A stretch of 47,952 nucleotides of DNA from positions 9,819 to 57,770 of the forward strand of contig RSEH01000282.1 in the NCBI GenBank assembly GCA_006503475.1, written 5' to 3'. This document shows positions 1 to 47,952 of the stretch, in pieces. Each line of letters opens with the position of its first letter. The first letter of the stretch is position 1. The DNA comes from Stentor roeselii (taxonomy: Eukaryota > Ciliophora > Heterotrichea > Heterotrichida > Stentoridae). The notes beneath the pieces were generated by a model. That model was not told the origin of the DNA. It did not search any database and was given only the letters and a program-made list of their open reading frames with translations. The position numbers and the translations under genes are program-made.

Positions 1-790
1 TTCTGAGAATAATATCACAGGCTTCAGCACAACTTGAGGACAAACTGGTTTTGAAAATGCTGAAAAAGTGTAAACTGTTAGTTGAGGAGTTGCTTTTTCG
101 GCTCCTTTAATTGACCTCAAATTCTGTTTTTGCATCTTTTGAGTTTCCATCGAAAGCTTAGGACCCTTGATCTTTTGCATAACCTGAACCATGGAGACTG
201 GTTTGCGAATAGAGTCAAATGTTTGAATGTTAAAAGTCTGTTCATTTTTCTGTAATTCACTTTTTCCACTTTCAAAGACCATGACTTGAATCAAAGGTTT
301 GCAAAAAGCTTGAATTTGGATGACTTGTCCACTCAAATAATTTGAAGAAGTATTCAAAACGATTTCCATTGTTTTCGATGAGCTTTCTTGATTTGAAGTA
401 GTTTCTACTGCAAATATTTGTGGATGGAAGAATATTCGATGAACAGCTTCAAATCTTTGAATGATTTGAATTCTTGAATGACTTGAATCATATTCTGAAG
501 CCAAGGGGTAGACAACTGATTCAACCTCTACAATTGGTTTAGTATCAGCTTTAACTGAGTAGAACTCAATAAGACTTGATTCGTTTAACTTTTGCAAGGT
601 TTTCCCAGTTTGAAGTTCTTTGAAGATGATTAATGGGCAGGCTGTCGTTTTTTTGAGGCATGAAAGTGAAAAAGTGATGAAGTGAGTTTCTTCAATGAAT
701 GGCTGTGAGTACTTTGTTGGTATGGGGATAACTTGAATGCCTGAGTAGGAGTTCAATGAAAAGTTTTTTGAAGACTGAGGAATGAATGAA
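1..790 (-). CDS. Continuation of the giant repeat protein in a shifted frame (eighth super-repeat, partial)
   Basis: The minus strand from about 785 down to base 1 is fully open in a frame different from the 753-16535 frame. It encodes an eighth copy of the super-repeat: NFSLNSYSGIQVIP, then KTTACPLIIF, FEAVHRIFFHPQI, KPLIQVMVFESGKSEL, RKPVSMVQVM, and SKPVCPQVVLKP at the edge. Relative to the other copies about one base is missing near 781-792: sister copies read ATT TCA TCA ATT CCT CAG, whereas here the frame slips before CCTCAG. No 15/16-nt GT...AG intron fits. A 23-nt GT...AG segment there would restore frame, but it is longer than every other intron seen in the window. The gene therefore extends beyond the left edge, and its true C-terminus is not visible. 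Confidence 0.75.
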
Positions 791-3700
791 TCATCACTTT
801 CGGATCAGTCGATATTGTCTCAGGTTTTTCTTTTATTTCGCCTTGGTCTTCTGCTGATATTGTTTCAAGTTTTGTATATTTAGCTAGAACGGAGACTGGT
901 TTAATTTGTGATAAACACTCGAATCGTTGGACTGGAAGGGTTTGATTGATTGTCTTTTCTTTGGTCTGATGAATGAAGATGAACGGTTCTTCTTGGACTG
1001 TGAAAGAAGTTTGAACCTTTTCTTTTTGATTAAAAGCTGAAAGAATCAACGGAGAAGCCACTATTTTAACAATTGGTAGAATAACTTCACTCTTGATTTT
1101 CAACAAATTTGTAGGTTTAAGTACAATGTCAAGTTTTTTCTGTTGTTTGTTTTCGCTTTTGGCCAACTGTGAATCTGAAGGATAGACTGATTTATTTTCA
1201 GGATCTGAATCAATTAAAACAAGAGGGCACACTGGTTTGTTGAATGGCAGAATAGTACTCAAATCGTTAAGCAAAGATAAGACTTGATTGTCTAATCTTG
1301 TTTCCACCTGCTTTTCAGTTTTTTCTGAGTCCTGCAACAAAGGTTTCAATACAACTTGAGGACAAACTGGTTTTGAAAATGCTGAAAAAGTGTAAATTGC
1401 TGGTTGATGAGTTGCTTTTTCGGCTCCTTTGGCTGACCTCAACTTCTGTTTTTGCATCTTGTGAGTTTCCATCGAAAGCTTAGGACCCTTGATCTTTTGC
1501 ATAACCTGAACAGTGCAGACTGGTTTGAGAATAGGGTCAAATGTTTGAATATTAAAAGTCTGTTCATTTATCTTTAATTCACTTTTACCGCTTTCAAAGA
1601 CCATGACTTGAATCAAAGGTTTGCAAAAAGCTTGAATTTGGATTACTTGTTCAGTCGAATAATTTGAAGAAGTATTCAAAACGATTTTCATTGTTTTTGA
1701 TGAAATTGCTTGATTTGAAGTAGTTTCCACTGCAAGTATTTGGGGATGGAAAACAATTCGATGAACGGCTTCAAGTCTTTGAATGAATTTGAACTTTGAA
1801 TGACTTGAATCATATTCTAAAGGGAGAGAATAAACAACTGATTCTTCCTCTACAATTGGTTTGGACTGGGCTTTAACTGAGTACAACTCCAAAAGTCTTG
1901 ATTCATTTAATTTTTCCAAGTTTTTGTCAGTTTGAAGTACTTTGCTGATATCTTTGAAGATGATTAATGGGCAGGCTGTCGTTTTTTTAAGGCATGAAAC
2001 AGAAAAAACAATGAAGTAAGTTTCTTCAATGAATAACTCTGAGTTTTTCTTCTGCTTTGGGCTTTTTGCTCTGTTAACTGAAAATACCGAAAGCGATTTC
2101 AAGTTTTCTAATTCTAAACGACCTGAAGTATGAATATTGAAAAGTTCTTCATTTCTTGTTTCTTCACTTTTTCCTTTGATGATTTCAGGAAATACTTGAA
2201 TACCTGGGGGTGAGTTGAAAGAAAAGTTACTTGAAGACTTTTCAATTGATGAAATCGTTACTTTCGGTTCAGTTGAAAAGATAATCTCAGGTTTTCCTTT
2301 ATTGACTTGGTCTTCTGAGAATACTTTTTCAAGTTCTACATGCTTTGCGAGTACAGAAACTGGTTTTATTAGTGACAAAAACTCGAATTGTTCGACTTGA
2401 AGGGTTTCTTTCATTATCTCTTTTTCAGTCTGATGAATGAAGATAAATGGTTTACCTTGGCCTGTGAAAGAACTTTGAACTTCTTCTTTTTTAGAAATTT
2501 TTGAAAGAACTAATGGAGAAGTCACTAATTTAACCATTGGGAAAAGAACTTCACTGTTGATTTCAAATGAATTTGAAGATTTAACTGAAAAGTTATAGGT
2601 TTTCTTTAGCTTATTTGCGTTTTTCAATAACTGGGGATCTGAAGGAGACGTTGATTCCTTTTTATGAGGTGAATGTAGTATAGTTAGAGGACAAACTGGC
2701 TTGCTGAAAGGTAGGATCATGGTAAAATCTTTAAAAGACAATAAGTCTTGATGGTCAGTTCTCATTTCGGCTAACTCTTCAGTTTTTTCTGAGACAGATA
2801 ACAGAGATTTCAATACAACTTTCGGACAAACTGGTTTAGAAAAAGCTGAAAAATTGAAAATATTTGGTTGTGAAGTATCTTTTCCAGCTCCTTTAACTGA
2901 CCTCAGCTTCTGTTTTTGCATCTTTTGAGTTTCCATCGAAAGCATCGGACCCTTTATTTTCATCTTCTTTATAACCTGAGCAGTGCAGAGTGCCTTACGA
3001 ATAGAATCAAAAGTTTGAATGTAAAAATTCTGTTCATTTCTCAGTAATTCACTTTTCTTGCTTTCAAAGATCATGATTTTCATCAAAGGTTTGCAAAAAG
3101 CTTGAATATGGAAGACTTTTCCAGTCAAAGAAGAAATATTCTCAACATTTTTGACTATTTCTGAAAAATCTTCTTGATTTAACTCAGTTTTTACTTCAAG
3201 AATTTGAGGATGGAAGCGAATTTGATGAACTGCTTCAAATTTCTTAATCAAATCAATTCTCGAATGACTTGAATCATCTAAAGCGAGTGGATAAGGAATT
3301 GATTCCGGGTGTAAAATTGGTTTAGATTCGGGTTTAACTGAGTAGAACTCAAGAAGATTTAAGTCCTTTAATATTTCCAAGGTTTTACCAGTTTTAAGTT
3401 CTTTTCTGGAGTTTTTGAAGATGATTAATGGATAGGCTCTTGTTTTTTTATAACATGAAAACGAAAAAACGATGGAATTTGTTTCTTCAATGATTGACTC
3501 TGAGTTCTTTGTTAGATTAACTTGAGCCGAGGAGAATGCCAATGAAAAGTTACTTGAAGACTGAGGAATTGATGAAATGATTACTTTTTGTTTAGACTCT
3601 AAAAGCTTATCAGGTTTTTTATTGATCTCGACTTGGTCTTCTGATGAAATTATTTCAAGTTGTGAATATTTTTGAAGTACAGAAATCGGTTTTATTAATG

Positions 3701-6700
3701 ATAAAAACTCGAATAGTTCTATTTGAAGAGTTTCTTTCACTGCTTTTTCTTTGGTCTGATCGATGAAGATGAAGGGTTTTTCGTGACCTGATAAAGAACT
3801 TTGAATTTCTTCTTTTTTATAAATTTTTGAAAGAACCAGAGGAGAACTCAGTATTTTAATCATCGGTCGAATAACTTTACAGTCGACGTCAAACAAATCT
3901 GTAGGTTTAAGTGAAAAATCAAAAGTTTTCCTAGGTTTATTTGATTTTTTCACAAACTGAGAATCCGAAGGAGACTTAAATTCCTTTTCATGAGGTGAAT
4001 TGAGTAAAACAAGAGGACATACCGGCTTACTGAAAGGTAGATTGATGATTAAATCATTTAAGAACAATAAGCCTTTAAGTTCAATTTTCTTTTGGTTCAA
4101 ATCTTCAGTTTTTTCTGATACAAAAATAACAGATTTCAAAACAACTTGAGGACAAACTGGTTTGGAAAGTGCTGAAATACTTGAAATAGTTGAATGAGAA
4201 GATTCTTTTTCGGTTCCTTTAACTGATCTTAGCTTTTGTTTTTGCATCTTGTGAGTTTCCATTGAAAGCATCGGACTCTTTGTCTTGACCTTCTGAATGA
4301 CCTGAACAGTGCAGACTGGTTTGTGAATAGAGTCAAATGTTTGAATGTTTAAAGTCTTTTCATTTATCTTTAATTCACTTTTACTACTTTCAAAGACCAT
4401 GACTTGAATCAAAGGTTTGGAAAAGGCTTGAATTTGGGAAACTTGTCCAGATGAATAACTTGAAGTATTCTGAATTTTTTCAGTTGTTTTTAATGAAACT
4501 TCTTGATTTGAATCAGTTTTGACTGTAAGTATCTCAGGATGGATGCGGATTTGATGAACTGCTTCAAGTCTTACGATTACTTCAAGACTCGAATGTTTTG
4601 AATCACCTTCTAAACCCAGAGGATCAACAATTAACTCTGCCTCTGAAATTGGTTTGGACTGAGCTTTGACTGAAAAAAACTCCAAAAGACTTGATTCATT
4701 TGATACTTGAATTATTTTCTCACTTGAAAGTACTTTACTAGTATCTTCAAAGATAATTAATGGACAAGCTGTAGTTTTTTTATTTCCAGAAATCGAAAAA
4801 GTAATGAAATGACTTTCTTCAATTTTCAGCCTTTCCTCATCTTGCCTCATATTTGAAAATTCTGAAAGCGGTTTCAATTGTTCTAAGTCTAAACGGCTTG
4901 AAGGTCGATTTTGAATTTGAAGATAAGAAAGTTTTTCAGTTCTTAATTCTTCACTTTTTCCACGTTCAAGTTTGGGGAAAACTTGAATACCAGGGGATGA
5001 GTTCAATGAAAAGTGACTTGAAGACTGAGGAATTGATGAAATAGTTTCTTTTGATTTACTTGGTAATTTTATTTCAGGAGTTTCTTTTATATCGGCCTGG
5101 TCTTCTGTGGATTTTGTTTCAAGTTTTAAGTGTTTTACGAGGACTGAAACTGGTTTTATTTGTGATGAAAACTCGAATCGTTGAAGGGTTTCTTTCATTG
5201 TTTCTTTGGTCTGATGAGAGAAGATGAAATGATGTTCATGGCCTGGAAAAGAAGAATGAACTTCTTCTTTTTTAGAAATCTTTGAAAGAACCAGTGGAGA
5301 AGTCACTAATTTTACCATTGGTTGAATGACTTTACTGTTGATTTTAAATAGATCTGCAGGTTTTAGTGAATATTCAGAAGTTTTTCTTGGTTTGTTTAAG
5401 TTTTTGTTGAATTGAGAATCTGAAGGAGACTTTAATTCCTTTTCATGAGATGAATTCAATAAAAGAAGAGGACATAAAGGCCTACTGAAAGGTGAAATAA
5501 TGGTCGAATTCTTTAAAGTTAACAATATTCGATGTTTAAATATAGTTTCAACCTCCTCATTGTAAGTTTCAATTGAATATAAAGAGACATTTTGATTGAC
5601 CTTCTTTAATACCTGAACAGTGCAGACTGGTTTGCGAATAGAGTCAAAAGTCTCAATGTTGAAAATCTGTTTTTTACTTTCTAATTCACTTTTCTTGGTT
5701 TCATTGATCATGACTTGCATCAAAGGTTTGGAAAAGGCTTGAATGTGGAAAACTTGTTCATTTGAATAATTGAAAGAAGTATCCACAACACTTTTAATTG
5801 TTTTTAATAAATCTTCTTGATTTGACTTAGTTTCGACTGCAAGTATCTGAGGATAGAAGCGAATTCTATGAACTGCTTCAAGTTTTTCAATTAATTCAAT
5901 TCTTGAAAATGAATGAGTTGAATCATCCTCTGAAGTCAAGGGTTTAAACACTGATACCGCCTCTGATATTGGTTTGGACTGGGCTTTGACTGAATAGAAC
6001 TCAATAAGATTTGATTCTTTTAATGTTTTAAGGACTTTACCAGTTGGAAGTTCTTTACTTGTATCTTTGAAGATGATTAATGGGTAAGCTGTTGTTTTTT
6101 TATCACATGAAATCGAAAAAGTGATGAAGTGAGTTTCTTCAATCAACGGCTTTGATGACTTAGTCAGTACTGGACCCTGTTCAAGTGGAGATCTTTCCTT
6201 TTCTAGCTTGATAACTGAAAGAGGTTTCAACTGTTCTAAGTCTAAACGACCTGAATGATAAATATGGAAAAGCTCTTTAGTCTTTATTTCATCACTTTTG
6301 CCTTGTTCTTTTTCAGGGAAAACTTGAATGCCTGGAGATGATTTCAATGAAAAGTTTCTTGAAGACTGAGGAATTGATGAAATTGTTACTTTTGATTTAG
6401 TTGAATATTTAATCTCAGTTTGTTCTTCTATGTTGATTTGGTCTTCTGTGAAAATAGTTTCAAGTTGTAAATGTTTTAAGAGGACAGAAACAGGTTTTAT
6501 TAGTAATGAATACTCAAATCTTTCAATTTGAAGGGTTTCGTTGATTTTTCCTTGTTTGGTCTCATGAGTGAAGATGAATGGTTTGTCTTGGCCTGCGAAA
6601 GAAGTTAAGGCTTCTTCTTTTTTGTTGAATGCTGAAAGAATCAATGGAGAAACCACTATTTTAACGATTGGTTGAGAGACTTCACTGTTGATTTCAAATA

Positions 6701-9700
6701 AACCTGAGGTTTTAAGTCCAAAATCAAAAGTTTTCCTTTGTTTATTTGAATTTTTCTCAAATTGAGAATCTGAAGGATAAGTTGAATCCTTATCAAGAGG
6801 TTCATGAAGTAGAACAAGAGGACAGACAGGTTTATTGAATGGCGAAACAATAGTCAAATCGTTTAACAACAATAAGCCTTGATATTTAAACCTCATTTCA
6901 ACTTTCTCTTCATTTTTTTCTAAGCCTTGGAGTAAAGATTTCAACATAACTTGAGGACATCCTGGTTTGGAAAATGCTGAAAAAGTGAAAATAGTTGATT
7001 TTGGAGTTTCTTTTTCAGTTCCTTTAACTGATCTCAACTTTTGTTTTTGCATCTTGTGAGTTTCCATCGAAAGCATAGGACCCTTTGACTTGACCTTCTG
7101 CGTGACTTGAACAGTACAGACTGGTTTGCGAATAGAGTCAAAAGTCTGAATGTTTAAAATCTGTTCATTGCTCTGTAATTCACTTTTCTTGCTTTCAAAC
7201 ATCATGATTTGTATCAAAGGTTTGGAAAAGACTTGAATGTGGAATAGTTGTCCAGTTATATGATTTGAAGAAGTATTCTCAACTTTTTCAGTTGTTTTTA
7301 ATGAATCTTCTTGATTTGGCTTAGTTTCAAATGAAAGTATCTGAGGATGGAAACGGATTCTATGAACTGCTTCAAGTCTTTCGATTAATTCAATTCTTGA
7401 AAATGACTGAGATGAATCATTCACTGAAGTCAATGGATTAAATACTGATTCTGCCTCTGAAATTAATTTGGACTGGGCTTTGAATGAGTAAAACTCCAAA
7501 AGACTTGGGTCATTTGATATTTGAAGGGCGTTATCAGTTGAAAGTTCTTTACTTGTGTCTTTGAAGATGATTAATGGGTAGGCTGTTGTTTTCTTATAGC
7601 ATGAAATCGAATAAACAAAAGAACTTTTTTCAATAAATGGCACTGAGTACTTCGTCATTTCTGGACTAGTTGCGAGTGGGAACCTTGATTTGCTCGGCAT
7701 GACAACTGAAAATGATTCCAACTGTACTAAGTCTAAACGACCTTGCATTTGAAGATTGTATATTTCTTTAATCCTGGATTCTTCAACTTTGCCTTGGTTG
7801 AGTTTGGGTATTATTTGAACAACTGGGAAATAGTTTAAGGAAAAGCCACTTGAAGCCTGAGAAATTGATGAAATTCCATCACTAGGTTCAGTTGATAATT
7901 TCATCTCAGGTTTTTCCTTTACCTCGACTTTTTCTTCTGATTGTACCGATTCAAGTTGCGCATATTTCGCAAGTACAGAGACTGGTTTTATAAGTGACAA
8001 AAACTCGAATCGTTCGACTTGAAGAGTTTCCTTCAATGTTTTTTCTTTGGTCTGATCAATAAAGATGAATGATTTTTCTTCGTCTGCGAAAGGAGTTTGA
8101 ACTTCTTCTTTTTTATCAAAAGTTGAGAGAATCAATGGAGAAGCAACTATTTTGACCATCGGTTGAAATACTTCACTTTTTATTTCAAACAGATTTCCAG
8201 ATTTAAATACAAAATCAAAACTTTTCCGTTCTTTGTTTTTCATCAACTGAGAATCCGAGGGATACATTGATATGTTTTCAGGAAGTGAATTGATTAAAAC
8301 AAGAGGACACACAGGTTTGTTGAATGGCATAATAATAGTCAAATCATTTAACAATGACAACACTTGATTGTCGAATCTTTTTTCAACCTGCTCTTCAGTT
8401 TTTTCTAAAATTTCCAACAAAGGCTTCAAAATAACATGAGGACAAACTGGTTTAGAAAATGGTGAAAAAGTGAAAATAGTTGGTTTAAGAGTTTCTTTTT
8501 CAGTCCCTCTTCCTGACCTTAGCTTTTGTTTTTGCATTTTGTGAGTTTCCATCGAAAGCATGGGACCCTTTGTCTTGACCTTCTGCATGACCTGAACAGT
8601 GCAGACTGGTTTACAAACAGAATCAAAAGTCTGAATGTTAAAAGTCTGTTCATTGCTCTGGATATAATTTTCTTTTCTTTCAACGATCATGACTTGCATC
8701 AAAGGTTTGAAAGACGCTTGAATTTGGAAGACTTTTTCAGTCAAAAGTATCGAAGAAGCTTTTTGAACATTTTCAATTATTTTTGAAGAGGCTTCTCGAT
8801 TTGATGCATTTTTCACTGTAATTATTTGAGGATGGAAACAAATTCGATGTACTGCTTCAAGTCTTTGAATGAAATCAACTCTCGACAACGACTGACTTGA
8901 ATCATCCTCTGAAGCCAATGAAAAAATAACTGATTCAGCCTCTGTGATCGGTTTTGACTGCGCTTTAATTGAATAGAACTCTAAAAGACTTGATTGATTT
9001 AATATTTGAAGAGTTTTGCGAGTTGGAAGTGCTTTGCTTGTATCTTTGAAGATCATTAATGGATAGGCTGTTGTTTTTTTAAGGCATGAAAGAGAAGAAA
9101 TGGTGAAGTAAGTCTCTTCATTTGACTTATCTGAGTACTTCGTTGGTTCTGGAAGGTATCTGAGAGGTTTCCTTGACTTTTCTGGGTTGATTACTGAAAA
9201 GGCTGAAAGAGATTCCAACTGCTCTAAGTGTAAACGGACTGAAGGGTGACTTTGATTTTGAAGATTGAATAGTTCTTCAGATCTTGATTCTTCAGTTTTG
9301 CCTGGGTTGAGTTTCGGGAAAACTTGAATACCAGGGAAGGAGTTAAAGGAAAAGCCACTTGAAGCCTGAGAAATAGATGGAATCGTCCCTCTTGGTTCAG
9401 TTGATAATTTCATTTCAGGTTTTTCATTTACATCAACTATTTCTTCTGATTGTACCGATTCATGTTGTGAATATTTTGCAATTACTGAAACTGGTTTAAT
9501 CAATGACAAAAACTCGAATCGTTCCACTTGAAGATTTTCCTTCAATGTTTTTTCTTTGGTCTGATCAATAAAGATGAATGGTTTTTCTTCGTCTGCGAAA
9601 GGAGTTTGAACTTCTTCTTTTTTATCAAAAGTTGAGAGAATCAATGGAGAAGCAACTATTTTGACTATCGGTTGAAATACTTCACTCTTTATTTCAAACA

Positions 9701-10760
9701 GATTTCCAGATTTAAATACAAAATCAAAACTTTTCCGTTCTTTGCTTTTCATCAACTGAGAATCCGAGGGATACTCTGATGTGTTTTCAGGATGTGAATT
9801 AAATAAAACAAGAGGACACACAGGTTTGTTGAATGGCATAATAATGGTCAAATCATTTAACAATGACAATACTTGATTGTCAAATCTTTTTTCAACCTGC
9901 TCTTCAGTTTTTTCTAAGATTTCCAACAAAGGCTTCAAAATAACATGAGGACAAACTGGTTTAGAAAATGGTGAAAAAGTGAAAATAGTTGGTTTAAGAG
10001 TTTCTTTTTCAGTCCCTCTTCCTGACCTTAGCTTTTGTTTTTGCATTTTGTGAGTTTCCATCGAAAGCATGGGACCCTTTGTCTTGACCTTCTGCATGAC
10101 CTGAACAGTGCAGACTGGTTTACAAACAGAATCAAAAGTCTGAATGTTAAAAGTCTGTTCATTGCTCTGGATATCATTTTCTTTCCTTTCAACGATCATA
10201 ACTTGCATTAAAGGTTTGTAAAAAGCTTGAATTTGGAAGACTTGTCCAGTCAAAGTTATCAAAGAAGCATTTTGAACATTTTCAATCTTTTTTAAAGAAC
10301 CTGCTTGATTTAACACAGTTTCCACTTCAATTATTTGAGGATGTAATCGAATTCGAATAACCGCTTCAAGTCTTTCAATCAATTCAACTCTCGACAATGA
10401 CTGACTTAAATCATCCTCTGAAGGCAAGTTATAAACAACTGACTCCGCCTCTGCAATTGGTTTCGACTGACCTTTAACCGAATAAAACTCTAAAAGACTT
10501 GAATCATTTAAAGTTTTCAAATTTTTTCCAGTTAAAATTTCTTTACTATTATCTTTAAAGATAATCAATGGATATGCAGTAGTTTTTTTATATCCTGAAA
10601 TCGAAAAAGCAATAAAATGAGTTTCTTCAATGAAAGGTTCTGAATACTTCGTTATTTCTGGACTATATCCAAGTGGAGACCTTGCCTTATCTGCCTTGAT
10701 TACTGAAAAGGCTGAAAGTGATTCCAACATTTCTAAGTCTAAACGACCTGAAAGACGCCC
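753..10760 (-). repeat. Coding tandem super-repeats, ~1.3-1.5 kb period
   Basis: The block encoding KTTA(Y/C)PLIIF recurs at about 10570, 9065, 7572, 6072, 4765, 3427 and 1962, and an eighth time near 635 in the shifted frame. Spacings are roughly 1505, 1493, 1500, 1307, 1338, 1465 and 1330 bp. The shorter periods lack a sub-block; for example the unit around 5500 lacks the SAFSKPVCPQV part. Within each unit about ten smaller blocks of 40-50 residues each carry a Pro followed by a beta-like hydrophobic run, so the repeat is hierarchical. Confidence 0.9.
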
Positions 10761-13700
10761 TTGCATTTGAGACAATGACGGAAGTGTCGATGCTTTTGTT
10801 AGGCTTAAGGACCACTTTTCAAACTGGTCTGAGGGGAAAAGTGTCAATGGCTCGATTTTTACTGGAGAAAAGGCCTGGAAATTCTTTACTTTCAATGATT
10901 TTGGTAAATTTTGAAGGAATTTAGGAAGGGAAGTTAACACCTCTGGTATTAACTGAAGTTTTAAGAAAGGGGTTAATGATGTCAGAGAGATTTTTTCAAG
11001 GTTTTTGGGTAGTGGGAGGGTCACTTTTAATAGCTCTTGAGTTATTTTATGTTGGATGAAGGGGTCTTGGGATAGCAAGTCCCAGCTGATTATTAGAGGA
11101 GTGATTAGGAACTTTTGATAGGCTTCGTATTTTTCGACTTGATTTGGATGTTGATAGGTAATTGTGCTTGCCGTTCTTGTCTTAATATAAATCTCTGAAG
11201 TTTCAACATACTCTTCATACTCATTCTCTGCCACTAAAAACGGTGAAATCACAATTTTTTGAATCGGCAAGAAACTCTTCCTAGAAATGACTTTCTCAAT
11301 CAAACCCGAATTATCCTCTACAATCAAAACTCCAATAACCGGTTTTCTGATTCCCACAAAACCAACTTGTTCAATTTCATCTCCAAAAATCCTATCAACC
11401 CATCTTGTCCTAAATCCAACTTTAAGTCTTTCCTTCCTAACAATAATCAAATCACTCAACACTTTTCGATAAGGCCAGAAATGAATTTCCATAACTTCAG
11501 GTTCAAGTTTAACACATTCAACTCTTTGTCCTAAAACAAAAGGAGCCAAGCAAAGTCTTTTAAAAGCTTCAAATCGAAAAATCTGATTCTTTGGATTTTG
11601 AGTCATTTCACAAGAAGCCATTCCTGCCAAGGGTTTGACGACAGGTAAAACAGGGAAAACATTGAAAATTTGACTTAAGATGATAGTCTTTCCTTTAGAT
11701 TTTTTGATGATTTCTGGAAGACTTGTGACTTTTGTGAATGGCAGAAGCGGGTAACTCACAATGTTTGCTTCATTGTAAGAAATTATCTTGTGAGTTATTG
11801 TCTCTTTGCGGAAGACAACTGTGCTTTTTTCGATGAATGTTTCAAATATTTCTGTGTATTGTGATGTTTCTTGAAGGATGTTTGGAAGGAGTTGCACTTT
11901 TGATTGAGCTTGTAACATGAGGATTAATGAAATTTCTGAGGATTTTAATTGGTTTTTTCTGAAACCGATGGGTGAGGGGAGATTTGACTTTGAGAAGGTG
12001 AAGGGCAAGGGAGGCTTTCCTAGGATTGGACTTGGAAGGTCGTCTGAATATGAGGATTTTAATTGGGTTCGGCGATATAGCTGGTCATTTGGCTCGATTT
12101 GGCTTATGCTTACTGAGCTGTCAAGCATATCAGAGTTTGAAAGCATTTGAATAATATCAAACCCTTTAACGATCAGTTCTGGCATGATGCAATTTTTCTT
12201 TTCAGGGAAGAATGTTGAAAAGTTTGGTTGTGACTCAATCTGTAAGAATGAATGAGAATGTTTAGGTGAAATTCGAATCGAGTCTTTACTTTCAAGAATC
12301 ATTTCATTTTGATGGCGAATCTCTGTTTGTGTCACATAAACCACTTTTTCTGTTACTCTTTCTTCAATGAAATAGCTGGATTCGTATTCAGCGGAATCAC
12401 TTTCACTGTAGGTCTGAGGCTCTATGATGAGTTTGACCATGGCTTGCAAGTGGATGGGAATTTCTTTTAGGTCTTGAATAGTGGTTAATACTAGTGGCAT
12501 GATTCTTTCAATTTTCCTGCAAGAGTAATTTTCAATGAAGAAGTCAGAAGAAAATGACAGCTGATCTTTTGAAACATTAACCAAAGGAGCACAAGCGACT
12601 TTAGACTGACACAAAAACTGTACACTCTTCAAACAATCCTGCAAACAATCCTGTTTCTCCATAATCTCAATACAATTCAAAGGTTTCAACACCGCCATCA
12701 CACAATCACAACTCACAAGATTAACCGATTCACTTTCAGAAAGTTCATAAAAAACACTAGAAAATCCAATAATCCAACTTTTCGACACCGAAAAAGACGA
12801 GTTTTCACAATCACCGAATTTTTCCAAAACATTTACTCCAGTCAAAGGTTTTTCAAAAGGTTTAACAGTAACCAAAGAATTTTCAGAATTTTGCGAAGTA
12901 CTGACTTGCGGTTTGACTTTAAAAAAATGAGAATTTTCAGAAGTTTGAGAAATTCTTTCAAACATTAGAATTGGTTTGTAAATCATTGAATAAGACTTCA
13001 ACATTTTGATATCTGTCGAGTTCAAAGAAGGTTTGAACTTTGATTCATTCTCAGGTGTTAGGAGTGGCTTGTATTTAGGAAGAAAACTCATGATTTCAAA
13101 GAGATTTTCAACAGTTTTCACGATTTTTCTTTGTTTTGATGTTAAAGTTTCCATTTGGATCACTGGTTTTTCTGAACTGTATAAAACTAGTTTCTCTGCT
13201 TTTTCTGTTGTAGAAGAAAGAATCATTGATGAGTTCTTTTTTTGAAGGGAAAAGTTGAAAAAGTTACTGTCGGTTTCATTTGGAAGGACTTCGAAGGACT
13301 GGAAAGAATGGATTTCGACTGTTGCTAGAGAAATACAAGGCTTTCTAAAGGCTTGACCTTCGAATTTCGTTGGAAGATTTGAAGTTATTTGAATTTCTGA
13401 GTTTTTTTGAACTTTTGGAGATTTTTGAGTTGCTCGAAGAGTTTTTTTCTTTTGTTTTGTGAGTTTTTGTTGAGTTTCTTGCTTTTTTATTACTTCTGGG
13501 AAGACTATTTGTTTTCGGTCTAAGACCAGGTGATAAGCGAGGCCTTTTTCTTGAAGGTTTAAAATGGAAATGACTGGCTTTTGAATGGCTTCGAGAACTA
13601 CTCCGTCCATGTAGTGAGTTATTTCTTGACCTTGCTTTGGACTCATAAAAGAGGGTCTCCATAAAGTTTTCTTTGTTTTTCTGTAACTTTTTGTCACGAA

Positions 13701-16535
13701 TGTGTCGATGAAGTCTTCTTCTAAATCGACTTCTGGGATTAGTAAAGGTCTTAATGTTGCTTGGATTGAAAAACTGTGAATTGTGGCATCTGAGGTGGTT
13801 TTTGGGAGATTTTTAGGGGTTATTTTTTCTTGGTGAGATGAATATTCAGTTTCTTCAGCTTTTTCGAGGAATTTGGATTTTTTAGTGGGTTTATCGGATT
13901 GGGTAGGTTTTTTATGTTGGAGGTTTTTACCTTGAAGAATTAAATCTTCTTGTTGGATGGATTTTCCTTGTTTGATGAATTTTCCTTGTTCAATTGATTC
14001 TCCTTTTTCAGTAGATTTTTCTTTTTCTATTAATTTTCCTTGTTCAATAGATTCTTGTTTAATCGATTTTTCTTGTTCAATTGACTTTCCTTGTTTTATC
14101 GATTTTACTTGCTCAATCGATTTTCCTTGCTCAATCAATTTTCCTTGCTCAATCAATTTTCCTTGTTTTATCGATTTTTCTTGTTCAATCGATTTTTCTT
14201 GCTCAATCAATTTTCCTTTTTCAATAGATTTTCCTTGTTTCATCGATTTTCCTTGTTCAAATGTCTTTTCTTGTTTCATCGATTCTCCTTTTTCAAAAGA
14301 TTTTCCTTGTTCAATCAATTTTTCTTGTTCAATTATCTTTCCTTTTTCAACATCTCCAGACCAATACCTTTCAACAGACTCTCTTTCTTTCAACACACAA
14401 TATTTTTCTATTCTTTCAATCTGAACAATCGGTTTTTTTCCAGCAACAACAAAAGAAGACCCTTCAAACTCCGAAGAATTAAATCTAAAAATCTTAACCA
14501 AAGGAGCAATTTTCTTAGAAACCTTTTTCCTCGAAGTGAAACTCGTAACAATTTCACTTTCAAAGTACTCACTTTCATATTCCACATGAATCTGAATAAT
14601 CGGCTTGACAAAAGCTTGCATCTTAAAAATTTTCGGTTTTAAATAATTAAGTGCAAGTGCATTGACAGTCATGAGACTGACAACAGGTTTCATTTTAATT
14701 TCAGAAACAGAAGTTTCAGCTAAAATTGAAATTTGCTTCATGATTGGCCTTCTGATTTTTCTGTTTCTTTTACGATGTTTAGTGACTTCGATGATTTCTA
14801 AGATTTCTTCTTCTTGCTGGGTTAAAATGACTGTAATCGGTTTAAATGAAGCCATGCAAGAGAATCTATTTGGCATGACCTTCAACAAATGAACAACTTC
14901 CACAAAGACTAAAGGTTTAACCTGAGGTTGATAAAAAATCGAAAGTCTTCCAGTTTTTCTTGAGTTTAAAATGGAGAATAAACGAGGTGCTGGCTTGACG
15001 TCGATAATTTCAATGACAACAATCGGTTTAGACGTAGCAATTTCAACAAGTTCCACAAAGACCTCAACTTCTTTTTCAGATAAAACTGAAAAATCTCTTG
15101 TTTTATTCACTTCACTTATTTTATTCTTCTTCACAATTCTCGAACTTTTTCTAAATCGATGAGAATCTTCAGTCACAATTTCTAAAATCGAAAGTTCATC
15201 TTCAACAGCAAGGCCAACAAGAGGTTTAAAAGAAGGACTTAAAGAATACTCAATGATTTTGTGACTATTGTTAAAAGACTTCCAAATCTGAAAGAAAGTC
15301 CTTGTATTCGATTTCAAGTAATTTAAAGAACTTGCAAGACAAGCCAAGGTCTTGAGTTTGACAGTCTTCAACAAGGCAGACGACATCCACTTCCAAAGAG
15401 CGGCTTGGTTCAGGTCTGTTCGTGCTTTGCTGATATGAACAAAGCGAGTTGAAAGTTCTAAAAGTCCATCTCTTGAAGGTTCTTTCATGATTTCCGCAGG
15501 GTCTACCAAATATCTCGACTGTCTCGCAATGTTTTGTAAGACTCGAAGTCCAGGGTCGTTCCAGGCTTTAAAAGCTCTGAAAAGATTTCCTTTCATTAAA
15601 AGTTCAGCCTTTCCGAAGACCGCTGCTAATTTCGTTTCATTCAACTTTTCCATAAACTTGATTCCTAATTGAGGACTTCCAAAGGTAGGGGTAAAGGTAT
15701 AATCATGAACTATTAAATTCCACTTCCAAAAGGCTCGTTGTTCATTGTTGGTCCTTCCATATCTTACCATCATTTTCACTACTTTTCTTAAAATGTCTCT
15801 TTTATCTGCTGGGGTTAATCTTGAGTCTGGTCTTCTTTTACAGATTTTTAATCTTTTTAGGAATTTTAAAGCAAGGCTTTTTTCTTTGATTTTTTCACGA
15901 ATTTTTAAACAGTTGATGAGGATTTCGCTTCGAATTGAAAAACGCCCGAGAAGGTTTTTCCATGTTGTGAAGGCAGTGATTGATTTTACTTTTGAGAAGT
16001 CTTTACTGAGGATTACTGATAACATCTGGTTTTTGTAGTAGTCGTTTGTACTCACTGGCCTTTCGCTTTCGGAATATTGGATCTCGGGAGTCGGGTCGGA
16101 GTAAAGAGCTAGGTAGTCTCTTGAGTGATCTTTTGCCTTGTTGAAGAATAGGTTGTATAGCTTTCGCATTGCTAGGCTTAGCACTGAGGATATTTGAACG
16201 GCTCCCATTGCTGAGTCAGTTGACATCAGACCGTCATTATCATCCGAGCAAGACTCAGGGTCAGAGTCCGCGACAGAGACGACTGGAGAGTCAAGTAATA
16301 CCGGAACAGGTGGTTTAAGTCCCCTTTCAAGACCTTTTGCATACTTAAGGACTTCACTTCCAAGGTCTTGTTTATACGAGTCAATGACCAGTCCATACTT
16401 TAAGAGTTCTATCGAAGTTTGCAGACTTTCCTTGTCCGCATGGCTAAGCCAATGGATCAGAGCGTCAAGGTTCTCTTGACTTCTGGCGGCACCCTTGTCG
16501 ATGGCACGCCAGAGAATATCTTCAAACTCGTCCAT
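753..16535 (-). CDS. Giant multi-repeat protein (5260 codons to the first stop), putative centrin/spasmin-binding scaffold
   Basis: One uninterrupted frame from ATG at 16533-16535 to TGA at 753-755, with no introns. Residues 1-430 hold short helices with Trp motifs (TTWK at 191, AFWKW at 268, AFKAW at 321, ALWKW at 379, FFQIWK at 414) resembling Sfi1-type centrin-binding repeats. From about residue 436 a short motif, Lys-Pro followed by alternating hydrophobics (FKPLV, KPIVVI, KPVVSL), recurs dozens of times. Residues ~722-869 are a Lys/Glu/Gln hexapeptide repeat. From about residue 1930 the protein becomes a tandem of 440-500-residue super-repeats. Each contains KTTAYPLIIF, RLEAVHRI, KPLMQVM, KPVCTVQV, KPVCPLVL, SPLILS and IKPVSV blocks. 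No enzymatic domain or membrane segment is seen. It is known that heterotrich myonemes contain giant repeat proteins binding the EF-hand protein spasmin; assigning this gene to that group is inference. The stop at 753 is probably a frameshift artefact or lesion, because the repeat continues in another frame to the window edge. Confidence 0.85.
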   Translation of the reverse strand: MDEFEDILWRAIDKGAARSQENLDALIHWLSHADKESLQTSIELLKYGLVIDSYKQDLGSEVLKYAKGLERGLKPPVPVLLDSPVVSVADSDPESCSDDNDGLMSTDSAMGAVQISSVLSLAMRKLYNLFFNKAKDHSRDYLALYSDPTPEIQYSESERPVSTNDYYKNQMLSVILSKDFSKVKSITAFTTWKNLLGRFSIRSEILINCLKIREKIKEKSLALKFLKRLKICKRRPDSRLTPADKRDILRKVVKMMVRYGRTNNEQRAFWKWNLIVHDYTFTPTFGSPQLGIKFMEKLNETKLAAVFGKAELLMKGNLFRAFKAWNDPGLRVLQNIARQSRYLVDPAEIMKEPSRDGLLELSTRFVHISKARTDLNQAALWKWMSSALLKTVKLKTLACLASSLNYLKSNTRTFFQIWKSFNNSHKIIEYSLSPSFKPLVGLAVEDELSILEIVTEDSHRFRKSSRIVKKNKISEVNKTRDFSVLSEKEVEVFVELVEIATSKPIVVIEIIDVKPAPRLFSILNSRKTGRLSIFYQPQVKPLVFVEVVHLLKVMPNRFSCMASFKPITVILTQQEEEILEIIEVTKHRKRNRKIRRPIMKQISILAETSVSEIKMKPVVSLMTVNALALNYLKPKIFKMQAFVKPIIQIHVEYESEYFESEIVTSFTSRKKVSKKIAPLVKIFRFNSSEFEGSSFVVAGKKPIVQIERIEKYCVLKERESVERYWSGDVEKGKIIEQEKLIEQGKSFEKGESMKQEKTFEQGKSMKQGKSIEKGKLIEQEKSIEQEKSIKQGKLIEQGKLIEQGKSIEQVKSIKQGKSIEQEKSIKQESIEQGKLIEKEKSTEKGESIEQGKFIKQGKSIQQEDLILQGKNLQHKKPTQSDKPTKKSKFLEKAEETEYSSHQEKITPKNLPKTTSDATIHSFSIQATLRPLLIPEVDLEEDFIDTFVTKSYRKTKKTLWRPSFMSPKQGQEITHYMDGVVLEAIQKPVISILNLQEKGLAYHLVLDRKQIVFPEVIKKQETQQKLTKQKKKTLRATQKSPKVQKNSEIQITSNLPTKFEGQAFRKPCISLATVEIHSFQSFEVLPNETDSNFFNFSLQKKNSSMILSSTTEKAEKLVLYSSEKPVIQMETLTSKQRKIVKTVENLFEIMSFLPKYKPLLTPENESKFKPSLNSTDIKMLKSYSMIYKPILMFERISQTSENSHFFKVKPQVSTSQNSENSLVTVKPFEKPLTGVNVLEKFGDCENSSFSVSKSWIIGFSSVFYELSESESVNLVSCDCVMAVLKPLNCIEIMEKQDCLQDCLKSVQFLCQSKVACAPLVNVSKDQLSFSSDFFIENYSCRKIERIMPLVLTTIQDLKEIPIHLQAMVKLIIEPQTYSESDSAEYESSYFIEERVTEKVVYVTQTEIRHQNEMILESKDSIRISPKHSHSFLQIESQPNFSTFFPEKKNCIMPELIVKGFDIIQMLSNSDMLDSSVSISQIEPNDQLYRRTQLKSSYSDDLPSPILGKPPLPFTFSKSNLPSPIGFRKNQLKSSEISLILMLQAQSKVQLLPNILQETSQYTEIFETFIEKSTVVFRKETITHKIISYNEANIVSYPLLPFTKVTSLPEIIKKSKGKTIILSQIFNVFPVLPVVKPLAGMASCEMTQNPKNQIFRFEAFKRLCLAPFVLGQRVECVKLEPEVMEIHFWPYRKVLSDLIIVRKERLKVGFRTRWVDRIFGDEIEQVGFVGIRKPVIGVLIVEDNSGLIEKVISRKSFLPIQKIVISPFLVAENEYEEYVETSEIYIKTRTASTITYQHPNQVEKYEAYQKFLITPLIISWDLLSQDPFIQHKITQELLKVTLPLPKNLEKISLTSLTPFLKLQLIPEVLTSLPKFLQNLPKSLKVKNFQAFSPVKIEPLTLFPSDQFEKWSLSLTKASTLPSLSQMQGRLSGRLDLEMLESLSAFSVIKADKARSPLGYSPEITKYSEPFIEETHFIAFSISGYKKTTAYPLIIFKDNSKEILTGKNLKTLNDSSLLEFYSVKGQSKPIAEAESVVYNLPSEDDLSQSLSRVELIERLEAVIRIRLHPQIIEVETVLNQAGSLKKIENVQNASLITLTGQVFQIQAFYKPLMQVMIVERKENDIQSNEQTFNIQTFDSVCKPVCTVQVMQKVKTKGPMLSMETHKMQKQKLRSGRGTEKETLKPTIFTFSPFSKPVCPHVILKPLLEILEKTEEQVEKRFDNQVLSLLNDLTIIMPFNKPVCPLVLFNSHPENTSEYPSDSQLMKSKERKSFDFVFKSGNLFEIKSEVFQPIVKIVASPLILSTFDKKEEVQTPFADEEKPFIFIDQTKEKTLKENLQVERFEFLSLIKPVSVIAKYSQHESVQSEEIVDVNEKPEMKLSTEPRGTIPSISQASSGFSFNSFPGIQVFPKLNPGKTEESRSEELFNLQNQSHPSVRLHLEQLESLSAFSVINPEKSRKPLRYLPEPTKYSDKSNEETYFTISSLSCLKKTTAYPLMIFKDTSKALPTRKTLQILNQSSLLEFYSIKAQSKPITEAESVIFSLASEDDSSQSLSRVDFIQRLEAVHRICFHPQIITVKNASNREASSKIIENVQKASSILLTEKVFQIQASFKPLMQVMIVERKENYIQSNEQTFNIQTFDSVCKPVCTVQVMQKVKTKGPMLSMETHKMQKQKLRSGRGTEKETLKPTIFTFSPFSKPVCPHVILKPLLEILEKTEEQVEKRFDNQVLSLLNDLTIIMPFNKPVCPLVLINSLPENISMYPSDSQLMKNKERKSFDFVFKSGNLFEIKSEVFQPMVKIVASPLILSTFDKKEEVQTPFADEEKSFIFIDQTKEKTLKETLQVERFEFLSLIKPVSVLAKYAQLESVQSEEKVEVKEKPEMKLSTEPSDGISSISQASSGFSLNYFPVVQIIPKLNQGKVEESRIKEIYNLQMQGRLDLVQLESFSVVMPSKSRFPLATSPEMTKYSVPFIEKSSFVYSISCYKKTTAYPLIIFKDTSKELSTDNALQISNDPSLLEFYSFKAQSKLISEAESVFNPLTSVNDSSQSFSRIELIERLEAVHRIRFHPQILSFETKPNQEDSLKTTEKVENTSSNHITGQLFHIQVFSKPLIQIMMFESKKSELQSNEQILNIQTFDSIRKPVCTVQVTQKVKSKGPMLSMETHKMQKQKLRSVKGTEKETPKSTIFTFSAFSKPGCPQVMLKSLLQGLEKNEEKVEMRFKYQGLLLLNDLTIVSPFNKPVCPLVLLHEPLDKDSTYPSDSQFEKNSNKQRKTFDFGLKTSGLFEINSEVSQPIVKIVVSPLILSAFNKKEEALTSFAGQDKPFIFTHETKQGKINETLQIERFEYSLLIKPVSVLLKHLQLETIFTEDQINIEEQTEIKYSTKSKVTISSIPQSSRNFSLKSSPGIQVFPEKEQGKSDEIKTKELFHIYHSGRLDLEQLKPLSVIKLEKERSPLEQGPVLTKSSKPLIEETHFITFSISCDKKTTAYPLIIFKDTSKELPTGKVLKTLKESNLIEFYSVKAQSKPISEAVSVFKPLTSEDDSTHSFSRIELIEKLEAVHRIRFYPQILAVETKSNQEDLLKTIKSVVDTSFNYSNEQVFHIQAFSKPLMQVMINETKKSELESKKQIFNIETFDSIRKPVCTVQVLKKVNQNVSLYSIETYNEEVETIFKHRILLTLKNSTIISPFSRPLCPLLLLNSSHEKELKSPSDSQFNKNLNKPRKTSEYSLKPADLFKINSKVIQPMVKLVTSPLVLSKISKKEEVHSSFPGHEHHFIFSHQTKETMKETLQRFEFSSQIKPVSVLVKHLKLETKSTEDQADIKETPEIKLPSKSKETISSIPQSSSHFSLNSSPGIQVFPKLERGKSEELRTEKLSYLQIQNRPSSRLDLEQLKPLSEFSNMRQDEERLKIEESHFITFSISGNKKTTACPLIIFEDTSKVLSSEKIIQVSNESSLLEFFSVKAQSKPISEAELIVDPLGLEGDSKHSSLEVIVRLEAVHQIRIHPEILTVKTDSNQEVSLKTTEKIQNTSSYSSGQVSQIQAFSKPLIQVMVFESSKSELKINEKTLNIQTFDSIHKPVCTVQVIQKVKTKSPMLSMETHKMQKQKLRSVKGTEKESSHSTISSISALSKPVCPQVVLKSVIFVSEKTEDLNQKKIELKGLLFLNDLIINLPFSKPVCPLVLLNSPHEKEFKSPSDSQFVKKSNKPRKTFDFSLKPTDLFDVDCKVIRPMIKILSSPLVLSKIYKKEEIQSSLSGHEKPFIFIDQTKEKAVKETLQIELFEFLSLIKPISVLQKYSQLEIISSEDQVEINKKPDKLLESKQKVIISSIPQSSSNFSLAFSSAQVNLTKNSESIIEETNSIVFSFSCYKKTRAYPLIIFKNSRKELKTGKTLEILKDLNLLEFYSVKPESKPILHPESIPYPLALDDSSHSRIDLIKKFEAVHQIRFHPQILEVKTELNQEDFSEIVKNVENISSLTGKVFHIQAFCKPLMKIMIFESKKSELLRNEQNFYIQTFDSIRKALCTAQVIKKMKIKGPMLSMETQKMQKQKLRSVKGAGKDTSQPNIFNFSAFSKPVCPKVVLKSLLSVSEKTEELAEMRTDHQDLLSFKDFTMILPFSKPVCPLTILHSPHKKESTSPSDPQLLKNANKLKKTYNFSVKSSNSFEINSEVLFPMVKLVTSPLVLSKISKKEEVQSSFTGQGKPFIFIHQTEKEIMKETLQVEQFEFLSLIKPVSVLAKHVELEKVFSEDQVNKGKPEIIFSTEPKVTISSIEKSSSNFSFNSPPGIQVFPEIIKGKSEETRNEELFNIHTSGRLELENLKSLSVFSVNRAKSPKQKKNSELFIEETYFIVFSVSCLKKTTACPLIIFKDISKVLQTDKNLEKLNESRLLELYSVKAQSKPIVEEESVVYSLPLEYDSSHSKFKFIQRLEAVHRIVFHPQILAVETTSNQAISSKTMKIVLNTSSNYSTEQVIQIQAFCKPLIQVMVFESGKSELKINEQTFNIQTFDPILKPVCTVQVMQKIKGPKLSMETHKMQKQKLRSAKGAEKATHQPAIYTFSAFSKPVCPQVVLKPLLQDSEKTEKQVETRLDNQVLSLLNDLSTILPFNKPVCPLVLIDSDPENKSVYPSDSQLAKSENKQQKKLDIVLKPTNLLKIKSEVILPIVKIVASPLILSAFNQKEKVQTSFTVQEEPFIFIHQTKEKTINQTLPVQRFECLSQIKPVSVLAKYTKLETISAEDQGEIKEKPETISTDPKVMIHSFLSLQKTFH
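8034..8700 (-). repeat. Near-identical coding duplicate of 9543-10209
   Basis: This segment aligns without gaps to 9543-10209 at a constant offset of 1509 bp. By eye there are about twenty mismatches in ~665 bp (~97% identity), whereas other super-repeat copies are far more diverged. The high-identity block spans the part encoding the DQTKEK block through the KVKTKGPMLSMETHKMQKQK block. It indicates recent gene conversion or unequal exchange inside the giant gene. Confidence 0.85.
13930..14370 (-). repeat. 18-bp coding microrepeat (hexapeptide SIEQGK-like)
   Basis: About 25 tandem copies of an 18-bp unit encode variants of Ser/Leu-Ile-Glu/Lys-Gln-Gly/Glu-Lys (SIEQGK, LIEQGK, SIKQGK, SIEQEK). 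This gives a highly charged stretch at residues ~722-869 of the giant protein, probably a long helix or a flexible linker. One copy is shortened by a residue (KSIKQESIEQGK). The block separates the N-terminal KP-motif region from the rest of the protein. Confidence 0.85.
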
Positions 16536-16659
16536 TAAAATTTATAAGGAACTTTTGAATATGGAAAGATATAAGTATCTTTTATTCTCAGTAAAATTTT
16601 GACTTACAAAAGTTTTATTTCTACCCAACCTAAACTCTAACAATCTTCTTATTTAAAAA
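16536..16659. promoter_or_regulatory. 124-bp divergent intergenic region
   Basis: This is the whole gap between the start codons of the giant gene (minus) and the 7TM-RGS gene (plus), so it must hold both promoters and both 5' leaders. It is AT-rich with A-rich runs next to each ATG. No specific motif could be assigned. Confidence 0.4.
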
Positions 16660-17841
16660 ATGGGAGTCACTCTGTTCATCATCTGGATTATTATAAGTGC
16701 ATTAGTTTATATCCCATTAGGAATGCTTTTGATGATCAGAGCGAATAGAAAAGCGATTAGAAATCGATCTCCTGTACTTGTGAGTATCGCTCATTGGAGT
16801 AATTTCTTTGAAAGTCTTTTACTTCAGTTTTCACTTTGTTTGTTCTTCGCAAATGATAGAGTTTCTAAGTCTTTTGATATGTTTTACCAATTTTTCTCGA
16901 TTGTGGTGCATTATTCGTTTTTCTTTGCTTATGTGCTTAGGTGCTATAGGGTTTACTTTATTTTTAACTTGGATTCAAAGTGGGATGAAGGAGATAATTA
17001 TTTCAGGCAAAATTGTCATCGAGCTGGACAGAAATGGCTTTTGAAGGTTTTTTTTGTATGTCTCTGGCCCGTATTAATCATAGCAACCCTAAGAATCGTA
17101 GTCTCCGGTATAAGCGAGTACTTGCCATCAAGTTACTACGACGGTCAATCAAACGTAACAAGAGTCTCCGAAGCGATATACCAAATCATAATGTTTTTCG
17201 AAGAGTTAACTCTAATCATTTCAGTCTACAAGTTAAGATCCGTTCAAGACGACTTTAAAATGACAATTGAACTAACACTAGTATGTATCCTCTGGGTGTT
17301 AACAGGGATCTTCTCAATCTTCACCGAGCCTTGGATCTGGAGAGTAGAAGTAGTCATCCGAAACCACATCATCATGTTAGTCTCCTCCTTGATTCCTCTC
17401 GTTAAGGCACTTCAACCTGAGTCATTCGAAGAGCAGATCACAATTGAAATGTTGCAGTCACTTGAGTTAATCCTTCAATCAAGCACCACTCTTGACGCAT
17501 TTGAAAAGTTCTTGAAACAAAATTCACAGGTCTATAAAAATGGAGACCTTTATTTGCAACTTTGGCTTCAATGTGAATTTTACAGACATACTCGTAGTGA
17601 GTCTCTTCAGGAAGAAATTGAGAAAAATGCTTTGAAGTTAAGTTTAGGTTCAACTCATGTGATTAGTGTGCAAAATGAAGTTTTTCATGCTTTGAGTTCA
17701 AAGTTTTTTAAGTTTTTTAAACAGTCTGAAGAGTATCAGGAGATTTTAAGGGAAATTAATAGACAACAAATTTATATGCATCGAATCATGCAGACTTCTA
17801 TTGCTGGTGAAGGACTTGATGCGAGATTAGCACATTTTTGA
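16660..17841 (+). CDS. Seven-transmembrane protein with C-terminal RGS domain
   Basis: This 393-aa protein has seven hydrophobic segments at about residues 4-26, 47-64, 73-101, 126-149, 170-190, 203-222 and 232-250. A cytoplasmic RGS-type domain follows at ~262-365: SLELILQSSTTLDAFEKFLK, then YLQLWLQCEFYR and an Asn/Val block with FKFFKQSEEY. RGS domains accelerate GTP hydrolysis by G-alpha subunits. A 7TM-RGS fusion is the architecture of plant AtRGS1 and of expanded families in several protists. The Asn of the canonical 'EEN' contact is replaced (GDLYLQLW). The start ATG lies 124 bp from the divergent giant gene, and the stop is TGA. The frame is complete without introns. Confidence 0.85.
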   Translation: MGVTLFIIWIIISALVYIPLGMLLMIRANRKAIRNRSPVLVSIAHWSNFFESLLLQFSLCLFFANDRVSKSFDMFYQFFSIVVHYSFFFAYVLRCYRVYFIFNLDSKWDEGDNYFRQNCHRAGQKWLLKVFFVCLWPVLIIATLRIVVSGISEYLPSSYYDGQSNVTRVSEAIYQIIMFFEELTLIISVYKLRSVQDDFKMTIELTLVCILWVLTGIFSIFTEPWIWRVEVVIRNHIIMLVSSLIPLVKALQPESFEEQITIEMLQSLELILQSSTTLDAFEKFLKQNSQVYKNGDLYLQLWLQCEFYRHTRSESLQEEIEKNALKLSLGSTHVISVQNEVFHALSSKFFKFFKQSEEYQEILREINRQQIYMHRIMQTSIAGEGLDARLAHF

Positions 17842-17853
17842 GTAGTTTTATAA

Positions 17854-18003
17854 ATGGAAGTTAATAAGCCTGCTTTTATTGAATGGGTTGTGCTGAACTT
17901 TGTCTTGGTCATCGTCTCGGTCTTTTTAGGGTTCAGGTATTATAAGGAAAAGAGAAGGATGAGTTCTCATTGTTTAATCACGGAACATGCACAGTTTGAG
18001 TAG
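17854..18003 (+). CDS. Small single-pass membrane protein, 49 aa
   Basis: ATG at 17854, stop TAG at 18001-18003. The product has a short N-terminus (MEVNKPAFIEW), one ~20-residue hydrophobic helix (VVLNFVLVIVSVFLGF) and then a basic stretch (RYYKEKRRM), giving a typical N-out, C-in single-pass topology. It starts 12 bp after the 7TM-RGS stop on the same strand and converges with the TPR/IQ gene 20 bp away. No family was recognised. Support rests on the clean hydrophobic/basic layout and on the A-rich start context. It cannot be joined to the upstream gene by a 15-16-nt intron. Confidence 0.55.
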   Translation: MEVNKPAFIEWVVLNFVLVIVSVFLGFRYYKEKRRMSSHCLITEHAQFE

Positions 18004-18023
18004 ATTATTAGTAATTTTTACAC

Positions 18024-19571
18024 TTAATTACACTTTTTCTTGTATTGACGCCATGAGGATTGGATGAAACGGATCGCTAGAAGGATTTTTTGGAATAAAA
18101 CCTTCACCAAATACATCTTGACTAAACTCTGAATCTTTATAAGACTTGATCGAGTCTTCAGAAACACAAATCTTTGACGATACTTCCTAAAGTACCTTTG
18201 AATAAGAATTATTGACTTCGAGACACGGTCAATAACATCTTTCTTTGTATATTCAGCTTTGTACCATTCCTTTGACTTATGCTCTACCGTTTTTAATATC
18301 AGAATTTGCGCCTTTAGATCATTAAGATCAGAGACTGCTTGAACAGCTCGTGTTTTAAGCGACTCACGTTTAAGACTTCGAAGAATTTTTCGGGCAAGAT
18401 GACCCCTGATGTACTTTTGAATTCTTATCACCTGGCTAGTACAATAGTTCTTTTCAACCTTTTTAATTTTTTCATCACTTTTCATCAAATTTTCATGATT
18501 TTTTCTAACCTTTTCATCACTTTTCACTATTCTTTCAGTAAAATCCTTACTTTTTTGAAGCTTACTTTCAAAACTTCCATCATTTTTTTCATTTTTAGAA
18601 CTTCCACCGTCAAAATGATCGTTTTTTCCATTATTTTCAAGAAGTTGGTTTGGATTTAAAGGGTTTTTTTCTGTCATTCTGCTTATAGAAGAATCAGCAC
18701 TTAGCCTTCTAGCTCTTATTCTACAAGAAGTTTGAGGAAGATGTTTAACTGGGCTGGGGATGTCTTCTGAGAATTCTCCTGCATTGGTGATCGCTCTTGG
18801 AGTCTTTATTGAAGTTTTGCATGCTGGAATTATTGGTAAAAGTCCTTGATCTCCTTTGTAAGAATTTCGAATTTTAGGTAAAAAGTGCTTTTTTGAGGAT
18901 TTTTTTGAACTTATGATTTTTGATCGGGAATCGTATGATTTTCCTGTTGATTGACGATCGTTGTTTCTGGAGCCTGCTCTTACTCTAGCCAGAGCTTTGG
19001 GTGTTTGACTAACTTTCAGAAACTTCAGATATTTCTGCATCACAAGGCCAGTAGTCGGATGACTATACCCAAGACAAGTATTCGCAATAGACAAACTCTC
19101 CTTATAAGCTTTTTCCGCTTCTCCAAAGTTTTGCATATTTTGATGAGCAACCGCTGCATAATAGTGAAAAAGAGCTCCTGAGGACGAATCAGTTATTTCC
19201 GTAACAACAAATAATCCCTGCCTTGCCCTTTCCAGTAGTTTTTGATAGTTTTTAGTATGTGTGTAAATGTTACACAGATTTTGAAGGGTTTCACAAGCTT
19301 CTGTCTTTTGAAGTGAAGAATAAGAAAACTTTATCAAGTCTTCAAAGTAACTCCCTGCTTTTTGATAGTCCTGGGTGGCTAAATAGTACTTTCCATATAC
19401 TTGACTTAGACTCCTGAAACAGTTTTGTCGTTGTGTCAGGTCTTCAGTGGTTTTCATCAGTTTTTCTGATTTTTCGAGTAACAGGAGAGATTTTTCAAGG
19501 TTTCCCTTGCCTAGTTCTTCAGCTGCGAGTGTGGAGTACTCGAGGATAAGTTTTTCGATAGAGTTTTTCAT
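18024..19571 (-). CDS. TPR-repeat protein with C-terminal IQ motifs (calmodulin/centrin-binding)
   Basis: This protein has 515 aa. Residues 1-~200 are helical pairs of TPR type (GNLEKSLLLLEKSEKL, YYLATQDYQKAGSYFEDLIK, AAVAHQNMQNFGEAEKAYKE). A Ser/Lys-rich, presumably disordered linker follows and includes repeated KSDEK segments. The C-terminus carries four IQ-like motifs: VIRIQKYIRGHLARK (~381), IILIQRYFRKYRQR (~454), LIKIQSLVKMYLVK (~477) and IRFIQSSWRQYKKK (~500). IQ motifs bind calmodulin or related EF-hand proteins, and TPRs mediate protein-protein contact, so an adaptor role is inferred. Start ATG is at 19569-19571 and stop TAA at 18024-18026. Confidence 0.75.
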   Translation of the reverse strand: MKNSIEKLILEYSTLAAEELGKGNLEKSLLLLEKSEKLMKTTEDLTQRQNCFRSLSQVYGKYYLATQDYQKAGSYFEDLIKFSYSSLQKTEACETLQNLCNIYTHTKNYQKLLERARQGLFVVTEITDSSSGALFHYYAAVAHQNMQNFGEAEKAYKESLSIANTCLGYSHPTTGLVMQKYLKFLKVSQTPKALARVRAGSRNNDRQSTGKSYDSRSKIISSKKSSKKHFLPKIRNSYKGDQGLLPIIPACKTSIKTPRAITNAGEFSEDIPSPVKHLPQTSCRIRARRLSADSSISRMTEKNPLNPNQLLENNGKNDHFDGGSSKNEKNDGSFESKLQKSKDFTERIVKSDEKVRKNHENLMKSDEKIKKVEKNYCTSQVIRIQKYIRGHLARKILRSLKRESLKTRAVQAVSDLNDLKAQILILKTVEHKSKEWYKAEYTKKDVIDRVSKSIILIQRYFRKYRQRFVFLKTRSSLIKIQSLVKMYLVKVLFQKILLAIRFIQSSWRQYKKKCN

Positions 19572-19694
19572 ATATTTCTAAAATTATGAGAGGTGTATCT
19601 TATGTCTAATACTAGTGATTGATTTCAATCAAAATTAATAGACCATGCTACTGACCTTATCTTATTTCCTCCTAACTTCATTACTTCAATTACT

Positions 19695-19940
19695 TCAACT
19701 ATCATCACTACAAAACTCCATCAAATTAACCATCTCCTTCTCATAAGTTACCTTCAAATACTCCTGAACCCTCTTCAAATCACTAAAAAGTTCCACAGGA
19801 ACTTTAACTTGAGCTTTAAAAACAGGTTCATCATGAGAAAAACAGCACAAATCTCTTTCACAATCAGCATCATCAGAAAAACTCGCACAAATAGGTGATT
19901 TTTCCTCATCAAAGTACCAAAGAGCCTCAAATATTTCCAT
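19695..19940 (-). CDS. Small acidic Cys-containing protein, 81 aa, unknown
   Basis: The frame starts at ATG 19938-19940, only 2 bp after the TAA (19943-19945) of the Dicer-like gene on the same strand. The sequence is acidic (WYFDEEKSP, SFSDDADCERD, MEFCSDDS) with Cys at CERDLCC. No known domain is visible. Codon use resembles the neighbouring genes, and the frame occupies an otherwise empty 370-bp interval. No 15/16-nt intron would join it to the upstream gene. It could be a translated downstream cistron or an independent gene with an embedded promoter. Confidence 0.55.
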   Translation of the reverse strand: MEIFEALWYFDEEKSPICASFSDDADCERDLCCFSHDEPVFKAQVKVPVELFSDLKRVQEYLKVTYEKEMVNLMEFCSDDS

Positions 19941-19942
19941 TA

Positions 19943-22141
19943 TTAATCCATAACTATGAGAGGTTTATTATAATGAATCAAATTGCACATACAAATAAAC
20001 TGAAAGACATTTAAACAAGCTTCAACCTTCGCTTGTTTGATGTTTCTTCCGGTTGACTCACAGACGAGTTCCTTGTTGATGAAGACTTTGACACAAGCGC
20101 CAGAAGAATTTTCGATTTCTTTGTATTCGACCTTTACTGAAGTATTTTTTAGGATTTCTGTGATTTTTGAGTTAAGAGCTTTTTTTAAACGATTTTTGTA
20201 TCTTAGACTGACTGAAATGAAATCATTGAAAAAAAAACCTATCAGTTGGCAGGTCATTGAAAGATCTTCAGAGTCTTTTAGTATCGCAACTGAAAGATTG
20301 TAAAAAAAGTTTTCGAGGCAGACTGGTAGAGGAGAGGATGTTTTGAATAAATGATCGTCCCAGGATTTTTCTTGGAAAATGTTTTCGAGATTTAACTTTT
20401 TATCGGTTTCTAGATTTATGAACTTGAAGAGACCTGATGAAAGAGTTATGCGCGAGATGTTGTAACTGGACCTGGCTTCTTGGAAGAGGAAGAGAAAAAG
20501 ACTGGTTTCTAGGTCAAGGAAAGTCAAAAAGTTATAAGAAACTATAAAGTCAATTATCGCCTTTCCCAAAAATTTTACTATTTTCTGATTAAACAAATCA
20601 AGACATTCCGATTTTTCCAGTAAGGTCTGATCATTAAATTGATAATCCAAAATATTTTCAACATTATTCTTCTGAACTCCATAAAAAATCTCAGAAAACT
20701 TCGGAATAATCGAAAGGCTCGAGATTTTTTTACAATTAACCAGAAACAAGCTATCATCATTCAGGTACTTTTCAACGATTCTAAACTGATTTTCCTTCAA
20801 AATCCCGAATTTCACCAACAACTCAGCCGAATCTTTCAAGCCATTCGAAACCAAAAGTCCTGCAACAAGAGCTTTAATAAATCCCGCAGCAAGTCCTTCA
20901 GAGATCCTATGCTCCAAGTTGTAACATTCAGTGATACTTTCCTTCGAAGCGTAAAAAGCAGGGCGAAAACAAGTTGGCTTGATACAAGAAGTCTTTAAAA
21001 AATAAAACAAATCAAACTTTTTCGCAACTTTTTCACAATTTTCCACCCCAAGTAAAGCTTTTACTATTTTTTCCACATTTTTTCCTTCAAACTTAACAGT
21101 CTCTTCTAAAAACACCAAGATTCCAATGATCAAATTGCAAGTGACTCCTCCTAAAATTTCTAAATTTTCAAAGATTTTTCTAGTTTTTTCATTGTAACAA
21201 GTCATAGCAGCCTTGATAAGTAAAGGGTTTCCTCTAATAGAAAACTTTTGAAAAAATTCTAAAACCCAGCTGAACTCTTCAGTTTCAATTAAAACATTGA
21301 AAACTCCTCGAGCTTGTTCCCATTGTTGGAAGTTCAAATAAAAGACCTCGAAATTCTGACTTGGAAGTAAAGGGACTCCTTTAGTATTTTTATTAAGCAC
21401 TTCAGAGTCATTAGTTCTAATAGTTTTCACTTGCCTTACAAAAATTAACTCACTTGACTCATCAAATTCGCAGATCGCTCCTGAAACAATCAAATTTCTG
21501 AAATCTTTCAAAGCTGGGTTCGAGAAACGCTCATCAAAAATCACGTCGATTGGTTCATATCCTGAAAATTTTTCTTTATTTTCCTTGGATTTTACCAGGT
21601 CTGACATAAAAAGACAGTCAAAAAAATGAGAAATTGAATGATCTGGTCTTAGTTCAAATAAGTATTTCCAAAGAACAGGACCTTTAAGGAAAGTCCTGAG
21701 AAGAAGTCCTGGTCTTTTTTCATTTGGAATTTCTTGCAACTTGGCAAAAGGTTCTTCGTTTATTGCTTTTGCGATGAGATTCCAGTCAATTTTCTTGTAT
21801 TTTAAAGGGACTATGAAGTAATTTGCTTCTGAAACTCTTCCTACTGGCTCTTTGCTTGTTTTTAATAAGTCTGACCAGAGTTCGTGTTGAAATTTTCTGA
21901 GTTTTGTTAAAGAATCGATTTCAATCAAAGAGTTTTCAAGGAATTCAAGATGGATGCAAGTTTGAAAGTCGATTGGAAGAAGGATACCGAAGTCGGGAAA
22001 GGATTTGAAAGAGTAAAGGAAGCTGTTGAGTAAGTTGTTTTCTTGATAGAAACATGAACTTAGAAGGCTTGAGTAATTATGCAGGACTTCTTTGGTTTCT
22101 TCGGAGTTTTTTAGTTTTTTTAAGGATGCTGGGATAGACAT
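19943..22141 (-). CDS. Degenerate Dicer-like RNase III protein, predicted catalytically inactive
   Basis: This 732-aa protein lacks a helicase. Residues ~80-125 (KLRKFQHELWSDLL, then YFIVPLKYKKIDWNLI) match the linker and platform region preceding the PAZ domain of Dicers. A poorly conserved PAZ-like region follows. RNase III domain a starts at ~305 (NPLLIKAAMTCYNE, LEILGGVTCNLII) and continues to ISEGLAAGFIKALVAGLL at ~413-430. Domain b starts at ~497 (ILDYQFNDQTLLEKS, VKFLGKAIIDFIV). A dsRNA-binding-like segment ends the protein at ~668-715. The canonical signature LExLGDAxL reads LEILGGVTC in domain a (Asp lost) and VKFLGKAII in domain b (both acids replaced by Lys). The distal (S)xADxxEALxGA box reads GLAAGFIKALVAG. 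Dicing activity is therefore unlikely; a dsRNA-binding or scaffolding role is inferred. Confidence 0.6.
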   Translation of the reverse strand: MSIPASLKKLKNSEETKEVLHNYSSLLSSCFYQENNLLNSFLYSFKSFPDFGILLPIDFQTCIHLEFLENSLIEIDSLTKLRKFQHELWSDLLKTSKEPVGRVSEANYFIVPLKYKKIDWNLIAKAINEEPFAKLQEIPNEKRPGLLLRTFLKGPVLWKYLFELRPDHSISHFFDCLFMSDLVKSKENKEKFSGYEPIDVIFDERFSNPALKDFRNLIVSGAICEFDESSELIFVRQVKTIRTNDSEVLNKNTKGVPLLPSQNFEVFYLNFQQWEQARGVFNVLIETEEFSWVLEFFQKFSIRGNPLLIKAAMTCYNEKTRKIFENLEILGGVTCNLIIGILVFLEETVKFEGKNVEKIVKALLGVENCEKVAKKFDLFYFLKTSCIKPTCFRPAFYASKESITECYNLEHRISEGLAAGFIKALVAGLLVSNGLKDSAELLVKFGILKENQFRIVEKYLNDDSLFLVNCKKISSLSIIPKFSEIFYGVQKNNVENILDYQFNDQTLLEKSECLDLFNQKIVKFLGKAIIDFIVSYNFLTFLDLETSLFLFLFQEARSSYNISRITLSSGLFKFINLETDKKLNLENIFQEKSWDDHLFKTSSPLPVCLENFFYNLSVAILKDSEDLSMTCQLIGFFFNDFISVSLRYKNRLKKALNSKITEILKNTSVKVEYKEIENSSGACVKVFINKELVCESTGRNIKQAKVEACLNVFQFICMCNLIHYNKPLIVMD

Positions 22142-22159
22142 GGGGGATATTATAAAAAA

Positions 22160-23113
22160 TTAAATAATCTCGCACTTACAAGAAGATTCCGACATCTCTT
22201 GTTCTCTAACAGCTTTTTTTTTCATTTTAAGTTCATTAATTTCCTTATAAAGTTTCATAGTTTGTTCAAGTTGATTCCTCATCTGAATCGAAAGTTCATT
22301 ATTTTGCACTTCACGAGGTTCAAGCAAAGATCCTGAAATAAGCGAAACCTTTTCAGAAAAAACTGAAATAGTTCCAGACTTAAGACGATCCTCATCATTA
22401 AGTACCTGAATCTGCTGTTCAAGTGACTGATTTTCACTTTTCACCTTATCAATCTTAGACTGAAGCTTTGAAAGTCTCGCCTTGAGTTCACTTTCACTAA
22501 GTTTTTTACAATCTTCAGGCATTCCACGAGTTTTCATCTGTTCAATCTCATTTTTAAGCTTCAAGTTTTCCTCTTCTTGTTCTTTAATCATTTCTTGAAA
22601 CTCCTCAATACGTTTAGAGCATTCTTCGTATTCCATGTTAAGTCGATCTCTATCAGCGGTGATCATTTTGGCTTTAGTAGTGCTTTGGACCAGGTCCACT
22701 TTATACTTCTCGATTTTTTGCTCAAAAATTAAAGCTTCTCCTTGCAAATCTTGAACTTGCCTTTCAAGAAGACTGACCTGTTGAAGTCTTGCAAGTTTTG
22801 ATGATTCCAAGTCTTTATACCCTGACTTTGCCTGAATTTTAAAGACTTTAGAAGAGTTTAATTCAGATTTGACTTGTTCTTGTAGTAAAAAAAGTTTTTC
22901 TAAAGTGACTTGAAGACGTTCTGAGACTTTTCCTGTTGATTTAATGGAGTAAAAGTGGCAAAGTTCACATATTGGCTTGGTAGGACTTGAGTCACCTTTT
23001 AAGTGAAAAGAACAGGATAAGCAGATCTTGCAGGAACAATTAGGACAAGTAGGCAACTCCGAGCTTGGCGGGTGAAAATGCGCGATGAGGTCAAACGACT
23101 GGTCATTAGCCAT
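22160..23113 (-). CDS. Cys-rich (zinc-finger-like) coiled-coil protein with possible prenylation motif
   Basis: In this 317-aa protein, residues ~23-52 have clustered cysteines (CPNCSCKICLSC, then PICELC), a CxxC...CxxC...CxxC layout compatible with a FYVE/RING-like zinc site but not assignable to a family by eye. Residues ~65-300 are long heptad-rich coiled coil, with abundant Glu, Lys, Gln and Leu. The protein ends in CKCEII, whose last four residues (CEII) could act as a CaaX-type box for geranylgeranylation. This suggests a membrane-tethered coiled-coil adaptor (inference). The start ATG is only 14 bp from the divergent start of the Pol III subunit gene, and the stop is 18 bp before the Dicer-like start. 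Confidence 0.7.
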   Translation of the reverse strand: MANDQSFDLIAHFHPPSSELPTCPNCSCKICLSCSFHLKGDSSPTKPICELCHFYSIKSTGKVSERLQVTLEKLFLLQEQVKSELNSSKVFKIQAKSGYKDLESSKLARLQQVSLLERQVQDLQGEALIFEQKIEKYKVDLVQSTTKAKMITADRDRLNMEYEECSKRIEEFQEMIKEQEEENLKLKNEIEQMKTRGMPEDCKKLSESELKARLSKLQSKIDKVKSENQSLEQQIQVLNDEDRLKSGTISVFSEKVSLISGSLLEPREVQNNELSIQMRNQLEQTMKLYKEINELKMKKKAVREQEMSESSCKCEII

Positions 23114-23127
23114 ATTAATAATCTTCT
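23114..23127. promoter_or_regulatory. 14-bp divergent intergenic spacer
   Basis: Only 14 AT-rich bases separate the ATG of the coiled-coil gene (minus, 23113) from the intron-corrected ATG of RPC1 (plus, 23128). Promoter elements for both genes must lie within transcribed or coding sequence, or the leaders must be extremely short. Confidence 0.55.
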
Positions 23128-26100
23128 ATGAGTCTTAAAAAACCCTTGAAGTTCGTAAAGACCTGCACTCTCAATTCCCAGATGTAACTTTTAATCAGTG
23201 AAGGAGTGAGTTTCGACGTCTTTTCATCTACCGACATCCAAAAAAGCTCGATTCTTGAAGTAGTCAACAAACAACTTTACGATGAAAATCATATCTCAAC
23301 GATTTCTCATGGATTACTTGATCTACGTTTAGGAATCTCAGAAAAAAACAAGACTTGTGGAAGTTGTTTACAGAAATTGTCAGATTGTCCTGGCCATTCA
23401 GGTTACATAAAACTAGCTCTTCCTATTTTTCACATCGGGTACTTTAAACACACCTTGACTCTTCTTCAGATCATTTGTAAAAAATGTGCAAGGTTACTTG
23501 TCCCACCTTTACCTGAGACTAGAGAAAAGTGGATGAATTTTCAAAGAGCTGAAAGAAAAATGGACGTCATTCAAAGAGAAGCGATTTTTAAGTCAGTTGT
23601 TAAAGAATGTAAAAAACAGAAGCAATGTAGTGAATGTTCTTTTGTGAATGGAACTGTGAAGAAGAATGGTTTAAAGATTTTTCATGAAAATAAGGAAAAT
23701 TTAGAAATTACACCAATTGATGCCTTGGCACTTTTTTCTAGGATCCAACCTGGAGATGAAGAGATTCTTGGAATGGGAGCCTTTGGGTGTAGGTCTGAAC
23801 GACTTATAATGACTCATATTCAAGTTCCTCCTGTTTGCATAAGGCCTTCTGTGCAGGTATCTCAAGGTGTTTCAAATGAAGACGACTTGACAATAAAATT
23901 GCAAGAGTTGCTTAATTTAAACCTGCTAATTAAAGCGACTTTAGAAGAAGGAAAACCTCTCAACAAAGTGATAAGCGAATGGGAATACATGCAAGCCATC
24001 GCTGCACAGTACATCAACAGTGAAGCTTCAGGACTTCCAGCAAGTCTTAACACAGGAAAACCAATAAGAGCATTGGCTCAACGTTTAAAAGGAAAACATG
24101 GTCGATTTCGAGGTAACTTGTCAGGAAAAAGAGTCGATTTTTCAGCTCGTACTGTAATTTCACCTGATCCGAATATTGAAATTTTTCAAGTCGTTGTTCC
24201 TGTCAATATGGCAAAAATTTTAACTTTTCCTGAAAAAGTTAATGCTTTTAATGTTGAAAAACTTAAATTACTTGTTTTAAAAGGACCTCTTGAACACCCT
24301 GGAGCGAACTTTGTTGAATTGCAAGATGGAAGCAAAATCGCTTTGAACTTCGCGAAAAGAGCGGAAATCGCGAATTGTTTGAAGATTGGTGATACTGTTG
24401 AAAGACATCTGGATAATGGGGATTTTGTTTTGTTTAATAGACAACCTTCTTTGCATCGTATTTCGATCATGTCGCATCAGGTTAAGGTCATGGGTTCTAA
24501 AACTTTGAGGTTTAATGAATGTGTTTGTACGCCTTATAATGCGGATTTTGATGGAGATGAAATGAATATTCATCTGCCTCAGACTCAGGAAGCGAAAACT
24601 GAAATTCGAGAATTGATGAAGGTCAGTAATAATATTTTGACACCTAAGAGTGGTGAACCAATAATAGCTCCAACTCAAGACTTTTTAACCTGTTCCTTCC
24701 TACTAACCCAAAAAGACGTCTTCTACGACCGAGGAACCTTCATGAAATACCTAACTTTTTTCTCTGACGGTCTAACCCACATCGACATCCCTCATCCAGC
24801 CTTAGTCTATCCAAAAGAGTTATGGTCAGGAAAGCAGTTATTTTCAGTCCTTCTGCGTCCAAGTCACTCCTCACCGCAAGTAATAAACCTGGAAGTAAAA
24901 GAAAGAAACTACTCAGGCAAAGGTGAATCTATGTGCATAAAAGACGGTTGGGTGACAATTCACAATTCCGAGCTAGTCTCCGGAAACATCTGCAAAACAA
25001 CGATCGGCTCCGGTTCAAAGTTAGGTTTAATTTCATTCATAGTTCGAAATCACTCATCTAAAGCAGCCTCTTCTTTCATGCTTCGAGTTTCAAAGTTTTC
25101 TTCAAGATGGACAATGGAAAGAGGCATCTCAATCGGCATCTCAGATGTGACCCCCGCGCCATTGTTAATAGAAAATAAAAAATCCATTCTTCAACATTCA
25201 ATGGAAGAATGTGAAGAAACCATTGAAATGTGGAAAACTGGAAAACTTCCTCTTAAGCCAGGGTGTAACGCGGAGCAGACTTTAGAAAGTGTTTTGAATG
25301 GAAAACTGAGTCAAGTTAGAGATAAATTAGGAGACTTGTTGAAGAACTCTCTGAATACTTTCAACGCGCCTTATGTGATGGCGATCAGTGGGTCTAAAGG
25401 GTCGAATATCAACTTGTCACAGATGATTGCTTGTGTAGGGCAACAGACAGTAAGTGGAAAAAGAATCCCTGATGGATTCTGGAGTCGTACTCTTCCTCAT
25501 TTTCAAGTAAATGACCGAAGTGCTGATGCAAAAGGATTCGTTTCTAACTCGTTTTACTCTGGAATGACTCCCACTGAGTTCTTTTTTCATACTATGGGTG
25601 GAAGGGAAGGACTCATTGATACTGCTGTTAAAACTGCGGAGACTGGGTATATGCAAAGAAGACTCATGAAGTCTTTAGAAGACCTTTCTATTAAATATGA
25701 CCTCAGTGTTAGAACCTCTACTGATGAAATTGCTCAGTTTTTGTATGGAGATGATTCACTTGAACCTATGAAAATGGAAGATGATGAAAAACCTGTCAAT
25801 TTTGAAAAGTTTTTAAATCATGTAAAAACGAAAAATCATAAAAAAAAATCTGCGATTTTAGGAAAAAATTTGAAAGAACTTGCGAATAATGAAATTAACA
25901 AAAGAAGAGATAAGGACTGTCCGGGACAAGCTGGTTTCTTGCAAGATCTGGAAAATTTTATAGAAAAAACAACTCAGAATCTTGAAGATCAACGAGAAAA
26001 ACTTCAAAAAATCTCTGAATCTTCAAGAAAAGGAAAAAAAGGGAAAAAAGTAAAAAACCTGTTAGAAAAAGCTTTGAACAATTTAGTAAATCTTGATGAA

Positions 26101-27228
26101 AAAGACATTCAAGAGTTTTTTTCTCTCTGTTGGGAAAAATTCGACTCTTCAGTGATCACTCCAGGAGAAGCAGTGGGTGCAATAGCAGCTCAATCAATAG
26201 GTGAGCCAGGAACCCAAATGACTTTAAAAACCTTTCACTTCGCAGGGGTGGCTTCAATGAACATAACTTTAGGAGTTCCACGTATCAAAGAAATAATAAA
26301 CGCAGTTAAAGACATCAGCACTCCAATAATCACCGCAGCTCTTTCAAACCCATCATTAGTTTCAGCGCGCATCGTAAAAGGCAAACTCGAAAAGACCCTT
26401 CTCGGAGACGTCGCAGTTTACATCAAAGAAGTCTTCACTCCAAAAGGTTGTTACTTGGCAGTTAAACTCGACATGCAAGCAATCGAGAACCTTCGACTTG
26501 AAATCAACGCGGAAAAAGTGAAAAATTCAATAATTATCAATGGAAAGCTGAAATTAAAAGAAAATCATATCGAAGTGGTTAAAATCGACAAACTAAAAAT
26601 AGAACCTGCTGAAAGTTCTCGAGAAAAACTTTACTTCGCGATGCAAGAACTGAAAAATAAACTTCCAAAGGTCATGGTCAGTGGAATTGGTACAATTGAA
26701 CGTGCGATTATCAACTCAGATGAAAAAACTGCGAAGTTAAGTCTTATCATTGAAGGATATGGACTGAAAGATGTGATGCAAACTGTTGGAGTTGATCATC
26801 GACATTGCACTACGAATCACATCATTGAAACTGAACAGGTCCTCGGAATTGAAGCGGCGAGAAAAGGAATAATCAATGAAATCAAGTACACCTTGAAAGA
26901 ACATGGCATTTATGTAGACCCCAGACATATCGCCCTAGTCGCTGATGTCATGACTTTCAAAGGTCAAATCCTTGGAATCACTCGATTTGGAGTATCGAAA
27001 ATGAGAGACTCTACATTGATGCTTGCTAGTTTTGAAAAAACTACTGATCACTTATTTGATGCGGCTTTTCGAGGCAGTTATGACCCGATTCAAGGAGTTT
27101 CTGAAAGAATCATCATGGGAAAAACAGTGACTTTAGGAACTGGACTTTCAACTCTTCTTTATGATCCTGGAAATTCTGAATGTCGAGTGCCGAGAAGTAG
27201 AAAATTGATTTTACCTTATTATAGTTAA
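23128..27228 (+). CDS. RPC1: DNA-directed RNA polymerase III largest subunit (RPC1/POLR3A)
   Basis: The gene has exon 1 at 23128-23183, an intron at 23184-23198 and exon 2 at 23199-27228, giving a 1361-aa product. The zinc clamp (CGSCLQKLSDCPGHSGYIKL) and KCARLL are present, as are GRFRGNLSGKRVDFSARTVI and the catalytic Mg motif NADFDGDEMN at ~466-475. Further landmarks are the funnel/bridge region (GMTPTEFFFHTMGGREGLID) and the trigger-loop segment (GEPGTQMTLKTFHFAGVAS). Choice of Pol III over I/II rests on RPC1-like stretches such as ILTFPEKVN, QRLKGKHGRFRGN and VDHRHCTTNHI, and on the absence of a CTD tail. The enzyme makes tRNA, 5S rRNA and other small RNAs. Without the intron the frame would start at a GTG (23206) and lose the conserved N-terminal start of the clamp; with it, ATG gives MSLKKPLKFVK...IEGVSFDVF. 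The stop is TAA, converging 15 bp from the USP gene. Confidence 0.93.
23184..23198 (+). other. RPC1: 15-nt spliceosomal intron in RPC1
   Basis: The intron reads GTAACTTTTAATCAG and lies in phase 2. Removing it joins the ATG exon at 23128 to the conserved RPC1 frame (CAG AT|T GAA GGA GTG). If retained, TAA at 23185-23187 stops translation immediately. Confidence 0.85.
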
Positions 27229-27243
27229 TTTTTGATTAGACTA

Positions 27244-30200
27244 TTAAAATTTCGGATAAAGTTCATCTGATAGAATGGATTTTATTGCAAAAAGTCTTGA
27301 AGATTGGCAGAAATATTCAACTAGGACTAAAGAGTTGTCGAGAATTTCTAAGATTTTTCCTTCGAACCAAGCTTTTCGCCCTGCGTCGAAAATGAGAATC
27401 GGGTTGTTTGGATTTAAGTGATCTTCAGGGAAGCCACTTTCAATATCTCTGATTACTTCGATCATTGGAAGAGAATTTAACTTTTCAATGATTTTCACGA
27501 TTTTTAAGTTCGGGTATTGATTCTGTTGAAAAACGTAAAATTTCATTGTTTCAGCTGTGAGAAGTAAATGGTTTATTTTGGATTTTTCTAAGATAGAGAA
27601 AAAATCAGGAAAATCGACACCAGAGAGGATTTTTAGCAGAAAGTTTACGAAAAATTCAAACTCATCAGAGTTATTCTCAGGAATAATAGACAAGAAGTAC
27701 TCCATAAACTTCGAAGTAATAACAGCTCTCAATTTGTGATGTTCAAGAAATTGGAAAATCAAAACTCGATAATATTCTCGATTTTGATGAGAAGTTTCGT
27801 GCATGGTATTCAAATATTTAAAGACAAATAAAAGTGATCCTTCTGCATCATCGTGTAGTAAATCTCTATAAAAATGTGAAAAATATCTTAAATCTCGAGT
27901 ATTGAGATATTTCAAGAAAGTATCTTGATTTTCTTCACGTTTTAAAAAGTCTTTTTCATGTTCAGTCAATGCAGGGAGAAAAGCTCTTAATATTTCAAAG
28001 GCAAACATTCGAGAGTTGCTGATTGAATCATTTACATTGTTGATCCTAAATTTATACTCTCCTGAATACCCAAGTTTATCAGTTTTTAAATGATTTTCTT
28101 TTACTTGGATCTGATTTTGATGTAAGAAATTGACTATCAATTCAATAAGTTTAATTTCTTCAACTTTTTCAGGTACTTTTAAACTAAAATAAAAAATAGC
28201 TTCTAGGTACTCGGATTGAATTGAGTTTTGTGTGAGACTCGGCAAAGCGACGATAAGATGTTCAAGATAAATTTCAATTCTTTCTTTAGGAAGAGTTTCA
28301 AGAGACTTTTTTAACAGGAGAAGAACCAGTTTTCTTGAAAGGTTATTTGAACAGGTTAAAAAAAACTCTAAAATTCCGAAAGTACTGCAAAGCACTTCTA
28401 AAATATATTCAGAAACCTCTTGATTCAGTCCTTTCAAAATAGATCTGAGGATATAAAACTTTTCTCGATAATGATGTTCGACTCTTACAAGAACAGTCAG
28501 AAAATAATTCAAATAAACTTCTAAAGAATCTCCAATTCTCGATAAAGAAATTTGAAACTTTAAGAAATCATGACTAAGAACAATTTTTTTCATCCAAAGT
28601 TTATAATTTTTGCAGTTCACGTAATTTTCATCGATTTTAGGAAGAACAGGTCCCCAAGTTTTTTGTTTAATTTTTTGGTTGATTTCGAATTTTGTTTGTC
28701 TTTCATAAACTAAAAGATAAGCAGTGGGTAAGACAACATCTCCATTTCTTCCAAATGCTTTTTCTTTGACAGTCTCAGGTCTGACAGGTGTAACAAGAGT
28801 ATCATTGAATTCAATCCATTGACTGTTAACATTGATGAAGCTGTAATAATGACCTTGTTCAGCTCTTCCAACATGAACAACAACTCCTTTGAGTGAATAA
28901 AGATAATACTCATCTTTTGCCAGTGGTTCTTGATTCAAGTACTCAGTCGTGAATTCTTTCATGTTAAGTTCAAAAGGAAATTCAAAATAATCATTCAGTT
29001 TATTCCTGACCATGAAATCATAGTTGAACTCAAAACGTCTCAAAGAAAAAACTAAAAAATTCGGTAAAAACTTGAAACTAGTCCTTCGAAGACTAGTCAC
29101 TTTTTTCGAGCACCTTTCACAGAAATAAGCATTTTCACCAGTCATGACTTCTCCCTTGACCAAAGTACTTAAACTATCAAGAAGATCTTTTTTATTCTTG
29201 ACTTCAATCGGAACACTTAACATATTTTCATGTCTTTCACTCCGGTCAGAACATTCACTAATCATTTCAACTGCAGAGACAAGTCGAAAGTGTTCTTGAA
29301 CAAGCATCGAAAGTCCAGAGTTTCTCAAGTCATTTTCAAGTTTATCCATTAATTTGCAGTAAAACTCATCAACATCCATTTGTTCCAAAGGGTTAATCGG
29401 CCGGTCTTCGAAGTCTTTAAAGTTCTGACAAAGTGACTTGGTAGAGCTAAAAGGACCATTCAAGTATTTTAACTTAATAAAAATTTTTTTCAATTGAAAA
29501 CTCACAAGTTCTGAATCTTCATCGCTGAGACTCAATATCTGACTGGAGAAACTTTCAATGAAAAATAACTGCTGAAGAAGGGAATTCATGTAACAAGTAT
29601 TTCCCAAATTTCGAAGACCTGAATATTCACAAGTTTTTTCACGTTGACTGAAGTAAATCGACCAGTTTTTACTTGAACGCCAATGAAGCGTTGAGAAAAA
29701 ACTGTTGATAAAGGAAAGTAATTCAAAGAAATTTGACCTGGTTGCTATTGAAAGAAGGTAACGATAAGCTGATGCTCTTGTAAAACGATTTTTGCAGAGA
29801 GAGGTTGGAGAGTTGTTGGTTTCTCCTAATAGAAGATGTTTGAATGTGAGTTCTAGGTCTGATTGGGAAATTTCTAGATGGGGTACTTGATTGTTGATGT
29901 TTTTTAGAAGCTTTAGACTGAAGCGTAGGACTTGGTTGCAGGTTGTTGTTTCTTCTTTGAAGGATTGAATTTGTTTTGTGATGAAGTCTCTTGCTTTTTC
30001 CAGGTCTTCTGAAGGGACTTGGTTGCTTTTTGTGATTGATAATAAAAACTTGAAGAAAAACTTTGGGTTACCCTCGAGACTTATATGAGAAGAGTCTAGT
30101 GCGTGGAACATCATTCGAAAGGCACTTTTGCAATGATTTGTTGAAAATATTACGATTTTTAAGGTTTTCTCAATTGACATGTAAAGTCTAGATTTTACTT

Positions 30201-33200
30201 CTAATGAAGGAAGTAAAGAAATAATTATTTCTATCAAAGCTTCCAGATTTTTTTCACAAATTTCTAAAAATTCCTGAAAATGGTTTTCCTTGTAAAAATT
30301 GAAAATTTTTAAAATATTCTCAAAAAACCTTGGAACATTTTCAAGAAAAGACATCGCTGGAAAGGCTTTTGAATTATTTTCTATTATAAGAGCAGGAAGT
30401 AGTGACTTTTGATGCACTTCCAAAAGGTCTTCAAGAACAGGTTTCAAGAGAAAATCTTCAATCTCCAGATAAGAAAGTATTTCAACATACAACTCATCCT
30501 GAACCAATAAAAACTCAGCAGTTTTCCTGTTATTCAAAACAAAAATCAAAAAATCTTTCCGAATTTGAGAATTTTTGAAATTTTCTTGCCAAGTCAGATC
30601 TCCAGCTAAATGCTTGAAAAGTGTAAAACAATGGAAATATTCATGTGGATCTCTTGGAAACGTCTGAGAGTGACTTAAAGTCCTGAGTTTTTCTGAATAT
30701 TCAAATCGAACAGGAAGGTTTTTAAGGAATTTCCATGTTTTTTCTTGATATTTCTTTGATTTCAGCAGGTCTTGAAAGATAAAAGAGTAAAAAAAGTCAG
30801 ACATTCCTAGGAATTCACTTGGACAGAAGTCAATTAACCCACTTTCAACTTCGATGAACTGCAGAAAATTTTCAGGTTTTAATCTAATTTTCTGGAAATC
30901 TTGAATATCTGAGTAACAAGAGTCTTCATTTTTAAAAGAAACATGACTTAAAGGCTTCTGCAAAGTATGAGCAATAGCTTTTCTTACAGTTCTAACAAAA
31001 GTGATTTGTGGCAACATGATTTCCTCGTATTTATCACCGATAAACAAGAAGTACTTCTGCAGGTTTTCTTCAGGTTTATTTACTTCCAGGAGAATGTTGA
31101 AGAATTTCAAAGCGGATTCAACAGTTTTTTCATTTTCAAAGTTGACCTGTTGAATGAAAAGTTCTAAATGATGACTAAAAATTTTCTGAATTTCATTTTG
31201 CAAGGAAGCTTCATAAATAGTAAACAAAGTAAACATCATCTTTTCAAATGATGGGCTTTTACTAGTATCAGAATTCAAAAAGACTGAAAAGCACTTCTCA
31301 ATTCCAAGAATATTTCCAGCTTTAACACCTTTTAACTGGTTATCCTTGACAACAAAGCAGTTATTTTCATTTGCCCTGATGAAAAACACTCGAAAAGCAT
31401 TAATTTCCTGAGGGTTTAAATTTGACCCGAGTTTTTCATGGTCCAAAAAGAAAGTTTTAAATACCTGGACTGAGTCATTGATAAGACTTTCCCGAATCAC
31501 GGTACTTCCAAGATAAGGCAGAAAGACTTGAGTGTCTTTTGGAGTCTTTGGGTTCTTCACAAGTCGATTCCAGAGTTCAGTGAGTTCAGAAGTTTCTAAA
31601 TGGACTTCGTAATCAGTGCGAAACATGATAAATCCTAAAATTCTTAATCGATTACTGATTTTTTCTATTCTTTGTGTTGATGACTCTTCTTCTGGAGATT
31701 CCAGGTAAGATAATAAGTTTTTAAGTAAAACTTGTTTCAGGTTGCAAGTTTTAATGTAGGAGTTTAACGAGTCTTTATCGAAAGATGACAGGATGTGAAG
31801 GGATATTTGGATTGATTGGACTACTGATGAAGAACTTTCGAGAAGATTGGGAAAGTTTTCAAGGAATTTCATTGCACTTGCTTTTCCTTCATCACTATTA
31901 TAAATTTTCTTTAAACTTTCTACAACTTCAGTCATTCTTCCACCTGCAGAAGAGTTTTCCAGAAGTTGCATCAAAAAAGGCTCAATTCGGAAAGTTTGAA
32001 GTTTAGAAAAGGTCTTTAAAGACAATTGAGTCAAAACTGAAAAGTTTATTTGAGAAAGGTTCAAGTTTTCAAGACATTCAAAAAGTGAATTTTGAAGATC
32101 AAAGTCAAGAAATTCGAAGATTTCTTCAATTATTTTGTATCCTGTTTCGCTTTCAGACCTGTTTTCACTTCGAGTGAAATTAAGCAAAAGTTTGCATTCA
32201 TGTGCAGTGATCATCTGACTCATGCTAAAGACTTTTATTGTCGACGCTGCTCTTTTGAGTATTTCTAAATGAGGGCGGGTTTCTAAGACCTCGCTAAGAA
32301 CTGACCCTTTTTGTAAGATTTTCGATGTTTCAACCATTTGCTCTTGGTCGGTTAGAATACTTTCACAGAAGGCGCTGATTTCATTTATGCCTTTTATTCT
32401 TTTTTCAAGGTAAGAACTTTTCAGTAGTTTGATATAAAATTCAATTAACAACTTTTTACTCATGTCAACTTCTGAAGGTGTTGTCAAGCCGAAAGTGAAA
32501 AGTCTTTGAATTGTTTCGGCTTCGATTATTTTTAAATCTTTATCACTGAGTGAATTTATTCGAAACTTCACCGCGTTCATCAGTTCTAAGTTCAACTTTT
32601 CGTATTTTTCAGAGTTGATGAAGTCTTTAAAGATATGCAGAAGTGACTTGTTAAGAAGGCTTATGGGGCTGTTATCTTTCGCGATTAATTGAATTAAAGA
32701 CTCGAAACCACAAAGACTTATAAAATGATCAGTGAGGTGTAAGAAGATACTTGAATATTCATTTCTGTCTTGCAGGTTTGAAGAGATCTCATATGTAGGA
32801 AACGACGGGTTTATTATTGAGAAAAGTCTTCGGCACCTTGGCTGAAGGTTCAAAAGCTTTTCGTTGGAGTCAATCATGTCGAACAGGCAAGAACTCAGTG
32901 AATGAATTTTACTTGTCTGTTGAAGGTCTGGATTTTTTAAGGATTCTTCGTATTCTAGGAATTTTGTTGAGAACCAGTTGTAGTAGTTTATTATCATTTT
33001 AAGTACCTGCTCTAAGAAGGTTACAACTTTTGATATTGTTTCGGTGTCTGTACCGTAGTCATACTCTAGCAGGTTTTCGATGAATATTGGAAGACTGCCT
33101 CTTAGATATTGGATTGCTTCGAAGGCATCTAGAATTACGAAACCTTCTTGAATGAGTTTAGAGACTTGTGAAATGTTTTCTGTTAGCTCTTCAGGAGTGA

Positions 33201-33432
33201 AGTTCCACATTCGCTGTGGGATGGAAGGTCCAGTATATAAATTCGTAAACCTTCTAAATGGCGCAAGTCGATTCTGACCCAATTTCAGATTATAGACAAT
33301 TCCATATCCATCTAATATGAACCTAACCTCATCATTCTGAACCTGCAGAATCCTGCAAACTCTCCAAGTGCCATCTTCAGATTTGACATCAGCGAAGGTG
33401 TTCTCAGTGACATAGTTGAAGTTCCCAATCAT
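27244..33432 (-). CDS. Large ubiquitin-specific protease (C19, USP34/USP9X-like)
   Basis: This protein has 2062 aa. Its USP core lies at about residues 1272-1600. It contains the Cys box GLRNLGNTCYMNS (nucleophile near Cys1280), QQL, a zinc-finger half-site CERC with FLVFSLRRFEFNY, and the His box VHVGRAEQGHYYSFI (His near 1528) followed by WIEFNDTLV, so the catalytic set is intact. It is predicted to cleave ubiquitin from substrates. Long alpha-helical, armadillo-like flanks (residues ~90-1260 and ~1620-2000) resemble giant USPs such as USP34, USP9X and USP24. Small beta-barrel-like segments cap both ends: TWRVCRILQVQNDEVRFIL at ~22-40 and AWFEGKILEILDNSLVLVEY near 2017-2036. These look like Tudor/MBT-type folds (inference). 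The gene is intronless, with start ATG 58 bp from the divergent neighbour. Confidence 0.88.
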   Translation of the reverse strand: MIGNFNYVTENTFADVKSEDGTWRVCRILQVQNDEVRFILDGYGIVYNLKLGQNRLAPFRRFTNLYTGPSIPQRMWNFTPEELTENISQVSKLIQEGFVILDAFEAIQYLRGSLPIFIENLLEYDYGTDTETISKVVTFLEQVLKMIINYYNWFSTKFLEYEESLKNPDLQQTSKIHSLSSCLFDMIDSNEKLLNLQPRCRRLFSIINPSFPTYEISSNLQDRNEYSSIFLHLTDHFISLCGFESLIQLIAKDNSPISLLNKSLLHIFKDFINSEKYEKLNLELMNAVKFRINSLSDKDLKIIEAETIQRLFTFGLTTPSEVDMSKKLLIEFYIKLLKSSYLEKRIKGINEISAFCESILTDQEQMVETSKILQKGSVLSEVLETRPHLEILKRAASTIKVFSMSQMITAHECKLLLNFTRSENRSESETGYKIIEEIFEFLDFDLQNSLFECLENLNLSQINFSVLTQLSLKTFSKLQTFRIEPFLMQLLENSSAGGRMTEVVESLKKIYNSDEGKASAMKFLENFPNLLESSSSVVQSIQISLHILSSFDKDSLNSYIKTCNLKQVLLKNLLSYLESPEEESSTQRIEKISNRLRILGFIMFRTDYEVHLETSELTELWNRLVKNPKTPKDTQVFLPYLGSTVIRESLINDSVQVFKTFFLDHEKLGSNLNPQEINAFRVFFIRANENNCFVVKDNQLKGVKAGNILGIEKCFSVFLNSDTSKSPSFEKMMFTLFTIYEASLQNEIQKIFSHHLELFIQQVNFENEKTVESALKFFNILLEVNKPEENLQKYFLFIGDKYEEIMLPQITFVRTVRKAIAHTLQKPLSHVSFKNEDSCYSDIQDFQKIRLKPENFLQFIEVESGLIDFCPSEFLGMSDFFYSFIFQDLLKSKKYQEKTWKFLKNLPVRFEYSEKLRTLSHSQTFPRDPHEYFHCFTLFKHLAGDLTWQENFKNSQIRKDFLIFVLNNRKTAEFLLVQDELYVEILSYLEIEDFLLKPVLEDLLEVHQKSLLPALIIENNSKAFPAMSFLENVPRFFENILKIFNFYKENHFQEFLEICEKNLEALIEIIISLLPSLEVKSRLYMSIEKTLKIVIFSTNHCKSAFRMMFHALDSSHISLEGNPKFFFKFLLSITKSNQVPSEDLEKARDFITKQIQSFKEETTTCNQVLRFSLKLLKNINNQVPHLEISQSDLELTFKHLLLGETNNSPTSLCKNRFTRASAYRYLLSIATRSNFFELLSFINSFFSTLHWRSSKNWSIYFSQREKTCEYSGLRNLGNTCYMNSLLQQLFFIESFSSQILSLSDEDSELVSFQLKKIFIKLKYLNGPFSSTKSLCQNFKDFEDRPINPLEQMDVDEFYCKLMDKLENDLRNSGLSMLVQEHFRLVSAVEMISECSDRSERHENMLSVPIEVKNKKDLLDSLSTLVKGEVMTGENAYFCERCSKKVTSLRRTSFKFLPNFLVFSLRRFEFNYDFMVRNKLNDYFEFPFELNMKEFTTEYLNQEPLAKDEYYLYSLKGVVVHVGRAEQGHYYSFINVNSQWIEFNDTLVTPVRPETVKEKAFGRNGDVVLPTAYLLVYERQTKFEINQKIKQKTWGPVLPKIDENYVNCKNYKLWMKKIVLSHDFLKFQISLSRIGDSLEVYLNYFLTVLVRVEHHYREKFYILRSILKGLNQEVSEYILEVLCSTFGILEFFLTCSNNLSRKLVLLLLKKSLETLPKERIEIYLEHLIVALPSLTQNSIQSEYLEAIFYFSLKVPEKVEEIKLIELIVNFLHQNQIQVKENHLKTDKLGYSGEYKFRINNVNDSISNSRMFAFEILRAFLPALTEHEKDFLKREENQDTFLKYLNTRDLRYFSHFYRDLLHDDAEGSLLFVFKYLNTMHETSHQNREYYRVLIFQFLEHHKLRAVITSKFMEYFLSIIPENNSDEFEFFVNFLLKILSGVDFPDFFSILEKSKINHLLLTAETMKFYVFQQNQYPNLKIVKIIEKLNSLPMIEVIRDIESGFPEDHLNPNNPILIFDAGRKAWFEGKILEILDNSLVLVEYFCQSSRLFAIKSILSDELYPKF

Positions 33433-33490
33433 TTATAAGATACTTAATTTAGATTAAGATCCTTAACACAAGAACTTTATATAAATATCG
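33433..33490. promoter_or_regulatory. 58-bp divergent intergenic spacer
   Basis: This is the entire AT-rich gap between the USP start (minus) and the Lys-rich protein start (plus). It must contain both leaders and probably both promoters. No motif is identified. Confidence 0.35.
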
Positions 33491-34102
33491 ATGTCAGTCC
33501 ATGATTACTTCAAACCTTTAGCCCCAAAGCAGTCCAAGAAAGACATCTGGCAAATTTGCATTCCTTACAAGTCAAAAGCTTATCCAGTGCGCCTTCCAAA
33601 AGTCCTTCAAGAAAAAACCTACGACCTCAAATCTTCAGTCTCAATAATCTCGTTACCTACCCAGTCAAGTGCAAAGGACTCAAAGAAAATCGAACTTTTT
33701 CAACAGCCAGTAAGATCAAAAGCATTTAAAGTAACAAGAAAACTTCTTAAAAAGTCAGGAATCAAGCCAGATCCGCCAGACCCTCCTTTAGAATCTCGAC
33801 AAAAATCAAAAGAAACTAGAATTTTTATTAAACAAGAAATTTTTCAACTAGAACATCAAAAGTTTAGGAGAAATAAAGCTTGTAATACTCAAGAATATCT
33901 TTTTGAAGGACTTGAAAAAGGAAGAGTTTCTTTTGATAATATTAAAAGTTGTGATTATTTGAAACTTGAAAGTGTCAGAAGTTATGAAAGTGAAAAAAGT
34001 AAAGTTTCGACTTCGGTTAATAAAAGAAGAAACTCTTTAACTAAAGAGCCTTTGTCTCTTCCTGTTGTGAGTAAAGACGAGTTCGAGTTAAAGGGTTGGT
34101 AG
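33491..34102 (+). CDS. Lys/Ser-rich protein, 203 aa, unknown
   Basis: ATG at 33491, stop TAG at 34100-34102. The product is basic and mostly predicted disordered: MSVHDYFKPLAPKQSKKD at the start, VRSKAFKVTRKLLKKSGIK and PDPPDPP in the middle, and SVNKRRNSLTKEP near the end. There is no recognisable domain. Composition and codon use match the surrounding genes, and it sits 14 bp upstream of another small Lys-rich gene on the same strand, so the two may be transcribed together. Confidence 0.65.
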   Translation: MSVHDYFKPLAPKQSKKDIWQICIPYKSKAYPVRLPKVLQEKTYDLKSSVSIISLPTQSSAKDSKKIELFQQPVRSKAFKVTRKLLKKSGIKPDPPDPPLESRQKSKETRIFIKQEIFQLEHQKFRRNKACNTQEYLFEGLEKGRVSFDNIKSCDYLKLESVRSYESEKSKVSTSVNKRRNSLTKEPLSLPVVSKDEFELKGW

Positions 34103-34116
34103 TTATTTTAATTAAT

Positions 34117-34584
34117 ATGAGTCAGATGCCTAAATACAAAAAAGCGAAAGTTGCGCATTATTTCAAGCAGGACTTTCCTGATCAGAGGTTTTTACCGTTT
34201 AGGCAGTATCTTCATAATAAGACCGCGAAAGATGCACTACCTGACTTGACGTTTTTTCAGAGGATGTATAACGAAAAACCTGCAAAGACCAATCGAAAGT
34301 CAAGAATTTCTCCTGAAAGGAATAATCAGATCTTTAAGAGTAAGGAAAAGATTTATAGGGAAATGTTTACTAATGGACAAGTTGATATTCGAAGTGACTT
34401 TCAAATTGAACTTGAAAAAACTCAGACTAAAACTTTTTTGAAAGGAAAGGCGGAGGAAAGAATGAATGCACTTGTGAGGAAAGGAAGATTTGATAGTAGG
34501 AAAAAAAATCCACTTGATATGTTTGTTGATCCTGAGAAAAAAAGACGGGCTGTCTCGGAAAGAAAGATTGCCTCGAGAGTTTAA
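34117..34584 (+). CDS. Lys/Arg-rich protein, 155 aa, unknown
   Basis: The frame begins at ATG 34117 (MSQMPKYKKAKVAHYFKQ), 14 bp after the previous stop. An in-frame TTG further upstream overlaps the neighbour's coding region and is not a credible start. The protein is basic (FPDQRFLPFRQYL, KGKAEERMNALVRKGRF, DPEKKRRAVSERKIASR) and probably partly helical; no family was recognised. The stop is TAA. This is the last intact gene before the gene-poor interval. Confidence 0.65.
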   Translation: MSQMPKYKKAKVAHYFKQDFPDQRFLPFRQYLHNKTAKDALPDLTFFQRMYNEKPAKTNRKSRISPERNNQIFKSKEKIYREMFTNGQVDIRSDFQIELEKTQTKTFLKGKAEERMNALVRKGRFDSRKKNPLDMFVDPEKKRRAVSERKIASRV

Positions 34585-36295
34585 TTTAAAAGAGTAATTA
34601 GATTGTTTTGATTGATGAGGTTATTTGAAAGTTTGATAAATATGATTTTGGGATTTTTTAATATTAGTGAAATTATATTGGAGAATATGATTAATTGGTT
34701 TAGAAAAACCTCTAAAAGAAATATGATTAAAGTTAATAAGATTTTAGAGAAATTTAGTTTATTATGGATTTAGTTCTGAAATTATAGGTTCTAGTAACTT
34801 CAGCATTTAAGTGAGTGTTTATTGGAAATTCTAATATGGAGCTTTTAAATTAACTCCAGAATGTGTTAAACTTTATAAATTATATTGATATATGATTCCT
34901 CCATAAATCACAAGTTCTAAATAGTAGCTTTTTGTTCTTGTTGAGGTTTCCCCAAATGTATTAAAAAAAATGCTCTACTTATTTTATTATCACATCGAAA
35001 TACTTTCCTTAAGCCTTAATTTTCTGTTATTCCACAAGACTTTTCAAATACTTCAAATATTTGCTTTACCAGTTTTCAAGAATTCTGAAATCAATTCCTA
35101 TTTCATTCATTTGATTATCACTTGTCTTAGAAGTCTTGATACTACTATTCATCGAAATTTTAAATTTTGAAAAGATTGGATGAATTTTTAACTCTTTAGC
35201 ATCGTCCTAGAAAATCCATCAGGTTTTCTTTGAGTTTACCTCAACTTTTCAAGGATTAATTATCAAAGTATCAATTTTTCCTTGCTCTTCACATCAAGCA
35301 GGTCTTCGATTTTGATGAAATTTCTGCTGCACGTTATGTTAAGACTTCAGAAACGTCTTCGTCATTATTTCTTTTTAGCCATTCCCTTTCTCATTCATCA
35401 TCTGGATAAAAATAGTGTAAATCATTGTGTCTTTGTTCTAAAAAGTCTTAATGCTATCTACTCTCGCATTATTTTGTGTTTATCTTGCATGGTTCTGATG
35501 AGATTCTATTGAATGAGTGGGTTGCTGTTTTTTGCAATAGAAAACTAACTTTTTAAAGAAAATTCTAATTCTTTCCAGATATAAAAAGCCTTCAAACATA
35601 AATATAAACTATTACTTCTAAAAATTATGAAAATCAAGCCAAGTATAGGGATTATAAAAATCAATATGAATCTATAACATAATTTTAATATAGAGATCTT
35701 CATTCAGATTCATTTCGATTTAGTATATTTTTTTCGCAATAAACATCGAAACCCTGATACTCATAAGAAAAGTATGTATGTTCACTTATTTTTGTTTACT
35801 TAAGTACGAACCCAGCCCATATTCCTTCAAATTACATGATAGTAATCTAAAAAAGAATAAATACTTCAAAATGCAATTATTACAATGATAAGCATGATCA
35901 TCCTGATCATCCTGATATTTCAAAAAGCTTTTTGTTTTACTAAACTTGTATCATTACTTGAAATTCAAAATAAAAGTAATTCAGAAATAATATTTTGTCT
36001 GTAAAACAAATATTTAGAGTATCAGCAATCTTGAATAATTTTATCGAATTGCTAAACCATTTCTAGATAAAACTCTGAAATAAACCTGGCAAAAGAAAAG
36101 GCTACATTGAAAATATCTAAAAAATTTCCATTGATCCTTAAAGTTTCATCTTTCTTGTTAAATAATCGAGAAAAGGAAAGCTAGAATCTCTTTCAATAGT
36201 CTCTAAATTCTAAAAAGCTTTCTATGAGAGACACTAAAAAAACAGCATTATATGTTAAGTTTAAATATGGAATTTAATCGTTCGGAAAATTTAAG
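34585..36295. other. Gene-poor AT-rich interval
   Basis: This stretch is strongly AT-rich with stops in all frames. Short frames of 60-76 codons at 34970-35170 and 35282-35512 have no recognisable domain and are compositionally weak. A direct repeat of ATCATCCTG occurs near 35898-35915. No gene, tRNA or mobile-element signature is supported. Confidence 0.5.
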
Positions 36296-36559
36296 ATGAA
36301 TTTAGATATAATTATGGTAGTAGGATTACTTGTAGGCGGTGGAATCGCTGTTGCAGTCATATGCGCTACTCCTATTTTAGTAGGATTTGGAACTGGCGGT
36401 GTCGTTGCTGGCTCAGCTGCTGCTGGTGCTCAGGCAGTAATTGGAAATGTTGCAGCTGGAAGTTGGTTTGCAAGCATGACTTCTCTAGGGATGACTGGAA
36501 CCTTTGTAAAAGGAGTTACTTCAGGTGTTGCATTAGTAGCTACTGGGATTCTGATTTGA
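36296..36559 (+). CDS. ISG12/IFI6-family small hydrophobic protein
   Basis: This 87-aa protein has ATG at 36296 and TGA at 36557-36559. An N-terminal hydrophobic helix (IIMVVGLLVGGGIAVAVIC) is followed by Gly/Ala-rich segments typical of the Ifi-6-16 family: GFGTGGVVAGSAAAGAQ, IGNVAAGSWFASMTSLGMTG and VTSGVALVATGILI. Family members (mammalian IFI6 and IFI27/ISG12) are small membrane proteins, often mitochondrial or ER, linked to apoptosis and antiviral responses. The function in ciliates is not known to me. The length matches the family. It is the only intact gene in the 34.6-38.7 kb interval, and its GC-richer body stands out from the AT-rich flanks. Confidence 0.75.
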   Translation: MNLDIIMVVGLLVGGGIAVAVICATPILVGFGTGGVVAGSAAAGAQAVIGNVAAGSWFASMTSLGMTGTFVKGVTSGVALVATGILI

Positions 36560-37461
36560 ACTAGAATAATTATTAAGAAAAATATTGAGAAAATTAATTA
36601 TGTGATGAGGAAGTAAGTTTGAGTAATTAATTAGAACTATTCTTGCATAGATTACTTTATGTGGAATCACTATAGTTAAATATATCAAAATAGATAAAGT
36701 TTTATCTTTAAAATTTCATAATATTTTTAATTTCTTGAAACTCAGGTAGTAAACTATATTCATGTAATTGCTTTAAAAATCATCATAAAGAACAAATAGC
36801 TAAACATAGATATCTATTTCTACCATTATACAATTCCACTCTGAAAAATTCAGAATATTGGAAAATCCGGAATATTGAAAAAAAAAAATTAGATATAAAT
36901 ATGAACTGCGGAATCATTATAGGTGCTGAAAATCAAGCATAGTTGAGTGCGGTAATCTTATGTTAATTAGATCTAAATTTATAATCAATCTTTTTGAAAA
37001 TTGTTCTATTCAATAGGGTTACTTGTACTTTGATTAAATTTTTACTGTGAGCCACAGGAATAATGATATGTTATAGTTTATCAATAAAAAAAAGCATGAT
37101 TTTAATGATTTTCCATTATTATAAAATATTTTTAAGTGTTTAGTGTTAAGTCATATAGAGAAATCATTCTTTAATTAAATCACTAAAAAAAGTAGTAAAT
37201 AGTACTGCATAACTAATTATATCAAATCTAGAGAAATTTCTGAATTAAAAAAATATTAAATTTAATTATAAATGAGAATCAAATGTTACCTGTACTTTCA
37301 AGAATTCTTTTAGTTATACTTATGTCCAATCCAATCTTTTTTTGATGAAAAGATTTATAGGTATTTAATAATTGAATATGAAAGTTGGTTCCCAACCCTA
37401 ACCTCAGTTATAATCTATGTTTAAGGTTTTATATATAAGGCTAAAAAATTATCAAAACTGA
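36560..37461. other. Gene-free AT-rich interval
   Basis: No frame of note, no repeat array and no RNA gene is recognised. A lone CCCTAACC near 37396 is not a telomeric array. Confidence 0.5.
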
Positions 37462-37990
37462 TTAAGTTTTAATCCAAACTCTATTTGAAGTATCAAATGA
37501 TCGTTTTTCAACTTTTTTTTTCTTCGTTTCCCCAAACAACCTAACTAGAAGTCCATAAGGAACAACACATCTTCTTTCATTAGAAAACCACTCAATTTCA
37601 TTTAAAGGAATAATTGAAATAATCATCAAAAATTCTTTTAGCTCCTCCTTCAGTTTCACATTGTTTCTGATAAGTTCCATATTTAATTTTGCAAGAAAAA
37701 ACTAACTGAGGTTATCTTTTTTTTCCATTTCTAGGCTCTGTTTGAATTATTTTACTATACCAAGGATGAGAAGAAAAACAAATGTGTGGAGTAAGGTAGT
37801 AATTATTGTATTCATCTGCAGAACTATTTTTACCTACACGATTTCCATCAAGTTTGATGTCTTATTAATTAATAAAGTCCTGTGATCTAGAATTGACTTC
37901 GCTGCGATTAAATTTGTTCCATGAAAAGAATTGCACCAATCATTCCAGATATCGTTTTGAGATGAAAGGACTAATGAGGAAATATCTCTT
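37462..37990 (-). pseudogene. Decayed gene with ADP-ribosyltransferase-like (HGT...YxTP...EIEW...PYGLLVR) motif pattern
   Basis: Reading the minus strand across three frames gives an ordered set of conserved blocks: NDIWNDWCNSFHGTNLIAAK (~37960-37900), DGNRVG then DEYNNYYLTPHI and CFSSHPWYSK (~37870-37740), then QLVFSCKIKYGTYQKQCET after an in-frame TAA (~37705-37640), and EIEWFSNE with VVPYGLLVRLFGE (~37595-37525). This order (HGT; YxTPxIxYS; GTxxxQxET; EIEW; PYGLLIR) matches a eukaryotic family with a PARP/ART-like fold that I recognise from protists. At least two frameshifts and one stop interrupt it, and no 15/16-nt intron repairs them, so it is called a pseudogene. The C-terminal 72-codon frame (37462-37680) is the longest intact piece. 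Confidence 0.5.
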
Positions 37991-38750
37991 GAATATAAAC
38001 TTGATTTTGTCTAATTTGGAGTAAAATTGTGCAATAGTAAAAAATTGCCATTAAAATTATATTTCGATAGAGCTTATCTGCTTTCTGAGAGATTATATTG
38101 AAGCACACCAGGTACCTTGAAAGTTTAAGAGATTTATTTAAAATCTTCTATATATTTTATTATATTATATAGAAAAAATGAAAGTTGTTAAGATGAATTT
38201 TGGAAATTTTTATTTCGTGAAAACATTAAAATTGATTATTTATCTTACTAGATTAAATCCGTAAAAAGTATTCCAAGTTGAATTCTAAACATTAAATAAG
38301 AAGTTGCTGAAGGAGAAGCTTTGAACTTGATGAAAGCATCTATCCATTTTATTAATTAACCTAAAGTCTAAGAAAAATATTTGAATGCCCGGCAAGGAAT
38401 GACGGGGTTTCATGGCTGAGTTTTGAACAGATGCTTAAAATCACTTAAACTATAATTCATCCTACATAATTCCTTATAAACTGTTTGATTCTTATCTGAA
38501 ATGCATGAAATCTAGTTTAAATAGTACAATTCGAATTGCAAGAGGAAGGCTTTATATTGAAAAAAATGTTTAGATATGAGGAAATTGAATGCAATCTCAC
38601 AATATCAAAGATAAATTAATGTATAAAAATTATATGGTGCTTTGAATTGCAGCAAGTATCTGATGTAATTTTAGATGACTATAACAATATTCCATGTTTT
38701 CCGAGAATTTATTTTCAATATATTTGGCTAACTACGAATTATTTAAGTCC
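37991..38750. other. Intergenic AT-rich interval
   Basis: No supported gene is seen. Short runs such as EVAEGEALNLMKASIHFI (plus strand, ~38307-38360) are coding-like but cannot be extended. Confidence 0.4.
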
Positions 38751-41700
38751 TTAAAGCAATAAAATCTTACGCGGATTCAGCCCTTCATCAATAAGTATCT
38801 TTTCAATCTTTCTATTAAAAGCAGGAGGTCCACAGATCCATGCTTTTTCAGCACTCTGCAGCGGTAGCATATTCTTCCAGAACTCTCCATGCAACTCGAA
38901 CCCTTGTTGTCCAATCCTTGTATAAACCTTCAAATTTCTTGGGTATTTCTTGGCCGTTGCTTCAACCAAGTCCACTGCAAAGCTAGCTGCCTCATCCCTA
39001 AAAGCCATATACATATGAATAACACTATTCGAAACTCTTCCTTTCCAAACAGCGTAGACAAGGTCAAGGAACGGAAGGACTCCAGTTCCTGCACCGAAAA
39101 CAAGAAATTCTTTATCTTTAAATGAATCTGTGCAGATGCCAGGGCCGATGGGTCCTTTGAACTGAACTTGAGTGCCAATTGGAATAGAAGAAAGATGATC
39201 AGTCATCAAGCCGCCAGGGTAATGTTTAATATAAAGTCTTATTTTATTGAAGTGCTTTTTCACATCATAAACCCTTGCCTCCATGCCTGACTCTCTCACT
39301 TCCTCAGCCCATTTAGCCAAGTTGACAAGAACAAAAGAATAATATCGATTAAGTATCCGCCCAGCAACCCTCGAAGTGACTAGAAAATGTTTTCCAATCC
39401 AATCATATCCAGGTACTTCTTCATTGATTTCCCAGTTATAGGAACTGAATTCCAGACAATAAGTACCTCGAGCTACAAAAGTTCTATTAGTTAAATTCCA
39501 TTTCATATCTGACATTGTTTCGTAGTTGTTAACTGATAAAAATAAGTCTCGAGGAAATGAAATATATCCAATTGCAAGATTTTCTGCGATGTTTCTTGCT
39601 TGGTCTGTGTGGAAGTAAGGCCGGTAGTTGTCATCTGCGTTTGACCCACCATTCAAGAACTTCCCAACGTCTTGTCCTGTGATTCCCTTGAACATGAAGG
39701 TACCACCCGGGTGATTCCATTTAAATCCAGAGATGTCCAAAATAAACTCATCATAAAAGACCCAATCTTTCTGGTTGTTGATAATTTCTTCAAATACTTC
39801 ACAATGTCTTCTTCTTTCTCGTAAGTCTTCAGGTACCAATGTCCTGTTAAGTTCAGGTTCTCCTCCTCTGTAGTAATGAAAAGCAAAATCTTTCAAATTT
39901 TTTAAGTTCTTGCGAATTCGTCCTCCGAACTGATGATTCATTTCAAATAAAAAGAGAATGCAACATAAAAGACCGTATATCGGGAAGATATACTCGCGGT
40001 TCTTCCAGCTTTGTCCTTGAAGATGCCATCCGAATTTTATGTTGATCAAACCCATGACTGGCAAGGTCCACCCTACCACTCGATGGGCAAGTCTTGAAAA
40101 GTTATTGATTTTTATATTTTTCTTGAAAATCTGCATGTACTTAAAAAACACTCCCAGGAAAAACTGAGTCAAGACCAAGCCACACATAGTGAAAGCGATT
40201 CTAGAATGATATAAAAAGTCTCTGTACTCTGGTTCAGCGTCTAGGTCTTTGTAAGCGGATTTGTCTTTAATGTAAGTCTTGTAAGAGGAAACAAGAGTCA
40301 CGACTACTGCAGTGGTTCCGAGCATTGAATGGATAATACTTGAAAAAGTCCACCATTTGAAGTATCTCATCACGATTATCGCTGCTTGGGCTACCCCGAT
40401 CCACATGACGCTCATGTAAATACCATGGTCTCTGAAGTAGTCCCAGTCAATTGACTCAACGTCGCCTTGGTCTCCGTAGCTGGAAGTTTTGTTGGTTAAC
40501 CCGAACTTGATTTTGCCAGAAGTGACTTTGTTATGTTTTATGAAACCTCCTGAACTTCGATATGCGACTCCTAGTGTTAAGGTCTTGTTTATGTAAATAT
40601 TGGAGGATTTACCGGATGTTATCAGAGGTCTTGAAAAAGTAGCAAAGATTCCTGTTTTGTTGGTAACTCCGGATATTTTAGTTAATGAAAGAAGAGGTTC
40701 TGTTGGTTTTGTGTTAGAATAAGAGTAGTAGTCGGAGATCTTTACGTCGTTGCCTTCACTTTGAATGATTATCATCTCTATTCCGTGCATGCCTCCGTTG
40801 AAGCTGATTCCGCACCAGGCTTGGATATCGAAACACTATTTAAATCTTACATTAAACGTGAATGTAATACTGGAAACCCCGAACTGCCAACCAAGATAGA
40901 AACCGTCTACAAGTTTAAAATACGGAGCATCAGCTTCTGGAAGGCTTCCATTAGGTTGAAAATAAGAGTTGCTAGCCGTATCTCCAAACTTAATCAACCC
41001 CGTTCCAATATTATTATGTTCTTGAAATCCTTGGTTAGGATCCGTCAAATACGCGAAACTAAAATCAAATAGAACTCCAGGGTAAAACTTCACAGTCTGT
41101 GAGGAAATCGACCCTAAAGGTCTTGAAAACTCAACAAAAAGTCCTTCACTCGAATAAGAACTATTCGATATAAACAATGGCATATGAGTAAGATTTTTAG
41201 GCCTCACAGTATGCATACTATAATAATCAGTAACAGTGATCTCGTTCCCATCATATAAAGCGACAATCATCTCAGTTCCTTCCATGCCATGAATAAAGCT
41301 AATCCCGCACCAGCTTCCAACATTAAAGCACTAATTTTTTCTTACGTCAAATTTGAAGTCAATAGTCGAGTCAGTGAAGCTCCACCCAATGTTAAAGTTG
41401 TCATCAAGTTTCACATAAGGAGTGTTCGACCCTCCAGGAATGAACTTGGCTGAATTGGCATCAACTCCAAATATTATCAGCCCCACTCCTTGGTTATTAT
41501 GATACTGCAGTCCCTGGTCAGCTGTTGAAAGATAAGCCCAGCTAAAATCGCTGTGCATTCCAGGCGTGATAGTCGTGGTTTTCGTGTTATTCTGATTCAA
41601 AGGTCTTGAAAACATCGCAAAAATGCCATTTTCTGTAACACTTGACTGCAATAAAGTCAATTTCGAGCCAGTCACTTTCACAGGCATGACATAATCAGTG

Positions 41701-43400
41701 CTATAATAATCAGTGATCTTTAAAGTCCCTGCATTATTAAGCAGAATGATCATCTCAGTATTATTCATTCCATGAACAAAAGTAACTCCGCACCAACTGA
41801 AGATATTAAAGCACTAAATACCAAGTACATTGAAAGTTATATTGATGTTACTCGCATTAAAGGTCCAAGACATGCTGAAGTTTTGATCAAAGGACACAGT
41901 CGCCAAGCAACTTCCACCAGGAACCCACTTGGCTGAATTGTTATCAACGCCAAAGGTAAGAGCTCCAGTACCTGTGTAGTTATGCTTCTTGAAGCCAATT
42001 TCGCCTGGCACGAGGTAAGCGTAGCTGAACTCTTGACACTGTCCTGGTGAAAGGCTTTGGTCTAGTCCTCCTGGAGAGAGAAGCCGTGAAAAAGAAGCTT
42101 TGAAGCCGAGAGGGGTGATTTCTTGTGACAAGATGTTGAAACTTGTCCCTGTTGTTTGATTTGGACGATGATACCCGGTGCTGTAAAAGTCTGTCAGGTT
42201 CAGGTAAGAGCTGTTTATGTTCTGGAGAATTATCATCTCTGTGTTTTCCATTCCGTCAACGAAAGAAACACCGCACCAACCAAATATGTTCTGGCACTAC
42301 TTGAAAAATACGTCGAAGGTGAATACGATGAAGTTCTTTAGAAATTGCCAGGAAAGTGTGAAGTTGATGTCAAGGTTTATCAATGGAGGCAATGCTGAGT
42401 TTGATATGAATTGCGATGTTGATTGAAGATTTCCTGTTACTAAAGTTCCTTTCCCGATATGATTGTGTCTTTTTAAACCTTGACCTCCTGTAGTCAGGTA
42501 TGCGAAACTCAAGTAAGTCACTGACCCGATTGAAAAGTTTTGAGTGTAGAGGTTTCCGGTTAAGGGTCGTGAAAATGTTGAGAAGATTCCTGAACTGTTT
42601 ACAATGGCTTCAGTTACTTGAAGGGTGATTCCCGTGAAATTTTCTGGCTTTTCATATCCGAAACTGTAGAAGTCAGAAATTTCAACTTCGCTGTTGTTGT
42701 TATAAGCGATTATCATTTCTGTGTCTTGCATGCCTTGAACGAAAGTCACTCCGCACCATCCTTGGATGTTGTAACACTAGATGGGGATTACGTTGAAGTA
42801 AAAGTATATTGCTCCTGAGGCGAAGTCCCAACCGAATGTGAAGTTGTTGTCGAGTTTGATCATTGGAGTTACTATGTTGGAACCTGATGTGAAGATTGAG
42901 TGGTCTTGGTCAACTCCCATAATCAACAAGCCTTCACCCACATTATTATGCTTCTCAAATCCTTTATTAGCAGTAGTCAAATAGGCAAAGCTGATAGGAG
43001 TCTTAAGTCCTGGACTGATAATCTGGTCAAGTTTATTCCCAGTATTAAGAGGCCTGGTAAAAGTGACAAATATTCCCGAACTGTTAGAGACAGTACTGGT
43101 TACTGTTAAAGATGAAAGGACCTGAGTGGGCTTGGTGAACTCTTTACTATAATAATCAGTGACAGTCACCTGGTTATTATCAAACAACGCAACAATCATC
43201 TCAGTCTTTTCCATTCCGTAGGTGAAGTCAATCCCACACCAACTGAAAATATTGAAGCACTAATTAAATCTTACATTGAATGTAATTGAAACTTCAGATC
43301 CAATGAAACTCCACCCAAGGTGAAATTTCGAATCTAATTCAACAGAAGCTGGTGCTGACATCACACCTTGCATCAAGAGAAGAATTAATTCTACAGCCAT
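38751..43400 (-). CDS. Six-DOMON / cytochrome b561 / cytochrome b5 / FAD-NAD reductase fusion (1519 aa)
   Basis: The gene has seven exons joined by six 15-nt introns; every exon is a multiple of 3 nt (126, 468, 465, 468, 468, 480 and 2085). It starts at ATG 43398-43400 with a signal-peptide-like MAVELILLLMQGVMSAPA. Six DOMON modules follow (~155 aa each; F-N|C, WCG, GMxxTEMI, DYYS, FSRPL and HNxxGxGxxxFG blocks). Next is a cytochrome b561 core at ~960-1125 with four candidate heme His (962, 994, 1035, 1076). A cytochrome b5 domain (HPGG at 1200, second His ~1234) comes next, then a b5-reductase module (RYYSF at 1322, HYPGGLMTDHL, GAGTG at 1406, CGPP at 1493). By family knowledge, electrons would pass from cytosolic NAD(P)H through FAD and b5 to b561 hemes and across the membrane to extracellular DOMON domains, giving a transmembrane reductase. 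The substrate is unknown; ferric iron or ascorbate radical are precedents. The six upstream ORFs are exons of this gene, not separate genes. Confidence 0.85.
40836..40850 (-). other. 15-nt intron 6 of DOMON-b561 gene
   Basis: GTAAGATTTAAATAG on the coding strand, phase 0, between AAT and TGT. One base differs from intron 1. In-frame TAG if retained. Confidence 0.85.
41331..41345 (-). other. 15-nt intron 5 of DOMON-b561 gene
   Basis: GTAAGAAAAAATTAG on the coding strand, phase 0, between GAC and TGC. In-frame TAG if retained. Confidence 0.85.
41814..41828 (-). other. 15-nt intron 4 of DOMON-b561 gene
   Basis: GTACTTGGTATTTAG on the coding strand, phase 0, between AAT and TGC. In-frame TAG if retained. 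Confidence 0.85.
42297..42311 (-). other. 15-nt intron 3 of DOMON-b561 gene
   Basis: GTATTTTTCAAGTAG on the coding strand, phase 0, between GAC and TGC. In-frame TAG if retained. Confidence 0.85.
42777..42791 (-). other. 15-nt intron 2 of DOMON-b561 gene
   Basis: GTAATCCCCATCTAG on the coding strand, phase 0, between AAC and TGT at the same DOMON position as intron 1. In-frame TAG if retained. Confidence 0.85.
43260..43274 (-). other. 15-nt intron 1 of DOMON-b561 gene
   Basis: GTAAGATTTAATTAG on the coding strand, phase 0, between AAT and TGC. The terminal TAG is an in-frame stop if the intron is retained. Confidence 0.85.
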
Positions 43401-43516
43401 TTATTTTAGAGGTTCATGGAAAAAAAATTTAAATTGATTAGAAAGGAAAATTTTGGGAAATTTGGGAGATTTCAAGGTTTTGATTTTAGATGGCTTTGGA
43501 TTAATAGAGAACACTA

Positions 43517-44620
43517 ATTATAGCTGTAGGCCTGATGAATAAATGGAAGTTTATATTATTTAAGGAATTTTAGCTGGAGACCTGACGAATAAATGGAAGT
43601 TTTGGATTTTAGGTGGGTTGAGAGTGGAATATAGAGCTGGAGATCTGAAGAATCATTGGAAATTTTCGATTTTAGGTGAATTAAGTGAGGAATATAGAGC
43701 TGGAGACCTGAAGAATAATTGGAAATTTTAGATTTTATTTAAATTGTGAGAAGAATATACAGCTGGAAACCTGGCGAATATTTGAATTTTAGATTTTATT
43801 TAAATTGTGAGTGAATATATAGCTGGAGGCCTTAAGTATAATGGAAATTTTCATTTTAGTTGAATTAAGTCAAAGGAATATAGCTGGAGACCTGATGAAT
43901 AAATGGAAATTTTAAATTTTATTTAAACTCTGAGAGGAATAGAGCTGGAGACCTGAAGAATAAATAGAAATTTTCATTTTAGTTGAATTTAGTTAAAGAA
44001 AAATATAGCTGGAGACCTGACAAATAAATGAAAATTTTTGATTTTATTTAAACTTTGAGATGAATATATAGCTAGAGACCTGATGAATAAATGGAAATTT
44101 TTGATTTTATTTAAACTTTGAGAGGAATATAGCTGGAGACCTAAACAATAAATGGAAATTTTAGATTTTATTTAAACTGTGAGAGGAATATACAGCTGGA
44201 GACCTGACGAATAAATGGAAAATTTCGATTTTGTTGAATTTAGTTAGAGGAATATATAGCTGGAGACCTGATGAATAAATGGAAATTTTTGATTTTATTT
44301 AAACTATGAGAGGAATATAGTTGGAGACCTGAAAGATAAATGGAAATCTTCATTTTAGTTGAATTTAGTCAGAGGAATATATAACTGGAGACCTAACTAA
44401 TAAATGGATGTTTTCGATATTATTGAAACTATGAGATGAATATATAGCTGGAGACCTGAAGAATAAATGGAAATTTTTGATTTATTTGAATTTAGTTAGA
44501 GGAAAATACAGCTGGAGACCTGACGAATAAATTGAAATTTTTTATTTTAGTTGGATTGAGTCAGAGGGATATAGAGCTCGAGAATTGACGAATAAATGGA
44601 AGATTTTGACTGAAATTGAT
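43517..44620. repeat. Subtelomeric ~62-bp minisatellite, about 18 copies
   Basis: The tandem unit contains AGCTGGAGACCTGA, then GAATAAATGGAAATTTT and an AT-rich tail ending in GAGGAATAT. The core AGCTGG-like box recurs at roughly 43522, 43572, 43634, 43697, 43760, 43821, 43882, 43943, 44007, 44070, 44131, 44194, 44258, 44318, 44380, 44446, 44511 and 44574. The period is 60-64 bp, with the first unit shorter. Copies are diverged in the tail and conserved in the core. No reading frame runs through it. It lies about 3.3 kb from the telomere, right after the last intact gene. Confidence 0.92.
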
Positions 44621-46160
44621 GCAAAAATCAGAAATTATTATTTTTTTAAGATTGAAAATAAGATTGGGGGAAGAATTCATGATTTTTAGAGAAATTATAT
44701 AGGATGATGAAATACTTTGGGTAAGGGATGAGAGCTCTTGTCTATAAATGGTAGAATAACAAAAATAATATCAGCTGATAATCGATAGCTTTAAAATTAT
44801 TTTTAATTCTAAATACTCTGTGATTTTAGAATTTTAAAGCTTTTTATTTAACCAAATTCAAATATTTTGTTAATAATACATAAATTTTGTTAGGTAATTT
44901 ATATATTTCGATAATTTTCTTAGTCAAAGAGTTTATTTTCAGTTTTGATAAACAATTTGATATAGTAATTGATAAAGATTTGTTTTTATTTATGTGAGTC
45001 TCTTGTGATTTTAGAGAGATGGTGAGTTATGTATATATTATGGCAAGATTGATTACTATACCTTATTCCTCTCTAGAGTTAGATGTTTATTTAAAACTCA
45101 TACGAATTTTTTTAATGTTTCATTCAAGATTCTTAAGTTATTACAAAATTTAAAATAGTTCAAAATTATATCTTCAACAATTTTAACTATATTTGATCAT
45201 ATTTTAAATAAAGATGCTCTAGTTTTTCAAGCCTCATCCTTAAATTAAAATTTAAATCCATATTCTTTATCAATTTAGTTTTAGTAGAGAGAATCAAATT
45301 TTAAATAGTAATTAACATTTCTTTATAATTTAATATACTAAAATACTGATAAATTTTCATTAAATACAACTTAAGTCTAAGATAATTGTGTATTCAAACT
45401 TTTTTTCTAGATAAAAGTCTAAAGGATAAAATTAACTCAACCCTTTTCAACAGTTATTACACAATCTTTTATAAATATCTACCTGTTAAAAGTTTTAAAT
45501 CTAGGATGATACTATAAAACCCTGAGTTAATAATACTCTAATTAATTAAAGAAGTATTTCCATTTAATAGATGGTAAGATAATCCTTGCAATGATAATAG
45601 AAAAATTATGATTTATATCTATACCATCTATTAAATGTTTTTTGAATTCTAACATACAAATTAGTAATCGCTTTAAGATAGATTACTGTTAGTTTCCATT
45701 TCCTCAACTTTTAAAGATACTTTTGAAGTTTTCAGGGATTCAATAGCCTAACTTAATCAGAAGACCTTAATTTAACATTAATGAAGATCATCTTTGATTT
45801 TTCAAAGAACGAAAGACAGATATTATCATTAGAAAAAAATGTAATTCAAGTTTTCATTGAAAACATGATGTTTACTGTTGGATATTGTCAGTAAAGCCAT
45901 ATTAATAGAATAAATGATGTTGATTTGTGAAAATGGAGATATTATTGCCTTCTGGTAACTGTTTCTACATCTTGAAGTTACATTGTTACCAATCTGAATT
46001 ATTTATTGTTGATAGAGCTAAAATATTCATTACTGTTTCAATTCTCAACAAGCTTAAGTAGAAGTATCATTAGTATGTAAGTTTAAACCTAGTCTTTATT
46101 ACATCATATTATTTTATCAAGATCTAGTAAGAACATAAGAATTTAAATCCTTTAAAACTA
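44621..46160. other. Subtelomeric AT-rich interval without intact genes
   Basis: Very AT-rich with frequent stops. Apart from the inverted repeat at 45561-45637 and small hairpins (AGTAATC...GATTACT near 45663-45687, GGTAAC...GTTACC near 45954-45990), nothing is supported. Confidence 0.5.
45561..45637. repeat. Perfect 16-bp inverted repeat with 45-nt spacer
   Basis: CATTTAATAGATGGTA at 45561-45576 is the exact reverse complement of TACCATCTATTAAATG at 45622-45637. The spacer holds no gene. It could be a hairpin-forming element, a MITE remnant or a relict of an eliminated sequence. Confidence 0.8.
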
Positions 46161-46164
46161 TTCT

Positions 46165-46620
46165 AATTATGATTTTGAATTTGCTTGCCAATATTTTAGT
46201 TTTCTTTTCAGTAAAAAATGATCTCACATCTCATAGTTCTAATAATAGTTCAAGAAACATTATTTCAATTATCACTGATCTTAAAATAGTTTCATTATCA
46301 GAAATATTAATATCATCTCGAATATCTACGTTAGATACAAACCCCTCTCTTGAGATATCGATAAAAGTCAAATTTTCTGATGTGATAGCTGGAACATCGA
46401 TATTAAGCGAATTGCGGTGAATTTCTTAGTATTTATCCTAGTAAAGAAGTCAATCACAGTGATTTTGGGGTTGGCAGATACGATCTTTCCAATTTAAGAC
46501 TCAATCTTTAACTATTTTACAGCAATGATCTTTGATTATCACATATCCTTTTTCGAGTGATTCGATTTGGCTGGGAACGTTTAAAGAAGCTTATGAAACA
46601 TTCCATTCAAATCCATGTCA
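46165..46620 (-). pseudogene. EIF5A: eIF5A pseudogene
   Basis: The minus strand shows ordered eIF5A blocks split over frames. An N-terminal block, ASLNVPSQIESLEKGYVII followed by KDHCCKIVKD, lies at ~46590-46504 and matches the 'LRKNGFVVLKGRPCKIV' part of the family. GKIVSANPKITVIDFFT (~46490-46440, different frame) corresponds to the hypusine loop and the 'VHLVGIDIFTGKK' strand. NSLNIDVPAITSENLTFIDI and REGFVSNVDIRDDINI (~46415-46300, back in the first frame) correspond to 'HNMDVP...' through the acidic C-terminal part. Several stops and at least two frameshifts interrupt it, and the loop Lys context is damaged. eIF5A promotes elongation at polyproline and translation termination; this copy cannot make it. 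The 83-codon plus-strand frame at 46169-46420 is only its antisense shadow. Confidence 0.65.
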
Positions 46621-46814
46621 TATTCAATTATAAGCCTTTTAATCATTTAGGAAGACTTAGATAATAGTTTTGTAAAAATTTTCCAAATTGAATTTTTTAA
46701 GTTTTTTAAGTATTTATTGAGTAATTTTAATTACTCACCTATAAATGTGAGATTTCTTTTGAGTTTAACTTTCATATGTTGTGCTCACCTGAGGAGAGTT
46801 TGCATTTTACAAGT

Positions 46815-47405
46815 TATAATTTTTTGAATTCGCTTTGAGGCACTATTTTCTGATTTGTTTCTTTTAGTCTCTATCTGCATCTATGGAATAGGAATTACTT
46901 TGCTAGCAAGCCAAGGTTTCTTGATAGTAGAATTAAGGTTGATAGAGGAGTTTTGACAGGCACCTGAGAATGCTGGCTTCATCCTTATTCTATAGTCCAG
47001 GTGAGATTTTTCTTTCTCCACCGAAAGATCCTTGATATCAAAATTACTCTCTGAGATGTTAGCTTTAAACATGCCCAAAGAACTTTTTTCCTATCTTTTT
47101 ATTTGATTGATTAAAGATTTGTCGTGATTAGAGTTTCTAAATTATTCAAGTTTTTGAACTGTCTGAAAGCATAATCTAGGAGGCTGGATAATGATTTTTA
47201 AGTTATGGTCTATGAGTCTGGATTTTTCTTGATTCATGATCACCAATCGGGCAATCTAAGATATTTCATGATTGATAAGGACACGATTTTTGAGGTCAGT
47301 AAATTCATTTGGTTTTTTTGCTTGTTTTTTAATGAATTAGAAAATTTTCCCTTCTGAAAACTTCTTCTTTTTTCTTCCTATCTTTGAGACTGGAAATATT
47401 GAAAT
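46815..47405 (-). pseudogene. Decayed coding sequence, unknown family
   Basis: A single minus-strand frame of about 190 codons has protein-like composition and is broken only by TAA/TAG (five), with none of its internal stops being TGA until TGA ends it near 46798. Readable blocks are FTDLKNRVLINHEIS, IARLVIMNQEKSRLIDHNLK, IIIQPPRLCFQTVQKLE, MFKANISESNFDIKDLSVEK, HLDYRIRMKPAFSGACQNSS and KKPWLASKVIPIP. The longest intact piece is ATG 47072 to TAG 46881 (63 codons). No family was recognised. It lies directly upstream, on the same strand, of the eIF5A pseudogene, so the simplest reading is a subtelomeric pseudogene with C-to-T decayed Gln codons. Confidence 0.4.
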
Positions 47406-47875
47406 AACTCTTTAAATTCAACGCTGGCATCCCAGGAATTGCTAATTTAGAGGATATATTATTTTTAGATCAAATTGTGAATGATATATTTCTTTTATTT
47501 TGAATTAAGATAAATTTTAAATTTGATAATTCATACATTATAATATATCAATAGATTTATATTTTTGCGCTAGCAGTGATGAAGACTACAAAAGATCAAA
47601 GTTAAGCCATGTTGAGTTCTTAATTAATTGCATGCTATTTTATACTTTTTTCATTAGGTCTTTAATGAATGAAAATTAATATTGTAAATGAAAAAAAGGT
47701 GAATTAAAATTAATAAAATTGATAAAATTTGTGACTTTAACTCTAGATTTGAAGTAAAATAGAAATTTTTCATATAATATTAAAACTAAAGTTTCGAATT
47801 AGAAGCTATGCTTAAGATCCTAAGTTTTTTAAAGTTATTTCATTGAAAAAGGTTAGATCTTAAGTGAAATAGTAA
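47406..47875. other. Telomere-adjacent AT-rich sequence
   Basis: AT-rich, no frame, no repeat array and no degenerate telomere units visible before the array begins. Confidence 0.5.
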
Positions 47876-47952
47876 TTAGGGTGTTAGGGTGTTAGGGTGT
47901 TAGGGTGTTAGGGTGTTAGGGTGTTAGGGTGTTAGGGTGTTAGGGTGTTAGG
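47876..47952 (+). repeat. Telomere (TTAGGGTG)n, heterotrich type
   Basis: About 9.6 perfect copies of the 8-bp unit TTAGGGTG run to the window edge. The G-rich strand points 3' outward, as expected for a right chromosome end. The complement CCCTAACA is the telomere repeat reported for heterotrich ciliates (Stentor, Blepharisma). The junction follows unremarkable AT-rich sequence. Confidence 0.97.

Follow-up and report, generated by a model that had tools for sequence, protein, structure and literature searches.

A giant KP-repeat protein as a candidate scaffold of Ca2+-responsive cortical fibres in a probable heterotrich ciliate

Background

What might a ciliate build with a protein of more than five thousand residues that consists largely of tandem repeats and carries no credible domain? 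The question is raised by a gene in a stretch of 47,952 nucleotides (hereafter the window), for which an earlier note had proposed a contractile-fibre scaffold with a binding module of its own kind. Which molecules bring about the ultrafast, ATP-independent contraction of heterotrich ciliates is known only in part. Excerpts of three papers describe ciliate contractile fibres as centrin/spasmin-family EF-hand proteins placed on repetitive scaffolds (PMC12661445, PMC6189993, PMC13035854). Here, we describe the giant gene of the window, its repeats, and its relatives in the same genome, and weigh a scaffold role against three other readings.

Results and discussion

The giant gene and its reading frame

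The gene lies on the minus strand and runs for 5,260 codons without an in-frame stop (16535..753), with a further repeat copy in another frame beyond its end. Its parts are the following.

753..16535, minus strand: giant ORF, ATG at 16535, stop at 753-755, 5,260 codons
15216..16535, minus strand: N-terminal region (aa 1-440), for which helix is predicted with low confidence; kin to the W-motif proteins of contigs C123 and C127
11316..15227, minus strand: central region (aa 437-1740), in which 24 KP sites are scattered
13949..14350, minus strand: low-complexity tract within the central region, ~22 six-residue units of IEQGKS type (18-bp period, 22.5 copies)
9147..10655, minus strand: super-repeat 1, aa 1961-2463, 503 aa
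7662..9146, minus strand: super-repeat 2, aa 2464-2958, 495 aa, 81% identical to copy 1
6168..7661, minus strand: super-repeat 3, aa 2959-3456, 498 aa
4848..6167, minus strand: super-repeat 4, aa 3457-3896, 440 aa, lacking ~50 aa including one KP block
3516..4847, minus strand: super-repeat 5, aa 3897-4340, 444 aa
2055..3515, minus strand: super-repeat 6, aa 4341-4827, 487 aa
756..2054, minus strand: super-repeat 7, aa 4828-5260, 433 aa, clipped at its end by the frame break
~1..780, minus strand: super-repeat 8, partial, in another frame, 62-79% identical to the other copies, clipped by the window edge

The frame of the giant ORF contains no TAA, TAG, or TGA; because TGA is missing from it, TGA is not read as tryptophan in this gene, unlike in Blepharisma stoltei, where an excerpt of PMC9942806 gives that reading. 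The source is probably a heterotrich with TGA as a stop codon. The earlier note had credited the gene with more than 5,500 codons free of introns, of which the 5,260 in one frame stand, while a length of 5,500 needs two frames.

The frame breaks at ~730-800 (near base 790), inside a repeat, and partial super-repeat 8 sits on the far side. We found no GT..AG intron of 15-16 nt, the usual size in the heterotrich Blepharisma (excerpt of PMC9942806), that bridges this break; at 23, 35, and 44 nt there are GT..AG solutions. Set beside the other repeat copies, the sequence seems to lack a single base, perhaps through an error of assembly.

Super-repeats and the KP motif

With boundaries set by regular-expression anchors and a MAFFT alignment, the eight super-repeats of 440-500 residues claimed earlier resolve into six complete copies (440-503 aa), a seventh clipped at 433 aa, and the partial eighth. 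Copies 1-7 are 54-81% identical in pairs and look constrained as protein, since all 21 pairs of copies give dN/dS values of 0.33-0.64. An unbroken run of 256 identical nucleotides common to copies 1 and 2 points to recent duplication or conversion.

Read from the alignment, a typical super-repeat holds about eleven blocks of a proline flanked by hydrophobics, 30-55 residues apart, with linkers of varying length between them; the proline is mostly preceded by K (KP), and HP, QP, YP, and CP also occur. The window protein has 89 KP dipeptides, 64 of them within super-repeats, against 32.2 ± 5.2 expected from 1,000 shuffles. A regular expression for the wider context (a hydrophobic, K/R/Q, P, then spaced hydrophobics) matches 38 times, against 1.8 ± 1.5 in 300 shuffles. 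Both counts lie far above the shuffles and bear out the dozens of KP-hydrophobic motifs first seen by eye. Per 1,000 residues, KP density is 16.9 in the window protein, 26.2 in a second giant ORF of the same genome (contig C331, below), and 2.0 in seven other window proteins; of 14 window ORFs, these seven are what is left once the giant and its tail, three short ORFs, and two antisense ORFs are set aside.

The super-repeats are confined to this gene as far as we searched. All ten of ten genome matches to a super-repeat were the window gene itself, and the central region found itself plus two weak matches on contig C179, both to the low-complexity tract. Among 49 stretches with the pattern from viral contigs and 25 from bacterial or archaeal genomes, no relative of the super-repeat was confirmed.

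A second giant shares the KP context

The second giant ORF is likewise long, repetitive, and rich in KP.

C331:3-18104, plus strand: second giant ORF, 6,034 codons, open at the contig start, going on in another frame to 21112

It has 155 KP dipeptides, against 47 ± 6 in shuffles. Its units number at least 14, most of them 200-266 aa long, and include helices of KEHLRHITHILKRNLTEPLNKWKFL type. Its first 640 aa consist of three copies of a 215-aa repeat. At the break in its frame (18089-18104), intron solutions of 14, 17, and 29 nt and longer exist, and an intron there is possible. Both giant ORFs break inside a repeat, apparently by a single missing base; assembly error, a real indel, a short intron, and frameshifting may each account for the two breaks.

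The two giants are alike in size, in hierarchical repeats, and in the context of KP. They differ in that C331 pairs KP with a tryptophan helix in its 200-266-aa units, and little can be aligned beyond the motif: a comparison of window and C331 super-repeat profiles was weak (25 columns, E 0.0017, probability 16%).

The shared context was measured with a matrix of the residues flanking 25 KP sites in aa 1-1940 of the window protein, the K and P columns themselves being omitted, applied to 38 KP sites in aa 641-2420 of C331, none a near-duplicate of another. The matrix separated these from K-not-P sites (n = 121; AUC 0.75, p 2e-6), from P-not-K sites (n = 78; AUC 0.78, p 7e-7), and from shuffles (AUC 0.78, p 9e-10). 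An earlier version, in which all 155 C331 sites were set against 11 KP sites of the seven window proteins, gave AUC 0.74-0.80, with p-values inflated because repeats were duplicated. Judged from these sequence comparisons, the KP motif context is common to the window protein and C331 beyond chance.

The calcineurin PxIxIT strand motif resembles KP-I-x-I, and the KP arrays might then dock a signalling enzyme, calcineurin for instance. A PxIxIT-type regular expression matches 35 times in the window protein against 12.1 ± 3.4 in shuffles, and 49 times in C331 against 15.8 ± 4.1, taking in 43 of the 155 KP sites there. Part of the excess in C331, however, lies in duplicated repeats, and in the window protein the pattern covers only 9 of the 89 KP sites, on which count we rejected docking of this kind for that protein; as a whole, the idea seems to us highly improbable.

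A protein with a name already may also be concerned. Two giant spasmin-binding proteins, GSBP1 and GSBP2, have reportedly been described in Spirostomum minus, and the window protein may already be known as one of them. It would then be GSBP1, GSBP2, or an orthologue, possibly with C331 as the other end of one gene split by the assembly; we regard this as doubtful and yet the most serious of the rival readings. Giant size and number agree, with two giant KP ORFs in this heterotrich-like genome with centrin-like genes and two GSBPs reportedly described for Spirostomum. A join is geometrically possible, as the window gene runs 3' toward its contig start and, on C331, the contig begins inside the ORF and leaves its 5' end open. 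At its end the window carries (TTAGGGTG)n, which is complementary to a telomere unit CCCTAACA that is also the unit of the heterotrich Blepharisma (excerpt of PMC9942806); in the 44.4-Mb genome (522 contigs), a 16-mer of two telomere units is present 271 times on one strand and 389 times on the other. Against this reading, a window super-repeat finds no match on C331 at E <= 0.1. Excerpts of PMC12661445, PMC6189993, and PMC13035854 contain no description of the repeats of GSBP1 or GSBP2. The centrin-Sfi1 mesh of Spirostomum ambiguum is counted here as another close system.

The N-terminus links the giant to short W/KP proteins

Relatives of the window protein appear through its N-terminus. A genome search with this region matched C123 (E 5e-4), C127 (E 0.008), and, weakly, a place on C2 with three stops, and the C123 protein found the window gene in reverse (E 8e-4). 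In a pairwise comparison, the first 500 aa were 40% identical to the C123 protein over 47 aa (single-comparison E 3e-8). The kinship is significant over aa 241-287, which hold the motif GRxNxEQRAFWxW, and the remainder aligns at 18-23% identity in a three-way alignment with C123 and C127. On this evidence the N-terminus appears to be related to a family of ~520-aa proteins of the same genome. The motif itself is common to the window protein and the short proteins, best in C123, C127, and C283; a genome scan with a narrow DNA pattern for EQRAFWKW matched the window gene only.

Searching with the C123 protein yields C127, C283, C25, C100, C410, the window gene, and the C331 ORF (E 0.002-0.004). 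The link between C331 and the short family is weak (E 0.002-0.004, and 0.01-0.03). The short W/KP proteins (on C123, C127, C283, C25, C100, and C410) are ORFs of ~380-550 aa and differ from the window protein in having only one to four KP sites and no super-repeats.

What recurs among these relatives is a fixed distance between KP and tryptophan. KP stands 36 residues before W in C123, C127, and C283 and 39 residues before it in C100 and C410 (the C123 ORF has one more pair at 36 residues, left uncounted, its KP lying upstream of the likely start), and no pair at either spacing occurs in C25 or in the window protein. In C331, the distance is exactly 36 residues in 14 places, and these are the same 14 sites at which that ORF carries a tryptophan-anchored 8-4-1 triad followed by K/R, a number reached by 0 of 500 shuffles. 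Each short protein has such a triad with K/R after W once or twice. The KP-spaced tryptophan itself anchors a triad in four of the five short proteins, C410 being the one without, and in two of those four it is followed by K/R.

In each of six W-motif proteins with ORFs of ~380-550 aa (L027:1959-3536, L028:1737-3302, L046, L045, L043, and L044), FTDV or FTDI stands at the C-terminus or close to it. FTD is absent from the readable parts of both giants, whose C-termini lie outside the sequence read.

Comparison with Sfi1-type centrin binding

The strict motif of the Sfi1 repeat is Ax7LLx3F/Lx2WK/R (excerpt of PMC5112337), and centrin targets carry a repeated, tryptophan-anchored 8-4-1 hydrophobic triad (excerpt of PMC8622359). 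We found the strict motif nowhere in aa 1-1908 of the window protein, in C331, or in the six short relatives. From aa 1909 to 5260, the window protein has no tryptophan in 3,352 residues, against ~29 expected from the frequency in the seven other window proteins; its super-repeats, being without tryptophan, cannot bind centrin in the Sfi1 manner. In the whole protein we found one 8-4-1 triad (W325), with no K/R after any triad, and thus not the repeated arrangement of centrin targets. The N-terminus has F/L-x-x-W motifs, two of them followed by K/R, a number reached by 17 of 500 shuffles. The Pfam Sfi1 model matched nothing here, a null that is no evidence because the model is also silent in all 14 control genomes.

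Compared with Sfi1-type centrin-binding proteins (yeast Sfi1, the Tetrahymena SFR proteins, and Paramecium PtCenBP1), the window protein shares the idea of a large repetitive scaffold and an N-terminus predicted, at low confidence, to be helical with F/L-x-x-W motifs; its relatives in the genome add tryptophan helices with 8-4-1 spacing. It differs from them in units of 440-503 aa made of KP-hydrophobic segments, not 33 aa, and in the lack of tryptophan from these repeats. The giant scaffold with a KP module unlike classical Sfi1 that the earlier note envisaged agrees with these findings, and the interpretation of the note is partly upheld: the strict motif is absent, the KP context recurs in C331, and the N-terminal kin carry tryptophan helices, while the repeats themselves hold no tryptophan.

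Possible partners are encoded in the genome. A centrin search (150 of 508 candidates scored, 147 of them matching at E <= 1e-10) gave at least 13 centrin-like places at 54% identity or more to Chlamydomonas centrin, a count made without a control. Two of these are at 73% and eleven at 54-61%, and two stand side by side (C257:147414-149088).

Domains, fold, and the possibility of a passive spring

Neither Pfam (whole ORF in four pieces, relatives, and single repeats) nor NCBIfam returned a credible domain. Nothing in the window protein rises above the Pfam cut-off as a catalytic domain, in agreement with what had been claimed for it. A sequence search of the PDB with the N-terminal alignment, aa 1801-5260 of the window protein, and most of C331 gave 0 matches up to E 1.

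Two candidates were set aside. The Pfam beta-barrel pore-forming model BB_PF scored 29.9 bits against a cut-off of 27, a sum of several repeats over aa 2801-5260; on single super-repeats it matched four of seven, weakly, with a best E of 0.005 and 14.6 bits for one copy. NCBIfam collagen-like adhesin matches reached 22 bits against cut-offs of 325 and 400, largely on the IEQGKS low-complexity tract.

Kinship to an unrelated secreted or adhesive family had been named beforehand as an outcome that would speak against a fibre scaffold. No such family emerged from these searches, and by a simple hydropathy scale the window protein has neither a signal peptide nor a convincing membrane helix or anchor: its N-terminal 45 aa are hydrophilic, and the best 19-aa hydropathy (1.91) is at aa 5150, inside a repeat block.

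From an alignment of the seven copies, AlphaFold gave super-repeat 7 a pLDDT of 27.5 and a model mostly without helix; the N-terminus alone received a pLDDT of 37.5 and an all-helical model, best over the first 75 residues. Such low scores back no fold; they would fit disorder and would also fit a shallow alignment.

The lack of a confident fold for the super-repeat, the block linkers of varying length, and repeats devoid of tryptophan are also what one might expect of a cytoskeletal protein with a passive role, elastic or space-filling, in the style of titin PEVK; its KP arrays would act as an unstructured spring or spacer without binding EF-hand proteins. A mere spacer, however, would have no need of invariant residues gathered in proline blocks, whereas columns within 8 residues of conserved prolines are invariant in 69 of 214 cases against 25 of 161 elsewhere (p 3e-4, ungapped columns). 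Nor would it need a KP context held in common with a second giant, and P, E, V, and K together make up 32% of residues, far below a PEVK segment. We consider a passive spring or spacer unlikely.

A proposed role for the W/KP group

We favour, with a probability of about 0.42, the reading that the W/KP group to which the window protein belongs builds Ca2+-responsive cortical fibres as a scaffold. The group would comprise the window protein, the C331 giant, and at least six short proteins, and the place of the window protein in it, as KP-only kin, is inferred from the shared N-terminus. Location in myonemes and a binding partner for the window protein are likewise what we infer.

Under this scaffold reading, the window protein would be a very large scaffold, probably cytoplasmic and, if disorder is the right interpretation, mostly unstructured. 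Its working unit would be a run of hydrophobics, then KP (or another residue plus P), then about three spaced hydrophobics, recurring every ~30-55 residues. The tryptophan helices of the group might hold centrin/spasmin-type EF-hand proteins, and the KP segments could either bind EF-hand partners or pair as short strands with the KP of neighbouring scaffolds. The window protein would then be the KP-only member, its repeats free of tryptophan, anchored via its N-terminus, which is predicted to be helical.

A bolder extension, which we put forward as speculative and rather improbable, is that the KP-hydrophobic segment is a new tryptophan-free motif for EF-hand binding or scaffold pairing, used ~240 times in two giants (or in one gene of >12,000 codons), and a second binding mode beside the Sfi1-type tryptophan helix in a Ca2+-driven mesh. 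If KP segments do bind EF-hand proteins or each other, they would define a compact motif, amenable to tests with short peptides, that could account for arrays of hundreds of Ca2+-binding units. The constant 36-residue KP-to-tryptophan module of the relatives is a directly testable unit.

Other features of the window

Three further features were seen in the window. Near the start of the giant gene, 18024-19571 encodes a protein of 515 aa that combines a TPR segment with three IQ motifs for calmodulin binding. The largest RNA polymerase subunit is encoded at 23206-27228, apparently without introns (1,340 aa, with all five Rpb1 domains). A subtelomeric minisatellite at 43563-44607, ~3.3 kb from the telomere repeats, repeats a 63-bp unit ~17 times and shows higher-order periodicity at 188 and 376 bp.
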